Shown here in pieces: positions 1 to 64,000 of a DNA stretch of 64,000 bases (within the stretch, counting starts at the first letter, position 1; the number at the start of each line of letters is the position of its first letter). The DNA is taken from assembly GCF_003097315.1 (NCBI RefSeq), contig NZ_QDDL01000004.1, positions 62,001 through 126,000 of the forward strand. Direction: 5' to 3'. This DNA is from Pelagibaculum spongiae (GTDB lineage: Bacteria > Pseudomonadota > Gammaproteobacteria > Enterobacterales > Pelagibaculaceae). A model generated the notes under the pieces. That model was not told the DNA's origin and made no database searches. It was given only the letters and a program-made list of their open reading frames with translations. Made by a program: the position numbers and the translations under genes.

Positions 1-43
1 TATATTATTACATTATGCCGATGGCGGTAATTTAGAGATAACT

Positions 44-1045
44 ATGGCAATTCCTGTAAATATTGTGACGGGTTTTTTGGGTGTTGGTAAAACGACATCA
101 ATCATTAATTTGGTGAAACAAAAGAGTCAAAAAAATCAGACTGCAGAGCGCTGGGCAGTTTTAATCAATGAATTTGGTACGGTAGGAATTGATGCGGCAA
201 TACTGCAATCGCAGGTGCCTGATCAGCAGCTAGCAATTAAAGAAGTTCCTGGTGGATGTTTGTGCTGCACTGCAGGTTTGCCGTTTCAAATTGGTTTGAA
301 TCAGCTGATTAGTAAACAAAGGCCAGATCGATTAATTATCGAACCTACCGGGCTGGGTCATTTAAGCGAAATAATAAAAACATTGCAGGCAGAGCATTAT
401 CAAGATGTATTGCAATTACAATCAGTTATTTGCTTAGTTGACCCGGTTGCTTTATCCGACGCACGCTATATCGAGCATGAAGTTTTTCAAGATCAACTGC
501 AGCAAGCTGATGTTGTTTTGGCTAATAAAATTGATCAATCTTCAGCTAAAGACATTGAAATATTTGAACAATTAATTGAAAGGCTACAGCCTGCAATTTC
601 CGCCAAGGTTGAGCAAGGAAAGATTGAGGCTGAATGGCTCAATTTGCCACATAAAGCCCACCTGACTCCTGCTCACGGTCATCAACATGCTGACCATCAA
701 ACACCTGCATTGTCGGGTGCAAGCCTGCAAGGTGATGAAGATTGGCGTCGCTTTGAAAGCAAAGGCCAGGGCTATGTTAGTTGCGGATGGATTGTTGTTG
801 ATGCGGCGATTTTTGACGAAATTCAACTGCTTGGCTGGGTGAGTGGTCAGCAGGTTGAACGAATTAAAGGTGTTGTTAGAACCAATCAGGGTTGGCGAAT
901 TATTAATGTTCGTGATGGTATTGCCAGCATGACCTCGATTGATGAAGCGGCAGATAGTCGTTTAGAAATGATACACAGCGATGTTTTTGATATTGAAATA
1001 GCTGAGCAAAGTTTTTTACAAGCGATTGTCAGTTTAGATAAATAG
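44..1045 (+). CDS. CobW/G3E-family GTPase, probable metal chaperone
   Basis: A 333-aa P-loop GTPase of the COG0523/CobW group, whose members insert or chaperone metals (cobalt, zinc, nickel) in the cytoplasm. Visible motifs are the Walker A GFLGVGKTT (residues 10-18), the family metal-binding GCLCC (71-75), EPTG (100-103) and the guanine-specificity NKID (161-164). A histidine cluster HGHQHADH (211-218) sits between the GTPase core and the C-terminal CobW_C domain. The ATG is chosen because the P-loop begins nine residues later, as is usual. The frame stays open upstream to the window edge, so a longer form cannot be excluded. The next gene is convergent. Which metal it serves cannot be read from sequence; nickel for the nearby hyp operon is only a guess. 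Confidence 0.9.
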   Translation: MAIPVNIVTGFLGVGKTTSIINLVKQKSQKNQTAERWAVLINEFGTVGIDAAILQSQVPDQQLAIKEVPGGCLCCTAGLPFQIGLNQLISKQRPDRLIIEPTGLGHLSEIIKTLQAEHYQDVLQLQSVICLVDPVALSDARYIEHEVFQDQLQQADVVLANKIDQSSAKDIEIFEQLIERLQPAISAKVEQGKIEAEWLNLPHKAHLTPAHGHQHADHQTPALSGASLQGDEDWRRFESKGQGYVSCGWIVVDAAIFDEIQLLGWVSGQQVERIKGVVRTNQGWRIINVRDGIASMTSIDEAADSRLEMIHSDVFDIEIAEQSFLQAIVSLDK

Positions 1046-1054
1046 CGAAATAAG

Positions 1055-1092
1055 CCCAAGCATTTCTATTGGTTTCAATATAAGTGCTTGGG
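1055..1092. terminator. Inverted repeat between convergent genes
   Basis: CCCAAGCA (1055-1062) pairs with TGCTTGGG (1085-1092) around a 22-nt loop. It lies in the 60-nt space between the convergent CobW-type gene and bacteriohemerythrin and is followed by ATTTTAAA on the plus strand. The position fits a shared bidirectional terminator, but the loop is long. Confidence 0.5.
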
Positions 1093-1105
1093 ATTTTAAA
1101 TAGAA

Positions 1106-1570
1106 TTAAGCGGCCTTACCGAATAAGCGACCAAACCAACTTTTGCTTTTTTGTTTTTTTACCTTGGCAGTGGCCAACTCGAGATTTTGTTTAACAATAC
1201 CCGAATAGTCTTTGTCATCATGTTTAATATGATTAAACAGCCAGGTTTCTAAAGTTTTAGTCAATTCAGATGCTATATCTTCACCGGTCAAATATCGCGT
1301 TTTATATTCTTCGACCCGACGAATAAAAAGATGATGTACTTTCTGGTGTGCAGTGACAAAGCCATAGCCAGCTTCTTCCATCAAATTCTCTTCAAAAGCG
1401 AAATGAGAGCTGGTGTAATCGGTCAATTCAGTCAAAATCTTACTAACGCCAGCCTTGTCATCAGCTGTTTGACAGACTTCTAACTCATTAATATAATCAA
1501 CAATTCTTTTGTGTTGGTTGTCGATTACTTGAATACCAATTTCCCAATCTTCGGTCCACTTAATAGGCAT
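1106..1570 (-). CDS. Bacteriohemerythrin
   Basis: A 154-aa single-domain hemerythrin, an oxygen-binding di-iron protein of the cytoplasm used for O2 storage, delivery or sensing. The diiron ligand pattern is complete: H20 (DNQH), H56 and E60 (HFAFEE), H75 and H79 (HQKVHH), H114 and D119 (HIKHDD). The N-terminal W-x9-IDxQH context is typical. A Shine-Dalgarno AGGAAG precedes the ATG on the minus strand. The last 20 residues are basic and lysine-rich (KVKKQKSKSW), beyond the usual fold. Oxygen buffering near an oxygen-sensitive hydrogenase pathway is an attractive idea, but the gene is not in the hyp operon. Confidence 0.93.
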   Translation of the reverse strand: MPIKWTEDWEIGIQVIDNQHKRIVDYINELEVCQTADDKAGVSKILTELTDYTSSHFAFEENLMEEAGYGFVTAHQKVHHLFIRRVEEYKTRYLTGEDIASELTKTLETWLFNHIKHDDKDYSGIVKQNLELATAKVKKQKSKSWFGRLFGKAA

Positions 1571-2017
1571 AGGTCTTCCTCAATTATGAGGTGATTGCAG
1601 CAAATGAGATGCAGATCACGATGTTGTAGTTTTATGTATGGCGGCTGCTATTCAGTGTAAATACCTTTTTTTTATATAACTATAAACAATAAGCTTATTA
1701 GTCGACGGAGATAGTAGTCGCTTTATTAGATAAGTCGATAGAGGGGAGACAGAAGGTAGAAAATAGTGTTTGTTTGATGCTTGCGCGGCAATTTAATCGT
1801 AAGGTAACTGTTCGTTATTAAATGTTGTGTTTATTGCTGTATTAATGAACTGAAATAAAAGATATAAACTCAGTGAATTTAGATTGCCTATGTCGAATTT
1901 TCGGTTCTCTGGTGCGCCCACAGGCTTACTCAGGCTACGAAAATCAGTTGTTTTTGATTAATAATACTCTGATATTTTTAAGGTAAGTTGGTGGGCCGTG
2001 TGCCTGGAGTGCGCCTA
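1571..2017. other. Intergenic region with one dispersed repeat
   Basis: About 450 nt without a credible gene. It should contain the promoter of the bacteriohemerythrin gene. The recognisable element is a GTAGCCTGAGTAAGC-type repeat at 1901-1944 (minus orientation), listed separately. Confidence 0.6.
1901..1944 (-). repeat. Dispersed intergenic repeat, copy 1 (GTAGCCTG type)
   Basis: Read on the minus strand it begins TTTTCGTAGCCTGAGTAAGC and continues through GGCGCACC. A related copy lies at 33372-33412 between hsdR and hsdM, beginning TTTTCGTAGCCTGGGTAAGC and continuing through GGCGCACCC. The two copies share most positions over about 40 nt, so this is a small multicopy intergenic element. 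Confidence 0.7.
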
Positions 2018-2053
2018 GCAAAAAAGCTGCGCAAAGTGTATTGCGCAGCTTTT
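2018..2053 (-). terminator. Rho-independent terminator
   Basis: AAGCTGCGCAA and TTGCGCAGCTT form an 11-13 bp stem with a six-base loop. On the minus strand the hairpin is followed by six T residues. It lies 45 nt beyond the stop codon of the minus-strand peptidase/barrel gene and should terminate it. Confidence 0.85.
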
Positions 2054-2097
2054 AGTTTTTCAGATTAATTTTTTACATGAGCATTTGTCAGTTGTTG

Positions 2098-4941
2098 TTA
2101 AAACTGCTGGCCGATAGTCAAATAGATTTTATCTTCTCCATATTGACTGTCAAAACCATGGGCGTAACCCAGTTTGAAAGGCAGTGCCAAACCAAAGCCG
2201 ATTGAAATAACCGTTTCAAGCTCTGCGCCTGCACCGGTGAAATAATCGCCATCATAATTGCGTGAATAATTGGTTCGGTTCCAAACTGCGCCACTATCGA
2301 CAAACAAGCTGCCATTGATTTCTTGTAAGCCAATTGGATAGATGTTCCAGCTGCGTTCAATCGTAGTGATTGGGAAGCGCCATTCAATGGTGTTGACCTG
2401 TAACCGATCACCAACAAATTGGTTGTCATCATAACCGCGTAATGCATATTCGTTACGGCCGAATAATAGTGAGCTTGCGTCAGATGTTGTGCCGCCCAAT
2501 GTTAGCGGGTCAGGGCGATCACTTCCCCAGCTACCAAATGATCGCAAAGCGAGCACTTGATTATAAGGTAGGTTGAAAAACTCCTGCCAATCATAGCTGA
2601 TCACTTCGCCACTAAAATCACTTTCAATCGCTTCGTTGGTTTCAATAACTAAATTAACTTTTCGACCCCAGCTAGTGCTAATCGAATTTAGGTATTGCTC
2701 ACTGTTATTGTAAGTAAATGCCACACCAAGCAGGCCAGTTTTCGTTTCTGCGCTTCGTCTGGAAGCATCATTTCGATGGTAGCTGTCTTTCTCTTTCTGG
2801 TAGCTGGCACCCAAGTGCACGCCAAAATCATCATTGAAAGCATTAATCAAATTTAATCGAATTAATTGTAATGTGTCTTCGGCCTGAATTGCTTCGACAA
2901 CATCATTAATGTCGTAATAATCTAATGAACGCGAATAGCTGGCTAAATATTTATTGGAATATCCGTATATCAAATTACCTGAAAACTGTTCGTTTTTAAC
3001 ATCTACCGAAGCAGCAATGGCATAGCTATGCTGGCCTAGTGCGTCTTGCCCGGAAGTTGTCACGCCATAAGAGGAAGAGACTTCATCGCTAATAATCAAC
3101 GGTAACCACCAGCGAGGTGACAAGCTTGGCCATGGTGAATAGTCGGTTTGCTCGGTGGCCGCTACTGGGAAATTAATCGCAAACGATGCTTCTGCTGCTG
3201 GTTGTTGAATAATATCAACGTCTTCATCTAGTTTGAAAAAATCAAAACCGTTGGCAGTATATTGCGAGTAATAAAGCTGCTGATCTTCAGTTTGAACCGG
3301 GTAAAATGCACCGCTAGCCACTTGGCTGATCTGAGTGATTTTCTGATCTTTTAGCGAGATTTTTTGCAAATTATAAATGCCTTGATAATCGGCACTAAAA
3401 AATACGCTTTCTCCATCGGCGCTATATTTAGGTTGCGATTCAATGGCCGCGCTATTAACCAATGGCTGCCATTGTTTGGTATCAATATTAAACTGCTCCA
3501 ATCCCCAGCTGTGGCCTTTGCGCTTAATGGCGGCCACCAAGCGTTTTTCAGTTGGGTGAACATCAAACTCACCCAGCACTTCATCGGTAGTACCGCGCCA
3601 TAGTGTAGCGAGTTTTTGACCGTCAGCATCTAGCCAATCTAGCTGGCTTTCACCGCTAATATTACTTCGTGCAATCAATCGGCCGTTGGCGGTCCAGCGA
3701 GCTTCACGGTAGCGTGCTTTATCGGTAATGGCCTGCAAACGACCATCACGGAATAAGTACAAATCGCTATAAAAACGATTATCTGCTGAAGGTAGCGTTT
3801 GGGCGATAATCACACCAAAGCGATTATCTACATCAAAATATCCTTGGCTACGCAATTTCACTAATGAACGCTGCTTGCCTTGCTGCCACTCAACCAGTTG
3901 TAATGGGCTATTGCCATCGTTTTCAATGAAATAGAGTTTGTTGCCGTCGCTTTGAATCGGTTGATTGCTCAAGCCATCAAAAGTCAGTTGCTGATTTTTA
4001 TGTGCTTTAGCATTGAGTGCTGCAATTTGTGGGGCAAATTTGTTATCTAACCATTGCTGGAATTCTGACCATAACTCTGGATAGTCTTTGCCTGTGACTT
4101 TGCGTGCAGTTGGGTTTAGCCAGAAAGGAATAATATTGCGGCTGTAACTGTCAATTAATTGCTGTAATTGCGCTTCGCTATAAGTGTCAGCAAAGTATTG
4201 CATGAAGAAACTACCATAAAGATAGTTTTCACCGAGTGGCCATTGTTTGCCGCCAACGTTTACTTGTTCTAGTGACTGACTACCGCGTGCAACTTCGCTG
4301 CGCATCAGCATGTGGTAATAACTGCTTTGACCGCGACCAAAACCATTTTCGAAGTCGGTTTCTTTATGTACCGCCAAGCCTTCGGTGAACCAGCTCGGTT
4401 GATAGGCATTGGGAAATAATAAAGGTAACCGACCGAAATATTGACGAATGTTTTTAGGTGCAGCGGTAGCTTTATCTAAATGGATCACATGCGTTAGTTC
4501 ATGGACAATCAGCGTTTCTAGCCAACTACGATTATCTTCCAAGCTATTAATCGCATCGGGCGCAGCAATAAACAGTCGCATTTGGTTAAATGGCAGAGGT
4601 GTTGCCCAACCGTTGGAAATATCGTAGTCATCGGTTAGCACGACTTCGATCTTACCTTTAGGCTGCCATTTTAATTCTTGACTCAGTTTTTCAAAGCTAG
4701 CTTCGGCAATGTTGGCACTGGTTTGGGCCAGTGCTTTTTGACCTTGGCTGAAATGAATTCTGAAATGCTCACTATTGAGCGTTTGCCATTGTTGTTGCTC
4801 TTGCTGCCAGCCAACACTCAACATGCTGGTAAAATCTGGCGCAGCATAGGCGACAGGCGCGCTGAAACTAATTAAAAGAGCACCTGCAGTAGCGCATAGC
4901 TGTGAGCTAAAGCGAGACAAGGCGTTGCGGCGATTTTGCAC
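2098..4941 (-). CDS. Secreted gluzincin peptidase / beta-propeller / outer-membrane barrel protein
   Basis: About 947 aa in three parts. After a signal peptide (ending near SAPVAYA) comes a peptidase-MA-like domain with the zinc motif HELTH and a downstream WFTEGLA glutamate about 36 residues later, the gluzincin third ligand. The middle (about 320-600) has repeated short strands with DGN, SADGE and TANGR turns, like a TolB/WD40-type propeller. The C-terminal 300 residues look like a surface-antigen (Omp85-like) barrel: alternating strands, a GRNEYALRGY segment and a terminal aromatic IGQQF. It is probably anchored in the outer membrane. GTG at 4941 is preferred because AGGGA lies seven bases upstream; a TTG eight codons earlier is the alternative. 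Substrate unknown. Confidence 0.8.
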   Translation of the reverse strand: MQNRRNALSRFSSQLCATAGALLISFSAPVAYAAPDFTSMLSVGWQQEQQQWQTLNSEHFRIHFSQGQKALAQTSANIAEASFEKLSQELKWQPKGKIEVVLTDDYDISNGWATPLPFNQMRLFIAAPDAINSLEDNRSWLETLIVHELTHVIHLDKATAAPKNIRQYFGRLPLLFPNAYQPSWFTEGLAVHKETDFENGFGRGQSSYYHMLMRSEVARGSQSLEQVNVGGKQWPLGENYLYGSFFMQYFADTYSEAQLQQLIDSYSRNIIPFWLNPTARKVTGKDYPELWSEFQQWLDNKFAPQIAALNAKAHKNQQLTFDGLSNQPIQSDGNKLYFIENDGNSPLQLVEWQQGKQRSLVKLRSQGYFDVDNRFGVIIAQTLPSADNRFYSDLYLFRDGRLQAITDKARYREARWTANGRLIARSNISGESQLDWLDADGQKLATLWRGTTDEVLGEFDVHPTEKRLVAAIKRKGHSWGLEQFNIDTKQWQPLVNSAAIESQPKYSADGESVFFSADYQGIYNLQKISLKDQKITQISQVASGAFYPVQTEDQQLYYSQYTANGFDFFKLDEDVDIIQQPAAEASFAINFPVAATEQTDYSPWPSLSPRWWLPLIISDEVSSSYGVTTSGQDALGQHSYAIAASVDVKNEQFSGNLIYGYSNKYLASYSRSLDYYDINDVVEAIQAEDTLQLIRLNLINAFNDDFGVHLGASYQKEKDSYHRNDASRRSAETKTGLLGVAFTYNNSEQYLNSISTSWGRKVNLVIETNEAIESDFSGEVISYDWQEFFNLPYNQVLALRSFGSWGSDRPDPLTLGGTTSDASSLLFGRNEYALRGYDDNQFVGDRLQVNTIEWRFPITTIERSWNIYPIGLQEINGSLFVDSGAVWNRTNYSRNYDGDYFTGAGAELETVISIGFGLALPFKLGYAHGFDSQYGEDKIYLTIGQQF

Positions 4942-5100
4942 GATAAAATTCCCTAAGTACTGCAAGCTATGACTGGCTGAATAGTAGCTGAAGATAGCTG
5001 CGGAGATATCAAACTGGCTTCATTTCAGTATGAATCGTCTGATCAGTCAACCAAAGTTATGTCTCGCAATGTATTGTTCTGTCGAGCAGTAATAGAGCAT

Positions 5101-5466
5101 TTAAGATGACTGATTGGGCGCTGAGGAATCTTTCGAGTTAGCGGCAGGTTTTTTCCAATGGTCCTGATGATTTTTCATAAGTAGAAAATCTTTCAACATT
5201 ACCCAATCGCCAAGAAAGCTATATAACGGGTATTGAAAAGTAGCGGGCTTGTTTTTTTCAAAAACAAAATGCCCCAACCAAGCAAAGCCGTAACCCACTA
5301 GCGGTAGTCCAAGCAACAACCACCAGTTTTGTGTCACCAGCATAGTCACCAAAATTACTAGCACTAATGTACTGCCGATATAGTGCAACAGGCGACAAGT
5401 TAGATTGCTGTGCTGGGAAAGGTAGAAAGGATAGAACTCTTTAAAGCGGGTGAATTTTTGGTTCAT
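5101..5466 (-). CDS. DUF962 / Mpo1-like membrane protein
   Basis: A 121-aa protein of the DUF962 family, which includes yeast Mpo1, an Fe(II) dioxygenase acting in 2-hydroxy fatty acid alpha-oxidation. Conserved features are the N-terminal FKEFYPFYLSQHSN, the histidine-bearing RLLHYIGS, two hydrophobic segments, and WLGHFVFEKNKPATFQYP followed by GDW. The start is placed at the ATG just before the conserved FKEFYPFY; an open stretch of 52 codons upstream has no resemblance to the family. The short C-terminal tail (PAANSKDSSAPNQ) is polar. The catalytic role in this organism is inferred from the family only. Confidence 0.8.
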   Translation of the reverse strand: MNQKFTRFKEFYPFYLSQHSNLTCRLLHYIGSTLVLVILVTMLVTQNWWLLLGLPLVGYGFAWLGHFVFEKNKPATFQYPLYSFLGDWVMLKDFLLMKNHQDHWKKPAANSKDSSAPNQSS

Positions 5467-5764
5467 AGTGTTTCGACCGGCTGTTTTATTTGATATGTAC
5501 AATGTCAGCTTAAACCTCATATAGAAAGTAGAATCAATGGTTTTTAAAGAGAGCATTCTCTTATGATGAGGTGAGGTGTGACAGTGGGCTTTTGTGGTGG
5601 CTAGCAAGTTCTCAGTCGTCATTGCTAAGGATATGTTTTTTTAATTAGCTGGTCAGGTGTATTTTCAAATGACAGGTTATTAGATTTTTTATAGATTTTA
5701 TTTACACTTGGAGTTTGCATGTTTAATATCTCGAAGTATTTAAAAAAAATTGGGGTATGTAGTT

Positions 5765-6733
5765 ATGGGGTTTTCTGAGGCATATGATTCCGCACATGAA
5801 GAGATTGCTAATATCGAAAGAGAACGCTTCTTAGAAGTATTTCCAGTGTCAAGGTTAGAAGGTTTGACACTGAAAGAATACATAGTAGGCACTGGCGAAG
5901 ATACATTCTGCAATCTGATTGAAGCAAAAACTAAGACTTGGGGAGGAATTCAGGGATCAACAGCTCTGAAGTTCGGTATTTATCGTCAAAAAAAAGATCA
6001 AACCTTAGTTTTTTCGAAAAAATTTGGTGAAACAGATAAGAAAGCTTTCAAAAAAATTCATTCGTTACTAATTGATTTAATAGCAAGTGGGGCGAGTTTG
6101 GATTTTAACAGCATTGATCGTAACTCACTCTGTCAAACAGTTAAAGCAAAAATATTGAGTTTATATTTTCCAGAGAAATATCTTGCCATTTGTAGTCGAG
6201 AACATATTGAATTGTTTTCTGATGCGCTAAAAATAGAATATGAGTACAGTTTAAGTCGAGCTCAGCATCTATTGCATCAAAAAAAAGCTGCTTCCAATGA
6301 AACAAATAGTTGGAGTAATCCAAAATATATGGCTTATTTATACAGTGAATATATGGGGCGAGAAGTTTTTACCAAGAAAGCCCGAAAATGTATAGATACA
6401 CTAGAAGCAGATTCAGAATCTTTACTTGAAGGGGGGATAAAGACTGTTCAAGTTAATGCTTATGAGAGAAATATTAAAGCTAGAAGAAAATGTTTAGAGC
6501 ATCATGGGTTCTCTTGCAAGGTTTGCTCCATAGATTTTGAAAAAATATATGGAGATCTTGGAAAAGGGTTTATCCATGTTCATCACCTCAAAGAGATCAG
6601 TAGTCAAAAGAAAGAATATAAAATTGATCCTGTAAATGATTTAGTGCCTGTTTGCCCAAATTGCCACTCAATGCTACATAGAAAAACACCATCACTTACA
6701 GTTAATGAGCTGAAAAATTGGATTAAACCATAG
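5765..6733 (+). CDS. HNH endonuclease with McrB-like N-terminal half (candidate type IV restriction enzyme)
   Basis: A 322-aa protein. The C-terminal 80 residues are a canonical HNH nuclease: CKVCSIDF, HVHHLKEIS, then NDLVPVCPNCHSMLH, with four zinc-type cysteines and the catalytic histidine pair. The N-terminal 200 residues resemble the region ahead of the GTPase domain in McrB-like restriction proteins (ILSLYFPEKYLAICSREH), which in those systems recognises modified DNA; this part is a family-level impression. The ATG at 5765 follows a weak GGGG. An in-frame TTG at 5750 is possible. The gene is noticeably AT-rich compared with the hyp genes, suggesting acquisition. It stands alone, convergent with hypX. 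Confidence 0.8.
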   Translation: MGFSEAYDSAHEEIANIERERFLEVFPVSRLEGLTLKEYIVGTGEDTFCNLIEAKTKTWGGIQGSTALKFGIYRQKKDQTLVFSKKFGETDKKAFKKIHSLLIDLIASGASLDFNSIDRNSLCQTVKAKILSLYFPEKYLAICSREHIELFSDALKIEYEYSLSRAQHLLHQKKAASNETNSWSNPKYMAYLYSEYMGREVFTKKARKCIDTLEADSESLLEGGIKTVQVNAYERNIKARRKCLEHHGFSCKVCSIDFEKIYGDLGKGFIHVHHLKEISSQKKEYKIDPVNDLVPVCPNCHSMLHRKTPSLTVNELKNWIKP

Positions 6734-6752
6734 TTTTTAAAGGAAAAAGGCC

Positions 6753-6777
6753 GCCTGTTTGTATAATAACAACAGGC
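6753..6777 (-). terminator. Terminator of the hyp operon
   Basis: GCCTGTT (6753-6759) pairs with AACAGGC (6771-6777). On the minus strand the hairpin is followed by GGCCTTTTTCC, so it fits as the terminator downstream of hypX, whose stop is 9 nt away. It may also serve the convergent HNH gene. Confidence 0.65.
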
Positions 6778-6785
6778 TCCTAGGA

Positions 6786-8612
6786 TTAACCAATAAACTG
6801 CAACCAAGACGGTGTCCGCGACTTAGGTCGTTTGCTAACAAAGTTGAAGCGAGCAACATGGTAGCTCAGGTCAAAGCCGTAAAAATTCTGCTGCATATGC
6901 GCTAATTCTTGATCGCGATAAGCTTGCAAAGGTTTTTCTGCTTCATCTTGCTGCCGGGTTTGCTGCTTTTGCTGCAAAGTAACCGCTAACTGATCAGTAT
7001 CGGCAATTTGGCTTTGTGTTTTTTCAATCACTTGTTCGAGGAAGTTTTCTCGATCAAGAATTTGATCAACCAGCTGCCATTGCAAAGCTTGTTCGGTGGA
7101 AAGCGGCAAACAGTTTTTAGTAATTTTCTCGGCGAGTGATTGGCCGAAATCACCGGCTCTTTGACTTTCTTTTGAGTTACTACAGCGTTTGGGTAGTAGA
7201 TAAGTCCAATATTCTGAACCAAACAAATTTCCCATTCCGCGATAATGCGGATTAAAAATAATGCCATTTCGGGCATATATTTGGTCGGCTGCCAAAGCCA
7301 TAAACACGCCGCCAGCACCGGCATTACCTTGCATGGCGGCAACGACTAACTTATCGGTCGTTTGAATAATTGCTTGGCACAGGTCGTCCATCGCCTGAAT
7401 GTTAGCCCATGATTCATCGGCTGGAGATTCTGCCGCTTCGATGGTATTTAGGTTAATACCATTGCTCCAGAAATCGCTACTACCGGCAAGTATGATTGCT
7501 TTGCAATTATCGTTGCCGGCCGCTTGTTGCCAGGCAGCCAGTAGCCGCCGACAGAACTCAGTGGAGAATGCACCGTTATGCGGCGAGAAGTGCAAAACTG
7601 CTAATTGTTCTTGCTCTTGCTCTTGTTTTAAATAGTCAAGCTTAATATCGCGGAAAGTCAGATAATCGACGCTGACATCAATCGCTAGTGGCGATTGTGG
7701 AATTTCAGCTAAATGCGGTAGCAGCGGTTGCAATAAATCGAATAAAGGCAATTTATAATCAATCGGGTTCAGTCCACAATCGCTTGGTTTTGAATCGCCT
7801 TTGCTAGCTATCGCACTATTAGCTAATCGACCATGGCCAATCCAGATCGCACCATCGATAGTTGCTCGGCAAAGTGCGTATTCACGTCGGGCGATAATAT
7901 TACCCGCGGCGTGTTGTAAATCTTGATTTAATTTGCCTTCAGGCCAAGCGTCGCAAATGTAGCAATTAATGCCGTCGATTTGATCTAACAAACCGGGAAA
8001 ACTATGCGCACTGCGAATTTTACCAAGAATTAATTGGCTGGGATCTTTTTGCCAATCGATTGCTCGCTGCTTTTGTAATAGCAGTGGGCGAAAGCCTAAA
8101 TATTCGGCACTGCTGTGATCAATAGTTAATGGTTGTTGCGCAGCTTGAATATTGTCAATTGATTGCAAAGTGGCCGATAGCGCAGCTTCGGTAATTTCAT
8201 TGCGATAGCAAGCGCTTTTATCATGGTGGGTTAGTGTTAACTCACTATGTCCCCACACCGGGCCAGCGTCCATTTCAGCAACCGCTTGTAATACGGTGAC
8301 GCCCCAGTTTCGGCTAGAATTTGGGTTTTCAGCCAATGACAATAGCGCTCGATCTAAGCTAGATGGACCACGTTCACCAATTGGGCCGGGGTGGACAATC
8401 AGGCACACATTATTTTTCCAGATCGATTCACCCATCGCCCGCTTTAGAAAGGGGGCCAGAATCAAATCTGGTTTAAATTGATCAATTGCAGCTTGAGTAT
8501 TTTGATCATTGACATCAATACAAATAGATAGCTGATGATCGCGTGCTTTTAATTCAACAAATAATCGTTGGGTTAAGCTATTAAAAGCATGGCAAAGCAA
8601 TAAAATACGCAT
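6786..8612 (-). CDS. hypX: Hydrogenase maturation factor HypX (HoxX)
   Basis: A 608-aa two-domain protein. The N-terminal half is formyltransferase-like with HPGPIGERGPSSLDRA, the substrate-binding loop of the family. The C-terminal half is a crotonase (enoyl-CoA hydratase) fold with AIILAGSSDFWSNGI and the oxyanion-hole GNAGAGGVF. HypX is known to make CO from a formyl group through formyl-CoA, supplying the CO ligand of the [NiFe] centre under aerobic conditions. The ATG at 8612 begins MRILLLCH and has AAAGAGAT upstream; 33 further codons upstream show no family similarity. It is the last gene of the hyp operon, 224 nt after hypE. Confidence 0.93.
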   Translation of the reverse strand: MRILLLCHAFNSLTQRLFVELKARDHQLSICIDVNDQNTQAAIDQFKPDLILAPFLKRAMGESIWKNNVCLIVHPGPIGERGPSSLDRALLSLAENPNSSRNWGVTVLQAVAEMDAGPVWGHSELTLTHHDKSACYRNEITEAALSATLQSIDNIQAAQQPLTIDHSSAEYLGFRPLLLQKQRAIDWQKDPSQLILGKIRSAHSFPGLLDQIDGINCYICDAWPEGKLNQDLQHAAGNIIARREYALCRATIDGAIWIGHGRLANSAIASKGDSKPSDCGLNPIDYKLPLFDLLQPLLPHLAEIPQSPLAIDVSVDYLTFRDIKLDYLKQEQEQEQLAVLHFSPHNGAFSTEFCRRLLAAWQQAAGNDNCKAIILAGSSDFWSNGINLNTIEAAESPADESWANIQAMDDLCQAIIQTTDKLVVAAMQGNAGAGGVFMALAADQIYARNGIIFNPHYRGMGNLFGSEYWTYLLPKRCSNSKESQRAGDFGQSLAEKITKNCLPLSTEQALQWQLVDQILDRENFLEQVIEKTQSQIADTDQLAVTLQQKQQTRQQDEAEKPLQAYRDQELAHMQQNFYGFDLSYHVARFNFVSKRPKSRTPSWLQFIG

Positions 8613-8836
8613 GACTAATCTCTTTGAGTCCGATCCCCCGATATTTACGAGGAATGATTCCTGTAGGGTGTCACCGAGCCAAAGGCGAGCTGCAACTTGA
8701 CCATGGTGCAATTAATACTTCGGGTAAATTGATCTGCTCGTTTCATTTGGAGCCTGGAGTTCGTTGACCTCCCCGAAAGTTGCAGTTCGTGCTTACGGCT
8801 ACTCAGTGCAACCCACTCAGGGAGAATTTAATATAA
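8613..8836 (-). repeat. hypE-hypX spacer with palindromic intergenic element
   Basis: A 224-nt noncoding spacer inside an otherwise compact operon. CTGCAACTT (8690-8698) is inverted at 8777-8785 (AAGTTGCAG), and the outer arms (TCCTGTAGGGTG near 8659; CAACCCACTCAGGGA near 8809-8823) are partly complementary. It looks like a degenerate long-palindrome element rather than a promoter region. Confidence 0.5.
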
Positions 8837-9919
8837 TCAACAAATTCTTGGTAATTGCTCGCCGTTTAGCCAATCGAGTAATCGTTTTCCACCATAAGGC
8901 GTTTCCATTTCCAGATAACCCTGAAAATTATCGCCAGATTTTTCAGCAACAAACTCACCAATAATTGCTGCAGATTCTCCCTTGGGATGATTGTGCATCA
9001 CCTGCAATAATTTATCGGCATCTTCGGCTGAGCAGATGGCGATTAACTTGCCTTCATTGGCGACATATAATGGATCCAGCCCTAAAAATTCGCAGGCACC
9101 ATTAACCGCAGGGCGCAGTGGAATAGTTGCTTCCTGCAATAAAACATCGCAACGAGCGCTTTGTACTAGTTCATTTAAGGTATTTGCTAACCCACCGCGA
9201 GTAGGGTCGCGTAAGCAATGAACCTGTGGCACGGCCTCCAGCATTTCAGCGACTAGCCCATTCAGTGATTGGCTGTCAGACAAAATTTCAGACTCAAAGC
9301 CGAGGTTTTCACGTTGCGACATAACGGCAACGCCGTGGTCGCCTAAAAAACCGCTAATTAAAATTTTATCGCCAGGTTGAATATATTGTGGGCCAATTTT
9401 TGATTGATTAATTACATGGCCAATGCCACAAGTGTTAATGTAAACTCCGTCGCCTTTACCTTTTTCAACCACTTTGGTATCGCCAGTAATAATTTTAACT
9501 TCAGCTTCTTTTGCCGCCGCAGCCATGGATCGAACGATGGTTTGTAATTCTTTTAATGGAAAACCTTCTTCAAGAATAAATCCAGCCGATAACCAAAGTG
9601 GCTTAGCGCCGCCCATTGCTAAATCATTGACTGTGCCATGTACCGCTAATGAGCCAATATTGCCGCCGGGAAAAAATAAAGGCGTAATTACATGGCTATC
9701 GGTAGATACCGCGAGCTGTCCCGGTGGTGGTGTGACTAGAGTTGCATCGTGGCTTGGGCCTTCGCCAGTACCATCATTGCCTGCAACTCCAGCTTTAATA
9801 AATTCGGCTTTAAATAGCTGATCAATTAATTGTTCCATAGCTCGGCCACCGCCGCCATGAATCAGTTCGATTTTGCCATTTTCGATATTTAATGGCGCAC
9901 TGTATGCATCTCTAGGCAT
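8837..9919 (-). CDS. hypE: Hydrogenase maturation protein HypE (thiocarboxamide dehydratase)
   Basis: A 360-aa AIR-synthase-fold enzyme. It converts the carbamoyl group transferred to its C-terminal cysteine by HypF into a thiocyanate, the source of the CN ligands of the [NiFe] site. The family's invariant C-terminus PRIC is present as the last four residues. Other expected features are GGGGRAMEQLI near the N-terminus, GTGEGPSHDAT, the ATP-binding STDSHVI and GDTKVV, and CLRDPTRGGLA. AGGATT precedes the ATG at good spacing. It works with HypF and with the HypC-HypD complex, all encoded upstream in the same operon. Confidence 0.97.
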   Translation of the reverse strand: MPRDAYSAPLNIENGKIELIHGGGGRAMEQLIDQLFKAEFIKAGVAGNDGTGEGPSHDATLVTPPPGQLAVSTDSHVITPLFFPGGNIGSLAVHGTVNDLAMGGAKPLWLSAGFILEEGFPLKELQTIVRSMAAAAKEAEVKIITGDTKVVEKGKGDGVYINTCGIGHVINQSKIGPQYIQPGDKILISGFLGDHGVAVMSQRENLGFESEILSDSQSLNGLVAEMLEAVPQVHCLRDPTRGGLANTLNELVQSARCDVLLQEATIPLRPAVNGACEFLGLDPLYVANEGKLIAICSAEDADKLLQVMHNHPKGESAAIIGEFVAEKSGDNFQGYLEMETPYGGKRLLDWLNGEQLPRIC

Positions 9920-9970
9920 GGTTTAATCCTGTTTTTAAATGCCGCTTGTTTATTCAACGTCCCTGTTTAT

Positions 9971-10120
9971 GGATCCCCGCCTTCGGCTTTTGCTTCCTGC
10001 ATCGCTCTATCTTCTGCATCCTTGCAGTCGTCCTTGGCGAGGATGACGGAGAGAAATTTTTACCTTGTAGGTAAAATTAACTCCGCATCGTCATTCCGAG
10101 CATGGATGCCGGAATCCAAG
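9971..10120. repeat. Palindromic GGATTCCGGC/GATGACG-type repeats in hypD-hypE spacer
   Basis: Most of the 238-nt gap between hypE and hypD holds two related motifs. One runs from GGATCCCCGCC to GGCGAGGATGACGGAG (9971-10051). The second includes GTCATTCCGAGCATGGATG and GCCGGAATCC (10090-10117). They resemble the dispersed GGAATCC/GTCATTCC elements common between genes in many bacteria. No gene is visible. Confidence 0.6.
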
Positions 10121-10157
10121 CACTAGGGATAGGTACACCCCTGTAGTATTGTTCTGT

Positions 10158-11279
10158 TTACATATTATTACGGCGGTATCGATACCAAGCGGCACAAGCG
10201 CCTTCGGATGACACCATGCAAGCCCCAATGGGGTGATCTGGCGTACAGACCTTGCCAAATAACTTACAATCTTGAGGTTCTTTCACTCCACGTAAAATAC
10301 CGGGGCATTCACAGGCGCGATTCTCTTTGGCTTCTTTGGCTTGCAATGAAAATTTAACTTCAGCATCAAACTTTGAAAATTGTTTTTTAATCTTTAAGCC
10401 AGAGTAGGGTACGTATCCTAGTCCACGCCATTCAAAGGTTTTCTTAAGCTCAAAGCATTCGGCGACTATTGCTTTTGCTTTTTGATTGCCGTGGTGAGTA
10501 ACTGCTCGGGCATATTCATTTTCTATTTCGTGTCGGCCATCATTAACTTGCCGAACTAGCATTAAAACAGCTTGTAATAAATCAACCGGTTCAAAGCCTG
10601 CAATCACCACAGGTTTTTGATATTCGCTGGCAAAATACTCAAAAGGCTGACAGCCAATAACCGTAGATACATGGGCAGGGCCTAAGAAACCATCCAGTTT
10701 CAGTCGATCAAGATCACGAATTTCTGGTGAATCAAGAATGCTGGCGATCGCTGAAGGTGTCAGCAGATGGTTGCAAAATAATGATAAGTTTTCGATGCCT
10801 AGTTTTTCAGCTTGCTTCAGTAATAATGCCGAAGGTGGTGTGGTGGTTTCAAAGCCAATACCGAAAAATACTACTTCGCGTTGCGGGTTTTCTTGGGCTA
10901 AGCGAATGGCATCGAGTGCTGAATAAACCATTCGAACATCGGCGCCATTAGAGCGTGCAGTTAGCAAGCTTTTACGGCCAGAGCCGGGTACTCGCATCAT
11001 GTCGCCGTAGGAGCACAAGATAACGTTTGGTTTTTCAGCAAGCTCGATAGCTAAATCGAGTCGACTCATCGGTAATACGCAAACCGGGCAGCCAGGGCCG
11101 TGAACCAACTTTAAATTGTCTGGCAATAAATCAGGCACACCAAAACGAAAAAATGCATGGGTATGGCCACCACAAAATTCCATAAACCGATATTGTCGAT
11201 TGGGATCGACTTCATTCTTAATATCGGCAACTATTTTTTTTGCTAAATCTGGGTCGCGGTATTCATCAATATATTTCAT
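10158..11279 (-). CDS. hypD: Hydrogenase maturation protein HypD
   Basis: A 373-aa iron-sulfur scaffold that, with HypC, assembles the Fe(CN)2CO unit before transfer to the hydrogenase large subunit. Diagnostic motifs are FCGGHTHAF (C36), HGPGCPVCVLP (C64, C67, the redox thiol pair), GFETTTPP, and C-terminal cysteines in CECPGILRG and CKLFGKVC and CMVSSEGACAAWYRY that bind the [4Fe-4S] cluster. Length is normal for the family. It lies 152 nt after hypC, the gap being filled by a palindromic repeat. Confidence 0.97.
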   Translation of the reverse strand: MKYIDEYRDPDLAKKIVADIKNEVDPNRQYRFMEFCGGHTHAFFRFGVPDLLPDNLKLVHGPGCPVCVLPMSRLDLAIELAEKPNVILCSYGDMMRVPGSGRKSLLTARSNGADVRMVYSALDAIRLAQENPQREVVFFGIGFETTTPPSALLLKQAEKLGIENLSLFCNHLLTPSAIASILDSPEIRDLDRLKLDGFLGPAHVSTVIGCQPFEYFASEYQKPVVIAGFEPVDLLQAVLMLVRQVNDGRHEIENEYARAVTHHGNQKAKAIVAECFELKKTFEWRGLGYVPYSGLKIKKQFSKFDAEVKFSLQAKEAKENRACECPGILRGVKEPQDCKLFGKVCTPDHPIGACMVSSEGACAAWYRYRRNNM

Positions 11280-11332
11280 AGTGTTGCCACAACATATTTT
11301 TTAAATGAGCTAAGTTTTTTGACTCAGCTGAA

Positions 11333-11428
11333 GTAGGTTTGATAAGCCACCGGCGCAATCAAAATGATGTGCAAAAAGTAATCTACCGATTTAAAGTGTC
11401 TGATTTCGTTAACACTCATCAAACCTAC
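11333..11428. repeat. Palindromic GTAGGTTTGAT repeat in hypC-hypD spacer
   Basis: A 96-nt element bounded by GTAGGTTTGAT and its inverse ATCAAACCTAC. It starts four bases after the hypC stop and fills most of the hypC-hypD gap. The same termini bound an 86-nt element at 39578-39664, and both contain GTGTCTGATT. This is a dispersed palindromic intergenic repeat. Confidence 0.75.
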
Positions 11429-11431
11429 GTT

Positions 11432-11665
11432 TTACCGTATTAACGGTGAATGTTCTTGCTGCATTAATTCGATGGTCGCTTGTGCTTCTGCTTCATCAAG
11501 TTTGCTTAGCGCGTAACCAGTGTGCAAAATAACGTAATCACCCACTTGGACATCATCGATTAAGGCAACAGAGATTTCTCTGCGAATACCATCTATAGAA
11601 ACTACTGCCATTTCATCGCTTCCATCGACGAGCGATTCTATTTTAACTGGAATTGCTAGGCACAT
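11432..11665 (-). CDS. hypC: Hydrogenase maturation chaperone HypC
   Basis: A 77-aa HypC/HybG/HupF chaperone. The essential N-terminal MCLAIP is present: C2 binds the iron of the Fe(CN)2CO unit with HypD and then the hydrogenase large-subunit precursor. The core [21 protein letters not shown] and [18 protein letters not shown] is typical, as is the short length. It starts one base after the hypF stop, implying translational coupling. Confidence 0.96.
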
Positions 11666-11666
11666 A

Positions 11667-14177
11667 TTATTTATCTCCTGATACTTTATGTTGCTGAGGT
11701 TGCACTTTATTTAAGTGCATTCGAGCAGCATAAAGCTGACCTAAACTAATTGAGCCGTCATTCACCGGATGGCAAATCGGCAAGTAAACATTAAACCCAA
11801 GTTGCTGCAGTTTTTGTTGCAGTCCCTGGGCGAGTATTTGATTTAAAAAACAGCCGCCAGATAAACAAATATCTTTAATGCCGGTTTTTTTGCTAGCAGA
11901 GATCACCCAGCGAGCCAGTGCTTCAATCAGTTGCTGGTGGAACCAGTAGGCCAATTGATTTTGTCGGCTAATGCTTATCGGAGGAATACTTGACTGAATC
12001 AGAACATTAAATATTGGCAGCAAATCCAGTACAAAAGGCTGTGAACTGCTAGAGGTAATTCTGGCTAAACTAGTCGGTTGTTCTGAAGCTGCGGCAGAAT
12101 TTGACTGGCTGGCATCTTTGGCTGCAGCGGCTTCTAGTTTGCTGGCTGCTTCGGCTTCAAAACTATTAACCTGGCAAATATTTAACAATGAAGCGCAAGC
12201 GTCAAATAAGCGACCCATTGAACTGGTTTTTGGGCAGTTTAGCTGTTTCTGTAGCATGGTTTCGGTAAAGGCTGCAGCGGCAAAATCTTTAAAGCGAGAT
12301 TTAATTTGTTGTGAATTGCCGGTGGAAAATAAAACCGATGCCGCCATTCGCCATGGCGCTTTGGCTGCGGCATCACCGCCGGGTAATGCTAAAGGTTGTA
12401 GGCCGCCCAAATGTTGGCAGCCATCGGCATTTACTAATAGCAATTCTCCGCCAAGCAAACTTTTGTTATCAGCAACTTGACTGATATCTAACGACTGGCC
12501 GCCAAAGCCTAAGCCATCAAGCGCAAGGCCAATCACCGGTTGCGCTAACTGATATTCAGCCATCACCGCGGCAATATGTGCATGGTGATGCTGAACTTGT
12601 AACAACGGAATATTCAGCTGTTGGCTTATTTGTTGGGCAAAGCGAACTGCAGGGCTTTCTGGATGACTGTCAGCGATAACAATGTCGGGCTGCATTTGAT
12701 AAGCCTGACTTAAATGACGATAGATTTCTTTTTGAAATTCAATATTGCCGACACAATTCAAATCGCCAATGTGTTGGCTGAAATGAGCCATTTCGCCTTG
12801 GCTATAACAGATGCTGTTTTTTAGATAACTGCCGGTGGCTAGAATATTTAAATCGTTATTTTTATTTAATAATTTTGGCAAAAATACCGGTGCCGGTGCA
12901 TAACCCCTGCCGCGACGAATCATGATTGATGGCTGTTGCTCAGTGCCGGCGATTAATAGCGGGTCATCGTTACGAATTAAAATATCCCGGTCATGCAATA
13001 AAAAGTAATCAGCAATATTAGATAACCGATTGATTGCTTCTCGATTGTCGATCACCAGTGGTTCACCTGAAGGATTGGCGCTGGTCATAACCAATAACAA
13101 ATCCTGCGGCTGGTTTAGCCATGCTTCAGTCGCCGGTTGACCGGCTGCTTGGTGAAATAACAACCAATGAATCGGGGTATATGGCAGCATTACGCCGAGT
13201 TGGTTTAAACCATCGGCAACGCCGTTAATTTGTAGTTCTATTTGTGACTGTTTTTGACATAAAACAATCGGCGCTTGTGCTGATTTTAATAAATCTGCAG
13301 TCGATGGATTTATTGTAACCCAACGCTCAAGGGACGCGGTGTTCGCAGCCATTACCGCAAAAGGTTTAGCTGGGCGATGTTTACGAGCGCGCAATTTAGC
13401 CACTGCATCGGCATTATTTGCGTCGCAAACCAAGTGGAAACCACCCAAACCTTTTATTGCCAGAATCTCGCCCTGACGTAATCGTTCAAGGGTTTGTTCG
13501 ATTGGATCGCCATCGATTGGCTGACCCTGATTATTCAGCAAGCTAAGCTGTGGCCCGCAAGTATTGCAAGCATTGGGCTGGGCATGGAAACGCCGATCTT
13601 GCGGATCAGAATATTCTTGCTGGCAACTTTTACATAATTCAAAGCCGGCCATAGTGGTAAATGGTCGGTCGTAAGGTAAGTCAGCAATAATGGTGTAACG
13701 CGGGCCGCAATGGGTGCAATTTATAAAAGGATAACGGTAGCGTGGGTTTTTCGGGTCGAGTAATTCGCTACGGCAGTCATCGCACAATGAAGCGTCCGGG
13801 CTAATTAATGTGCTGATTTTCTGATTGTTTTCTGCTGAATTCGCTATTTTTTGCGGTGTTGCTCGAATTGCGAAAATCGCTGGCTGATTGTTTTTTACCG
13901 ATTCAATGACTTCAGAAAATGACTCAATATCTAGCTGGTTTTCTGGTAGTGATTGAATTTGGTTAATTCGAGCCAAACGAGGTAGTTCACTTTGTAAACG
14001 TTGAATAAACAGGTCAATATTTTTCTGCTGACCACAAAGACGAATCTCTACTCCGAGCCCGTTGTTGCAGACATCACCCGAACAATCACATTGTTTGGCT
14101 AAATTAAATACAAAGGGACGAAAGCCGACCCCTTGTACGATGCCTTTAATTGCAAATCCTTGTATTTGCCATTTCAT
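11667..14177 (-). CDS. hypF: Carbamoyltransferase HypF
   Basis: An 836-aa enzyme that uses carbamoyl phosphate and ATP to carbamoylate the C-terminal cysteine of HypE. Domains in order are: acylphosphatase ([14 protein letters not shown] near the N-terminus); two zinc-finger-like segments ([23 protein letters not shown]); a YrdC-like domain ([15 protein letters not shown]); and a Kae1-like C-terminal domain with [15 protein letters not shown] and LSGGCFLNQ. The ATG at 14177 starts directly at the acylphosphatase domain. An earlier in-frame start at 14222 would read through the repeat element and is unlikely. The alanine/serine-rich segment around residues 675-705 looks like an insertion in the Kae1-like part. 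Confidence 0.96.
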
Positions 14178-14183
14178 AGCAAA

Positions 14184-14282
14184 CAATCCAATGTAGGCTG
14201 CGCTGAGCCTATGGCGAACCACAATATTTTATGGGTCACGTTGTGACTCGCGTACCGCTCGACACAACCTACTTTAGGATTG
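14184..14282. repeat. Palindromic intergenic repeat in hypB-hypF spacer
   Basis: A roughly 99-nt element with inverted ends: AATCCAATGTAGG at the left and CAACCTACTTTAGGATT at the right. Inside, GGGTCACGTTGTGACTC forms a second inverted pair. It fills nearly all of the 123-nt hypB-hypF gap and belongs to the widespread GTAGGTTG-type intergenic repeats. Confidence 0.7.
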
Positions 14283-14300
14283 GCAATTAATTTCATAGGA

Positions 14301-15167
14301 TTAACCGATCGCCTTTAACTGGTTTTCGACTTCTGCCAGTTCTTCAGCCAGATGCTGACGTTTGTGCTCAAGCTGGTGCGACAGTTGATGCTTCAACCAA
14401 TCAGTCCACTGTTGCATGCCTTCGCCAGTTTTTGATGATAACTGCAAAACTTTTAGTTCTGGTCGAATGCGGCGGGCATAATCGATGCACTGTTCAACAT
14501 CAAAATCCAGATGCGGTAATAAATCGGTTTTGGTTAAAATCATTAAATCGGCATTAGCAAAAATATCTGGGTATTTAATCGGTTTATCTTCACCTTCAGT
14601 GACCGATAAAATAACCACTCGAGCATTCTCGCCTAAATCAAATTCGGCAGGGCAAACCAGATTGCCAACGTTTTCAATAAATAGAAAGCCGCCGTTCTTT
14701 ACTGCAAGATCTTCCAATGCGTGGCCGACCATATGGGCGTCTAAATGGCAGCCTTTTCCGGTATTGATTTGAATTGCTGGTGCGCCGGTGGCACGAATAC
14801 GCTCGGCATCATTGGTGGTTTGTTGGTCACCTTCGATTACTGCGCAAGGAATGCTTTCCTTCAATAATTCAATGGTTTCTGTCAGTAGGCTGGTTTTCCC
14901 TGAGCCTGGGCTAGAAACTAAATTGAGTGCTAATAAACCTCTGTCGGCAAATTTATGTCGATTAATATGGGCGTAGCGATTATTTCTGGCCAATAAATCT
15001 TGTTCAATTTTTAAGGCGCGCTGACCTTCCATGCCCGGTGCATGGCTATGTTGCGCTGCCACTGGTTCAGCCTTACTAGTAGGTTGTTCAGAATGTGAAT
15101 GAACATGGCTGTGAGTGTGACCTTCGATAATCGCAGCGTCGCCGCCGCAACCGCAAGTAGTGCACAT
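14301..15167 (-). CDS. hypB: Nickel-inserting GTPase HypB
   Basis: A 288-aa SIMIBI GTPase that, with HypA, delivers nickel to the hydrogenase large subunit. The N-terminus carries MCTTCGCGG, the CXXCGC high-affinity nickel site found in some HypBs, followed by the histidine-rich [10 protein letters not shown] (residues 17-26), which can store nickel. The P-loop SPGSGKT is at 86-92, followed by [13 protein letters not shown], the interface metal site [10 protein letters not shown], and the guanine motif LTKTDLL. Downstream of hypA by 50 nt. The C-terminal 30 residues form a charged helix. Confidence 0.97.
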
Positions 15168-15217
15168 AATAAAACCTCAAATTTTTTAGGTAGGATTTTT
15201 AAAATGATTAATAAAAA

Positions 15218-15559
15218 TTAATCTACCAATAATTCTTTCAATTGCATTTCAGTGCCGGCAATTGGCTGAAGACCAAAATTACCGCATTCACAACAAGGGT
15301 CGTAACGCTGCAGCATAGGCACTTCTTTATTACAACTGATACACAAACCTTTTCCTTCGGGACGAGTGATCACCACTTTGGCATGCTCGGCAACCGTGCC
15401 ACGTAAAACGCTTTGTAAGCAAAACTCCATGGCACCGGCTTCAACACCCGACATTTGGCCAATCTCCAGCCAAAGCTCAGTGACTTGGTTAAAGCTGTTT
15501 TGTGCCCGATGATCTTCAATAATTTGTAATACGCCTTCGGCTAATGACATTTCATGCAT
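15218..15559 (-). CDS. hypA: Nickel metallochaperone HypA
   Basis: A 113-aa HypA. The N-terminal MHE gives the nickel ligand H2, and the zinc site is formed by C73-x2-C76 and C89-x2-C92 (GLCISC; PCCECG). The length and central IGQMSGVEAGAMEFCL match the family. A strong AAGGAAAA Shine-Dalgarno precedes the ATG. It is the first gene of the hypABFCDEX operon. Confidence 0.97.
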   Translation of the reverse strand: MHEMSLAEGVLQIIEDHRAQNSFNQVTELWLEIGQMSGVEAGAMEFCLQSVLRGTVAEHAKVVITRPEGKGLCISCNKEVPMLQRYDPCCECGNFGLQPIAGTEMQLKELLVD

Positions 15560-15575
15560 GATTGTTTTCCTTCAT

Positions 15576-15932
15576 TCATTTATTGGCACTTGAGGGCGGG
15601 CATTTATAAATTGGAATATAGGTTGAGCCAAATATTGAATGGTCAACATAGTAAAATTCAAAAGAGCCAAAATTTGATTGCATGGGTGACGGGGCAGTAT
15701 TTGAATGTTTCATAGATTCGATGCTTTTTGAGAGATGGAATGATGACGCTATGTTTTCTCTCGTCAATTGAATCTGTTGAACCAATCGCTGTGTATTAAT
15801 GCGCAAGCTGAACCGCTGATCAATTTTATATTGAACAGTTTGGTGCTTCAGATTTTTTACCAAAACTGAAAAAATAAGTATTCCGCGTGGAATAACTTCA
15901 AAGTTTTGGTCTGACAAGCGAAGTGTGAACAT
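15576..15932 (-). CDS. Hypothetical protein upstream of hypA
   Basis: A possible 118-aa product ending 16 nt before hypA on the same strand. I recognise no domain. The N-terminal half has strand-like hydrophobic alternation (VIPRGILIFSVLVKNLKH) and the rest is serine- and glutamine-rich. No Shine-Dalgarno is visible before the ATG. The open frame could be chance in a region that otherwise would be the operon leader. If real, it would be the first cistron of the hyp operon. Confidence 0.3.
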   Translation of the reverse strand: MFTLRLSDQNFEVIPRGILIFSVLVKNLKHQTVQYKIDQRFSLRINTQRLVQQIQLTRENIASSFHLSKSIESMKHSNTAPSPMQSNFGSFEFYYVDHSIFGSTYIPIYKCPPSSANK

Positions 15933-16307
15933 TCAAACATCTGCTTTTTCGCTGAATAGCTAGCGACAATGTATCTTGGCAAGCAACCGCGAACCCTGTC
16001 GCGGCTCAATACCTGATGCTTTTGTGAGATGACTAACGACTTTTATTGTCTTGATGCGGATTAATTTCAAGCAGTCTTGCCGACTCTGCTCGAGTTATTC
16101 CAACTATTCGCTGAGGATCTTTGGGCATGTTTTGTTTCGGTATTAATCGTTACATTTGCTATTGAGCGACAATACTACTGTCTTGGAATATCAGCTTCGC
16201 TTTGGGATGTTTTGGGTCGAGGCATTTTGGCTGTAAGTGCTCTAGATATAGATACTTTTCAGATGTGTATTTAATGCGGAGGTTTTATAGGTTTTTGCTT
16301 GCTAGCA
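15933..16307. other. Intergenic region upstream of the hyp operon
   Basis: About 375 nt with no convincing gene. A 65-codon plus-strand frame (16077-16274) has no start signal or similarity. The promoter of the hyp operon is expected here or in the adjacent 15560-15930 stretch. I see no clear -24/-12 sigma-54 motif. Confidence 0.5.
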
Positions 16308-16334
16308 TTAACAGGGCGTAATACGCCCTGTTAA
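16308..16334. terminator. Perfect 27-nt palindrome after the FadL-type gene
   Basis: TTAACAGGGCGTA and TACGCCCTGTTAA are perfectly complementary around a single A. It lies 20 nt beyond the stop of the minus-strand FadL-type gene. The T-run is on the upstream side for that gene, so it is a probable but not textbook terminator. Confidence 0.6.
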
Positions 16335-16354
16335 AAAACAATCACAAATTATGA

Positions 16355-17929
16355 TTAGAACTTGTGGTTGTATTGAACGCCAAGCAACCATGCCTGAGAT
16401 TCAAACGTGCCTCGGGTGGTATGTTTGCTGCCTGTGAAGCCACCTTCACCTAATGCGGGTGGTGGCGTATCTTGGCCGGCCCAATCGTTATAATTCACTT
16501 CGGCAGTTTTGAATAAAATCATGCTGCCAGCGAAGTCTATTGTTTGAGTTTTTGATAGCTGCCAAGCCGCACCCACAGAGAGCATCTGTCGATCAGAATC
16601 TGGCAGGGAAGGCGAGCGATACTCATCTTGCACCGGCGACTGGTCAAATGCATAACCGGCACGCAATAACAGTGAGGGTGAATATTGGTAATTACTCGCT
16701 AGTGACAGGCGTAGTGTATTTTTTAAATTAGCTGGAGTTAAACTGTCGTTTAGTAGGCTGAGAATGTTAACCCGGATTTCTTGAATTACAGACCATTCAG
16801 TCCAGGTAAGATCAGATAATAGTGACAGGTTGGGGCTGATTTGATGATAGCTATGAAGGCTGGCAGTCGCCGGTGTCGTCATTTGAGCTTCGGCTTTACT
16901 ATCAACGAATAAAACTTCATCTAATACTAAATGTACCAAGTCGCCGATGTCTTTTATTTTTGTTGCATTTTCAGAAACGGTCCAGTCCAGCTTTCCTTTG
17001 ATTTGGTGTTTGATTTGTGAGCGATAGGCAAAACCAAATCGATGACTGCGATTCGGCTGATACATCATGCCAAGGTTATAACCAAAGGAGAAATCATCTC
17101 CTTCAAAAGCAACTTCACCATCATTGTTTGCATCGTTGGCGCCAACTAGATCGTCGAGGGATTTATTAACGCCGTTACGAATGCTTTCGATATTTTTTAC
17201 CGCAAGATCTAACTTTCTTTTTGCTTCTTCAGGATTTTTTGCATCCGAACAATCGGTCATGCTTTTGCAGCCATTCTGTATTGGTGCTGCTTTGAGCTGA
17301 TCGTCTGCAAGGGTATTGGCAATAAAATGTACACCGGCAATTTGATCGGCTGCTTTTCTTCTTTGTAGTGAGAAATACTGACCACTAACACCAAAGCCAA
17401 ATGACATCTGGTTGGTCGGCTTCCATGAAATAGCTGGGTTGATGTTAAGGGCAATGGTTTGTGATTCTATACCGTCATAGCGGCCAATCCAGTCTTCACT
17501 GAAATGTCCCGCTATCGTATAGGGTGCGCTAATACCTAATCCGGCAGTGAGTTGATCATTGATGGGGTAAGCATAATAAGCCATCGGAACCGGCGTCGCT
17601 TTTACCGGATCGCCTTCATCACCACCTGAAATTGGTGCGCCTGCGATTGTTTCTGATGTGCCTTGAGACGTGCCATTAGTAAAATTGACATTGGCATCCG
17701 CCACCATCAATGAAAAAGTAAATTGCTGTCGATTGAGCCAAGAAAGTGCCGCAGGGTTGTAAAATTGCGCCGAAGCATCATCGATTGCAGCGGCACCGGC
17801 ATTAGCATTTCCTAAGGCGCTAATACTGATGCTGGGTGCTGCCAGTGCTGCGGCGTAAGTTGCCCCTGCGGGCACGACAAGTGCGCTAATTAAAAGCGCT
17901 ATTGCTGATTGTCGGGCATTTAAATACAC
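16355..17929 (-). CDS. FadL/OMPP1-family outer-membrane transport protein
   Basis: A 524-aa outer-membrane barrel of the FadL/TodX family, which takes up long-chain fatty acids or other hydrophobic compounds. After the signal peptide (ending near GATYAAA), the mature start contains the family hatch region SISALGNANAGAAAI, DDASAQFYNPAAL. Barrel strands follow, with FGFGVSGQYFSLQ and FGFAYRSQIKHQIKG, ending in an aromatic C-terminus (YNHKF) for Bam recognition. An aspartate/asparagine-rich loop (VGANDANNDGEVAFEGDD, about 260-277) looks like a calcium-type insert. It lies next to phasin and PhaR genes, consistent with fatty-acid import feeding polyester storage; that link is inference. Confidence 0.9.
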   Translation of the reverse strand: MYLNARQSAIALLISALVVPAGATYAAALAAPSISISALGNANAGAAAIDDASAQFYNPAALSWLNRQQFTFSLMVADANVNFTNGTSQGTSETIAGAPISGGDEGDPVKATPVPMAYYAYPINDQLTAGLGISAPYTIAGHFSEDWIGRYDGIESQTIALNINPAISWKPTNQMSFGFGVSGQYFSLQRRKAADQIAGVHFIANTLADDQLKAAPIQNGCKSMTDCSDAKNPEEAKRKLDLAVKNIESIRNGVNKSLDDLVGANDANNDGEVAFEGDDFSFGYNLGMMYQPNRSHRFGFAYRSQIKHQIKGKLDWTVSENATKIKDIGDLVHLVLDEVLFVDSKAEAQMTTPATASLHSYHQISPNLSLLSDLTWTEWSVIQEIRVNILSLLNDSLTPANLKNTLRLSLASNYQYSPSLLLRAGYAFDQSPVQDEYRSPSLPDSDRQMLSVGAAWQLSKTQTIDFAGSMILFKTAEVNYNDWAGQDTPPPALGEGGFTGSKHTTRGTFESQAWLLGVQYNHKF

Positions 17930-18092
17930 GTGATTACCTTATAGTTATTTTTTTATGGTAAAGATCAGTCTTTTGATCTGGTGCGTGGGTTGATGCGTTG
18001 GTTTGTATGGATCCAGACTAAATGGGGATGTAGCCGCAAACAATCGAAGGTTGCTGTTTTTATTGGCCAAGTAGATAGGTGGTGTTACAGAA

Positions 18093-18122
18093 AGTGCAGG
18101 TTAGTGGGGACTAACCTGCACT
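18093..18122 (-). terminator. Hairpin after phasin-like gene
   Basis: AGTGCAGGTTAGT and ACTAACCTGCACT form a perfect 13-bp stem closed by GGGG. It lies about 18 nt beyond the stop of the minus-strand phasin-like gene. The T-tract is weak (TTCTGT). Confidence 0.65.
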
Positions 18123-18140
18123 AGACAATGGTGGGAGTGG

Positions 18141-18503
18141 TTATTTATGTATCTTCTCAATCTGATCTTCCGCCCAATGATTGACTTCAGAAGAATACTC
18201 AAGCATTTGCTCAAACATTTGCTGTGCCATTTCTGCACTGATATCGGATTGAGTTTTACCTAATTCACCCTGTAGTTGGAAAAAGTCAGCTGGCTGCTTG
18301 GCAGCATTTAATTTTTCCATCTGCTTGAGCGTGGTTTCCATCATCTGATTGGCGGCTTCAATATGGCGAGTGGTTAATGACTCGGCCATTTTAGCGTTCA
18401 GGCTGCCTAGTTCGAAGAATTGATTAAATACGGTTTTGCTTAATTCAGATTGTCCAAAAAAATCCCATGGATTGGGCTGGGTTTGTGGTGTTTTTCTTGC
18501 CAT
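18141..18503 (-). CDS. Phasin-like granule-associated protein
   Basis: A 120-aa, almost entirely alpha-helical protein without cysteine. It starts with a proline-rich MARKTPQTQPNPWDFF and continues with amphipathic heptad-like helices (MMETTLKQMEKLNAAK; FEQMLEYSSEVNHWAEDQIEK). The pattern and size fit phasins, which coat polyhydroxyalkanoate granules. The assignment is supported by PhaR encoded 200 nt upstream on the same strand, since PhaR normally represses phasin genes. AAGGAG precedes the ATG. No PHA synthase gene is in the window. Confidence 0.75.
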   Translation of the reverse strand: MARKTPQTQPNPWDFFGQSELSKTVFNQFFELGSLNAKMAESLTTRHIEAANQMMETTLKQMEKLNAAKQPADFFQLQGELGKTQSDISAEMAQQMFEQMLEYSSEVNHWAEDQIEKIHK

Positions 18504-18702
18504 GTGATTACGTCTCCTTGTAATGCTTAACTTTGGACGTTGCTATGTTTATCCCCGTGATACAGTTAGTTGGCGATCATAGGGGGTGTATAGAACGAAT
18601 GGTAGTCGCTGGTTTTTTACATCGGCAACTACCAAAGCTAGAACAGGTATCACAGGTTGGCAAAGTGAAAAACCATAGAAGTTTTTTATTGCAGGTAGCG
18701 TC

Positions 18703-19188
18703 TTATTTGCCGTCTTTTGTATCGTCTTTCTTGTTAGTTGAGAACAGGCTGTTTTGGAACTGTGTCCACATCTCAAAGTTACGTTCGGTGATCTCTTGGG
18801 CCACTTTTAATGGCGTATCGATTGCTTGGTTTACCTGTCGATTTAGATCTTGCTGGAACTGTTGCTGCTGGCCAACGAAGAAATTCATGCTCTGATCGAG
18901 AAAGTCTCGCATGCCGTCTTGCATTGAGTTGCCATAAGAACGAATCACATTTTCCAGTACTTCGGTTGAAAATACCGGATGTCCCGAATCTTCCTGCTCA
19001 CTGATAATTTGTAACAACACAGTGTGAGTTAGGTCTTCACCGTTTTTGGTGCCGATGATTTTAAAAGGTACTCGATCCAGTACCAGCTGTCGCACCGCTT
19101 CAATGGTGATGTAGCGACTCTCAGTTGTGTCGTAGAGGCGACGATTGGGATACTTCTTGATAATGCGATGAGAAGGTTGCTCAGTCAT
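18703..19188 (-). CDS. phaR: Polyhydroxyalkanoate synthesis regulator PhaR
   Basis: A 161-aa PhaR. The N-terminal DNA-binding domain is unmistakable: IIKKYPNRRLYDTTESRYIT, then the PHB-accumulation region with LLQIISEQE and FSTEVLENVIRSYG. The C-terminal half is glutamine-rich and helical (QQQQFQQDLNRQ) and should bind granules. PhaR senses polyester granules and releases phasin promoters when granules form. The product is probably autoregulated, and the 200 nt between it and the phasin-like gene may hold a PhaR operator. Confidence 0.95.
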   Translation of the reverse strand: MTEQPSHRIIKKYPNRRLYDTTESRYITIEAVRQLVLDRVPFKIIGTKNGEDLTHTVLLQIISEQEDSGHPVFSTEVLENVIRSYGNSMQDGMRDFLDQSMNFFVGQQQQFQQDLNRQVNQAIDTPLKVAQEITERNFEMWTQFQNSLFSTNKKDDTKDGK

Positions 19189-19372
19189 CCGTGTACATCC
19201 GCTGGCTGTAATAGCTCAAGGATAAAGGAAGGGGCAAGGCTTGGCCAAGTTTTCTCAAGTGACCATCAGTTTTTATGAATGCTAATGTAGCGATTTTCTA
19301 TTTAAAGTTACCGCTAAAAAATGTTGAACATACTGTTATTTATCTAGTCTGAATTCGAATATAAAAATGAAT

Positions 19373-19387
19373 GGATAATAATTATCA
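19373..19387 (+). promoter_or_regulatory. Putative Fur box overlapping a start codon
   Basis: GGATAAT-A-ATTATCA matches the 7-1-7 Fur core TGATAAT-N-ATTATCA at 14 of 15 positions. The inner GATAATAATTATC is a perfect 13-nt palindrome. Its last base is the A of the ATG of the NTF2-like gene. This suggests iron-dependent repression of that gene; binding is inferred from sequence only. Confidence 0.55.
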
Positions 19388-19830
19388 TGTTGGCGGGTAT
19401 TTTATTTCGAAGGGTTTCATTGAGCTTTTTAACCACGATATTGGTGTTTGGGGTGATGGCTTCGAATACTGCAATGGCGGAAGGCTCTTTAACTTCTGCA
19501 GATGTTAGTCGTTATTATCAAGCCCTTAGTACGCATCAAATTGATTTAGTCGGTAGTTTTTATGATCAAAACATTACCTATGAAGATGTTGCAACAGGAG
19601 AATCGACTAAAGGCAATGCAGCGGCCATCGCATTCGTCAAAAAATTCCTTGAGGCAACGCCTGGAGTGAAAGTTGAAACGCAAAAGGTGGTGGTGGCGGC
19701 AAACTTTGCAACCGTAGAATGGCTGATGAGCGCCGGTAAGGGTAAAAATGCATGGAATGTACGCGGGGTGTCAGTGATTGAACATAGTAATGGAAAAATG
19801 ACTAGAGTCTCGGATTACTGGAATAATTAA
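19387..19830 (+). CDS. Secreted SnoaL/NTF2-like domain protein
   Basis: A 147-aa protein with a signal peptide (basic start, hydrophobic core SFLTTILVFGVMA, cleavage after NTAMA). The mature part is one cone-shaped NTF2/SnoaL-like domain: helix SADVSRYYQALSTHQID, then FYDQNITYEDVATGES, and C-terminal strands ending RVSDYWNN. Many such proteins bind small ligands without known enzymatic activity. No strong Shine-Dalgarno is visible because the Fur-box-like palindrome fills the space before the ATG. It is divergent from phaR. Confidence 0.85.
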   Translation: MLAGILFRRVSLSFLTTILVFGVMASNTAMAEGSLTSADVSRYYQALSTHQIDLVGSFYDQNITYEDVATGESTKGNAAAIAFVKKFLEATPGVKVETQKVVVAANFATVEWLMSAGKGKNAWNVRGVSVIEHSNGKMTRVSDYWNN

Positions 19831-19888
19831 CGTCGCTTTTATTTTAAGCTGAAGTCGATAATAGCTGATAGATAGTTTTAACTGATTA

Positions 19889-19929
19889 AATCACCTCAAG
19901 GTGCAAGAAGAACGCATCTAGAGGTGATT
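19889..19929. terminator. Inverted repeat between convergent genes
   Basis: AATCACCTC (19889-19897) pairs with GAGGTGATT (19921-19929). It lies between the convergent NTF2-like gene and the small membrane protein gene, 6 nt past the latter's stop. The loop is long, so a bidirectional terminator is plausible but not certain. Confidence 0.45.
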
Positions 19930-19934
19930 AATAT

Positions 19935-20213
19935 TTAAAAATGTCTAAAGAAATAGACCAATGCCATGCCACCAAGGCACGCTTCAAATAAAAGCTCAAA
20001 GTAATAATAGGACGGCTCCTCGTTTCGATGGACAATTCGCCTGATATCCGCACTTCTTCCGGCAAGGGTTTGAATTTGACCGGTCAATATTCCTGAAATG
20101 CAATTCCCTACCCACATAAAACCAAGAATGCTAATCAGCGTTAGTATTCCTGCGCTCTTAGAAATACCAACAATAATGCCTAAAACAATAAATATTAATG
20201 TAATAAAGCTCAA
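19935..20213 (-). CDS. Small membrane protein of unknown function
   Basis: A 92-aa protein with two hydrophobic N-terminal stretches (FITLIFIVLGIIVGI; ILTLISILGFMWVG), a short polar basic segment (GRSADIRRIVHRNEEP) and a C-terminal helix (LFEACLGGMALVYFFRHF). I do not recognise the family. No good Shine-Dalgarno is visible, so coding status rests on the coherent membrane topology and isolated open frame. Confidence 0.5.
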   Translation of the reverse strand: MSFITLIFIVLGIIVGISKSAGILTLISILGFMWVGNCISGILTGQIQTLAGRSADIRRIVHRNEEPSYYYFELLFEACLGGMALVYFFRHF

Positions 20214-20721
20214 ATTTTATAGCTCGAAGTTAAAGTTAAACGGAAATGTTTAGTAGTAAACAATGCAACAGTAGAGTCGAAGGCTGGCAGATTAGCTATG
20301 GTTTCATTTTTTGGTCGTGTTGCATCAACATGACCAATGGAGCAAGTGCACTCTTTAAATGAGATAATGTCAGCATTGGGTTCGCTTACTTATTTACCTT
20401 GGCAGCAGGCCAAGCAGAAGTATGCTATTGAACGATAAATGTTGGCTGATGGCAAGGATTGAGGCGAGAAACTGTATTAAATGAAAAGCCAGTTATTTTT
20501 GATTGACGATTGCTTGTAAATAAGGAATTCAAGCGAAGAAAGAAGCGAAGCGACGCTAATTATTAAAAAGTATTGATGAGATGTCGTTCACTTTTTAAGA
20601 TTTTTTTGAGGGCTGGTTAATAGTTTGAAAAAAAAGATTTCTCATAATAAGTAGTTGATATAAATGAAACTTCAGCTGGTTGCTATTGTGTAAATCTGTA
20701 TAAATAAAAGAATTGCTTATT
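20214..20721. other. Intergenic region before the pilin gene
   Basis: About 500 nt, AT-rich near its right end, with no credible gene, hairpin or repeat. It should include the pilin promoter. Confidence 0.5.
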
Positions 20722-21177
20722 ATGAAGTTATTCAAGGGTTTCACGTTAATTGAAATAATGATTACATTGGCTGTCTTAGGCATTTTGACGGTTATAGCAG
20801 TCCCATCTTACCAATATTATATTTCACGGGCAAAAGCGGCAGAAGTTGCTGTTTTTGTTTCTAATAATAAAGCGATTATTGAAGAGTTTGCAGCGGTTAC
20901 GCTGAGATTCCCTCTGCCGCATAATTCTGGCATAGGCAGGATTATAGAAAAAAATGATTTAGTGATAGAGTCATCTGCAAGGCTGACTATTGATAGCCAG
21001 GGCGTGGCTAAAACTGTGATTTTCTTTTCTGTCGAAAATCAAAATAGGTATAATGAACTTTTTATTTATGTGCCAACTCTTCTCAAATCGAATCCAGGCC
21101 ATGTAGTCTGGGAGTGTCGATTGGCTAGCGTGAGCGCACAAAAAAAACCAATCTATGCTCCAGTGGAATGTTATTAA
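20722..21177 (+). CDS. Type IV pilin-like protein
   Basis: A 151-aa prepilin. The class III signal is MKLFKG/FTLIE: prepilin peptidase would cut after G6, leaving F as first mature residue and the conserved glutamate at mature position 5. The hydrophobic helix IMITLAVLGILTVIAVPSY follows. Two cysteines near the end (WECRLA and PVECY) form the typical C-terminal disulfide loop of type IVa major pilins. The ATG directly before KLFKG is chosen; a TTG three codons earlier is less likely. No assembly genes adjoin it, so it must depend on pilus machinery elsewhere, or be a minor or competence pilin. Confidence 0.85.
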   Translation: MKLFKGFTLIEIMITLAVLGILTVIAVPSYQYYISRAKAAEVAVFVSNNKAIIEEFAAVTLRFPLPHNSGIGRIIEKNDLVIESSARLTIDSQGVAKTVIFFSVENQNRYNELFIYVPTLLKSNPGHVVWECRLASVSAQKKPIYAPVECY

Positions 21178-21546
21178 ACGAATAGTTTTGGATGATTTAG
21201 AATACTAAGTTAGCTTTAAAAATCTGTACGGTTATTTATTCAGCCTTTGGAGGTAGTTGCTACATCACTTCAAAATACACAATCAATTGACATCCATCGT
21301 AAGCTCACTCGAGCATTGTCATTAGAAAATCGAATTGATGAGAAATCAATCGCAGTTTGCTGTTGTTTGCTTAGAGTGAACGACAGGGGGTTGTTACGGT
21401 TTTTAAATGTTTCAGCAGACGCTAACATGCATCAGATCAACCGCTTTTTCCTTGAAGCTTGCATCTAAAGCCATTACAGGCAAAAATTCAGCGCCATTTT
21501 TTTAGGAACAACCGACCCAAGCGGTCGGATTTAAGGAGAAACACCT
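21178..21546. other. Intergenic region before ychJ
   Basis: About 370 nt. It contains a small hairpin CCGACC-CAAGC-GGTCGG (21512-21528) immediately upstream of the TAAGGAG ribosome-binding site of the next gene. A 73-codon frame (21247-21468) has no start signal or similarity and is not called. Confidence 0.5.
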
Positions 21547-22035
21547 ATGAGCCAGTGTCCTTGCGGATCTTCTCGCCAGTTGGAACAGTGCTGTTTGCCA
21601 TTCATCAAAGGCGAGCAACAGCCACAAACCGCTGAGCAGCTGATGCGTTCACGCTATAGTGCTTACACTCTGGTTGAAGTGGATTACTTGATCGATACGG
21701 TTTGCGCCGACAAAAAGCATGAGCACACAGCGGAAGCCATTAAGCAATGGGCAGAAGCTTCTGAGTGGTTAGCGCTAGAGATTATTGAATGCCAGGGCGG
21801 TGGCGCTGACGATAGCGAAGGTACCGTTGAGTTCATGGCAACCTATAAAGAAGACGGCACACCACGCCATCACCATGAATTAGCGCAATTCCGTAAAGAT
21901 GATGGTCAATGGAAATTCTTCGACGGTTTGCCAGCCAAACCTCGCCAGATCAAACGTGATGAGCCAAAAGTTGGCCGTAACGATCCTTGTTCTTGCGGTA
22001 GTGGCAAAAAATTCAAGAAGTGTTGTGGTCGCTAG
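21547..22035 (+). CDS. ychJ: YchJ-family protein with two SEC-C motifs
   Basis: A 162-aa UPF0225 protein. SEC-C zinc motifs stand at both ends: [13 protein letters not shown] near the N-terminus and [17 protein letters not shown] at the C-terminus. The middle is the YchJ NTF2-like domain ([41 protein letters not shown]). SEC-C motifs are best known from SecA, where they bind zinc and contact SecB and ribosomes; the role of YchJ is not established. TAAGGAG precedes the ATG. Confidence 0.93.
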
Positions 22036-22125
22036 TTAAAGCCTCCAGAACATCACCTAACAGGCCGAGTTTCTCTAGTAGCAATTGACTGGTGTTACCG
22101 GCCCTAAGTGAGTAGCAGTAAAGAA

Positions 22126-23058
22126 ATGACAGACGATCTTATCAAGGCAAAAGAAGATAAAACCGCTTTTACTAAGCTGCAAAAACGCTTGCGGCGAAAT
22201 GTTGGCAAGGCCATTGAAGATTTTGCCATGATCGAAGCGGGCGATCGGGTGATGGTGTGTTTATCTGGCGGCAAGGATTCCTATGCCATGCTGGATATTC
22301 TGATGCAACTGCGCGATAGCGCACCGATCGACTTTGAGCTGATTGCTGTCAATTTGGATCAAAAGCAGCCGGATTTCCCTGAAGATATTTTGCCAACTTA
22401 TCTGAAAAATCGGGGCGTGCCGTTTCATATTATTGAGCGTGATACCTACAGCGTGGTGCAGCGAGTGGTTGCCGAAGGCAAAACCACCTGTAGCTTATGC
22501 TCGCGGTTACGCCGCGGCACCTTGTATGGTTTTGCTGAAGCACACAAAATCGATAAGATCGCTTTAGGTCACCATCGCGACGATATGATTGAAACGCTGT
22601 TTTTGAACCTATTTTACGGTGGCAAGTTAAAGTCGATGCCGCCAAAGCTACTCAGTGACGATCAAAAGAATGTGGTGATTCGACCACTGGCATATTGTAA
22701 AGAAGAAGATTTGATTCGCTTTGCTGATTACAAGCAATTCCCGATTATCCCTTGCAACCTGTGTGGCTCCCAGCCGAAATTACAGCGACAAGTGATTAAG
22801 CAAATGCTCCATGACTGGGATGAACAACACCCGGGTAGAATGGCCAATATCTTCAAGGCGATCACTAATGTGGCGCCTAGCCAGTTAGCTGACCGCAATC
22901 TGTATAACTTCACCGATTTAAAGTTGAATCGACCTGATGATAGCGCAGGCGATACAGACCCATTCCAACCGGAAATTTTTGACAACTTGCCGGTTGACCA
23001 AACAGGTCAGCAAGTTTTAGAACAACCGATTGTATTTGATCCGGCAGCAAGTCATTAA
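22126..23058 (+). CDS. ttcA: tRNA 2-thiocytidine(32) biosynthesis protein TtcA
   Basis: A 310-aa PP-loop ATPase that thiolates cytidine 32 of certain tRNAs using an iron-sulfur cluster. Clear motifs are [10 protein letters not shown] near the start, the PP-loop [41 protein letters not shown] (two cluster cysteines), GHHRDD and the third cysteine region [16 protein letters not shown]. The ATG gives an N-terminus of the same length as E. coli TtcA; a GTG 18 nt upstream (22108) is the alternative. It is followed by a strong terminator. Confidence 0.96.
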
Positions 23059-23089
23059 CCAGATTGAAAATAATCAGTATTAAAAAAAT

Positions 23090-23113
23090 AGCAGCGACTA
23101 CGCTGCTTTTTTT
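23090..23113 (+). terminator. Rho-independent terminator of ttcA
   Basis: AGCAGCG-ACTA-CGCTGCT followed by eight T residues, 31 nt after the ttcA stop. Confidence 0.95.
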
Positions 23114-24139
23114 TGCCTGATTTTTGTCATTCGTTTTTTTTATTGTGCTAACAACAAACGCTTGCGTGTTGTTCGGTGTTCTCGGTGTTTTTCAAGGTAT
23201 GCATCCTTTCTCTCGGAAGTAGCAATCAATAGAAAGTTGATTGTTGATTGTTGATTGCTATTTGCTCAAAAAGTTTTAGCGCATATCGGCAGGTGCTTTG
23301 AGTGTATTGAAGAAATTGGTCAAACCAAAAGCGCTGCCATTGCCAGAAGTATTTGCAATTTATTTGTCAAGTATTTGAGGTGAATCTTTTAATCGGATCA
23401 ATTTAAAAATTTACTGAGGTTGCAATAAAGCGACAGCCAATTATGTATTGATTTTATGGTAAGTTTTTTAATTTAAATAAAAAATTAGATATTAAAACTA
23501 TATTTCTGCTCTGATAGCCTATTCAGTCAGCAAAAACACTTAACAACTTGACAAACATTTTATTGATCGTAATCAAATATAAGTTTGGTCAGACCTGTAG
23601 CCTGTGTGCTCAAGGTGAATCGACTTCTACCCGTAACAAACTTTGAAGCAGATGCTGCGCCGGGGCAAATAATTGGGTTGGCTAGTTTTCAGGGCTATGC
23701 CTTAATCGCCCCATCAAAAATTGTAAGTTTGTCGGTATTAAAAGTAGTTTTTCCAAGGAATGTGATAGCTGTAGCTATGGCTTATTTTGTACGACAATTT
23801 TCTCGGAAAGAGACTAGCTCATGTTTATTAAAGTTCTGCAACAACTCTGAGTCATGCTTCTATCGCCCGGGTCGGGTGATGGCGGTGCCTATCGAGGCGA
23901 TTTCCTTAACCAATTGATATCACGTCAAATAATTAATTTTGTTTGTTGTTTTTATAGATTGGTTGCTACCCGTATTTATCGATCAGGCTTATATCCTTCG
24001 AGATATAAAATCGGTTAAATCATTGGGTTAAATTCATACTGGTGTTTTTTGTACTGTTGGAAAACAGCAGGATAGTTTTGTCAAAATTTCGAGTGTTATT
24101 TTTTAAAATCCAACCCCATTCAATGAGAGGCGAATGATT
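23114..24139. other. Long intergenic region upstream of the alanine symporter
   Basis: Just over 1 kb without a supported gene. TTGATTG is repeated three times in tandem at 23236-23258, and AGCAATCAA (23221-23229) is inverted at its end (TTGATTGCT), so this part could form a hairpin. A 110-codon frame at 23585-23917 has no start signal and no family features. I looked for a glycine riboswitch, common ahead of this transporter family, and did not find its conserved core. Confidence 0.5.
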
Positions 24140-25534
24140 ATGGATGCATTAATGAGTGTAGTAACGTGGATTAACGATCAGCTATGGGGATATTTATTAA
24201 TATTCCTGCTGTGTGGTACTGGTATCTTCTTTACGTTTAAATTGCGTTTTGTTCAGGTTCGTCTGTTTACTAAATCAATTAAATACGCCCTAGGCGGTAA
24301 AAAAAGTGGCCCAGCGGGTTCCGACGGTATGAGCTCGTTTCAGTCGTTAACGACTGCAGTTGCTGCTCAGGTCGGTACGGGTAACCTTGCAGGTGCTGCT
24401 ACCGCGATTGCTGCGGGTGGTCCGGGTGCAATTTTCTGGATGTGGATTACAGCATTCTTTGGTATGGGTACTGTGTTTGCCGAGGCAGTTCTGGCGCAGG
24501 TATATAAAGAAGAAGTGAATGGCCAGGTACGTGGTGGCCCAGCTTATTATCTGAGTAAAGGTGTTGGTAGTAAGGCGCTGGGTGGATTCTTTGCTGTAAC
24601 CATTATTCTAGCGTTGGGCTTTATCGGTAATATGGTACAAGCCAACTCTATCGGTGCTGCTTTTGATACTGCGTTTGGCATTCCTCCTCTGGCGGTTGGT
24701 ATTGTGACAGCAATTATCGCCGGTATGATCTTTAGTGGTGGTGTGAAAGCGATTGCTGCATTTACCTCTAAGGTTGTTCCAGTAATGGCAGTCTTATACA
24801 TCATTGGTAGCGTATATATTATGGCAACCAATGCGGGCGCGATCCTCGAAGGTCTGAAAATGATCTTTATTGGCGCATTTGATCCAGCCGCTGCAACTGG
24901 TGGTGTGTTAGGTGCAACAGTTAAAGAAGCGGTTCGTTACGGTGTAGCACGTGGCTTGTTCTCAAACGAAGCAGGTATGGGTTCTACTCCACACGCTCAC
25001 GCAGTGGCTAAAGTTACCCACCCAGGCCAACAGGGTGCGGTAGCAATGTTCGGTGTGTTCTTTGACACCTTTATTATTCTGACTTTGACCGCATTGGTTA
25101 TCTTGACTGTGCCAATTGATGGTACTTTGACAGGTATCGCACTGACTCAAACTGCTTTCTCTGCCAGCATGGGTCCATTTGGTGAAGTCTTTATCGCAGT
25201 CGCTCTGTTCTTCTTCGCTTTCTCAACCATCGTGGGTTGGTACTTCTTTGGTGAAGCAAACGTTCGCTTTTTGTTCCGCAGCGACAAGGCAGTTAAGGTT
25301 TACAGCTTGATCGTTATGGTCTTCATCGTACTGGGCTGTACTTTGAAAGTGGAGCTAGTATGGCAGTTGGCCGACATGTTTAACGGTTTAATGGTTCTGC
25401 CTAACCTAATTGGTCTGCTGATTCTGGCCAAGGTGGTTAGCAAATACCTGAAAGATTTTGAAGTTGATTTCCTGGAAAAAGGTGAGTCTAAATTGGCTCA
25501 GCAACCAGTGCCAGCTGAAGTAAAAGAGAGCTAA
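24140..25534 (+). CDS. Alanine/glycine:cation symporter (AGCS family)
   Basis: A 464-aa inner-membrane Na+-coupled transporter for alanine or glycine with about 11 membrane segments. Family signatures visible are GSDGMSSFQSLTTAVAAQVGTGNLAG, the Na+/substrate region, then GPGAIFWMWITAFFGMG, and ARGLFSNEAGMGSTPHAHA. Length is normal for AGCS. GAGAGG lies nine bases before this ATG; another ATG six bases earlier (24134) would have poorer spacing. It is a single gene with its own strong terminator. Confidence 0.95.
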   Translation: MDALMSVVTWINDQLWGYLLIFLLCGTGIFFTFKLRFVQVRLFTKSIKYALGGKKSGPAGSDGMSSFQSLTTAVAAQVGTGNLAGAATAIAAGGPGAIFWMWITAFFGMGTVFAEAVLAQVYKEEVNGQVRGGPAYYLSKGVGSKALGGFFAVTIILALGFIGNMVQANSIGAAFDTAFGIPPLAVGIVTAIIAGMIFSGGVKAIAAFTSKVVPVMAVLYIIGSVYIMATNAGAILEGLKMIFIGAFDPAAATGGVLGATVKEAVRYGVARGLFSNEAGMGSTPHAHAVAKVTHPGQQGAVAMFGVFFDTFIILTLTALVILTVPIDGTLTGIALTQTAFSASMGPFGEVFIAVALFFFAFSTIVGWYFFGEANVRFLFRSDKAVKVYSLIVMVFIVLGCTLKVELVWQLADMFNGLMVLPNLIGLLILAKVVSKYLKDFEVDFLEKGESKLAQQPVPAEVKES

Positions 25535-25557
25535 TTTATCTGACGCTTAGATAAATT

Positions 25558-25597
25558 AACCGGGCCAGCAAATGAATTGCTGGTCCGGTTTTTTTTG
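25558..25597 (+). terminator. Rho-independent terminator of the symporter gene
   Basis: AACCGGGCCAGCAA and TTGCTGGTCCGGTT form a long stem with one mismatch pair, followed by a run of T residues, 24 nt after the stop codon. Confidence 0.95.
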
Positions 25598-26005
25598 TTC
25601 TTTTTAATGATAAACCATACCGTCAAGTTGCGTTTTTCGGTTGTTTTATTTCGTTGCTGAATGCCCGCAAGCCATTAAAAATAATCAATAACAGAAAGAA
25701 TAATAAAATGCGATATAGTAGAGGCGCATTGACGGTTATAAATCCTATATGAAAATAGCGCCTGAATGTTTTGGATTTTTTTTCTGGCTATCTGGCGTAG
25801 AATTTATCGTGAGGTGGAGCATGCATTTAACCAGCGAATTGATTGATGTGGGTAGTGTGCTGTGTGGTGGCAGGCGAGCAGCTTTTTGAAAGAAATAGAA
25901 ATATCGAATTAAAACCGATGGTATCGAAAGAGGCTGCTTGAAATACAATTTGAATTACCGCTAAGCAAATTGAGCGTAGCGGTAATCGGCATTCTATCAG
26001 AATGC
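25598..26005. other. Intergenic region between symporter and stress-protein genes
   Basis: About 410 nt between convergent genes. Nothing recognisable; a 67-codon minus-strand frame (25745-25948) lacks any coding support. Confidence 0.5.
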
Positions 26006-26485
26006 TTAGCTGTTTTTTAATGGCACCAGCAAAACGGGAATTTCAGAAAGCTGGGTGATTTCCCGAGCGGTGTTGCCAATCAGCATGGCGCTTAAACCCG
26101 ACCGAGCGTGACTGCCCATAATAATCATGTCGGCGGATAGCTGCTTAGCAGAATTAAGAATTAAGGTGGTGGCGCGTTCTTCCTCGCAAATCACTTCAGC
26201 TGGCGCTGCTACGCCAGTAATTTTGGCCATGTGCTCACTATAAAACTGCTTCATTTGTTGCCGGAGGTCTTGCAGCAGTTTTTGGCGGTTTTGCTTGAAA
26301 TTACTACGGGCATCTAAAGGCAGATAATTTTCGATAATGGCATTGCCAAAAGAACCGACTGGCTCGCAGGCATACACCAGAATCAATTCAGCTTGATGTG
26401 TGCTGGCCATTTCTGCAGCAGCTTTAGCAATGCTGACGCTACTGGCATCCAGCGTTAAAGGGAGCAAAATCCGCTTGATCTTCAT
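26006..26485 (-). CDS. Universal stress protein (UspA family)
   Basis: A 159-aa single-domain UspA-type protein of the cytoplasm. The start strand KIKRILLPLTLDAS and the C-terminal nucleotide-binding pattern MGSHARSGLSAMLIGNTARE (G-x2-G-x9-G-[ST]-like) point to an ATP-binding member. The final strand is IPVLLVPL. The ATG at 26485 starts at the family N-terminus and has AGGATTGCC upstream; an earlier in-frame start at 26518 adds eleven unrelated residues. Single gene with no operon partners. Confidence 0.92.
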   Translation of the reverse strand: MKIKRILLPLTLDASSVSIAKAAAEMASTHQAELILVYACEPVGSFGNAIIENYLPLDARSNFKQNRQKLLQDLRQQMKQFYSEHMAKITGVAAPAEVICEEERATTLILNSAKQLSADMIIMGSHARSGLSAMLIGNTAREITQLSEIPVLLVPLKNS

Positions 26486-26806
26486 TCTGGCAATCCTGTG
26501 ACAAAAACCTGCTTTCACCCTAGCAGGTGTCGCTTTATATTTCTGAAAATTGCCGAATTGGTTTGACCTAAATCAGCGGCTAGGTAGAAGTGACTAGCGC
26601 AAAAACGCAGTTTTTGAATAATTCTTACTACGAATGAAAGAGATCGGCTGCACTAGAGATCGCTAAAGCAAGCGTTAAGCGCCATCTGACAGCAGCTGTA
26701 GACCACAGAGTTGCTGGCAGAGATCAGCTTCAATGGCACAAGAGGTTTATTTGACCGGGTGGTGACGGTAGAATCGGCGCCATAGTTTTTCTAATGAGAG
26801 ATCGCA
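26486..26806. other. Intergenic region with divergent promoters
   Basis: About 320 nt between the divergent Usp and YeeN-type genes. It contains AGCGCCATCTGACA (26678-26691), shared with the repeat at 33440-33494, possibly a repeat remnant. Nothing else recognised. Confidence 0.4.
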
Positions 26807-27523
26807 ATGGGTCGCGCCTACCAAAACCGCAAAGAATCAATGGCCAAAACGTCTGACGCCAAGGCAAAGGTTTACAGCCGATATGGACGTGAAATATACG
26901 TCTGCGCTAAATCTGGTGGTTTGGATCCTAATGGCAACCTGGCATTGCGAAGCCTGATTGAACGTGCCAAGAAAGACCAAGTGCCAACGCACGTTATCGA
27001 CAAAGCAATCAAAAAAGCGGAAGGCGGCAAGGGCGAAGATTTCCAGCCAGCACGTTATGAAGGTTACGGACCTGGCGGTAGCATGGTGATTGTTGAGTGC
27101 CTGACCGACAACACTAACCGTACTTTTGGTGATGTGCGTTTATGCTTCACTAAAAATAACTGCAAGATCGGCACCCAAGGTTGCGTCAGCCACCTGTTCG
27201 ATCACAGCGCTATTTTGAGCTACAGCGGCGAAGATGAAGACCAAGCGCTGGAAGCTTTAATGGAACAAGATGTCGATGTTACCGACGTTGAATGTGAAGA
27301 TGGTAAAATCACCGCATTTGTACCGCACACAGAATTTTTCAAAGCCAAGCAAGCATTAATTGACGTGATTGGTGAAATTGATTTCGATATTGAAGAAATC
27401 CAATTTATCCCTCAAACCACCGCACCTATTTCGGGTGAAGATATTGAAGTGATGGATAAATTCCTCGATATGTTAAACGACTGTGACGATGTACAGCGGG
27501 TTTATCATAACGCTGAGTATTAA
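26807..27523 (+). CDS. YebC/PmpR-family protein, YeeN subgroup
   Basis: A 238-aa TACO1/YebC-family protein. The family relates to DNA-binding regulators and to translation of polyproline-type stalling sequences. The N-terminus [14 protein letters not shown] followed by SKVYSRYG-like [15 protein letters not shown] marks the YeeN branch rather than Yeb[20 protein letters not shown] and the final [10 protein letters not shown] match the family, as does the length. It is followed by a terminator. Confidence 0.93.
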
Positions 27524-27603
27524 TTCAGTAATTGATGGCTGATGATTAATGTAGTCACACCGGCATCCTGCCTCCTTGTGACATACATATGTCCCTGTAA
27601 ATA

Positions 27604-27639
27604 AAACCGCACCTGAGAAATTGGCTGCGGTTTTTTTTG
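27604..27639 (+). terminator. Rho-independent terminator of the YeeN-type gene
   Basis: AACCGCA and TGCGGTT form a stem over a 13-nt loop, followed by eight T residues, 80 nt after the stop. Confidence 0.85.
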
Positions 27640-27820
27640 TTTTAAAAAATCATATCTCTATATTCAAAATCGTCACTTCAACACACAGAAAAATAAAGAA
27701 GAGCCGATCTTTCAGAAATATAGGGTTAATGTCGCACAAAATGTGTAGGCAATTTCCTAACGACTTTTTTTGCTGGTAGCTCTAAAGTAATTGTTCCTGA
27801 AAATATCTGTATCAAGGATG

Positions 27821-29605
27821 ATGCATATGCATTCTCATTATGGTGTGCCATGCAGTTGTAAGCGAAAAAGTGTGGTCGGGATTGTTTTTGTCCCCGGAAT
27901 TATGGGCAGCAGGTTGTTTAATCGCCAAGAAAGTGAGGTTGTCTGGGATCCCGCCGTTGGGATGGGTGATCATCCAACTGGCTGGTTGTTGGAAAAATTG
28001 GAGCAGCAAAATCAAAACCGAAAGCTGCGTTTGAAGTATCTAGTTGACTACAAAAGTAAGTCTCGGAGTGCAAATAGCTCGAAAACGATTGGCGAGAGAA
28101 CAAAAGAATATCTAGAAGTCGCCGACAAACAAAAATATCACGTATCTGCTGTAGCCCGAGAGCAGGAAGCTCAGTGGCAAAAGAGCCGTAAGGGTGAGTT
28201 CTTATGGAATATTTTGAGCCTAGCATTTAAAGATGCCAAAGGGCGTAAAGAAATGCTGGTGCACAAGAATGCATCTTCATTGGTTCGGGATGATGAATTG
28301 CTCAGTGTTGACCAAGGAACTGATGAGTATTTTAAAATCCATACTTCAGTTAAGCCTTCTCGAATTGTCCAGCGCAGGCAGCAAGGCTGGGGCGAAGTAT
28401 CTTGGGGCAGTTATGGCAAGTTTCTAAGCTGGTTAGATAGCTGGATATCTTCAGAGTTAGGTTATCAGTTTTATAATTGGAGTTTTGCAACCTATGCCGT
28501 TGGTTATAACTGGATGCAAAGTAATCGAAAATCTGGGCAGCGGCTAAAAACACGAATTGATGAAATCAGACAAGAGCTGGCCGTTGAACATCAGGTCGAG
28601 CCAGCCAATGTAAAAATCATTGTGATAAGTCACTCGATGGGTGGCTTTGTCGCCCGTTCTGCAGCAGTTCTGGAGAATGCTGATATTGATACAGTTATTC
28701 ATGGTGCCATGCCTACCGATGGCAGTCCGGCCACTTATGTTAATGCGCGCAGTGGTTATGGAATGCCAGCCGGTGTTGCTTTGGGGATGAATGCAGCTGA
28801 AGTAACAGCGATATTAGGTTTTTGCCAAGGTGGGCTGGAATTGCTGCCTAATCAGCATTATCGAGATGCCAAAGGTAATTCTGACTGGCTAAAAATAGAA
28901 GTTGAGGGGCAGGAAACACTGTCTATCAACAAAGATTTTCCAGGTGAGAAAATCTATGATTTTTATAAAGACTTATCGCAATGGTATAGCTTGATTCAGC
29001 CTGAGTTGCTTGTTCCAAGAAGCAGAGTGTCAATTAAAAATCTGGTAAAGCATCATCGAAAAAGAATAGATTCTACAGAGAAATTTCATTTAGATCTCTC
29101 AGATTATTATCATTTTAATACTCGGTTGCTCTATGGGGTGAATGAGAATATGCCTTCCTATGATCAATGCGTCTGGTCTGCGCAGCAAAGCCCTAAAGGA
29201 AAGCCTTATGAATGGAAAATTGTTGCGGATCAGAATTATGGCTTTTCCTTTGGTGAAGGTGAAATCTCTCTGGCAGATTCTCAGTCTATTAAAGATTATC
29301 AACAGCGATTAAAAAATGCAGACCGCTCGGCGATATTCGATGAGGGTAAACGGCTACAAATTATGAGAGCGGTTGGCCCGCTAAATAGCCATATCTTTCA
29401 AATTAAGCCAGCCAGTGCCCCGGGTGATGCAACGGTTCATAGTGGCGCAGGCACGCACCCTAATTTACTAAATAGTCATAAATTTCCAATGAAATTAGAT
29501 CAGGAACATCAGCTGTTTTTTGATAGCGATGATGTCATGGTCAAAGTCTCAGAATTGTTGTGGCAACAAGCCGACCGCTTTGACAAGGAGAGTAAAGGAT
29601 TATGA
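27821..29605 (+). CDS. Alpha/beta-hydrolase lipase, probable type VI secretion phospholipase effector (Tle4-like)
   Basis: About 594 aa, no signal peptide. An LCAT/PGAP1-like hydrolase: the first strand and oxyanion loop is VVGIVFVPGIMGSRL with VWDPAVG after it, and the nucleophile elbow is ISHSMGG with the serine near residue 272. The next gene encodes a lipoprotein resembling Tli4 immunity proteins and overlaps by four bases (ATGA), which is why I favour a Tle4-type antibacterial phospholipase over a housekeeping lipase. AAGG stands just before a cluster of three in-frame ATGs (27818, 27821, 27827), so the exact start is uncertain by three codons. No vgrG, PAAR or other secretion gene lies nearby. 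Confidence 0.75.
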   Translation: MHMHSHYGVPCSCKRKSVVGIVFVPGIMGSRLFNRQESEVVWDPAVGMGDHPTGWLLEKLEQQNQNRKLRLKYLVDYKSKSRSANSSKTIGERTKEYLEVADKQKYHVSAVAREQEAQWQKSRKGEFLWNILSLAFKDAKGRKEMLVHKNASSLVRDDELLSVDQGTDEYFKIHTSVKPSRIVQRRQQGWGEVSWGSYGKFLSWLDSWISSELGYQFYNWSFATYAVGYNWMQSNRKSGQRLKTRIDEIRQELAVEHQVEPANVKIIVISHSMGGFVARSAAVLENADIDTVIHGAMPTDGSPATYVNARSGYGMPAGVALGMNAAEVTAILGFCQGGLELLPNQHYRDAKGNSDWLKIEVEGQETLSINKDFPGEKIYDFYKDLSQWYSLIQPELLVPRSRVSIKNLVKHHRKRIDSTEKFHLDLSDYYHFNTRLLYGVNENMPSYDQCVWSAQQSPKGKPYEWKIVADQNYGFSFGEGEISLADSQSIKDYQQRLKNADRSAIFDEGKRLQIMRAVGPLNSHIFQIKPASAPGDATVHSGAGTHPNLLNSHKFPMKLDQEHQLFFDSDDVMVKVSELLWQQADRFDKESKGL

Positions 29606-30627
29606 TAAAAAAAATAATGCTTGTTTTGTTGGCTGCCAGTTTGATGGCCGGTTGTGTATCGAAAAGGACTGTGGATATGCCATTTTCTCATTTATTTAAA
29701 GAAGTCTGTGTAGGTCGTTATCAAATTGAATTGCCTATAGATTTAGAATACTACAATTCATTGTATAAAGACGGTAGTCTGACTTTTGATATTCGGGATG
29801 GTAGGAATCGGTCGGGAAAAAGTGGACTTTACAGCTATGATAACGCCGCGCAATTATGGATAGAAAATACGGAGCTCAAGAGTTCAGAGCGAATTGGAGA
29901 AGCTTTAACGTATTATGAGGATTATAAAAGCGGACTGGACCTGATAACCAGTTATGATTTTTTTGATCAAGGTGGGCCATATGAGGGTTATATATTGGAT
30001 GCCTATGGTCTAAGAAAATTTTCAGATCATAAATATGCTATTGAAGTTTCCGCACCAACCGAAGAATATGAAAGCCATGATCGTCAATATAAAAACAAAT
30101 ATGCCGAAATTGTAAAAACTTTTTCTGATAGGGCACTGCTTTTCAAACACCAGGCTTGGCCACATAATCAGCTCGGTGTTTGTATTAATAACGATATATT
30201 AATGAATACTGCAAATGCTTTGCCAGATGAGTATTTAAGCGTGATGCATTCCAATGGAAAGCGAACCAGTTTTCGTTTTGTATTTGAAGCTTACTCTGCT
30301 GATAGGCGAGAGTATCTGCAGCAAACAATGGATCATGAAACGGGTATTATTCGCTATTTTGCCAGTGAGCGCTTTTCAGTAGCAGGTCGCAGCGGTCGTT
30401 TGCTGATAAGCCCGGGTCGCTACAGCGAAAAAGAGTTGCAATTTAAATGGGTGGCCAGTAGCCCTGAGGCAGGTTCAACTCGATTTCCTTATATGGAAAT
30501 TCGTGGCAAAGTTCGAATTGATGAGTATCCGGAATTACACGCTGCTGGGATGACCAATGAAGCGTTTTTAGTGTTACTGCTAGATGGCATGAAAGTTCGT
30601 GACAATGGCTTGGTCGGCACCCGCTGA
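29602..30627 (+). CDS. Lipoprotein resembling Tli4 immunity proteins
   Basis: A 341-aa lipoprotein: the signal peptide ends in the lipobox LMAGC with C18 as the lipidated residue. The mature start contains CVGRYQIELPIDLEY, the pattern I associate with Tli4-type immunity proteins, and the C-terminal part (DHETGIIRYFASE, then GRYSEKELQFKWVASSPEAG, PYMEIRGKVRI) fits the Tli4 C-terminal domain. Such proteins neutralise a Tle4 phospholipase in the periplasm, in agreement with membrane anchoring. The ATG overlaps the lipase stop and has a good AAAGGA Shine-Dalgarno, so the two are translationally coupled. Confidence 0.75.
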   Translation: MIKKIMLVLLAASLMAGCVSKRTVDMPFSHLFKEVCVGRYQIELPIDLEYYNSLYKDGSLTFDIRDGRNRSGKSGLYSYDNAAQLWIENTELKSSERIGEALTYYEDYKSGLDLITSYDFFDQGGPYEGYILDAYGLRKFSDHKYAIEVSAPTEEYESHDRQYKNKYAEIVKTFSDRALLFKHQAWPHNQLGVCINNDILMNTANALPDEYLSVMHSNGKRTSFRFVFEAYSADRREYLQQTMDHETGIIRYFASERFSVAGRSGRLLISPGRYSEKELQFKWVASSPEAGSTRFPYMEIRGKVRIDEYPELHAAGMTNEAFLVLLLDGMKVRDNGLVGTR

Positions 30628-30672
30628 TAATGCATTGCCAGATGCTGTCAAAATGGCCGGTTTAAGCCACCA

Positions 30673-30708
30673 CAAAGCTGCGTGATGATCAGTTTCACGC
30701 AGCCTTTG
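30673..30708 (+). terminator. Hairpin after the effector/immunity pair
   Basis: CAAAGCTGCGTGA pairs with TCACGCAGCCTTTG over a nine-base loop with one bulge. It lies about 45 nt after the lipoprotein stop. No long T-run follows, so it may be a weak terminator. Confidence 0.5.
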
Positions 30709-30851
30709 TCGGTTGACTATTGCCGCGTACTACTCATATCAACCTTCGCCTGATTTCTACTTTAGTCCAGTCGCTTAACCCGTAAACTCGTGCCACAATG
30801 ACCGCTAATTTAGAGGCGTCAGTTTTGGCGATTGCGCAGGGCAGCGAGTCT

Positions 30852-33287
30852 ATGAGTCACCACGGTATTGATAAATCGAAGCTTTCTGAAACCGATATCA
30901 TCAGCAAGTTTGTGCTGCCTGCGATCAAAGATGTCGGCTGGGACGATCTAACCCAGATTCGCCAAGAAGTAAAACTGCGTGATGGCAAGGTGGTGGTGCG
31001 AGGTACAGTCGCATCGCGGTTGAAAGTGAAGTCTGCAGATATCGTGCTCTACCATAAACCCAGCATGCCGCTAGCGGTAATAGAAGCCAAAGCCAACAAA
31101 CATGAAATGGGCAAAGGCATGCAGCAAGGGTTAGATTATGCCCGGCTGCTTGATGTGCCGTTTGTGTTTGCAACCAATGGCGATGGTTTTATCTTTCACG
31201 ACAAAACTGGCCTTTGTAACGCAACGCTAGAAACCCAAATTGCATTGGAAGACTTTCCAACGCCTGAGCAACTGTGGCAAAAGTTTTGTATTTGGAAGGG
31301 CTATACCGAACAGCAACTGCCAATTATCACCCAAGATTATTACGACGATGATAGCGGAAAAACCCCGCGTTATTACCAGCTGCAAGCCATCAATAAAACC
31401 ATAGAAGCGGTTTCATCGGGGCAAGATCGAGCGCTATTAGTCATGGCGACCGGCACCGGTAAAACCTACACCGCATTTCAAATTATTTGGCGATTATGGA
31501 AAGCTAAAAATAAAAGACGGATTTTGTTTTTAGCCGACCGAACCGCACTAATCGAACAAACCAAAAAGGGTGACTTTCAACCTTTTGGCACCGCGATGAC
31601 CTGGTCAAAAAATAGAACAGTTGACCCGGCATTTGAAATTCACCTTGGGTTATATCAAGCGCTGACCGGGCCAGAAGAACATCAAAAAGCCTACAAACAG
31701 GTTTCGCCAGATTTTTTTGATTTGATTGTTATCGACGAGTGCCACCGTGGCAGTGCCGCAGAAGACAGTGCTTGGCGGGAAATTCTCGATTACTTTTCTA
31801 GTGCGACTCAAATCGGTTTAACCGCCACACCGAAAGAAACCAATGAAGTGTCTAATATCGATTACTTCGGTGATCCGGTTTATACCTACTCACTGAAAGA
31901 AGGTATTGAAGACGGTTTCCTCGCGCCTTACAAAGTGGTGCGGGTGGATATCGATATTGACCTGCAAGGCTGGCGACCCACTAAAGGTCAGGTGGATAAA
32001 AATAACGAAATTATTGACGACCGAATTTATAATCAAAAAGATTTCGACCGCAGCATGGTAATTGATGAGCGCACCCATTTAGTTGCGCAAACCATTACCA
32101 ACTATTTAAAACGTACTGACCCGATGGCGAAAACCATCGTTTTCTGCAACGACATTGACCACGCCGATAGAATGCGCCGGGCTTTAATTAATTTAAACCC
32201 TGAGCAATATCAGAAAAATGAAAAATATGTAATGAAAATTACCGGTGATGATGAACTGGGTAAAGCGCAGTTAGAAAATTTCACCAATCCGAAAAAAGCC
32301 TATCCGGTAATTACTACTACATCGGAATTAATGACCACCGGTATTGATGCAAAAACCTGTAAGCTAGTGGTGTTAGACCAGAACATTCAGTCAATGACCA
32401 AGTTCAAACAAATCATTGGTCGTGGCACTCGAATTGATGATAAGTACAACAAGCTTTGGTTCACCATTCTCGATTTCAAAAAAGCCACAGAACTGTTTGC
32501 CGATGAACGCTTTGATGGTGAACCGGTAAAAATTATCAATACCACGCCAGCGGAAGTTGAAGACCCAGACGTTAATATTGAAGGTGACGATTACACGCCA
32601 ACTGAGATAGATGGTTCGGAATTGATTCATGAAATTCCGCCTGAAGCTGATGGTGGTTTTAACAATTCAAATGATCAGCCATGGACAGATTTTGAGCCGA
32701 CAGACGATCAAGAAGTAAAAATCACTAAATTCCATGTTAACGGCGTGACGGTAAAAGTAATGGCTGAGCGAGTGCAGTACTATGACACCGATGGCAAACT
32801 GGTCACCGAGTCCTTTAAGGATTACACCAAAAAGGCACTGAAAAAACAGTTTGCTTCGTTAGATGAATTCACCAAAAAATGGAATGATAGCGAACGTAAG
32901 CAAGCCATTATAGATGAGTTAGAAACTGCCGGAGTGCTGTGGGATGCGCTTGAACAAGAAGTTGGCAAGGCGCTAGATCCTTTCGATTTGATCTGCCATG
33001 TAGTGTATGATCAGCCGCCGCTAACCCGCCGCGAGCGGGCGGATAATGTGAAAAAGCGCAATTATTTCACACGTTATTCAGAAACCGCTCAAATGGTACT
33101 GAGTAATTTGTTAGAGAAATATGCCGATGTCGGAGTGCAAGAAATTGAGAATAAAAACATTCTCAAGCTAGAGCCTTTTAGCGAGATTGGTCGACCGATT
33201 GAAATCGTTAAAAAAGGTTTTGGCAAACCGGCCGATTATGAGCAAGCCCTCACCGAGCTAGAAGCTGAAATCTATCGTATCGGTTAG
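30852..33287 (+). CDS. hsdR: Type I restriction enzyme R subunit (HsdR, EcoEI-like)
   Basis: An 811-aa translocating endonuclease subunit. The N-terminal PD-(D/E)XK nuclease has VKSADIVLY and AVIEAKANK. The superfamily 2 helicase follows with Walker A ATGTGKT (about 200-205), DECH (about 295-298), LTATP and the C-terminal motif GRGTRID. The C-terminal region matches the EcoEI_R family. The ATG at 30852 directly precedes [16 protein letters not shown], the usual HsdR start; an earlier ATG at 30798 adds 18 residues. It cuts DNA after ATP-driven translocation when the HsdM/HsdS target is unmethylated. Separated from hsdM by 248 nt of repeats. Confidence 0.95.
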
Positions 33288-33371
33288 TATGAGCTGAAAA
33301 GTAGATTAGAAAAGCACTCCGCCTTCTGACAATTCAAATAGATCGGATGGCGTTATATTGATTCAGTCTGG

Positions 33372-33412
33372 TTTTCGTAGCCTGGGTAAGCTTCAGGCGC
33401 ACCCGGGGTTTT
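33372..33412 (+). repeat. Dispersed intergenic repeat, copy 2 (GTAGCCTG type)
   Basis: Begins TTTTCGTAGCCTGGGTAAGC and continues through GGCGCACCC. It is the counterpart of the inverted copy at 1901-1944 and lies in the hsdR-hsdM spacer. Confidence 0.7.
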
Positions 33413-33439
33413 CAGGGTGTTTTATATGTTCCAAAGCCC

Positions 33440-33494
33440 TTAGGTTCTCTGGCAATGAAAAAATGTCAGATGGCGCTGCGCTTATCTAACCTAC
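33440..33494. repeat. Palindromic TAGGTT repeat in hsdR-hsdM spacer
   Basis: Bounded by TTAGGTTCTCT on the left and TATCTAACCTAC on the right, with ATGTCAGATGGCGCTGCGC inside. It belongs to the same broad GTAGGTT...AACCTAC class as the elements at 11333-11428 and 39578-39664. It lies 42 nt ahead of the hsdM start. Confidence 0.6.
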
Positions 33495-33535
33495 GAAATA
33501 ATCACCCATTTTTAAATATTTACCAAGAGAACATC

Positions 33536-35029
33536 ATGTCGATCAGTGCAACCATTAAATCCATTCAAGATATTATGCGTAAAGATGCCGGTGTTGACGG
33601 TGATGCGCAGCGCTTAGGTCAAATGTCATGGCTGTTATTTCTTAAAGTGTTTGACGCCCAAGAACAAGAGCTGGAATTTGAGCAAGATAATCATTATCGA
33701 ATGCCAATTCCTGAACAATACCTATGGCGCAACTGGGCGGCAGACAGCCAAGGCATTACCGGCGATGATTTATTGCAGTTTATTAATGACAAGTTATTTC
33801 CGGAATTAAAAAACCTAATTGCGCCCATCGACACCAATCCGCGTGGCCATGTGGTAAAAGCCGCTTTTTCTGACGCATTTAATTACATGAAAAACGGTAC
33901 CTTGCTGCGTCAGGTAATTAATAAATTAAATGATATTGATTTCACCGACTCCAAAGAACGCCATTTATTCGGTGATATTTACGAGCAGATATTAAGAGAT
34001 CTGCAAAGTGCCGGTAATGCCGGTGAGTTTTATACTCCGCGTGCCGTCACCCGCTTTATGATTGACCGAATTAACCCGCAACTGGGTGAAACCATTCTTG
34101 ACCCGGCCTGTGGCACCGGCGGTTTTCTGGCCTGCGCCATGGACCATTTAAAAAGCCAGGTAAAAACCACCGAAGACCATAAAACCCTGCAAAAACAGAT
34201 TTACGGTGTTGAGAAAAAACAATTGCCGCATTTGTTATGTACCACCAATATGCTGTTGCATGGTATTGAAGTGCCGGTGAATATTCGCCACGGTAATACC
34301 TTGAGTAAATCCTTGTCTAGCTGGGATGACCATATCGATATTATCGTCACCAACCCGCCGTTTGGTGGCACAGAAGAAGACGGAATTGAAAAGAATTTCC
34401 CAGCGGAAATGCGCACTAGGGAAACCGCCGATTTATTCTTGCAATTAATTGTCGAAGTATTGGCCGATGGTGGCTCTGCCGCGGTAGTACTGCCCGATGG
34501 CACCTTGTTTGGCGAGGGCGTAAAAACCAAAATCAAAAAGCTACTCACCGAAGAGTGCAACCTGCACACCATCGTGCGCCTGCCCAACGGCGTATTTAAT
34601 CCCTACACTGGCATTAAAACCAATATTTTATTCTTTACCAAAGGCGATGGTTCTAAAGAGAAAGCCACTAAAGAGACCTGGTTCTACGAGCACCCGTATC
34701 CGGAAGGCGTAAAGAACTACAGCAAAACCAAACCGATGAAGTTTGAAGAGTTCAAAGCCGAACAACAATGGTGGGGCGATGAAGCTGACGGTTTTGCCGC
34801 ACGGGTTGAGAACGAACAGGCATGGAAAGTCAGCATTGATGAGATCATCAAACGCAACTTCAACCTCGATATCAAGAACCCTCACGTTGGCGAAATCATC
34901 AGTCACGACCCCGATGAATTGCTCGCAGAATACGCCCAGCAACAGGAACAGATTCACGGTTTGCTGGATCAGTTGAAGGGGATTCTGGGTGCTGCACTAA
35001 CTAACGATTCTGCCAAAGGTGCAAACTAA
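33536..35029 (+). CDS. hsdM: Type I restriction-modification methyltransferase (HsdM)
   Basis: A 497-aa N6-adenine methyltransferase subunit. An HsdM N-terminal helical domain (AQRLGQMSWLLFLKVFDAQE) is followed by the catalytic domain with SAM motif DPACGTGGF (about 189-197) and catalytic NPPFGG (about 273-278). AGEFYTPRAVT is the usual link between them. The ATG at 33536 has AAGAGAA upstream; longer in-frame starts run through the repeat. The stop overlaps the hsdS ATG (TAATG), so HsdM and HsdS are coupled, as needed for the M2S1 complex. Confidence 0.96.
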   Translation: MSISATIKSIQDIMRKDAGVDGDAQRLGQMSWLLFLKVFDAQEQELEFEQDNHYRMPIPEQYLWRNWAADSQGITGDDLLQFINDKLFPELKNLIAPIDTNPRGHVVKAAFSDAFNYMKNGTLLRQVINKLNDIDFTDSKERHLFGDIYEQILRDLQSAGNAGEFYTPRAVTRFMIDRINPQLGETILDPACGTGGFLACAMDHLKSQVKTTEDHKTLQKQIYGVEKKQLPHLLCTTNMLLHGIEVPVNIRHGNTLSKSLSSWDDHIDIIVTNPPFGGTEEDGIEKNFPAEMRTRETADLFLQLIVEVLADGGSAAVVLPDGTLFGEGVKTKIKKLLTEECNLHTIVRLPNGVFNPYTGIKTNILFFTKGDGSKEKATKETWFYEHPYPEGVKNYSKTKPMKFEEFKAEQQWWGDEADGFAARVENEQAWKVSIDEIIKRNFNLDIKNPHVGEIISHDPDELLAEYAQQQEQIHGLLDQLKGILGAALTNDSAKGAN

Positions 35030-36804
35030 TGGCTGCTGTAGAGCAACTGATTACTGACAATATTGCTACTTGGGCGCAGGCGGTGCAGAAGCGTAACGCC
35101 ACTGGCCGAGGTTCCAGCAAGAAGATTGAGCTGTATGGCATCAAAAAACTGCGTGCTCTGATTCTGGAGCTGGCGGTTCGAGGTAAGTTGGTACCTCAAG
35201 ATTCTGAGGATGAACCGGCTTCTGTTTTGTTGGAACGGATTGCTGCTGAGAAGAAACTGCTGGTTAAAGAGAAAAAGATCAAAAAGCAAAAAGAATTATC
35301 AACAATTTCTGAGAGTGACAAGCCATTTGAGTTACCGCAAAACTGGAAGTTTTGTCGATTAAACGATTTAACCATTGCTGCTGAAGCAGGTTGGAGTCCT
35401 CAATGTGAATTACACCCAAGGGAAGGTAATAACTGGGGTGTTTTGAAGGTAAGTGCGGTTACGTGGGGAGTATATAAGCCAAAAGAAAATAAAGAATTAC
35501 CTCAAGCGCTAGAACCTCGCCCCAAATACGAGGTGAAAAGTGGTGACTTTCTTATCTCAAGGGCGAATACCGCAGAGCTTGTGGCTAAGGCTGTTGTAGT
35601 GCCAGAAAATGCTCCAAAGTACTTGATGATGAGTGACAAAATTATTCGATTCCAATTTTCAAAAACAGTATCAAGTCATTACATAAATTTAGTAAATAAC
35701 AGCATGTTTTCTCGTAGCTATTATGCGCAGGTTGCAGGTGGCACAAGTAGCTCCATGAAAAACGTTTCTCAAGGTCAAGTGCGGAACCTTATTGTTGCTC
35801 TTCCTCCACTCGCAGAACAACACCGCATAGTCACCAAAGTCAACGAACTCATGTCCCTGTGCGACCAGCTGGAACAGCAAACCGAAACCAGCCTCACCGC
35901 CCACACATCACTGGTAGAAAACCTGCTCGCCACACTCACCAGCAGCACCGATGCCGCCGAACTGGAACAGAACTGGCACCGCATTGCCGAACACTTCACC
36001 ACTCTGTTCACCACAGAATCCAGCATCGACCAGCTCAAACAAACCGTGCTGCAACTGGCGGTAATGGGCAAGCTGGTACCTCAAGACCCGAACGATCAAC
36101 CTGCGTCTGTACTGCTGGAAAAAATTGCTGCTGAAAAGGAGCAATTGATCAAAGAGAAGAAGATTAAGAAGCAGAAAGCGTTGCCGCCGATTGGGGAGGA
36201 TGAAAAGCCGTTTGGGTTGCCTGATGGGTGGGAGTGGAGTCGTTTTTCTGAAGTTGCGTATTCGCGGTTAGGTAAAATGCTCGACAAAGCAAAGGACCAA
36301 GGTGAATCGAAAAAGTATTTACGAAATACGAATGTCCAATGGCAAAAAATTGACCTGTTAGATATTAAAGAAATGAAATTTGAACATGCTGAGCTGCAAG
36401 AGTTTGAGTTACATAAAGGAGATTTATTGATTTGCGAAGGTGGCGAGCCAGGGCGTTGTGCCATTTGGCAACATGACAACATTGATATTTACTTTCAAAA
36501 AGCACTTCACCGCGCAAGGACATACACTGGTGTGATTCCTGAGTATCTAGAAATATGCTTGATGGTAGATGCTGCCAATGATTCTCTTGCTCAACTATTT
36601 ACTGGAGCCACAATAAAACATTTGACAGGTGATAAGCTCTCTCGACATATAATTTCGATTCCTCCTTCAGGGGAACAAGCCAGAATAATTAGTCAAGCAC
36701 TCCAATTATCGACTCTCTGCAACCACCTAAAAACCCACCTCCAACAAGCCCAACAAACCCGCCTGCATCTGGCCGATGCGATGGTGGAAAAAGCGTTGGG
36801 GTAA
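35029..36804 (+). CDS. hsdS: Type I restriction-modification specificity subunit (HsdS)
   Basis: A 591-aa specificity subunit made of two half-subunits, each with a conserved helical block and a variable target-recognition domain. The conserved blocks (about residues 40-90 and 333-390) are nearly repeats: ELAVRGKLVPQDSEDEPASV against QLAVMGKLVPQDPNDQPASV, both continuing with IAAEK and KEKKIKKQK. Each target domain ends in a PPL(A/S)EQ-like segment (VALPPLAEQHRIV; ISIPPSGEQARII). Two target domains imply a bipartite DNA site, which cannot be read from sequence. Target domain 2 is more AT-rich than its flanking helices, as expected for exchanged domains. Confidence 0.94.
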   Translation: MAAVEQLITDNIATWAQAVQKRNATGRGSSKKIELYGIKKLRALILELAVRGKLVPQDSEDEPASVLLERIAAEKKLLVKEKKIKKQKELSTISESDKPFELPQNWKFCRLNDLTIAAEAGWSPQCELHPREGNNWGVLKVSAVTWGVYKPKENKELPQALEPRPKYEVKSGDFLISRANTAELVAKAVVVPENAPKYLMMSDKIIRFQFSKTVSSHYINLVNNSMFSRSYYAQVAGGTSSSMKNVSQGQVRNLIVALPPLAEQHRIVTKVNELMSLCDQLEQQTETSLTAHTSLVENLLATLTSSTDAAELEQNWHRIAEHFTTLFTTESSIDQLKQTVLQLAVMGKLVPQDPNDQPASVLLEKIAAEKEQLIKEKKIKKQKALPPIGEDEKPFGLPDGWEWSRFSEVAYSRLGKMLDKAKDQGESKKYLRNTNVQWQKIDLLDIKEMKFEHAELQEFELHKGDLLICEGGEPGRCAIWQHDNIDIYFQKALHRARTYTGVIPEYLEICLMVDAANDSLAQLFTGATIKHLTGDKLSRHIISIPPSGEQARIISQALQLSTLCNHLKTHLQQAQQTRLHLADAMVEKALG

Positions 36805-36881
36805 CTAATTTTGACTACAAAACCTTTTCAGCTAGACTGTTGCTTTTGCTAGCAGTCTGGCTTTAAACAACTGGTATAGCT

Positions 36882-37577
36882 GTGGAATATAATGTTTACT
36901 GCGATGAGTCATGCCATCTTGAAAATGATCAACAAAAGTCGATGGTGTTGGGGGCTATTTGGTGTCCGGTTTCCAAGAGATTGGAAATTGCCAAACGTAT
37001 TCGAGAGATCAAAATAAAGCATAAGTTAACCAGCAATTTTGAAGTGAAGTGGACCAAGGTGAGCCCATCCAAGCTTGGGTTTTATATGGAATTGCTTGAT
37101 TATTTCTTCGACGATGATGATCTGCACTTCCGGGCAGTTGTCGTTCCAGATAAACAACTGCTGAATCATCAACGTTTTGCGCAAAGTCATGATGACTGGT
37201 ATTACAAAATGTTTTTTGTAATGCTGAAAGTGATCTTTGAACCAGACAGTCGTTATTTTGTGTATATCGACATAAAAGATACCCTGGGGCATGAAAAAAT
37301 TACCAAGCTGCATGATGTGCTTTGCAATAATGCGTATGACTACTCAAAAAAAATTATACGTGATGTAAAGCGGATTCACTCTCATGAAGCGGAGCAATTG
37401 CAGTTGGCTGACTTACTTATTGGTGCGCTTTCTTACCTCCACCGTGGTTATTCATCAAACTCGGCAAAAATAGCATTAATTGAACGAATTAAAGCAAGGA
37501 GTGGTTACCGGCTCACTCAGAATACCTTGCAGAGAGAAAATAAATTTAATCTGTTTATCTGGAATTCTCAGGGGTAA
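36882..37577 (+). CDS. DUF3800 protein
   Basis: A 231-aa DUF3800 member. The family has an RNase H-like fold and frequently sits in mobile or defence loci, but its activity is not established. Features are YCDESCHLEN at the N-terminus (acidic D8 and E9), VKWTKVSPSK, a central DWYYKMFFVMLK helix, YIDIKDTLG (second acidic cluster), and IHSHEAEQLQLADLLIGA near the end. The acidic residues are placed as in nuclease-type RNase H folds; this is inference. It begins 77 nt after hsdS, and its stop overlaps the start of the next gene, so the two form a unit. Confidence 0.85.
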   Translation: MEYNVYCDESCHLENDQQKSMVLGAIWCPVSKRLEIAKRIREIKIKHKLTSNFEVKWTKVSPSKLGFYMELLDYFFDDDDLHFRAVVVPDKQLLNHQRFAQSHDDWYYKMFFVMLKVIFEPDSRYFVYIDIKDTLGHEKITKLHDVLCNNAYDYSKKIIRDVKRIHSHEAEQLQLADLLIGALSYLHRGYSSNSAKIALIERIKARSGYRLTQNTLQRENKFNLFIWNSQG

Positions 37578-38068
37578 TGCATTTGAATCCACAATGGTTA
37601 CCTGAGTTAATTCTTATGGAGGACTTTGCCGGGGATTGGGGTAGTTTCTTTGCTGCGGTTTATGAAGTTTTTCGTCAGGATTTTGAGCAAGACAAGCCAG
37701 TTTTCAGAGGTAAGCGTTTGGGGCTTAAGCGGCACCCGGAATATGACGGAAAATCTGCCACTTTTTGGCATATGATCTCTGAAGGAACGGTTGAAGATGA
37801 CCGCGTGCCGGATATTCGACGCTGTGAAAGAATTGGTTGGCCTAGACCGATTATTGAAAACAGCGAAGATGCAGTGTTAAAAGTTTGGGCGGAACCTCGA
37901 GGCAAAAACCAGAGGATACATCTATGGCTCGAGTCAGAAGGTTATCTGGTGGTGTTGGATGACCGTGGGGAGTATATCTTGCCCTGGACAGCATTCTACA
38001 TTGAGCGTGAGCACCAGCGTACGAAGTACACAAAAAGATGGAATCGATATAAAAACAATGGGGTTTGA
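37577..38068 (+). CDS. Unknown protein coupled to DUF3800; possible small nuclease-type toxin
   Basis: A 163-aa protein whose ATG overlaps the DUF3800 stop (TAATG). I do not recognise it with confidence. Notable features are FWHMISEG, RRCERIGWPRPIIEN, KVWAEPRGKNQRIHLWL, then EGYLVVLDDRGEYILPWTAFYIE and a basic end (RTKYTKRWNRYKNN). The order of a histidine, RxP...W-R-IIE, and a late hydrophobic strand with T-A-[FY] resembles the small BECR-fold nucleases (PBECR-like) seen in phage and toxin systems. That is a pattern impression only. Linkage to DUF3800 and a type I restriction operon suggests a defence or toxin function. Confidence 0.6.
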   Translation: MHLNPQWLPELILMEDFAGDWGSFFAAVYEVFRQDFEQDKPVFRGKRLGLKRHPEYDGKSATFWHMISEGTVEDDRVPDIRRCERIGWPRPIIENSEDAVLKVWAEPRGKNQRIHLWLESEGYLVVLDDRGEYILPWTAFYIEREHQRTKYTKRWNRYKNNGV

Positions 38069-38072
38069 TCTG

Positions 38073-38101
38073 CAGAGGGATAAAGCTGGCCGCGCCCTCT
38101 G
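38073..38101 (+). terminator. Short hairpin after the DUF3800-linked gene
   Basis: CAGAGGG (38073-38079) pairs with CCCTCTG (38095-38101), 5 nt beyond the stop codon. No T-run follows, so termination is uncertain. Confidence 0.35.
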
Positions 38102-38482
38102 ATGAAGACGGAGCCGTAACTCTTTCTACACTGACGCTTGCGCTGGTAGATGAGATGCCTGAATCATAGTGCTCAGTCTTTTAGATTGCAATCCCAAATA
38201 TACCTGATAAAACATCCAGTAGTCTGTTTGTGGCTTACCAATTTCACTGGGAATGCGGGTCGCCCGCCCGCCTGCTTGAATGCGATGGCATTCGGTATCA
38301 ACATAATTGGTGCCTTTGGCGTGGATTTGATCGAATAGGGGTGGCAAGTAATACGAGAGCTCAGCAGGTAGGTGCAATTTTGCAGTAGTACGCAATGAGC
38401 TTGTCAGTAGTTGTGATGAAGGATTGGTATTTTTAAATATGGTTTTGGCAGAAAACTGCTGTTCAGTATCTAACAGGATATA
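38102..38482 (-). pseudogene. Possible gene fragment on the minus strand before darG
   Basis: The minus strand reads without a stop from 38482 down to a TAG at 38126, about 119 codons in DNA that is otherwise noncoding. The translation looks protein-like, with segments PAELSYYLPPLFDQIHAKG and TRIPSEIGKPQTDYWMFYQV, but I cannot name a family. No start codon with a ribosome-binding site fits, so it would be a 5'-truncated remnant. It is not a DarT remnant by any motif I can see. Confidence 0.3.
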
Positions 38483-38485
38483 GTG

Positions 38486-39520
38486 ATGACGATTAACTCT
38501 GTAATGGGTAATTTGCTGCAACAGCACGATGCTGATGCAATCGTCAATACTGTGAATTGTGTCGGTGTGATGGGTAAAGGCATTGCGCTGCAGTTTAAGA
38601 AAAAATGGCCTGATAATTTTAAAGCTTATGCCAGAGCGTGCAAGGATGAGCAGGTTCACTTGGGGAAAATGTTTGTTTTTGATCTGGGTGGGCTGGCAAC
38701 GCCGCGCTATATTATTAATTTTCCAACTAAAGGCCATTGGCGCAGTGCATCGCAACTGGCTGATATAGAAAGCGGCCTGGCAGATCTGGTTGAACAAATT
38801 CAAAAAATTGGCATTCGCTCAATTGCTATTCCACCGCTTGGATGTGGTAATGGCGGACTGGATTGGCAGGTGGTCAAGCCATTAATCATCAAATATTTCT
38901 CTGCGATTGATGCCGTTGAAGTTCGCGTGTTTGAACCAAATGATTCGATTAAAGCCAGTGACATGGAAGTGGGTAGCCGCAAGCCTAAAATGACACCGGG
39001 CCGTGCTGCGATTTTGTCATTATTGGAAATATATAAAAGCCAGAATTACGGTTTGTCGAAAATTGAAGTACAGAAACTGGCTTATTTTCTTCAGGTTTCT
39101 GGACAGAATTTAAAATTAAATTTTGTTAAACACCAGTATGGCCCTTATGCAGATGCGCTGCGACACGCTTTGGAACGAATGGATGGGCATTACATTCAAG
39201 GTGTTGGCGATGGGGTGGTTGCGGCAGAAATTACGCCAACCGAAAGCGCATTAAATGACGCGAAACAATTTTTGAAACAAGCCGACTCAGCCATAACAAG
39301 CCATGTTCAACGGGTTGCTGATTTAATAGAAGGTTATCAATCACCTTATGGTGTTGAGTTGTTGGCAACGGTGCATTGGGTCGCAGCTTATGAAGGTGCA
39401 ACATCACCAGAGCAGGCCTTCGCTTTGATCCAGCAGTGGAATGCGCGTAAAAAGCAATTAATGACTTGCCAGCATGTTGAATCTGCCTGGATGCAATTAA
39501 AACAGCTTAACTGGATTTGA
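38486..39520 (+). CDS. darG: DarG-type DNA ADP-ribosyl glycohydrolase (macrodomain antitoxin)
   Basis: A 344-aa DarG. The N-terminal macrodomain has MGNLLQQHDADAIVNTVNCV (adenine/ribose loop), GVMGKGIALQFKKKWPDNF, YIINFPTKGHWR (the lysine of this motif, about K82, is the position reported as catalytic in DarG) and IPPLGCGNGGLDW. The C-terminal half (MTPGRAAILSLLEIY, LSKIEVQKLAYFLQVSG, YGPYADALRHALERMDGHY) is the DarT-interacting part found in full-length DarG. DarG removes ADP-ribose from thymidines that DarT modifies. No DarT-like gene precedes it. AGGA lies seven bases before the ATG at 38486; a GTG three bases earlier is less suitable. Confidence 0.92.
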   Translation: MTINSVMGNLLQQHDADAIVNTVNCVGVMGKGIALQFKKKWPDNFKAYARACKDEQVHLGKMFVFDLGGLATPRYIINFPTKGHWRSASQLADIESGLADLVEQIQKIGIRSIAIPPLGCGNGGLDWQVVKPLIIKYFSAIDAVEVRVFEPNDSIKASDMEVGSRKPKMTPGRAAILSLLEIYKSQNYGLSKIEVQKLAYFLQVSGQNLKLNFVKHQYGPYADALRHALERMDGHYIQGVGDGVVAAEITPTESALNDAKQFLKQADSAITSHVQRVADLIEGYQSPYGVELLATVHWVAAYEGATSPEQAFALIQQWNARKKQLMTCQHVESAWMQLKQLNWI

Positions 39521-39542
39521 TGTTTAGGAATGAATTTAATAA

Positions 39543-39576
39543 AAAAGCCGCATTAATTTAAATTAATGCGGCTTTT
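39543..39576. terminator. Bidirectional terminator between darG and ilvD
   Basis: AAAAGCCGCATTAATTT and AAATTAATGCGGCTTTT form a perfect stem with A-run on one side and T-run on the other, so it can stop transcription from both convergent genes. Confidence 0.9.
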
Positions 39577-39577
39577 A

Positions 39578-39664
39578 TGTAGGTTTGATGAGTTCCAACG
39601 AAATCAGACATCTGGCAATCAATTAACAAGTGTCTGATTACGCCTTCGGCTAATCAAACCTACA
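39578..39664. repeat. Palindromic GTAGGTTTGAT repeat between darG and ilvD
   Basis: Bounded by GTAGGTTTGATGAG and TAATCAAACCTAC. Inside, AATCAGACA (39602-39610) pairs with TGTCTGATT, so the element is a nested palindrome of about 86 nt. It shares its ends and the GTGTCTGATT core with the element at 11333-11428 in the hyp operon. Confidence 0.8.
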
Positions 39665-39699
39665 GCGTTTAATTTATTAAACCTTTTATATCGGGATAA

Positions 39700-41544
39700 T
39701 CAATCCAGCATATCCAGGTTTCTCACTGCGCCTTTATCAGCACTGGTTGCCAGTAATGCATAGGCTTTTAATGCAGCAGATACTTTACGTGGGCGAACTT
39801 CTGCTGGTTTCCAGCCGTCTTTTCCTTTGGCGTCTTCTGCGGCTCGACGTTCTGCTAATTCTTCAGCAGTTAATTTAACGTCGATGCTGCGGTTTGGAAT
39901 ATCTATTTTAATGATATCGCCATTTTTGATTAAACCAATTGCACCGCCAGCGGCTGCTTCAGGTGAAACGTGGCCGATAGATAATCCGGAAGTGCCGCCA
40001 GAGAAACGACCATCAGTTAATAATGCGCAAGCCTTGCCAAGGCCTTTGGATTTAATGTAGCTGGTGGGGTAGAGCATTTCTTGCATGCCCGGGCCGCCTT
40101 TCGGGCCTTCGTAGCGAATAATCACCACTTCGCCTTCAGAAACCTGGTCTGCCAGAATACCGGCGACTGCGCCGTCTTGGCTTTCGAAAATGCGCGCAGG
40201 GCCTTCAAATACCAGAATTGATTCATCAACACCGGCGGTTTTAACTACGCAGCCTTTTTCGGCGATATTACCAACTAGAACTGCTAAGCCACCTTCTTTA
40301 GAAAAGGCATGCTGGTAATCACGAATACAACCGGCTGCGCGGTCTAGATCGAGTGATGGCCAGCGGCAATCTTGACTAAATGCGGTTTGAGTTGGAATGC
40401 CTGCCGGGCCAGCTGCAAAGAAATGATGCACTGCTTTGTCAGTGGTTTGTTTGACATCCCACTTAGCCAAAGCTTCGGCCATGGTGCTGCTATGAACGGT
40501 AGGCAATTGGTTGTGTATTAAACCGGCGCGGTCGAGTTCGCCCAAAATCGCCATAATACCGCCAGCGCGGTGAACATCTTCAACATGATATTCTGGCGTG
40601 TTAGGTGCCACTTTACATAATTGAGGCACGGTGCGACTTAAGCGGTCAATATCGTCCATGTCGAAATCAACTTCGCCTTCTTGCGCCATTGCCAATAAAT
40701 GCAAGATGGTATTAGTAGAACCGCCCATGGCGATATCCATGGTCATGGCATTTTCAAAGGCTTTAAAGTTAGCGATTGAGCGAGGCAATACGGATTCGTC
40801 ATCTTGCTCGTAATAAAGTCGAGCATTTTTAACCGTCAGTCTTCCTGCTTCGAGAAATAATTCTTTACGGTCTGCATGGGTTGCCAGCATGGTGCCATTG
40901 CCAGGCAATGACAGGCCAAGTACTTCGGTCAAGCAGTTCATTGAGTTAGCGGTGAACATGCCAGAACAAGAACCACAAGTAGGGCAGGCGCTACGCTCGA
41001 CGGCGTCGACTTCTTCATCGGTGGCATCGTCGGTGGCGGCCATTACCATCGCATCGACTAAATCCAGCTTATGCGGAGATAGCGATGTTTTACCGGCTTC
41101 CATTGGGCCGCCAGAAACAAAAGTGACCGGAATGTTTAATCGCAGTGCTGCCATTAACATGCCGGGGGTAATTTTGTCGCAGTTGGAGATGCAGACCATT
41201 GCATCGGCACAATGGGCATTGACCATATATTCAACAGAGTCGGCGATGATCTCACGGCTCGGCAGTGAATAAAGCATGCCGTCGTGACCCATTGCGATAC
41301 CATCATCAACTGCGATGGTATTAAATTCTTTTGCTACTCCACCTGCAGCTTCAATTTCTCTTGCTACCAGTTGGCCCATGTCTTTTAAATGCACATGGCC
41401 GGGTACGAACTGGGTAAAGGAATTGACTACCGCAATAATAGGCTTATGAAAATCATCATCTTTCATGCCAGTAGCACGCCAAAGTGCGCGTGCGCCAGCC
41501 ATATTTCTTCCGGCGGTTGATGTCCGGGAGCGGTATTCAGGCAT
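39700..41544 (-). CDS. ilvD: Dihydroxy-acid dehydratase IlvD
   Basis: A 614-aa iron-sulfur dehydratase that turns 2,3-dihydroxy-isovalerate or -methylvalerate into the 2-oxo acid, the third common step of valine and isoleucine synthesis. Motifs are [17 protein letters not shown], the cluster cysteines in [12 protein letters not shown] and [25 protein letters not shown], and [19 protein letters not shown] with the catalytic serine. AGAGG precedes the ATG. The length is that of the long IlvD group. It stands alone without other ilv genes. Confidence 0.97.
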
Positions 41545-41886
41545 GGTGAACCTCTTGTTTATTATCCTGAGTTTTTCCGCAGCTTAACAGATGTCTGTTA
41601 TTGCAGCGAGTAGGGCGGTGAGTCGATGGCCAAAGGCCTACTGCCAGCAGGGAGAACCGATCATTAGTGATGCCTTAATTAACTATTAAGTGAATAACTA
41701 TTGATTATGATCAGATAAATATTCTTGATTGATATGATGAAAAAGTGACAAGCTAAGGCGTGAAGAATGAAAACGATGTGATCTCAGTCAAAATTGCTTA
41801 TGCTGGGATGGCTCTTGCCGAGACGTAGATAGGCTGTGGCCTGCTTTCGGCACATAACATTATTAATAAACAAACAGGGGCTTAGA
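41545..41886. other. Divergent promoter region between ilvD and the ABC importer
   Basis: About 340 nt. It should hold promoters for both directions. I see no leader peptide, attenuator or clear operator. Confidence 0.5.
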
Positions 41887-43458
41887 ATGATTAAAACAGG
41901 AAAATCACTGCTGACTGCGGCAGCTTTAACTGTAGGACTGGCGATAGGTGGTGTTGCTTCAGTTCAAGCTGAAACCCTAAGAGTCGCTTATGATTCAGAT
42001 CCAGTCACTATGGATATTCATGAGCAGTTATCTGGCGGTATGCTGCAATTCTCCCATATGGTATTCGACCCATTGGTTCGTTGGGGACGTGATCTGCAGA
42101 TCAAGCCAAGACTGGCTGATAAGTGGGAACGGATTGACGATACAACGGTACGTTTTCATTTACGCGAAGGTGTAAAATTTCATTCAGGTAATGAAATGAC
42201 TGCACTAGATGTTAAGTGGACTTTTAATCGTCTGAAAAACAGCCCCGATTTTAAAGCGGTTTTTGCACCTTTCTCTGGTGTTTCAGTGGTGAATAAGTAC
42301 ACCATTGATTTAAAAACCGATAAGCCATTCCCACTGGTATTAAATGCCGCGACTTATATCTTCCCAATGGATAGCAAGTTTTATACCGGTTTTGCTGAAA
42401 ATGGTACTGCAAAAGATGCCTTGGTAAAACATGGTAATTCTTTTGCTTCTCGAACAGCTTCTGGTACCGGTCCATTTATTGTGACTTCACGTCAACAGGG
42501 GGTAAAAGTTGAATTTGAACGCTTTACCAATTACTGGGATAAAAAATCGCCAGGTAATGTCGATAAAATCGTATTAACCCCAATCAAAGAAGCGCCTACT
42601 AGAGTGGCTGCTTTATTGTCGGGTGATGTCGATTTTATTGCACCGGTACCACCGACTGATTTAAAGCGAATTAAAAAGAATTCCAAAACCAATTTAGTGA
42701 CGCTGCCTGGTACGCGTATCATTACCTTCCAGATGAACCAAGAGCGACGTAAAGAGTTACAAAATTCTAAAGTACGTCAAGCGATTGTTCATGCAATCAA
42801 CAATAAGGGTATTGTTAAGAAAATTATGCGGGGCTTTGCTACCGCTGCTGGTCAAAATAGCCCGGAAGGTTACACCGGTTACAACGCTGAACTTAAGCCG
42901 CGCTATGATTTGAGAAAAGCTAAAAAGTTAATGAAAGAAGCCGGTTACGCGAAGGGCTTTACATTAACTATGATGGCGCCAAACAACCGCTATGTGAATG
43001 ATGAGAAAATCGCACAGGCAGTGGCTTCAATGCTTTCTAAAATCAACATCAAAATCGATTTGAAAACCATGCCGAAAGCTCAGTACTGGCCAGAGTTTGA
43101 TAAACGCTCTGCTGATTTGATGATGATTGGTTGGCATTCAGATACCGAAGATACCGGTAACTTCTTTGAATTTTTGTTGATGTGTCCAGATGCAGAAACT
43201 GGTTTTGGCCAATACAACAGCGGTAACTACTGCAACAAGAATGTAGATAAGTTGACCCTTGCAGTGCAGCAGGAAACTGACACAGCCAAGCGAGCAGAAA
43301 TGCTCAAGCAAATGGAACAAACTGCTTACGATGAAGCCGCTTTTGCACCATTACATTGGCAAAATCTAGCATGGGCAGCGCGTAAAGGTGTCAATATTTC
43401 ACCGATTGTTAACGTCATGAACTTCCCCTACCTAGGCGACTTGGTGATTAAAAAGTAG
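41887..43458 (+). CDS. Peptide-type ABC transporter substrate-binding protein
   Basis: A 523-aa periplasmic binding protein of the SBP_bac_5 family (dipeptide, oligopeptide or nickel uptake). The signal peptide is clear (KSLLTAAALTVGLAIGG, cleavage after VQA). Family features are LRVAYDSDPVTMDIHEQ, LADKWERIDDTTVRFHLREGVKFHSG and the lysine/tyrosine-rich C-lobe. The ATG at 41887 has AGGGG upstream. It heads the five-gene importer and is separated from the permease genes by 198 nt containing a strong hairpin, an arrangement that usually raises binding-protein level over the rest. Whether it binds peptides or another ligand cannot be told. Confidence 0.92.
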   Translation: MIKTGKSLLTAAALTVGLAIGGVASVQAETLRVAYDSDPVTMDIHEQLSGGMLQFSHMVFDPLVRWGRDLQIKPRLADKWERIDDTTVRFHLREGVKFHSGNEMTALDVKWTFNRLKNSPDFKAVFAPFSGVSVVNKYTIDLKTDKPFPLVLNAATYIFPMDSKFYTGFAENGTAKDALVKHGNSFASRTASGTGPFIVTSRQQGVKVEFERFTNYWDKKSPGNVDKIVLTPIKEAPTRVAALLSGDVDFIAPVPPTDLKRIKKNSKTNLVTLPGTRIITFQMNQERRKELQNSKVRQAIVHAINNKGIVKKIMRGFATAAGQNSPEGYTGYNAELKPRYDLRKAKKLMKEAGYAKGFTLTMMAPNNRYVNDEKIAQAVASMLSKINIKIDLKTMPKAQYWPEFDKRSADLMMIGWHSDTEDTGNFFEFLLMCPDAETGFGQYNSGNYCNKNVDKLTLAVQQETDTAKRAEMLKQMEQTAYDEAAFAPLHWQNLAWAARKGVNISPIVNVMNFPYLGDLVIKK

Positions 43459-43588
43459 TTAATGTATTAACTGCTTATTAGTAACCCATATCTCAATGGA
43501 TAATTGGCCCTGACCTCTATGTTACCGCTGTTATTGGTTGGTATAGAGCAAGGGCTAATTATCTGGCGAGACAGATAGATTGATAGAA

Positions 43589-43618
43589 CCGCAACCTGAG
43601 TCTTCACTCAGGTTGCGG
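43589..43618 (+). terminator. Intercistronic hairpin in the ABC importer operon
   Basis: CCGCAACCTGAG and CTCAGGTTGCGG form a perfect 12-bp stem with a six-base loop, followed by TGATTTTAG. A second imperfect pair (GGATAATTGGCCCT near 43498 and AGGGCTAATTATC near 43552) lies upstream. It likely acts as a partial terminator or 3' stabiliser of the binding-protein mRNA. Confidence 0.7.
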
Positions 43619-43656
43619 TGATTTTAGACTCAAGCGACTCAAAAACAGGCGGTCTT

Positions 43657-44634
43657 ATGTTTGCTTTCCTGATCAGACGAGTGATTCAGGCGATGGTGGT
43701 GATGTTCGTCATCAGCATTATCAGCTTTTCGATACAGGACAATCTGGGTGACCCGTTACGTGAAATGGTCGGTCAGTCAGTTTCTGAAGCACAACGACAA
43801 ACGCTTCGCGATCAACTCGGCCTCAACGATCCCTTCCTAGTTCAATATGTTCGGTTTGCTAAAAAAGCAGTCACCGGTGATCTAGGCACTTCATATTTTT
43901 TTAAAGAGCCAGCGGTTGATGTCATTTTGCAAAAAATGCCGGCAACGCTAGAGCTAGTATTTGTATCCAGTTTAATGATTTTGTTTTTATCGGTGCCGAT
44001 GGGCGTTTATTCTGCGATCAAGCCCAAAAGTTGGGGCTCAAAAGCGATTATGGGCTGGAGTACGATCGGCATCTCTATACCGGTTTTTTTAACCGCGATT
44101 ATGTGTATTTATCTTTTTTCAGTTGAATTAGGTTGGCTGCCATCATTCGGTCGAGGTGAAACTAGTCCGTTTTTAGGATTGTGGGACAGTGGTTTAACCA
44201 CCAAAGATGGCTGGTTGCATATTATATTGCCGGCGGTTTCTTTGGCGTCGATTATGCTGCCATTGTTTATTCGATTAATTCGCTCAGAAATGATGGAAGT
44301 TCTGCAGATGGATTATATTAAATTCGCTTGGGCCAAAGGCTTAATGCGCAAAAGAATTTGGTTTTTACATGCGCTAAAAAACACCATGCTGCCGGTAATT
44401 ACCGTGGGCGGTGTGCAAATTGGCACCATGGTCGCTTACACCATTTTAACCGAAACAGTTTTCCAGTGGCCGGGTATGGGCTTTATGTTTTTAGAAGCAG
44501 TCAATCGAGTGGATACGCCATTGATTGTTGCTTATTTGATTGTGGTTGGTTTGGTTTTTGTGGTGGTTAATACATTGGTTGATTTGCTTTATACACTAGT
44601 GAACCCAACGGTTAAGCTGGCGGGAGCAAAATGA
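43657..44634 (+). CDS. ABC transporter permease (DppB-like)
   Basis: A 325-aa inner-membrane permease with six predicted segments, beginning FAFLIRRVIQAMVVMFVISIISF. It includes the DppB signature region GLNDPFLVQYVRF after the first segment and the EAA-loop RSEMMEVLQMDYIKFAWAKG that docks on the ATPases. AGGCGG precedes the ATG at 43657. Its stop overlaps the next permease start by four bases. It forms a heterodimeric channel with the DppC-like protein. Confidence 0.94.
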   Translation: MFAFLIRRVIQAMVVMFVISIISFSIQDNLGDPLREMVGQSVSEAQRQTLRDQLGLNDPFLVQYVRFAKKAVTGDLGTSYFFKEPAVDVILQKMPATLELVFVSSLMILFLSVPMGVYSAIKPKSWGSKAIMGWSTIGISIPVFLTAIMCIYLFSVELGWLPSFGRGETSPFLGLWDSGLTTKDGWLHIILPAVSLASIMLPLFIRLIRSEMMEVLQMDYIKFAWAKGLMRKRIWFLHALKNTMLPVITVGGVQIGTMVAYTILTETVFQWPGMGFMFLEAVNRVDTPLIVAYLIVVGLVFVVVNTLVDLLYTLVNPTVKLAGAK

Positions 44635-45563
44635 TGAGCCAAGCTAAATCATTAATAAAACGCTGGGCAGGTTCAGAATTTTACTGGCAGTTCAAAAAAG
44701 ATAAGGTCGCAGTTTTTTCATCGGTTATTTTGCTACTGATGGTCACCTTGGCAATTTGCGCCCCTATCTTCGCTTCACAGAATCCTTATGACCAAACTGT
44801 TTTAGATATCATGGATTCTGAGATTCCGCCGGTTTGGCAGGAAGAAGGTGATGAACGCTTTGTTTTGGGCACCGATGACCAAGGGCGAGATCTATTCAGT
44901 ACCATTTTATATGGCACGCGAATTTCTTTGTTGATTGGTGTTTGTGCGGTGCTGTTGCAAGCCTTTTTAGGCATCACAATTGGTTTGGCTGCAGGGTATT
45001 TCGGAGGTAGGTTAGATAGCTTTTTAATGCGAGTGGCCGATATTCAGCTCAGTTTTTCTACCATGATGGTAGCGATTATTTTCCTGGCAATATTCCAGGC
45101 CGCCTTTGGAACGGAGCTCTACCAGCAATTAGCATTGTTTATGCTGATTGTAGTAATTGGCGTTGCAGAATGGCCACAATATGCGCGAACCGTTAGAGCA
45201 TCGGTATTGGCTGAAAAACAAAAAGAATATGTCGATGCAGCTCGAGTGATGGGCTTTGGCCATGTCAGAATTATGCTACGGCATATTCTGCCAAATACCT
45301 TATCGCCGATTTTGGTTATTTCTACTGTTCAGGTAGCCAATGCGATTATCTCTGAAGCTGCTTTGTCGTTCCTTGGCCTTGGAATGCCGGTGACTCAACC
45401 GTCGCTGGGTGCTTTGATTAGTGCGGGTTTTGAGTATTTCTTTTCTGGTAGCTGGTGGATTACTGCTATCCCGGGGTTGGTTTTGATTATATTGGTGCTG
45501 GTCATTAATTTGCTGGGTGACTTTATGCGTGATGTTTTAAATCCAAAGTTATATAAGGATTAA
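44631..45563 (+). CDS. ABC transporter permease (DppC-like)
   Basis: A 310-aa permease with the DppC/OppC N-terminal segment (FKKDKVAVFSSVILLLMVT), LGTDDQGRDLFSTILYGTRISL, the typical DppC signature, and an EAA-loop ending ARVMGFGHVRIMLRHILPN. ATGA overlap with the upstream permease implies coupling; a second ATG follows immediately. The C-terminus DVLNPKLYKD is echoed by a small duplicated stretch just downstream. Confidence 0.94.
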   Translation: MMSQAKSLIKRWAGSEFYWQFKKDKVAVFSSVILLLMVTLAICAPIFASQNPYDQTVLDIMDSEIPPVWQEEGDERFVLGTDDQGRDLFSTILYGTRISLLIGVCAVLLQAFLGITIGLAAGYFGGRLDSFLMRVADIQLSFSTMMVAIIFLAIFQAAFGTELYQQLALFMLIVVIGVAEWPQYARTVRASVLAEKQKEYVDAARVMGFGHVRIMLRHILPNTLSPILVISTVQVANAIISEAALSFLGLGMPVTQPSLGALISAGFEYFFSGSWWITAIPGLVLIILVLVINLLGDFMRDVLNPKLYKD

Positions 45564-45620
45564 TTCATGTCATTATTTAAAGTTATTCTAACTCCCAAGC
45601 TGGATAAGGATTAAGTCATG
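45543..45620 (+). repeat. 51-nt-offset tandem duplication of gene end and ribosome-binding site
   Basis: The segment 45543-45569 (CCAAAGTTATATAAGGATTA and seven more bases to ATG) recurs at 45594-45620 (CCCAAGCTGGATAAGGATTA and on to ATG) with few differences. The first copy ends the DppC-like gene; its ATG opens a 15-codon frame, MSLFKVILTPKLDKD, whose end mirrors the permease C-terminus NPKLYKD. The second copy supplies the ribosome-binding site of the next gene. Confidence 0.75.
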
Positions 45621-46670
45621 GCACTGCTTGAAGTAAAAAACCTTTGCGTAGAATTTGCAGTCAGGACTAATTTAAACAGTCAGGGCGCAGTGAAAGCTTT
45701 ACGAGATGTATCTTTTCAAGTTGGAGCCGGTGAGCGACTCGGTATTGTCGGTGAGTCGGGCGCGGGTAAATCAGTTGCAGCATTTTCGATTCTCAATTTA
45801 ATCAGTAAGCCGGGTTACATTAGTAGTGGTGAGATTTTATTTGATGGCAAAAATCTGGCAGAGATGACCGAAAAACAAATTCGGAACGTGCGTGGCAACC
45901 GAATTTGCATGATCTTCCAAGATCCGATGATGACATTAAATCCAGTACTGACGATTGGCACTCAGATGATTGAATGTTTAAGGGCCCATCGGAAAATCAG
46001 TAAAAAAGAAGCTAAGTCGATAGCAATTGATCGTTTAGCTCAGGTAAAAATTCCTTCGCCAGATAAACGAATTGACCAATATCCCCATGAATTATCCGGC
46101 GGTATGCGCCAGCGAGTGGTGATTGCGATTGCCTTGCTGACCGAACCAGAATTGTTAATTGCCGATGAGCCAACCACGGCGCTGGATGTAACGATTCAGG
46201 CAGAGATTATGGATTTACTGGTGAGCTTATGTGAAGAACATAAGGTTGCACTGATCCTAATTACCCATGATTTGGCGGTGGTGGCTGAAGTGACTCAGCG
46301 GGCGGTGGTGATGTATGCCGGGCGGGTTATTGAAGAAGGTCCAACTCGGGATGTTATCGATAATGCTTACCACCCATATACCAAAGGTTTAATTGCCGCA
46401 TTGCCTCAGCAAGCTCAACCCGGTGGTCGGTTAAATCAGATTCGTGGCAGCATGCCAGGCTTACAAAATACCCCTGATGGCTGTGCTTTTCATCCGCGTT
46501 GTGATTTTTGCTTTGCACCTTGTCAGCAGCAAGTTCCGGAAGAATATTTAGCCGCAGAAGTGGCGGATGGCCAACATCATCGAGTCGCTTGTCATTTGTT
46601 TAACCCGCAATATACGGAACAAGCAAAGCAAGCCATTGAATTAAAAAATAAGCAGGGAGGGTCGAAATAG
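45618..46670 (+). CDS. ABC transporter ATP-binding protein (DppD-like)
   Basis: A 350-aa ATPase: Walker A GESGAGKS, Q-loop in MIFQDPMMTLNP, signature LSGGMRQRV, Walker B LLIADEPTTALDV and the H-loop ITHDLAVVAE. The C-terminal oligopeptide-transporter extension has cysteines (GCAFHPRCDFCFAPC) that in this subfamily can bind an iron-sulfur cluster. AAGGATT precedes the ATG, provided by the duplicated segment. Confidence 0.95.
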   Translation: MALLEVKNLCVEFAVRTNLNSQGAVKALRDVSFQVGAGERLGIVGESGAGKSVAAFSILNLISKPGYISSGEILFDGKNLAEMTEKQIRNVRGNRICMIFQDPMMTLNPVLTIGTQMIECLRAHRKISKKEAKSIAIDRLAQVKIPSPDKRIDQYPHELSGGMRQRVVIAIALLTEPELLIADEPTTALDVTIQAEIMDLLVSLCEEHKVALILITHDLAVVAEVTQRAVVMYAGRVIEEGPTRDVIDNAYHPYTKGLIAALPQQAQPGGRLNQIRGSMPGLQNTPDGCAFHPRCDFCFAPCQQQVPEEYLAAEVADGQHHRVACHLFNPQYTEQAKQAIELKNKQGGSK

Positions 46671-47680
46671 TGAGTCAAACGATTCTAAAAATTAACGACC
46701 TGTATAAAAAATTCGATATCTCAGGTGGCTTGCTAGATCAATTAGGTTTTGATGGTGGCAAGTTGATAAGACGCCAGCAGTTTGTTCATGCAATTAATGG
46801 CGTTAATTTAGAAGTACAAAAAGGTGAGACGCTTTGTGTGGTGGGTGAAAGCGGCTGCGGTAAATCGACTGTTGCTCGTACTGTGATGGGTTTGAACCGG
46901 CCGACTAGTGGCACCATTGAATATAAAGGTCAGCGGATTGATAACTTATCTGCCAATCAATTAATGCCATATCGCAAAAAGATGCAAATGGTGTTTCAAA
47001 ATCCCTATGCATCGCTTAATCCTCGAATTCGGGTGCAAGATGCATTAGAAGAACCGGTCAGATTCCATTTCCCTGAGTTATCACCCTCGGGCATTAAAGA
47101 TAAGGTTGCAGAGGTGATGGCGTCGGTCGGTATTGACCCGGCGTGGGGTGAGCGCCATCCCCATGAGTTTTCAGGTGGTCAGAAGCAGCGAATCAGTATT
47201 GCGCGAGCATTGGCGGTAGATCCAGAATTTATTGTTGCTGACGAGCCTATTTCAGCGCTGGATGTGTCTATTCAAGCGCAAGTTTTAAATTTAATGACAG
47301 AGGCGCAAGAAAAGCGTGATCTGACTTATCTATTTATTACCCATGATTTGGCAGTAGTGGAGCATTTTGGTACTCGAGTTGCAGTGATGTATCTTGGTAC
47401 ATTATGTGAGCTGTCTGAAACATCAGTTCTGTTTGAAAACCCGCGCCACCCTTATACTCGTGCGTTATTGAGTGCTATTCCAAAACTGGAGCATAATCGC
47501 CCACCGCAAGTAAAAATGCAGGGTGAGGTGCCTACTCCGGTTGATTTGCCGCCAGGCTGCGTGTTTCATGGTCGTTGTCCTTACGCCAATAGCCGTTGTA
47601 GCAGCGAAATTCCTAGCTTGTTACCTTTGGCTGATGGACGAATGATTGCCTGTCATGCGGTAGAAGAAAACCGGGCTTAA
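46670..47680 (+). CDS. ABC transporter ATP-binding protein (DppF-like)
   Basis: A 336-aa ATPase: Walker A GESGCGKS, VFQNPYASLNPR, signature FSGGQKQRI, Walker B FIVADEPISALDV, ITHDLAVVEHF and the C-terminal cysteine region GCVFHGRCPYANSRC. It starts with GTG whose first base is the last base of the preceding TAG stop; GGGAGG lies 14 bases upstream. Together with the DppD-like protein it powers the importer. Confidence 0.95.
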   Translation: MSQTILKINDLYKKFDISGGLLDQLGFDGGKLIRRQQFVHAINGVNLEVQKGETLCVVGESGCGKSTVARTVMGLNRPTSGTIEYKGQRIDNLSANQLMPYRKKMQMVFQNPYASLNPRIRVQDALEEPVRFHFPELSPSGIKDKVAEVMASVGIDPAWGERHPHEFSGGQKQRISIARALAVDPEFIVADEPISALDVSIQAQVLNLMTEAQEKRDLTYLFITHDLAVVEHFGTRVAVMYLGTLCELSETSVLFENPRHPYTRALLSAIPKLEHNRPPQVKMQGEVPTPVDLPPGCVFHGRCPYANSRCSSEIPSLLPLADGRMIACHAVEENRA

Positions 47681-47695
47681 TTATACTTGTTGTAC

Positions 47696-47790
47696 TTGAA
47701 ATTGCAGGGGTGTTAGCTTCTTTCGCTCACCCCGATCACTTACCACTGTAAGTGATCGGGGCTTCGCTCATTTATCGCCTACCTGCAATT
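47696..47790. repeat. Nested palindrome after the ABC importer operon
   Basis: An inner perfect hairpin CCCCGATCACTTAC-CACT-GTAAGTGATCGGGG (47730-47761) sits inside outer arms GAAATTGCAGG (47696-47706) and CCTGCAATTCC (47780-47790). The inner part likely terminates the operon; the full element looks like a dispersed palindromic repeat. Confidence 0.75.
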
Positions 47791-47998
47791 CCGATTATTT
47801 TGACTGCATATATGAATTTAGTGCTCTTTTCATCACACTTTTTAAGATTGGAAGGGCACTTGTCTAGTGATTTACCAACCTAGATCAATTTTCCATGACA
47901 TCTTAACAGCAATAATGAAATGCTTATTAGCTGCTGTTTGATGCCTCTTGCATCGAATTAAGCATTCAATTTGAGTCGATACAAGGGTCTCTTGCGGT
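47791..47998. other. Intergenic remainder before the small secreted protein gene
   Basis: With the palindrome, the gap between the importer and the next gene is 318 nt. This part has no recognisable element; a promoter is presumed. Confidence 0.4.
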
Positions 47999-48523
47999 AT
48001 GAGAAAACTGATGCTGGTTAGTATTCTGATGCTTTGGCTGTCTCCGACGTATGCGCAACAAGTGGAAGCTGAATGTATAACTACCTTCGGTTACAAATCT
48101 TGCCAAGTTCGTCAGGATGGTACGATCAGAAAGAAAAAATATTATATAGAAGAAGACGGTAATGAGGTTTTGTATTCAGAAAGCTTGAAAAGGCGCCCTA
48201 ATCGAGGTGCTGGCCAATCAATTGATTGGGTTATTCTGGATATGCCGTTGAGAAAGTTCCTTGAGCAAGCGCATGGGCAGCAATTCAATTGCATTGAAGA
48301 TGCTCAACTGAATTTGCGCACCTGTACTAAGGAAATCCAAAATCAATGTGGTGCCGATGGGTTCCTTAAACAGTTTTATAAAGTGTATATTCGTCGAACG
48401 CGAGTAAACAGAATTATTATGTATCAAGACTGCTGGCATGGTGGAATTGATTCATCCCCTGATATTGAAAAACAAATATTGCAAAAACATCAGGTGACCG
48501 ACGAATTTAAGCATTACCGATAG
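47999..48523 (+). CDS. Secreted cysteine-containing protein of unknown function
   Basis: A 174-aa protein with a signal peptide (RKLMLVSILMLWLSPTYA, cleavage before QQ). The mature part contains eight cysteines or nearly so, in pairs (CITTFGYKSC; CIEDAQLNLRTC; CGADG; CWHGG), suggesting disulfide bonds in the periplasm. I do not recognise a family. It is not part of an evident operon; the next gene begins 135 nt later and has its own spacing. Confidence 0.65.
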   Translation: MRKLMLVSILMLWLSPTYAQQVEAECITTFGYKSCQVRQDGTIRKKKYYIEEDGNEVLYSESLKRRPNRGAGQSIDWVILDMPLRKFLEQAHGQQFNCIEDAQLNLRTCTKEIQNQCGADGFLKQFYKVYIRRTRVNRIIMYQDCWHGGIDSSPDIEKQILQKHQVTDEFKHYR

Positions 48524-48658
48524 CAGTTATTACAATTACCCTCCAAAGTTTCGATAATTGAAGCCTTGGGGGGTGATTTGTATCTGACTAAAAATAATAA
48601 TTTCTTATGTCTCATCTGATGTAGGCCAACGGATACCGGTAAATATAGTGGTTTTCAA

Positions 48659-49663
48659 ATGAAAAATTCTGATCTTCATGGTCATCATGGACTAGATCAA
48701 TCTGAACCAGAAAGTTGGCTTGCCTGGTTTCCGGTGGCATTCTTTCCGGTGGTTATGGGTTTGAGTGGACTGGCGCTTGCTTGGCAAAAGGCAGCAGTGG
48801 TTCTGTCATTACCAGTGATTATTGGTAATGGATTAGCTTTGATTGCAGCCTTCGTCATGCTGCTGATTAGCAGTTGTTACCTAATTAAATGTTTCAAGTT
48901 TGGCAAGCAAGTTGCTGATGAGTTTGCTCACCCGGTTAAGTTGAGCTTTTTTCCGGCTTGGTCGATTGGCTTGTTATTGCTAGCTGGCTGTTTAATGCCG
49001 TTTAGCAAAGAGCTGGCGACGGCACTGTGGGTGGTTGGTAGTTTGGCGCATCTGATTTTGTCGATTACCGTGATTAACCGCTGGATATATCATCCGCAAT
49101 TTAATCTGCAGCATATAACTCCGGCGTGGTTTATTCCTGTAGTCGGTAATGCCTTGGTTCCGATCGCTGGTGTGGCGTTAGGTTTTGAAGAAATCAGCTG
49201 GATGTTCTTTTCAGTTGGCATGATTTTCTGGCTCGTGTTGAAAGTATTGGTATTTAACCGTTTGATTTTTCACGAACCACTGCCAGATCAATTATTGCCA
49301 ACACTATTTATTTTGATTGCACCGCCTGCGGCAGGTTTTGTCGCTTGGATGGCATTAAGCCATGGTCAATTGAATGGAATCGGCCGCGCACTATTTTCTC
49401 TAGCATTATTTCTAGCCTTGCTATTGCTCAGTCAGTATCGCCGCTTTTCCCGCATTCGATTTTTTATGTCTTGGTGGGCTTATTCATTCCCATTGGCAGC
49501 GCTTTCTGTTGCCTGTCAGATTTACTTTGAACAAGTCGGTGGGCGACCGTTGCAAGCTTTGGCATGGGGTTCATTGCTTTTAGTAAGCTTTGTTGTGCCG
49601 GTGTTAACCTTAAGAACGATACAAGCGATTCTATCGGGCGGGTTGTTTAAGCCAGGTCATTAG
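48659..49663 (+). CDS. SLAC1/TehA (TDT)-family anion channel or transporter
   Basis: A 334-aa protein with about ten membrane segments. The family pattern is seen in FPVVMGLSGLALAWQKA near the start, INRWIYHPQFNLQHITPAWFIPVVGNALVPIAG in the middle, and FILIAPPAAGFVAWMAL. The five-helix-pair topology belongs to TehA/SLAC1 proteins, channels for small anions or tellurite-resistance determinants in bacteria. A histidine-rich polar N-terminus (HGHHG) precedes the first segment. A terminator follows. Confidence 0.88.
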   Translation: MKNSDLHGHHGLDQSEPESWLAWFPVAFFPVVMGLSGLALAWQKAAVVLSLPVIIGNGLALIAAFVMLLISSCYLIKCFKFGKQVADEFAHPVKLSFFPAWSIGLLLLAGCLMPFSKELATALWVVGSLAHLILSITVINRWIYHPQFNLQHITPAWFIPVVGNALVPIAGVALGFEEISWMFFSVGMIFWLVLKVLVFNRLIFHEPLPDQLLPTLFILIAPPAAGFVAWMALSHGQLNGIGRALFSLALFLALLLLSQYRRFSRIRFFMSWWAYSFPLAALSVACQIYFEQVGGRPLQALAWGSLLLVSFVVPVLTLRTIQAILSGGLFKPGH

Positions 49664-49684
49664 TCAGCCAAATAGTCTTAATAT

Positions 49685-49722
49685 AAAAAACCGTGTAAAA
49701 ATACATTTTACACGGTTTTTTT
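49685..49722 (+). terminator. Terminator between convergent genes
   Basis: AACCGTGTAAAA and TTTTACACGGTT form a 12-bp stem around ATACA, followed by T residues; A residues on the other side make it bidirectional. It lies after the SLAC1-type gene and before the convergent 789-aa gene. Confidence 0.95.
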
Positions 49723-49798
49723 GCTATAGAAATTTTTGAATGTGCAGCGTGATTCATGCAATAACATTCGATAACAGAGTCTCTCTCGTTATTGAATT

Positions 49799-52168
49799 TC
49801 AATCATCATAAAACCCAATCAACCGAATACTATCTGGTATAAAGCGAAACCGCTGTTGTTGCCAAGCAGGTTCTGCAGCTTCTTGATAGCGCTTGCGTGG
49901 TACTCGTGCAATCAGTATTTGGTAATTTGCCATGTCGGGCTCGATAGCATCAGAGATGTCGGCATAATACGGTTGCATTTGATCCCCAGAAACTTGAAAG
50001 GTAGCGATCAAAGAAAGGTCAAGTCCTAAGCCATTGGCGCTCTTAATATCATGCAAGGTTTGGATAGGGTGTTGGGAAGTAAGCTGTTGGTTAACTAGCC
50101 CTTTTAAGGCTAGATCAGACCAGTCTAGCGGAATGGTGCCTGCAGATTGGTTGGCTTTAAATAAATCACTATTTGTAGATATTTGAACCTTAGGTGCCTT
50201 GAAAACATGCAATACATGATCTTCAGTCAGTGCTTGTTCATTCCCCTTAATTTTTAACCACAGTTTATTAAGCTGTTTTCTCTTCGGTAGTAAAAAATCC
50301 ATATAAAGCATTTGTCTTTGTTCTTGTTGGCGCAACAAAATGCTATTGGGCTGCTTGCTGGCATCTTTATGGCTAATCAAAATTTTCTGGGCAGGTTTAT
50401 ATTCTCTTAACTGATTGCTGTGGTTAGCATTATGAAAACTTAGCAGTTTAATCGTTTGAGATAGAAGTGGCGTGGTGATTTTTTTGTTCCAAGGCATCAA
50501 GGCGATAGCAGTGGGTTGCCCAGCGTAGGTCTGGCTAATGTCGCTGCTGGTGATAATATTACCTGCCTTAATGGTATCCCATGGTACACGTAGTCTTAAG
50601 CTATGCATTTGATTGCTGTTGTTGACCAGCAATAAATGATAATCATTGGTTTTAGGGTTTCTGCAAGCTAATGAGCTAACGCCGTTCAGATTGCTACTGC
50701 TTTCAAATAATATACTACCGGCAGGGCAGGCTTTATTAATCATTCGAAAGGCTTCTCCAGAACGAGTAATGCCGCCAAAAGATCGAGAAATAACTTGTTT
50801 ATTATTGGTTTTTCTGGCTTTAGATTTGTTTTTTTCACTCCAAAGCAGATAATTTAAATTACTCTTTACTCTATCATCGTAGCCGGGTGATTGTTTAATT
50901 TGCCTATCTCCCGAAAGCTCAGATATAAAATAGCCGCCTTGGTGAAAATTAAATTTCATTAACCGAATTAAAGCTTCACTAAACCAGCCAGCAACTTTAG
51001 GGTCATGGGTGTCTGTTTCATAATAAGCGGCGTAGTTAGCAGAAATCGCATTGACTTTAGATAACATTACCGGCATTGGCTGACCATGTTTCTTCATTGC
51101 TAAATCTAGTTTATTGAGGTTTTTGCTTAATTTTTGATCCCAACGGAAATGCTGGTAAGCAAAGACTTGAAACAGATCGGTTTTGTCTTCGCTGGAGCTG
51201 TGTTTCCAACTAGATTTTTGGTTGCGTAAGAAAAGCTTCTCACCCCAGCGAGATTCACCTCGATTACCTGATAAGCGAACGTCGGTAAAGTAGTTTTTCT
51301 CACTACCCGGTGCGGCAATTTGTGCTTGATATTCTGTTTCAAAAAGTTGGTTATTATCATCGGTTGCAGTGTGAATGGCATCTGCAGCAACAGAAAAAGC
51401 ATTTGACCAAAAATGCACTTTCAGTTTTTTTTCGACGGGTGCCGAGTCCAGCTCTAAATGGTTAATGCCATGTTCGTTGGTTAGCCACCAGCTTATCAGG
51501 TAGTAGTAGCTCCATATTTTCCAGCGCCGGTTCCAGCTTTTGCTGGAATCGTTGACTGTGGAGAAATAGCCCCATTGTCCCAGGCGATCGTTGGCTACCA
51601 AGAAAGACGCCACGCCATTTTGTTTTAACCGGTTCAATAGTCGATTGCTCTGCCCAGTTTTGAATACATCTTCCAGCTTTGCTTCTTCAAATAATTTTGC
51701 CGGGTTTTTTCGCAGCCAGTCCCGTCGTTTGTTGAATGCTTCAAGGCTCGAAACTCGAGGCAAGGCATTTTCAAAGGCTTTGCTAGCAGGTTCAAACCTC
51801 AGTCGAATTGCTTGGGTGTGTAAATATGAGATTAAATTCAGGTCAGGGATTTCTGTGGCGGTATCTTGTGGGAGTCGAACTAGGTTGCTCAGATCAAGGC
51901 CGGCCATTTTGGCAACGCGGCGATGCTGCAAGGGTATCTTTTTTATAAATGTGTTAATTGGCAGGCTAGTTGCTGGCGATGGCCACCAATTAAGCTGACT
52001 CTTTTGCGATTGAAAATAGTCGGTTATGGGCAAGGAAATTTTGCTCATAGCGTTACTTTCAAATGCAGCGGCTGATAACAGTAAACCCGATAGAAATATC
52101 AAGGGTTTGCTGAGACTGGCTGTGACGAAGGATTTACCGGCTTGATACCAAGCATGATACCCAAACAT
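49799..52168 (-). CDS. Secreted 789-aa protein, possible degenerate glycoside hydrolase
   Basis: An N-terminal signal or anchor segment (KPLIFLSGLLLSAAAF) precedes a long soluble protein. The middle (about 130-460) reads like a (beta/alpha)8 clan-A glycosidase: strands ASFLVANDRLGQWGYF and GINHLELDSAP follow a WWLTNEHG helix, where active relatives usually carry an Asn-Glu-Pro acid/base motif. Here that place reads DSAP, so activity is doubtful. The C-terminal 300 residues look beta-rich, like a carbohydrate-binding or sandwich domain. Fold and family are my impression; no symbol is justified. It is a single gene with no polysaccharide genes adjacent. Confidence 0.6.
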   Translation of the reverse strand: MFGYHAWYQAGKSFVTASLSKPLIFLSGLLLSAAAFESNAMSKISLPITDYFQSQKSQLNWWPSPATSLPINTFIKKIPLQHRRVAKMAGLDLSNLVRLPQDTATEIPDLNLISYLHTQAIRLRFEPASKAFENALPRVSSLEAFNKRRDWLRKNPAKLFEEAKLEDVFKTGQSNRLLNRLKQNGVASFLVANDRLGQWGYFSTVNDSSKSWNRRWKIWSYYYLISWWLTNEHGINHLELDSAPVEKKLKVHFWSNAFSVAADAIHTATDDNNQLFETEYQAQIAAPGSEKNYFTDVRLSGNRGESRWGEKLFLRNQKSSWKHSSSEDKTDLFQVFAYQHFRWDQKLSKNLNKLDLAMKKHGQPMPVMLSKVNAISANYAAYYETDTHDPKVAGWFSEALIRLMKFNFHQGGYFISELSGDRQIKQSPGYDDRVKSNLNYLLWSEKNKSKARKTNNKQVISRSFGGITRSGEAFRMINKACPAGSILFESSSNLNGVSSLACRNPKTNDYHLLLVNNSNQMHSLRLRVPWDTIKAGNIITSSDISQTYAGQPTAIALMPWNKKITTPLLSQTIKLLSFHNANHSNQLREYKPAQKILISHKDASKQPNSILLRQQEQRQMLYMDFLLPKRKQLNKLWLKIKGNEQALTEDHVLHVFKAPKVQISTNSDLFKANQSAGTIPLDWSDLALKGLVNQQLTSQHPIQTLHDIKSANGLGLDLSLIATFQVSGDQMQPYYADISDAIEPDMANYQILIARVPRKRYQEAAEPAWQQQRFRFIPDSIRLIGFYDD

Positions 52169-52315
52169 AATTGTTACCTAAAACATCTTCCCTTTGTAGG
52201 TATGGATTGATTGGTCAAGCCCTGCCAGACTAGCTTGCTACTAATGGTTAAAATTGTGAGCTAGGCAGTTTTTTAGTCTTGATTTAGCGAGCAAATAATC
52301 TAATGGAAGGAATTT

Positions 52316-52828
52316 ATGGCAGACCCTCATATTAAACCGGTAATGGACGCCTTGGATTACATCACTGTCGTGATCTATCGATCGGGCTTTGTAGTTGGTG
52401 GCATCGCTTTGTTAGGAAGCTTATTGTGGGGCGTAGAGGCAAGCATGTTGCCATTTCTCACTGCAGCAGCAATGTGCGCGTCGTCGCTTCATATTTACGA
52501 TAAAAAAATTCGCAGCATTCTACAGTTTGCTGCTTGGGTAGGCTTGCTGTTAGCGAGCTGGCAAATTTTACCGATGCTGGCTTTTGGTGCCGGTTTGCTG
52601 GTGATGGGCGGCTTATCATACAAAGAATACTTCTGCTTTAAAGTGCCAGGGCTGCAGGCGATGCCCATTTGGGTTGCTGTATTGTGGTTGCTTCAGCTAT
52701 TTGATTTAACGTTGTTGGCAAATATTGGTGGTAGCGCCTGTGGTGGCTTATTGCTGCTGTTGGCATGGAAGAAATGGCAGATGCCGTTGCACTTTGATAT
52801 CGGAGATAAGAGCAACTATCAGATCTGA
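52316..52828 (+). CDS. DUF2301 integral membrane protein
   Basis: A 170-aa protein with five or six hydrophobic segments. The DUF2301 signature KEYFCFKVPGLQAMPIWVAVL is present in the middle, where a cysteine lies between two aromatic residues. Function of the family is unknown. GGAAGGAAT is placed well before the ATG. Followed by a terminator. Confidence 0.85.
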   Translation: MADPHIKPVMDALDYITVVIYRSGFVVGGIALLGSLLWGVEASMLPFLTAAAMCASSLHIYDKKIRSILQFAAWVGLLLASWQILPMLAFGAGLLVMGGLSYKEYFCFKVPGLQAMPIWVAVLWLLQLFDLTLLANIGGSACGGLLLLLAWKKWQMPLHFDIGDKSNYQI

Positions 52829-52885
52829 TGAGTTGTTCATTTTCTGTTTAATTATCATTGTTATAACACTTCGCAATCGATCTTT

Positions 52886-52915
52886 TAAAAGCCTGTAATA
52901 TTACAGGCTTTTTTT
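52886..52915 (+). terminator. Terminator of the DUF2301 gene
   Basis: AAAGCCTGTAA-TA-TTACAGGCTTT with a T-run extending to seven residues. Confidence 0.95.
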
Positions 52916-53374
52916 ATCTATATTTTTTAATTGTTCGATAATTCAGTGCCTTACCCTGGTTGTAATCATTGTATAAGAAGTGTTAATAAACATATGAAAT
53001 CACTTGCATTTTTTTTAGTGTTGCTGACGAAATTTTTGTTTAAGAAAATTAGAAAAAAACTCGATAAGCGAACCTATTTAAAGCATCATTGTTGGTGAGG
53101 AATGATTTTTTGAACATTCAGAACACTGCCGTGTAGGTTCATTTTTACTGTACTAATAGTTGTAACGAATCGTAAACATTTTTGGCGATAAGGCTCGATA
53201 GCTGAAATGATAGTGATAATGGTTAGTTGTTTGTTTTTAATGCGCTTTTTGATTCGATATGTTGTTTTATATGATGTTCCTCTGTTTTGATATCGGTTTT
53301 AATTGATATCTCGTCAGGCAGCAACATGTTGGTCGCGGGTTTTACTAAGCTGATTTTTTTGGGTAAAAAATAAA
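52916..53374. other. AT-rich upstream region of the decaheme cytochrome gene
   Basis: About 460 nt without a gene. TTTTGATATC and ATTGATATC stand 18 nt apart near 53286 and 53304. The half-site resembles FNR/CRP-type TTGAT halves but does not form a proper inverted pair. A promoter for the mtrA-mtrB genes is expected here. Confidence 0.45.
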
Positions 53375-54352
53375 ATGAAAAAAATACTCAGAAACATATT
53401 TCAACAACATAAAACTTTGTTTTTTTCAGTATGGGTTAGTGTTGCGCTTTGTGTTTTCTCTGCAGCTGTTAGTGCTGAGCTAATAGAACTATCGGTTCAG
53501 GATTTACAACAAGATATCAATGTTTTACTGGAGGAGAAGTTCAAGACAGCTAATTATTCTCAGCGGGGAGCCGATACGTGTCTGGCGTGTCATAACCAAT
53601 ATTCTGACAAAGACGCTACTGGTATTTTTAGTAGCGGTCATGGCCGAGTAGATATAAAAGATGGACCTTTCCAGCGGCAAGAGTGTGAAACCTGTCATGG
53701 TCCAATTGGTGAGCATGCAACCTGGCCAGAAGAGGGGCAAGTTAGAGAGCCGATGGTGACTTTTGGTGAAAATTCACCTGTGTCCAAGCATAACCAAAAT
53801 AGTGTTTGCCTCAATTGCCATCAAGATGATCATAATAAAACTACTTGGTTAGGTAGTGCTCACCAATCGAATGATGTTGGCTGTACTTCTTGCCATACGC
53901 TGCATCAAGGTGATGACAAGGTTCGAGATAAAACTGATCAATATCAAGTGTGTACTTCCTGTCACCAAGAACGAAAAATGGATAAGCATAAGCGTTCTAA
54001 TCATATGTTAGGTGAAGGATTGTATGCCTGTAGTAGCTGTCATAATCCTCACGGAACACTTAACCAGAATATGCTGATTCAGCCGACTATTAATCAGACA
54101 TGTACTGAGTGTCATACCGAAAAAAGAGGTCCGTTCCTAAATGAGCATGCGCCGGTTGCAGAAGACTGTGCACTTTGCCACAGCCCACATAGTTCTAATG
54201 AGCGCTATTTGCTGAAGCAACGGATGCCTTTCTTATGTAAGAACTGCCATGTTGGGCAACATCAAAATGTGGCGGGCAATGTGGGTAGCGCAATCAATGG
54301 TAAGTCTTGCTTAAATTGCCATAGCGATATTCATGGCGGCAATCAATTATAA
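53375..54352 (+). CDS. Decaheme c-type cytochrome, MtrA/DmsE family
   Basis: A 325-aa periplasmic cytochrome with a signal peptide ending near AAVSA. There are exactly ten CXXCH haem sites, beginning at about residues 69, 104, 145, 170, 193, 219, 243, 265, 288 and 312, with the spacing of the MtrA/PioA/DmsE family. In that family the protein threads into an MtrB-type barrel and conducts electrons across the outer membrane. The barrel gene follows by 137 nt. A gene name is not assigned because MtrA, DmsE and PioA cannot be told apart here. Confidence 0.95.
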   Translation: MKKILRNIFQQHKTLFFSVWVSVALCVFSAAVSAELIELSVQDLQQDINVLLEEKFKTANYSQRGADTCLACHNQYSDKDATGIFSSGHGRVDIKDGPFQRQECETCHGPIGEHATWPEEGQVREPMVTFGENSPVSKHNQNSVCLNCHQDDHNKTTWLGSAHQSNDVGCTSCHTLHQGDDKVRDKTDQYQVCTSCHQERKMDKHKRSNHMLGEGLYACSSCHNPHGTLNQNMLIQPTINQTCTECHTEKRGPFLNEHAPVAEDCALCHSPHSSNERYLLKQRMPFLCKNCHVGQHQNVAGNVGSAINGKSCLNCHSDIHGGNQL

Positions 54353-54360
54353 CGATTTAT

Positions 54361-54387
54361 GCCGACACGGTGGTGTGCTCTGTCGGC
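54361..54387 (+). terminator. Intercistronic hairpin between cytochrome and barrel genes
   Basis: GCCGACA (54361-54367) pairs with TGTCGGC (54381-54387), 9 nt after the cytochrome stop, with no T-run. It may stabilise the upstream message rather than terminate it. Confidence 0.4.
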
Positions 54388-54489
54388 TACATCGAATGTG
54401 TTGGGTAATTCATTCATAAAATAACATCTTACTTGCCAGGCGCGTTGTAAACCAAAAGCTTGTGTTGCCTGACAAGCAGAGAGGCGAGT

Positions 54490-56475
54490 ATGAAAAGCAG
54501 AATTGATAAAAATGATGCTTTAAAGTTGGTTGCTGTCATATCTAAGATTGCTACATCTATGGCAATGGTATCTTTAGCCGCGATGACATCTGCTGAAGTA
54601 TCCGCGCAAGGATTTGATTTTAGCCGAATCAACTCTGGAGAAATCGATACCAGTCAATGGCAATGCGAAACCTGTTTGAATAAAAGTAATCGTAAAACAG
54701 ATGTATCTGTTAACGCGGGTTATTCAACTGACAGTAAACTTGCTCAAGAAAGACTAAGGCAGAGTGATAGCAACGGTGTTTTAGCAGAAACAGAAGCGAG
54801 TTACCTTTCGCGCCAGAAGCAATATCAGCTCACTGCAGATGCGAAATTAAGCACTGGTCAAAATAATATTCAGATTGAAATGCAGCGACATAATTCATAT
54901 TCGCTTGCGCTGAATGCTAACCAGATTGTTTATCAAGATGACTTGAATATTACCCCGCGTGGCGGTTTGATCTATGGCGGTACTATTGGCGCTAACAACA
55001 GCCAATTTGACCGTAAAAAACAACAAACACAAATTAAAGCTGAAAAATATTTATCTCAAAACACCAGTGTTTTTGTTGAGCTAGAACATAAGAAAAATAC
55101 TGCCAGCGGTACTCGGTTAAATTACTTATTTTTTAATCAAAATCCTCAAGTCGTTTTCTCTGAGGTTGATAACAAAGAAATTAAAGTAAATACCGGGATA
55201 CAACATCAACTTGAAAATGGCCAGTTCCAGTTAAGTTACCAAGCATCAAGGCTAACCAATGATGGTAAAGTCTATGGGCAAACTATTTTGAATAATGATC
55301 GGATAGCGCGAAGTACTGCGCCGAATAGTTTATTTCAAACAGTGGCTTTGTCGGTTAATTATCGGGTTAGCGAAAAAGATCATCTATTCTCGCAATTAAG
55401 TTATGGCACTCTGGAGCAAAACAAATACTTGAACGTTGATCAGCTAGCTGTTGGCCAAAATAGAGAATTGAATGGGTCAATCGATAGTATTAATGCAAAC
55501 GTTCGATGGATTCATCAGTTTTTCTCTCGATGGAATCTGAATCTTGACTATGCATTTGACCAAAGAAAAAACAAATTGGACGTGCCGCTTTTTGTTAATG
55601 GTATCGCCAATTGGTCTAAGAATAATCTTCGTAGTCAACGCTATAGTTCAGAGCTGTCGGGGCCATTGGCAGGCTTAAATCTCAAGTTGGGCGCAGAAAA
55701 TCGCTCGAACTGGCGGCCAGATCAAAATAGAGAGCATACAGATCAAACTCGTTTGTGGCTAAAGGCACGTAAGTCTTTATCATATAGAACTAGCTTGACC
55801 GGTGAGATTGCATGGTCAGATCGAGACGGTTCAGAGTTTAAAAATACCAGTCAATCGATGGATTATTACCTTGCCGATTTACAGCAGCAAAAAATTGAAT
55901 TGAAAATGAATACGGCTGTTCAGCGGTTAGGAATTAACACTCGATTATATCTGTTGAAAGATCAATATGATAAAAGCCAGAGTAGTTTGGTTGAAGAAAA
56001 CCGCTTAGGTGCAATTTTGGGTGCCAGTTATCATACCGGTCAAAATCACTCGTTTTATGGCTCGCTATCGCTGGAGCGAACTGATTATCTACGGGATTAC
56101 ACTCAGCCAGTGAGTAATGGTCAAGGTGGTTATTTTGGAGAAGTGGATCAACAGCTAGACTTTTCAGGAATCAACATAGGCTCTAGCTGGCAAGGGTTGC
56201 AGGAAAACCATCTTGATTTATCGATTGATATTAACTGGCTGCAAAGTATCGGTGATTATCAGCAAGTGAATGCGGAAAACGCTGATTTTCGTTCAACATT
56301 AGTAGAAATTTCGGGCGATTACCGACTGACCCCTAAGCTGAGCTTGCAAGCTGAAATGGCCTATCAGAGAACCAATGAAGACGATTGGCAGCAAGATAGC
56401 ATTTATTGGCTAGGCAGCAAGCAATTAAATGAAAGTGGTTACCAATATTTGCTGGGAATGAAATATCAGTTTTAA
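54490..56475 (+). CDS. MtrB/PioB-family decaheme-associated outer-membrane barrel
   Basis: A 661-aa outer-membrane protein forming the sheath for the preceding cytochrome. After the signal peptide, the mature N-terminus has the family C-x-x-C (QCETC, C59 and C62), known to matter for MtrB function in Shewanella. The remainder is a long series of alternating amphipathic strands with polar turns, as in a 26- to 28-strand barrel, ending in LLGMKYQF for Bam recognition. AGAGGCGAG precedes the ATG at 54490. The pair should form a conduit for electrons to or from outside the cell; direction and outer partner are unknown. Confidence 0.93.
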   Translation: MKSRIDKNDALKLVAVISKIATSMAMVSLAAMTSAEVSAQGFDFSRINSGEIDTSQWQCETCLNKSNRKTDVSVNAGYSTDSKLAQERLRQSDSNGVLAETEASYLSRQKQYQLTADAKLSTGQNNIQIEMQRHNSYSLALNANQIVYQDDLNITPRGGLIYGGTIGANNSQFDRKKQQTQIKAEKYLSQNTSVFVELEHKKNTASGTRLNYLFFNQNPQVVFSEVDNKEIKVNTGIQHQLENGQFQLSYQASRLTNDGKVYGQTILNNDRIARSTAPNSLFQTVALSVNYRVSEKDHLFSQLSYGTLEQNKYLNVDQLAVGQNRELNGSIDSINANVRWIHQFFSRWNLNLDYAFDQRKNKLDVPLFVNGIANWSKNNLRSQRYSSELSGPLAGLNLKLGAENRSNWRPDQNREHTDQTRLWLKARKSLSYRTSLTGEIAWSDRDGSEFKNTSQSMDYYLADLQQQKIELKMNTAVQRLGINTRLYLLKDQYDKSQSSLVEENRLGAILGASYHTGQNHSFYGSLSLERTDYLRDYTQPVSNGQGGYFGEVDQQLDFSGINIGSSWQGLQENHLDLSIDINWLQSIGDYQQVNAENADFRSTLVEISGDYRLTPKLSLQAEMAYQRTNEDDWQQDSIYWLGSKQLNESGYQYLLGMKYQF

Positions 56476-56498
56476 GTGAGGTAGTTGATTTTGATAAT

Positions 56499-56522
56499 CC
56501 GGGCTCCATTTAAAGAGCCCGG
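56499..56522. terminator. Terminator between convergent genes
   Basis: CCGGGCTC (56499-56506) pairs with GAGCCCGG (56515-56522) in the 57-nt gap between the barrel gene and the convergent flavoprotein gene. Confidence 0.75.
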
Positions 56523-56532
56523 AAATAACCGA

Positions 56533-58137
56533 TTAAACTTTACTATTAATACTTAAAGCAATCGCTTCGGCAATTTTGATACCGTCAATAGCTGAAGACA
56601 TAATGCCCCCTGCATAACCCGCACCTTCGCCTGCAGGATATAATCCCTTGGTATTAATGCTCTGGAAATCTGCGCCACGCTTAATATTGATTGGTGAAGA
56701 AGTTCTAGTTTCAACTCCGGTTAATAAAGCATCGTCGGTAGAAAAACCCTTAATTTTTTTATTAAATTCTGGAATGGCTTCTCGAATCGCTTCTACACAA
56801 AAATCCGGTAAAGCTTTAGACAAATCAGTCAGCTTGATACCTGGCTTGAAGGAAGGTTTAATTTTACCTAGCTCGTTCGATTGATTACCTCTGAGGAAAT
56901 CTCCAACCTTCTGTGCGGGTGCATCGTAATTTTCGCCACCTAAAAGATAAGCATTACCTTCTAATTGACGTTGCAGTGCGATGCCAGCCAATGGATGGCC
57001 AGGGTAATCAGAAGGGTCAATGCCAACCACTACAGCACTGTTGGCGTTGCGCTCATTTCGCGAGTATTGGCTCATGCCATTGGTCACAACGCATTTTTCT
57101 TCTGAAGTAGCGGCGACAACGGTTCCACCAGGGCACATGCAGAAGCTGTAAACCGAACGGCCGTTTTTACAGTGGTGAACCAGCTTGTAGTCTGCCGCGC
57201 CTAAAATTTCATTGCCTGCATTGGGGCCAAAGCGTGCGTCGTCAATCATCGACTGCTCATGCTCGATACGAAAACCAATCGAGAACGGCTTGGCTTCAAT
57301 GTAAACGCCCTTGTCATGAAGCATTTCAAAGGTATCGCGCGCACTGTGGCCAATAGCTAGTACGATATGACGAGAATTTATTTTTTCGCCATTAGACAGC
57401 GTTAACCCAGTAATTTGGCCATCTTCGCGGTCGATATCATCCACCCGAGCACTGAAGCGAATTTCGCCACCGAGCTCGATAATTTTTGCCCGCATTTTTT
57501 CCACCATCGATACCAGCTTAAAAGTACCAATGTGCGGTTTGCTGACGTACATAATTTCTTCTGGTGCGCCAGACGCTACAAACTCTTCTAAGACCTTTCT
57601 GCCATGCAACTTAGGATCTTTCACCTGACTGTAAAGTTTGCCATCTGAGAAGGTGCCTGCGCCGCCTTCCCCAAACTGAACATTGGATTCTGTATTCAGT
57701 TGCTTCTTGCGCCAAAAGCCAAAAGTGTCTTTGGTTCGCTCTCGTACTTCTTTTCCTCGCTCAAGAATGATGGGTTTGTATCCCATCTGAGCAAGAACAA
57801 GCCCGCTTAACAGTCCGCAGGGTCCAAAGCCAATCACTACCGGGCGTTCGGTTAGACCTTCCGGTGCCTTGGCAACATAGTGGTAGTTTAAGTCTGGCGT
57901 TTGCTTCACTAATTGATGATCAGCGAAATTGGCCAGCAATTGTTCATTAATATTGGTTTCAACATCAAGGGTATAGATTAAGAATATATTGGCTTTCTTG
58001 CGTGCATCATAGCCGCGTCGAAATACGTCAAAGCGAACAAGTTGTTCTTTTGTTATATCTAAACGAGATAAAATGGCATCGGTCAGCGCAGTTTCATCAT
58101 GGCTGAGCGGTAATTTGATATTGGACAGACGTATCAT
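56533..58137 (-). CDS. COG2509-type FAD-dependent dehydrogenase
   Basis: A 534-aa flavoprotein. An N-terminal domain of about 95 residues (MIRLSNIKLPLSHDE, RRGYDARKKANI) is followed by the dinucleotide fold VVIGFGPCGLLSGLVLAQMG, NVQFGEGGAGTFSDGKL, IVLAIGHSARDTFEM, and the C-terminal LYPAGEGAGYAGGIMSSAIDG. These are hallmarks of the uncharacterised COG2509 dehydrogenases found across bacteria. Reaction and substrate are not known. The gene is on its own between a convergent and a divergent neighbour. Confidence 0.9.
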   Translation of the reverse strand: MIRLSNIKLPLSHDETALTDAILSRLDITKEQLVRFDVFRRGYDARKKANIFLIYTLDVETNINEQLLANFADHQLVKQTPDLNYHYVAKAPEGLTERPVVIGFGPCGLLSGLVLAQMGYKPIILERGKEVRERTKDTFGFWRKKQLNTESNVQFGEGGAGTFSDGKLYSQVKDPKLHGRKVLEEFVASGAPEEIMYVSKPHIGTFKLVSMVEKMRAKIIELGGEIRFSARVDDIDREDGQITGLTLSNGEKINSRHIVLAIGHSARDTFEMLHDKGVYIEAKPFSIGFRIEHEQSMIDDARFGPNAGNEILGAADYKLVHHCKNGRSVYSFCMCPGGTVVAATSEEKCVVTNGMSQYSRNERNANSAVVVGIDPSDYPGHPLAGIALQRQLEGNAYLLGGENYDAPAQKVGDFLRGNQSNELGKIKPSFKPGIKLTDLSKALPDFCVEAIREAIPEFNKKIKGFSTDDALLTGVETRTSSPINIKRGADFQSINTKGLYPAGEGAGYAGGIMSSAIDGIKIAEAIALSINSKV

Positions 58138-58364
58138 TGAAGAGGCACCAGATTGCTTAGCTGTTACTTAATTAGAGTAAAGGCGGCATAGTACGATATT
58201 TTTTATCCTGTTGCTGATTAAATATCAGCCAAATGCCGCTCTGCATCTGTTCATGTTTTAGCCTTGGTTGATTTGATCTTTGTCGGAATTTTGTTTTAGC
58301 GCAGCCTTATAATGACAAGTTACTAGCTATGTAATGCTATAAATATGAATTGCAGGTGGATTTT

Positions 58365-58841
58365 ATGCAGCAAGTCAGTATTCAGCCAATAGGTGTTATC
58401 AATACTTCTTTTACCGAAAAATCAGGCGTGCCAATTCAAGCTAAATATGGTGATGAATTTGTCGGGGAAATTCTGCTAGAAACTCAATATGTCGAAGGAT
58501 TAAAAGATCTTGACGGTTTCAGTCATATTCATTTGATCTATCACTTTAACCAGCATTCAGATTACCAATTGCAGGTGGTGCCTTATATGGATGATCAGCC
58601 AAGGGGTGTTTTTGCCACGCGGGCACCGACCCGGCCATCAGGTATTGGTATGTCATTGGTTCGCTTGTTATCGGTAGAAGGAAATCGAATTCGGTTTGCC
58701 GGTGTCGACATGCTTGATGGCTCACCTTTGTTGGATATAAAGCCCTATTACCGAGATATTGATGAACGCACCGATGCGGTTTGTGGCTGGTTAGAGCAAG
58801 GTGTTGAGCGCCAGAGAACCCGCTCGGATGGTCGATTTTAA
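58365..58841 (+). CDS. TsaA/TrmO-type tRNA methyltransferase, short form
   Basis: A 158-aa protein of the TsaA-like (TrmO/VirR) family, whose E. coli member adds a methyl group to N6-threonylcarbamoyladenosine at tRNA position 37 using SAM. Motifs: IQPIGVINTSFTEKSGVPIQ, LKDLDGFSHIHLIYHFNQ, VFATRAPTRPSGIGMSLVRLL and LDGSPLLDIKPYY. It lacks the C-terminal extension of E. coli TrmO, so the substrate may differ; hence no symbol. AGGTGGA precedes the ATG at 58365. Confidence 0.85.
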   Translation: MQQVSIQPIGVINTSFTEKSGVPIQAKYGDEFVGEILLETQYVEGLKDLDGFSHIHLIYHFNQHSDYQLQVVPYMDDQPRGVFATRAPTRPSGIGMSLVRLLSVEGNRIRFAGVDMLDGSPLLDIKPYYRDIDERTDAVCGWLEQGVERQRTRSDGRF

Positions 58842-59267
58842 CTGGGGTATTTATCAAGGTATTTTAAAGCTGCTCAGAATCTTCTGGGCAGTAGGGTTGG
58901 AAAAGCAGTCTTAAACTATTTATGTCGAGAGGTTCGTCGTTTCTAGTGCTGTCTGTTTTTTATGCGGGCAGCCAGTAGGGTAATGGTTCTACAAACCTTC
59001 TTTGTTGCAGTTCAATCTACTGTTTCTATGAGCAATTTTGTAGCTTGCTATAGCAGTATCTGTAATAGCTTTGGTGATATGTGAGATGATCATCTTCAGC
59101 TAGGTCGCAAAGAATATTATAGATGTCTACGCTATGGCTATGCGTAGGGTATTTAAACGATTTCTTGTGTGAGTTTTCAATGGCGCAACAGGCTAGTGAA
59201 GTATGAGAAACATAAGGTTAACAAGCCCTAGATTACCAATTGTTTTTCAAATTTATTAAAAAACAAA
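58842..59267. other. Intergenic region before the patatin gene
   Basis: About 425 nt. CTGCTCAGAA and TTCTGGGCAG near 58871-58892 form an imperfect hairpin after the methyltransferase gene, without a T-run. Otherwise nothing recognised. Confidence 0.5.
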
Positions 59268-61514
59268 ATGAAAAAATTAAATTATTTTAATTCCATCATA
59301 TTTGCCAAAGTAATAACCTTGTTCGTATGTGCGATGGTTGTTCCTTCGGTAGGTTATGCCTGTGATTTTAATGATGAAGACGGCCTTGATGTGGCGTTAG
59401 TATTAAGCGGTGGTGGTGCTAAAGCCAGCACGCAAATCGGCGCATTACAGGTTTTAGAAGAGATGGAAGTCCCCATTCACTGCATTATCGGCACCAGCAT
59501 GGGTGCGGTGGTTGGCGCTTTTTATTCCGCCGGTTATTCTGCTGACGAAATTGGCGATATTTTTACTGAGAATAACTGGGGTCGATTATTTGCAGGTATC
59601 GTTCAGCGCAACGAAAAATCCTATGTTGAGAAAAATCGGGAAGCAGATTATTTATCAGGAAATATTGCGGGTATCAGCGAACAAGGCGCACAATTGCTGG
59701 GTGGAATAAATTCAATGCAGCGGCTCAAAGGGCTGTATCGCCATTTGCTACGTGATGTGCCAATAGATGCTCATTTCGATCAGTTAAACATACCTTTTCG
59801 GGCGGTAGCAACAGATTTGCAAAGTGGCGAAGCCAAAGTATTCGAACGCGGCGATTTAGTAGAAAGTATTTTGGCTAGCATGGCGGTGCCGGGTATTTTT
59901 GCGCCTAGAAAAATTAATGATCGCCTTTATATTGATGGCGGAGTTTCATCCACGTTACCGATTAGAACTGCCAAAGCGATGGGTGCTGATATTATTATTG
60001 CTCTTGATGTCAGTGAAGAGCCACCCAAACCCAATGCTAATATTTCTGTTACTCAAACATTTGATCAACTCGTTAATGTTATAATTTGGCAGAATTTACA
60101 GCAAGATTTGAGTTTTCTGCAACAAGGTGACGTTCATTGGAAACCCAATACGGTCGGCATAAAGACAGCATCTTATGAGCGTTCTGCAAAGGGTATTGAA
60201 GCCGGTAGGCAATATGCATTAACGCAGCCGCATCAAGTTTTGCAATCGATTATAAATAGAGCAGCACCTCGAAATGCACGCCCCCTGAAAACGATTAAAG
60301 TTGATCAAAAACCTGCATCAAATAAAATCTTAATTCGCAATGAAGGCATTATCAAAGAAAACATTATTAAAAGTCGCGGCAATATTGATAATGTTGACTG
60401 GCTTGATGTCGAGAAATCTAAGAAATTTCGAAATGAGTTAATGGCCTTTGGCGGGTTTGAAGAAGTCGATATTGGTAAAAAAAGTAATGGAGACATCGAG
60501 CTTAATTTAAAAAAAGATCGGCTAGGAAGAAACTTACTGCAGCTGGGATTTAATACGAGTAGTGATTTTAAAGGCGATTCAGATTTTTCGTTTTTAGCTC
60601 GCATAACTCGCAAACCGCTGTCTGAGTATGGAGGTGATTTTTCATTATCTGGCGAATTTGGAACTAATATCGCTTTAAATGCTAGCATTTATCAGCCAAT
60701 TGGCAACGATGGCCGATTTTTCTTTCAACCAGAGTTATATGCTCGTTGGGATCGTGAAAGTTTAACTATTGGTGATGAGCGTATCGGTGATTTTTTAGTA
60801 AGAAAACTCGGTGTGCAGCTTGGACTGGGTCGAGAGCTTGGTACTTGGGGGTTGGTTGCAGTTGAAACCGAAATCAATAGAATCAAAGCGGATGACATTG
60901 TGACTACTATAGAAAATTTCACGTCATCATCGTCATCCAGAATCGGCGTTGGCTTAGTATTTGAAAGTGATACGCTAAACAGAACAGACTGGCCAACAAG
61001 TGGTAATTTGTTGAGTTTAAAAATAGCACGTTCATTTGATTTAGATGCAACATCAATAAATACTGACCGTTATGATGCGTCATTTATTTCTGCCTTTAAT
61101 ATAGCAAACAATTATGGCGTATTGTTTCATGCTCAATATGGAGAGATCGAGCATGAAAGTAATGCTGTTATAGTGGGTGTTGATTTTTATCAGCTTGGTG
61201 GTTTTAGGCAGCTGGGTCAGTTTAGAAACGGTTCTATACCAGTAACTAAATTTGGTTATGCTTCAATTGAAACATTTAAAAGATTAAGTGAAGATGGGAA
61301 GATTTTTTCAATACCTGCTTATGTTGGTGTAATTGGTGAAGTTGCTCGGATAGCACCAAGCGATTTTTTTAATATAGGACAAGAAAAAGACAACACCATT
61401 ACAGGGACGCTCTATTTTGGTTTGGATACAGCTATTGGCCCATTCTTTATAGGCGCTAGCTATGGTGACCAAGATTTTTTAGAAGTGTTTTTTAAACTGG
61501 GTAAAACTTTTTAG
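59268..61514 (+). CDS. Patatin-like phospholipase with Omp85-type barrel (type Vd autotransporter, PlpD-like)
   Basis: A 748-aa fusion: signal peptide ending near SVGYA; patatin domain with oxyanion loop GGGAKA (48-53), nucleophile elbow GTSMG (S77) and catalytic DGG (about D223); a POTRA-like segment (about 345-415, RNEGIIKENIIKSRGNIDN); then a 16-strand-type barrel beginning LLQLGFNTSSDFKGDSDF and ending VFFKLGKTF. This matches PlpD of Pseudomonas, whose lipase is carried across the outer membrane by its own barrel. All three patatin motifs are intact, so activity is likely. No clear Shine-Dalgarno precedes the ATG. Confidence 0.93.
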   Translation: MKKLNYFNSIIFAKVITLFVCAMVVPSVGYACDFNDEDGLDVALVLSGGGAKASTQIGALQVLEEMEVPIHCIIGTSMGAVVGAFYSAGYSADEIGDIFTENNWGRLFAGIVQRNEKSYVEKNREADYLSGNIAGISEQGAQLLGGINSMQRLKGLYRHLLRDVPIDAHFDQLNIPFRAVATDLQSGEAKVFERGDLVESILASMAVPGIFAPRKINDRLYIDGGVSSTLPIRTAKAMGADIIIALDVSEEPPKPNANISVTQTFDQLVNVIIWQNLQQDLSFLQQGDVHWKPNTVGIKTASYERSAKGIEAGRQYALTQPHQVLQSIINRAAPRNARPLKTIKVDQKPASNKILIRNEGIIKENIIKSRGNIDNVDWLDVEKSKKFRNELMAFGGFEEVDIGKKSNGDIELNLKKDRLGRNLLQLGFNTSSDFKGDSDFSFLARITRKPLSEYGGDFSLSGEFGTNIALNASIYQPIGNDGRFFFQPELYARWDRESLTIGDERIGDFLVRKLGVQLGLGRELGTWGLVAVETEINRIKADDIVTTIENFTSSSSSRIGVGLVFESDTLNRTDWPTSGNLLSLKIARSFDLDATSINTDRYDASFISAFNIANNYGVLFHAQYGEIEHESNAVIVGVDFYQLGGFRQLGQFRNGSIPVTKFGYASIETFKRLSEDGKIFSIPAYVGVIGEVARIAPSDFFNIGQEKDNTITGTLYFGLDTAIGPFFIGASYGDQDFLEVFFKLGKTF

Positions 61515-61674
61515 CATTATGGTTTTTTCTGTAATAATGGAGGGTGATATGTTTTAAAATCAATCGTGTTCGAAAAACCTACTACTTCCCACGATTTTCT
61601 CATCTAACCAAAGTTTACCGTAAATCTGCCAACTTGCTGATAGCGTCTAATATTCTTTGGTTTTCATGCAGATT

Positions 61675-62232
61675 TTACGGCATTTCAATTACTTGGCGGG
61701 TTAATTTGTTAAAAAGCCGTGTTAAACGCCCGTTGATTTCCAAACAATTCTTTGAAAGCTGCTCTTGTGATAGCGGATCAATCCAAAGCGCGGGGTCTTT
61801 CCAGCTGATCCAGACTTGACCTTTATCATCTTGCCAAACCAGCGTTTTTTGAGGCAATTCTAATGCCAGACTTTGGTGGCAGCGAATCACTGCAGCATTG
61901 TCGACTAGGCTATCAAACAAAACTAATCGAGTAGGCGGTAGGTGGCGGCCAATACGCTGAGCACTTTTTTGTTGGTCAATCGATGCAAAGAGTCTCAAAC
62001 CCTGTTTTTTGATTGCTTTTTCTAGTTTGGTTGATGTTTGATCGACAGTCCATGGGCTGGCTTTGTGTAACATGAAATCGCTGGCGCTTGCTGATGTGAA
62101 AAGAGCCGAGATAAAAAAAGCAAGGATAGCGACTATAAAAAATCTAGCGATTAAAAATTGAATGTTACAGGGTTGACCATTTGAAAAATTAGCTGATACA
62201 GCGTGGTTTAGTGAAAGCTGTGGGCTTAGCAT
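61675..62232 (-). CDS. DUF302 protein with N-terminal membrane segment
   Basis: A 185-aa protein. A hydrophobic segment (FFIVAILAFFISALF) after 30 polar residues is a signal or anchor, followed by a DUF302 domain: TSTKLEKAIKKQGLRLFA, LPPTRLVLFDSLVDNAA, ALELPQKTLVWQDDKGQVWISW. DUF302 proteins are small, often envelope-associated, and of unknown function. The true start could be one of several internal codons before the hydrophobic segment. It is convergent with the patatin gene. Confidence 0.8.
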   Translation of the reverse strand: MLSPQLSLNHAVSANFSNGQPCNIQFLIARFFIVAILAFFISALFTSASASDFMLHKASPWTVDQTSTKLEKAIKKQGLRLFASIDQQKSAQRIGRHLPPTRLVLFDSLVDNAAVIRCHQSLALELPQKTLVWQDDKGQVWISWKDPALWIDPLSQEQLSKNCLEINGRLTRLFNKLTRQVIEMP

Positions 62233-62753
62233 AGATTCATCCGTGAACTATAGTGGTGCGTTTTTTGAGCTAGATGATTTCTTACAACAAATACCTTGTT
62301 AGAACGAGGTAATTAAAATCAACAGAGCAGTAAAATCTATTGGGTAAATCCTTTACCGCTATCAGATTTTGTAGCTTATTCTGTATTGTTTGTTGCTGCA
62401 GTTCAATGCTTAAAATTTAATTCATAGGTTTTTTATAAGGGTTTAACCGCGACGTTTCCTTTTGTAGCATCGATTGGATCGAGTTTGCGAATAACAAAGC
62501 TTCCAATCGAAAGCCTCAGGATAAAATAAAGATAATATCTACTGCTAAAGATTGAAGCGGTAAGTTCTTTTTTTCGCTAATGTTGTAGAAAGATTGTCGT
62601 TATTAATGGTTTAAGAACATAAGCAGTTATATCCAATATTCAATTGAGACATCTATTGAGTGTTGCTGATTCGACGGGTTATTATGTGGATGCTTAGATC
62701 AAAAGAAAATGCTTCAATTCAATCAGCATATAATAAAAACAAAAGGTATTAGT
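62233..62753. other. Intergenic region before the small helical protein gene
   Basis: About 520 AT-rich nt. I see no gene, hairpin or repeat in it. Divergent promoters are presumed. Confidence 0.5.
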
Positions 62754-63005
62754 ATGGCAATACTTACTGCAGCAATTCGCAATATCATCGGCACTCTTCA
62801 AGCTCATGCTCAGCAAAATGCAGCGCAGGATGAGCGAGTTGAGAACCTTTTGAATGGACTCTACGAGCAGCTCTATAAAGCACTCAATCGGGAGTTGCAT
62901 GCTTTACCTGTTGCAGTGCAAAAATATGCAGAAGCCCAGGTCGATCATCTAGAGAGTGCAATAGATCAAGCGCTGGGCCTTTTGACTGATTTGCAAAAAG
63001 CTTAA
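62754..63005 (+). CDS. Small helical protein of unknown function
   Basis: An 83-aa, cysteine-free, alanine- and glutamine-rich protein predicted as two or three helices (LTAAIRNIIGTLQAHAQQNA; VENLLNGLYEQLYKAL; VDHLESAIDQALGLLTDLQKA). AAAAGG lies eight bases before the ATG. Composition resembles short phasin-like or coiled-coil proteins, but no family is recognised. A good terminator follows, supporting a real single-gene transcript. Confidence 0.65.
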   Translation: MAILTAAIRNIIGTLQAHAQQNAAQDERVENLLNGLYEQLYKALNRELHALPVAVQKYAEAQVDHLESAIDQALGLLTDLQKA

Positions 63006-63030
63006 GCGCTAGCACTATCAAGTAATAAGG

Positions 63031-63067
63031 CAGTCCGTGCTTTTACAGGTGCGGATTGTTTTTTTTG
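63031..63067 (+). terminator. Terminator of the small helical protein gene
   Basis: CAGTCCGTGC and GTGCGGATTG pair over TTTTACAG with G-U pairs, followed by eight T residues. Confidence 0.85.
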
Positions 63068-63182
63068 CCAAGATTATTTTTTACCACCTGCTATTCCTAA
63101 TTTGCAACGGATAATCTGAAAGCAGATGCAGCAAATTTTTACCATGTTATAAGCGCAATATTGATTCTCTGTCAGGTTGCCC

Positions 63183-63776
63183 ATGGACATTTTTGCTGCT
63201 GCCGTTACCTTGTTTTTGATCCTCGATCCACTGGGTAATATTCCAGTTTTTTTATCGATTCTAAAGGATCTTCCTGAGGAACGACGCTGCAAAGTCCTGC
63301 TGAGAGAATTATTCATTTCGTTAGCGATTTTGTTGTTGTTTTTATTCTCTGGTCAATGGGTATTAGAATTTCTGGGGTTACGCCAAGAGACGGTGTCAAT
63401 TGCCGGTGGCATTATTCTGCTGATGATTGCAATTCGAATGGTTTTTCCGCCAGTTGAGGGTGGCATAATGGGTGATACACCAGAAGGTGAGCCCTTTATT
63501 GTGCCTTTGGCAGTGCCGATGATCTCTGGCCCATCTATTCTGGCGACCTTGATCTTGATGGCCAATCAGTATCCAGGCAAGCACATGGAACTGACAATAG
63601 CGTTATTGATGGCTTGGGGCGCGACAACGATAATCTTGCTTAGCTCTGCGATGTTAAACCGTTTTCTCGGTGAAAGAGGTTTGATTGCGCTAGAACGTTT
63701 AATGGGAATGATTTTGGTCATGCTGGGCGTGCAGATGTTCTTAGATGGATTAGCTGTCTATTTGCATTTGGTGTAA
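63183..63776 (+). CDS. MarC-family integral membrane protein
   Basis: A 197-aa protein with six membrane segments, UPF0056/MarC family. Signatures: FLILDPLGNIPVFLSIL at the start, VSIAGGIILLMIAIRMVF, VPLAVPMISGPSILATLIL, and LERLMGMILVMLGVQMFLDG at the end. Despite the name, MarC is not linked to multidrug resistance in tests, and its function is unknown. The ATG at 63183 follows GTCAGG; a TTG six bases earlier is possible. Confidence 0.93.
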   Translation: MDIFAAAVTLFLILDPLGNIPVFLSILKDLPEERRCKVLLRELFISLAILLLFLFSGQWVLEFLGLRQETVSIAGGIILLMIAIRMVFPPVEGGIMGDTPEGEPFIVPLAVPMISGPSILATLILMANQYPGKHMELTIALLMAWGATTIILLSSAMLNRFLGERGLIALERLMGMILVMLGVQMFLDGLAVYLHLV

Positions 63777-63788
63777 TTAAATTGAGCT

Positions 63789-64000
63789 TTAGAATTTAGG
63801 TGTTTCGAAGTCGATTTCAGTATCGGTTTTGACGACCTCAAACTCGCGATCTTCCAGTTGTTTAAGTATTTCAAAATAACGGCGAATCCGCTTGACATAA
63901 GTAGCGGCTTCGTCGCCACGGGCAAATCCATATTTTAATTTTCGGTAGTAGCGTTTTTCTCTAAGTAATGGTAGACGCTGGCTAATTTCTGCCCATGAAT
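63789..64000 (-). CDS. mltF: Membrane-bound lytic murein transglycosylase F, C-terminal fragment (cut by window edge)
   Basis: The minus strand reads without a stop from the window edge to TAA at 63789-63791. The last 70 residues include [36 protein letters not shown] and the end DFETPKF. This matches the end of the MltF catalytic domain (QRLPLL, then KYGYARG-EA-YV-IR-Y). MltF is an outer-membrane enzyme that cuts the glycan strands of peptidoglycan, with an N-terminal SBP-like regulatory domain that lies outside the window. The C-terminal tail after the domain is much shorter than in E. coli. Confidence 0.85.

Follow-up and report, generated by a model that had tools for sequence, protein, structure and literature searches.

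A predicted MtrCAB/DmsEF-class electron conduit found without an MtrC, OmcA or DmsA homologue in Pelagibaculum spongiae

MtrA and MtrB form a ten-haem cytochrome seated in an outer-membrane barrel, through which Shewanella-like bacteria move electrons outward, and a surface protein normally caps the assembly. Clusters of mtrAB without mtrC are already known (PMC4245776) and a modular build around a core of MtrAB has already been proposed (PMC8805035); in the open-access literature we found no description of a CXXC-class conduit that is without any partner and has a shortened MtrA tail. Here we analysed such an mtrAB pair in a 64,000-nucleotide stretch of P. spongiae DNA (the window; positions 62001-126000 of a 427-kb contig), which belongs to a genome of 4.99 Mb in 21 contigs (Table 1). 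With moderate confidence, we read the pair as an outward conduit of the MtrCAB/DmsEF class whose surface reductase gene was lost secondarily.

Table 1 Features of the mtrAB locus, in window coordinates
Feature	Position	Strand	Description	Evidence
mtrA-like gene	53375..54352	+	Periplasmic/outer-membrane decahaem c-type cytochrome, 325 aa	TIGR03508, 6r2q_A, 10 CXXCH
mtrB-like gene	54490..56475	+	Outer-membrane barrel, 661 aa from preferred ATG	PF11854, 6r2q_B
CXXC (CETC) of MtrB-type barrel	54664..54675	+	Sole CXXC in barrel	
Shortened MtrA C-terminal tail	54323..54349	+	SDIHGGNQL, 9 aa after haem 10	
Terminator-like hairpin	52887..52912	+	Closes upstream unit, 462 bp before mtrA	
GC-rich stem-loop	56499..56522	.	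Perfect 8-bp stem between convergent mtrB and FAD-protein genes	Read from sequence

The cytochrome scored 267.1 bits against the NCBIfam model for DmsE-family decahaem cytochromes (TIGR03508; cut-off, 192.2) and matched chain A of the Shewanella MtrCAB structure (PDB 6r2q_A) at E = 1.5e-79. An open reading frame scan revealed exactly 10 CXXCH motifs in this protein and a single one elsewhere in the window (5744-6730; all frames >60 codons). All 10 alignment columns for distal histidines were conserved (residues 89, 114, 163, 177, 210, 226, 258, 272, 296 and 320), which predicts ten bis-His haems. For the barrel, the score against PF11854 (MtrB_PioB) was 152.6 bits (gathering score, 23) and the match to 6r2q_B had E = 1.4e-8, while its TIGR03509 score of 124.2 bits fell below the cut-off of 240.05, marking the barrel as divergent. 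Together with the CETC motif, these results bear out the ten haem sites and CXXC-bearing barrel reported in a preliminary description of this DNA. Its coordinates were also right. The start of the barrel gene is probably the ATG at 54490 and not the TTG at 54460 (54460-56475, + strand, 671 aa): the ATG has a purine-rich, ribosome-site-like sequence (AGAGAGGCGAG) and opens a signal-peptide-like N terminus. A single-sequence AlphaFold model of the barrel was unusable (pLDDT, 28). Loss of barrel surface charge was considered and dropped, as the net charge of −6, a figure that counts the whole protein, is near the least acidic end of the family range and still inside it.

The two genes appear to be transcribed as a separate unit, with the hairpin upstream and the stem-loop, a probable terminator shared by mtrB and the FAD-protein gene, downstream. 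A search upstream of mtrA for FNR- and CRP-like boxes returned nothing above chance level. By Pfam scan, the neighbours are SLAC1/TehA, a 789-aa protein without a Pfam match and DUF2301 upstream of mtrA, and an FAD protein, TrmO and a patatin downstream of mtrB. No MtrC, OmcA, DmsAB or CymA gene occurs among these neighbours and no haem protein in a further 16 kb downstream, in agreement with the earlier claim of a complete MtrA/MtrB conduit without such genes adjoining it. Hydrogenase maturation genes, also reported previously for the window, were recovered at about 8.8–15.6 kb (HypE and HypF by model, HypD/B/A-like by position and sequence). The suggested coupling of H2 to the conduit found no support: its sole basis is co-occurrence about 38 kb apart, and a restriction-modification island, ABC transporters and other genes lie between. 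At 30798-39517, the window holds type I restriction-modification genes and, after them, a DarG-type antitoxin.

Genome-wide, we identified one copy of MtrA. Models for OmcA and MtrC found no homologue in this 99.9%-complete genome: the best TIGR03507 match (E = 6e-4) was an Otr-type octahaem protein, and PF22113 matches were rejected as MtrC candidates, being weak and due to generic CXXCH similarity of NapC, octahaem and hexahaem proteins. A DmsA query yielded NapA, one other molybdopterin enzyme and nothing else, with the best relative in the genome no better than 30% over 244 aa. A small tetrahaem carrier of the STC/FccA type was not found, and the choice-of-anchor-V multihaem partner that adjoins mtrAB in other members of the class was absent from the genome. 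There are two NapC/NirT proteins, one in the nap operon and one on contig C8; the latter is 51% identical to the CymA encoded beside Photobacterium mtrCAB versus 38% to the genome's own NapC, so that the genome does have a CymA equivalent. Among the partners that the preliminary description had proposed seeking throughout the genome, MtrC, OmcA and DmsA were therefore not found, whereas a CymA-like protein was. On contig C8, the CymA-like tetrahaem protein adjoins an octahaem hydroxylamine/hydrazine-dehydrogenase-like cytochrome (L061:8558-10637, − strand). On contig C1 (L060:8021-10268, + strand), an Otr-family octahaem cytochrome that resembles tetrathionate reductase (TIGR04315, 609 bits) precedes a cytochrome b561-type subunit, and contig C4 has what looks, by gene sizes and starts alone, like a type VI secretion cluster (L168; G000:C4:22001-42000).

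We placed 43 MtrA sequences in a maximum-likelihood tree, with genus labels taken from a named Photobacterium record and gene order, and examined the genes around 45 further MtrB-type barrels. MtrA fell inside an Enterobacterales clade (support, 100/100) as sister to Vibrio/Photobacterium/Aeromonas-type MtrCAB cytochromes (96/91), and all 19 other members of this clade lie beside mtrC or dmsAB. The barrel was placed in the same Enterobacterales MtrCAB/DmsEF clade (99 SH-aLRT) and not with the lone, CXXC-less clades, the named PioAB and MtoAB sequences being outside the sample. Constrained trees that grouped MtrA with CXXC-less or lone MtrAB were rejected (p-AU = 0.0045 and 0.0065). Surface partner genes adjoined CXXC-type barrels at 29/29 other assessable loci (L136, at a contig edge, was omitted) and were missing beside CXXC-less barrels at 11 of 15, in a count where rows are non-independent, the frame is broken in a few of the CXXC-less entries and order-level loci were drawn by similarity to MtrAB. 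In S. oneidensis MtrB, C42 of the CXXC motif is required for Fe(III) reduction (PMC12175506). The CXXC barrel, the clade placement and the rejected grouping argue for a partnered-class conduit without its partner, and not for a PioAB-type pair, overturning the initial likening to a minimal PioAB-like or MtrAB-only arrangement. The host family is sampled by one genome, so that partner loss is read from this genome alone; the host order includes several families with MtrCAB.

The same evidence bears on whether the pair could be a PioAB/MtoAB-like inward conduit that oxidises Fe(II) or takes electrons from an electrode, possibly together with H2 metabolism. Partnerless MtrAB clusters have been discussed mostly for Fe(II) oxidisers (PMC4245776) and MtrAB is able to run both ways (PMC8805035), but the CXXC-type barrel and clade placement go with reductive systems, PioC, MtoD and CymA-like genes are all missing from the adjacent region, the hyp genes are remote and the genome has nap and CymA-like quinol oxidation. 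We consider inward flow very unlikely.

The window MtrA also ends early. The stretch from haem 10 to the stop codon is 16 residues long in 40 of 42 relatives, mostly with HGSNHPSGxxxxR or close variants, and 19–20 in the other 2, against 9 here. A frameshift was excluded as the cause, as no other downstream frame encodes or restores the missing tail. Haem ligation is probably unaffected, because all ten distal histidines, which pair one-to-one with the ten haems, are kept and the conserved histidine lost with the tail is an additional, eleventh one. The crystal structure from S. baltica shows the MtrA C terminus facing outward, with only haem A10 and residues 284–306 open to MtrC (PMC7198977). 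We infer a contact between the tail and the surface partner, and that tail loss accompanies partner loss. The MtrC-contacting loop between haems 9 and 10 is about the same length as in MtrC-bearing Vibrio-type MtrA and therefore bears no sign of partner loss.

With 20/20 haem ligand residues and the barrel CXXC intact and both frames open, the electron-transfer function of mtrAB appears to be under selection. Against our preferred explanation, the branches of MtrA and MtrB are long (1.62 and 2.31, respectively), which also fits relaxed constraint, as would apply if mtrAB were a remnant drifting after the loss of mtrC with little or no present function. The barrel and its nearest relative share just 22% identity, and MtrA has 9 changes at 82 positions that are invariant in 18 clade members (other members, 0–2); these figures and the shortened C terminus point the same way. 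Decay is at odds with the complete set of ligands and the lack of stop codons in either frame, and we judge a remnant unlikely.

The preliminary statement that the conduit has no outer-surface cytochrome holds genome-wide for the MtrC/OmcA types and is established only for these, because contig C5 encodes a 1040-aa lipoprotein (L177:8250-11372, − strand; lipobox LLSC) with 6 CXXCH that is unrelated to MtrC/OmcA. This remote hexahaem protein might be the missing partner, which also counts against our preferred explanation. Its gene is divergent from a molybdopterin oxidoreductase gene, and its family is widespread and uncharacterised, without a good Pfam/NCBIfam assignment; relatives are 5–6-haem proteins, several with lipobox-like starts. 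MtrA is carried by 4/18 other class genomes with this family versus 20/350 without it (Fisher p = 0.023, phylogeny ignored). That a large multihaem protein with a lipobox occurs in the same genome, and that its family co-occurs weakly with MtrA, would fit its docking on MtrAB as a surface partner that is non-homologous to MtrC. We nevertheless regard docking as unlikely: the relatives adjoin mtrAB at 0/11 loci read, 14/18 carriers of the family have no MtrA match, the tail on the outer face of MtrA is shortened instead of kept and the surface location is only predicted. A replacement of MtrC by the hexahaem lipoprotein in which the MtrA tip was also reshaped to fit is decidedly unlikely; if true, the lipoprotein would give MtrAB a surface terminus of a novel type.

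For the outward conduit that we favour, the donor, the direction of flow and the acceptor would be as follows. Quinol would be oxidised by the CymA-like protein of contig C8, and electrons would cross the periplasm into MtrA at its N-terminal haems, a hop for which no carrier of the STC/FccA type was found. Inside the MtrB barrel they would then follow the chain of ten bis-His haems as far as haem 10, whose exposed edge could directly reduce soluble or chelated acceptors (ferric chelates, flavins and quinones); solid minerals would not be efficiently reduced by bare MtrAB. The substances that mtrAB reduces are thus probably dissolved and not solid. The model matches S. oneidensis mtrC mutants, in which soluble ferric chelates were reduced and oxides were not (PMC7198977), and MtrAB proteoliposome work (PMC4245776).

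MtrAB can be viewed as a core wire that takes added surface modules; here the module would be gone and the outer tip trimmed. Within a clade whose other sampled members all carry a surface module, the host mtrAB would offer a natural case for directly testing the purpose of the near-universal MtrA C-terminal tail (partner docking versus haem 10 capping) and the acceptors served by bare haem 10 in nature.

Other arrangements occur among the loci that we read. In the class relatives L138, L141, L145 and L137, MtrAB lies beside large 4–7-haem secreted proteins, of which the one in L141 has choice-of-anchor V, PKD and cytochrome c domains and is a different candidate surface partner. In L064 (G014, 4375-11733), a lone MtrAB appears to share an operon with a membrane protein resembling FAD/NAD reductases; its neighbours include, as judged by eye, a Fur/Zur-like regulator as well as a CobW-like GTPase, and a metal-starvation role is suggested for this pair. 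Locus L077 (G097, 6988-16910) encodes CymA, a 9-haem MtrA-like protein, MtrA, a CXXC-less MtrB and two MtrC-like proteins.

Compared with described systems, the P. spongiae pair shares with PioAB, MtoAB and other lone MtrAB the form of a two-gene conduit without a surface decahaem gene, but the lone MtrAB in our sample, which excludes the PioAB and MtoAB sequences themselves, are CXXC-less, belong to other clades and could not be grouped with it. DmsE and DmsF of DmsEFAB, the Shewanella extracellular DMSO/iodate reductase, are the same two proteins, and the model matched by the cytochrome is named for the DmsE family; unlike in that system, DmsA and DmsB do not adjoin. The pair differs from MtrCAB of Shewanella, Vibrio, Photobacterium and Aeromonas in that no mtrC/omcA-type surface gene or STC/FccA carrier was found anywhere in the host, the MtrA tail is 7 residues shorter and the barrel scores under the TIGR03509 cut-off. 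Like these MtrCAB systems, it combines MtrA and MtrB homologues of the same clade, a CXXC barrel and, elsewhere in the genome, a CymA-like quinol dehydrogenase.
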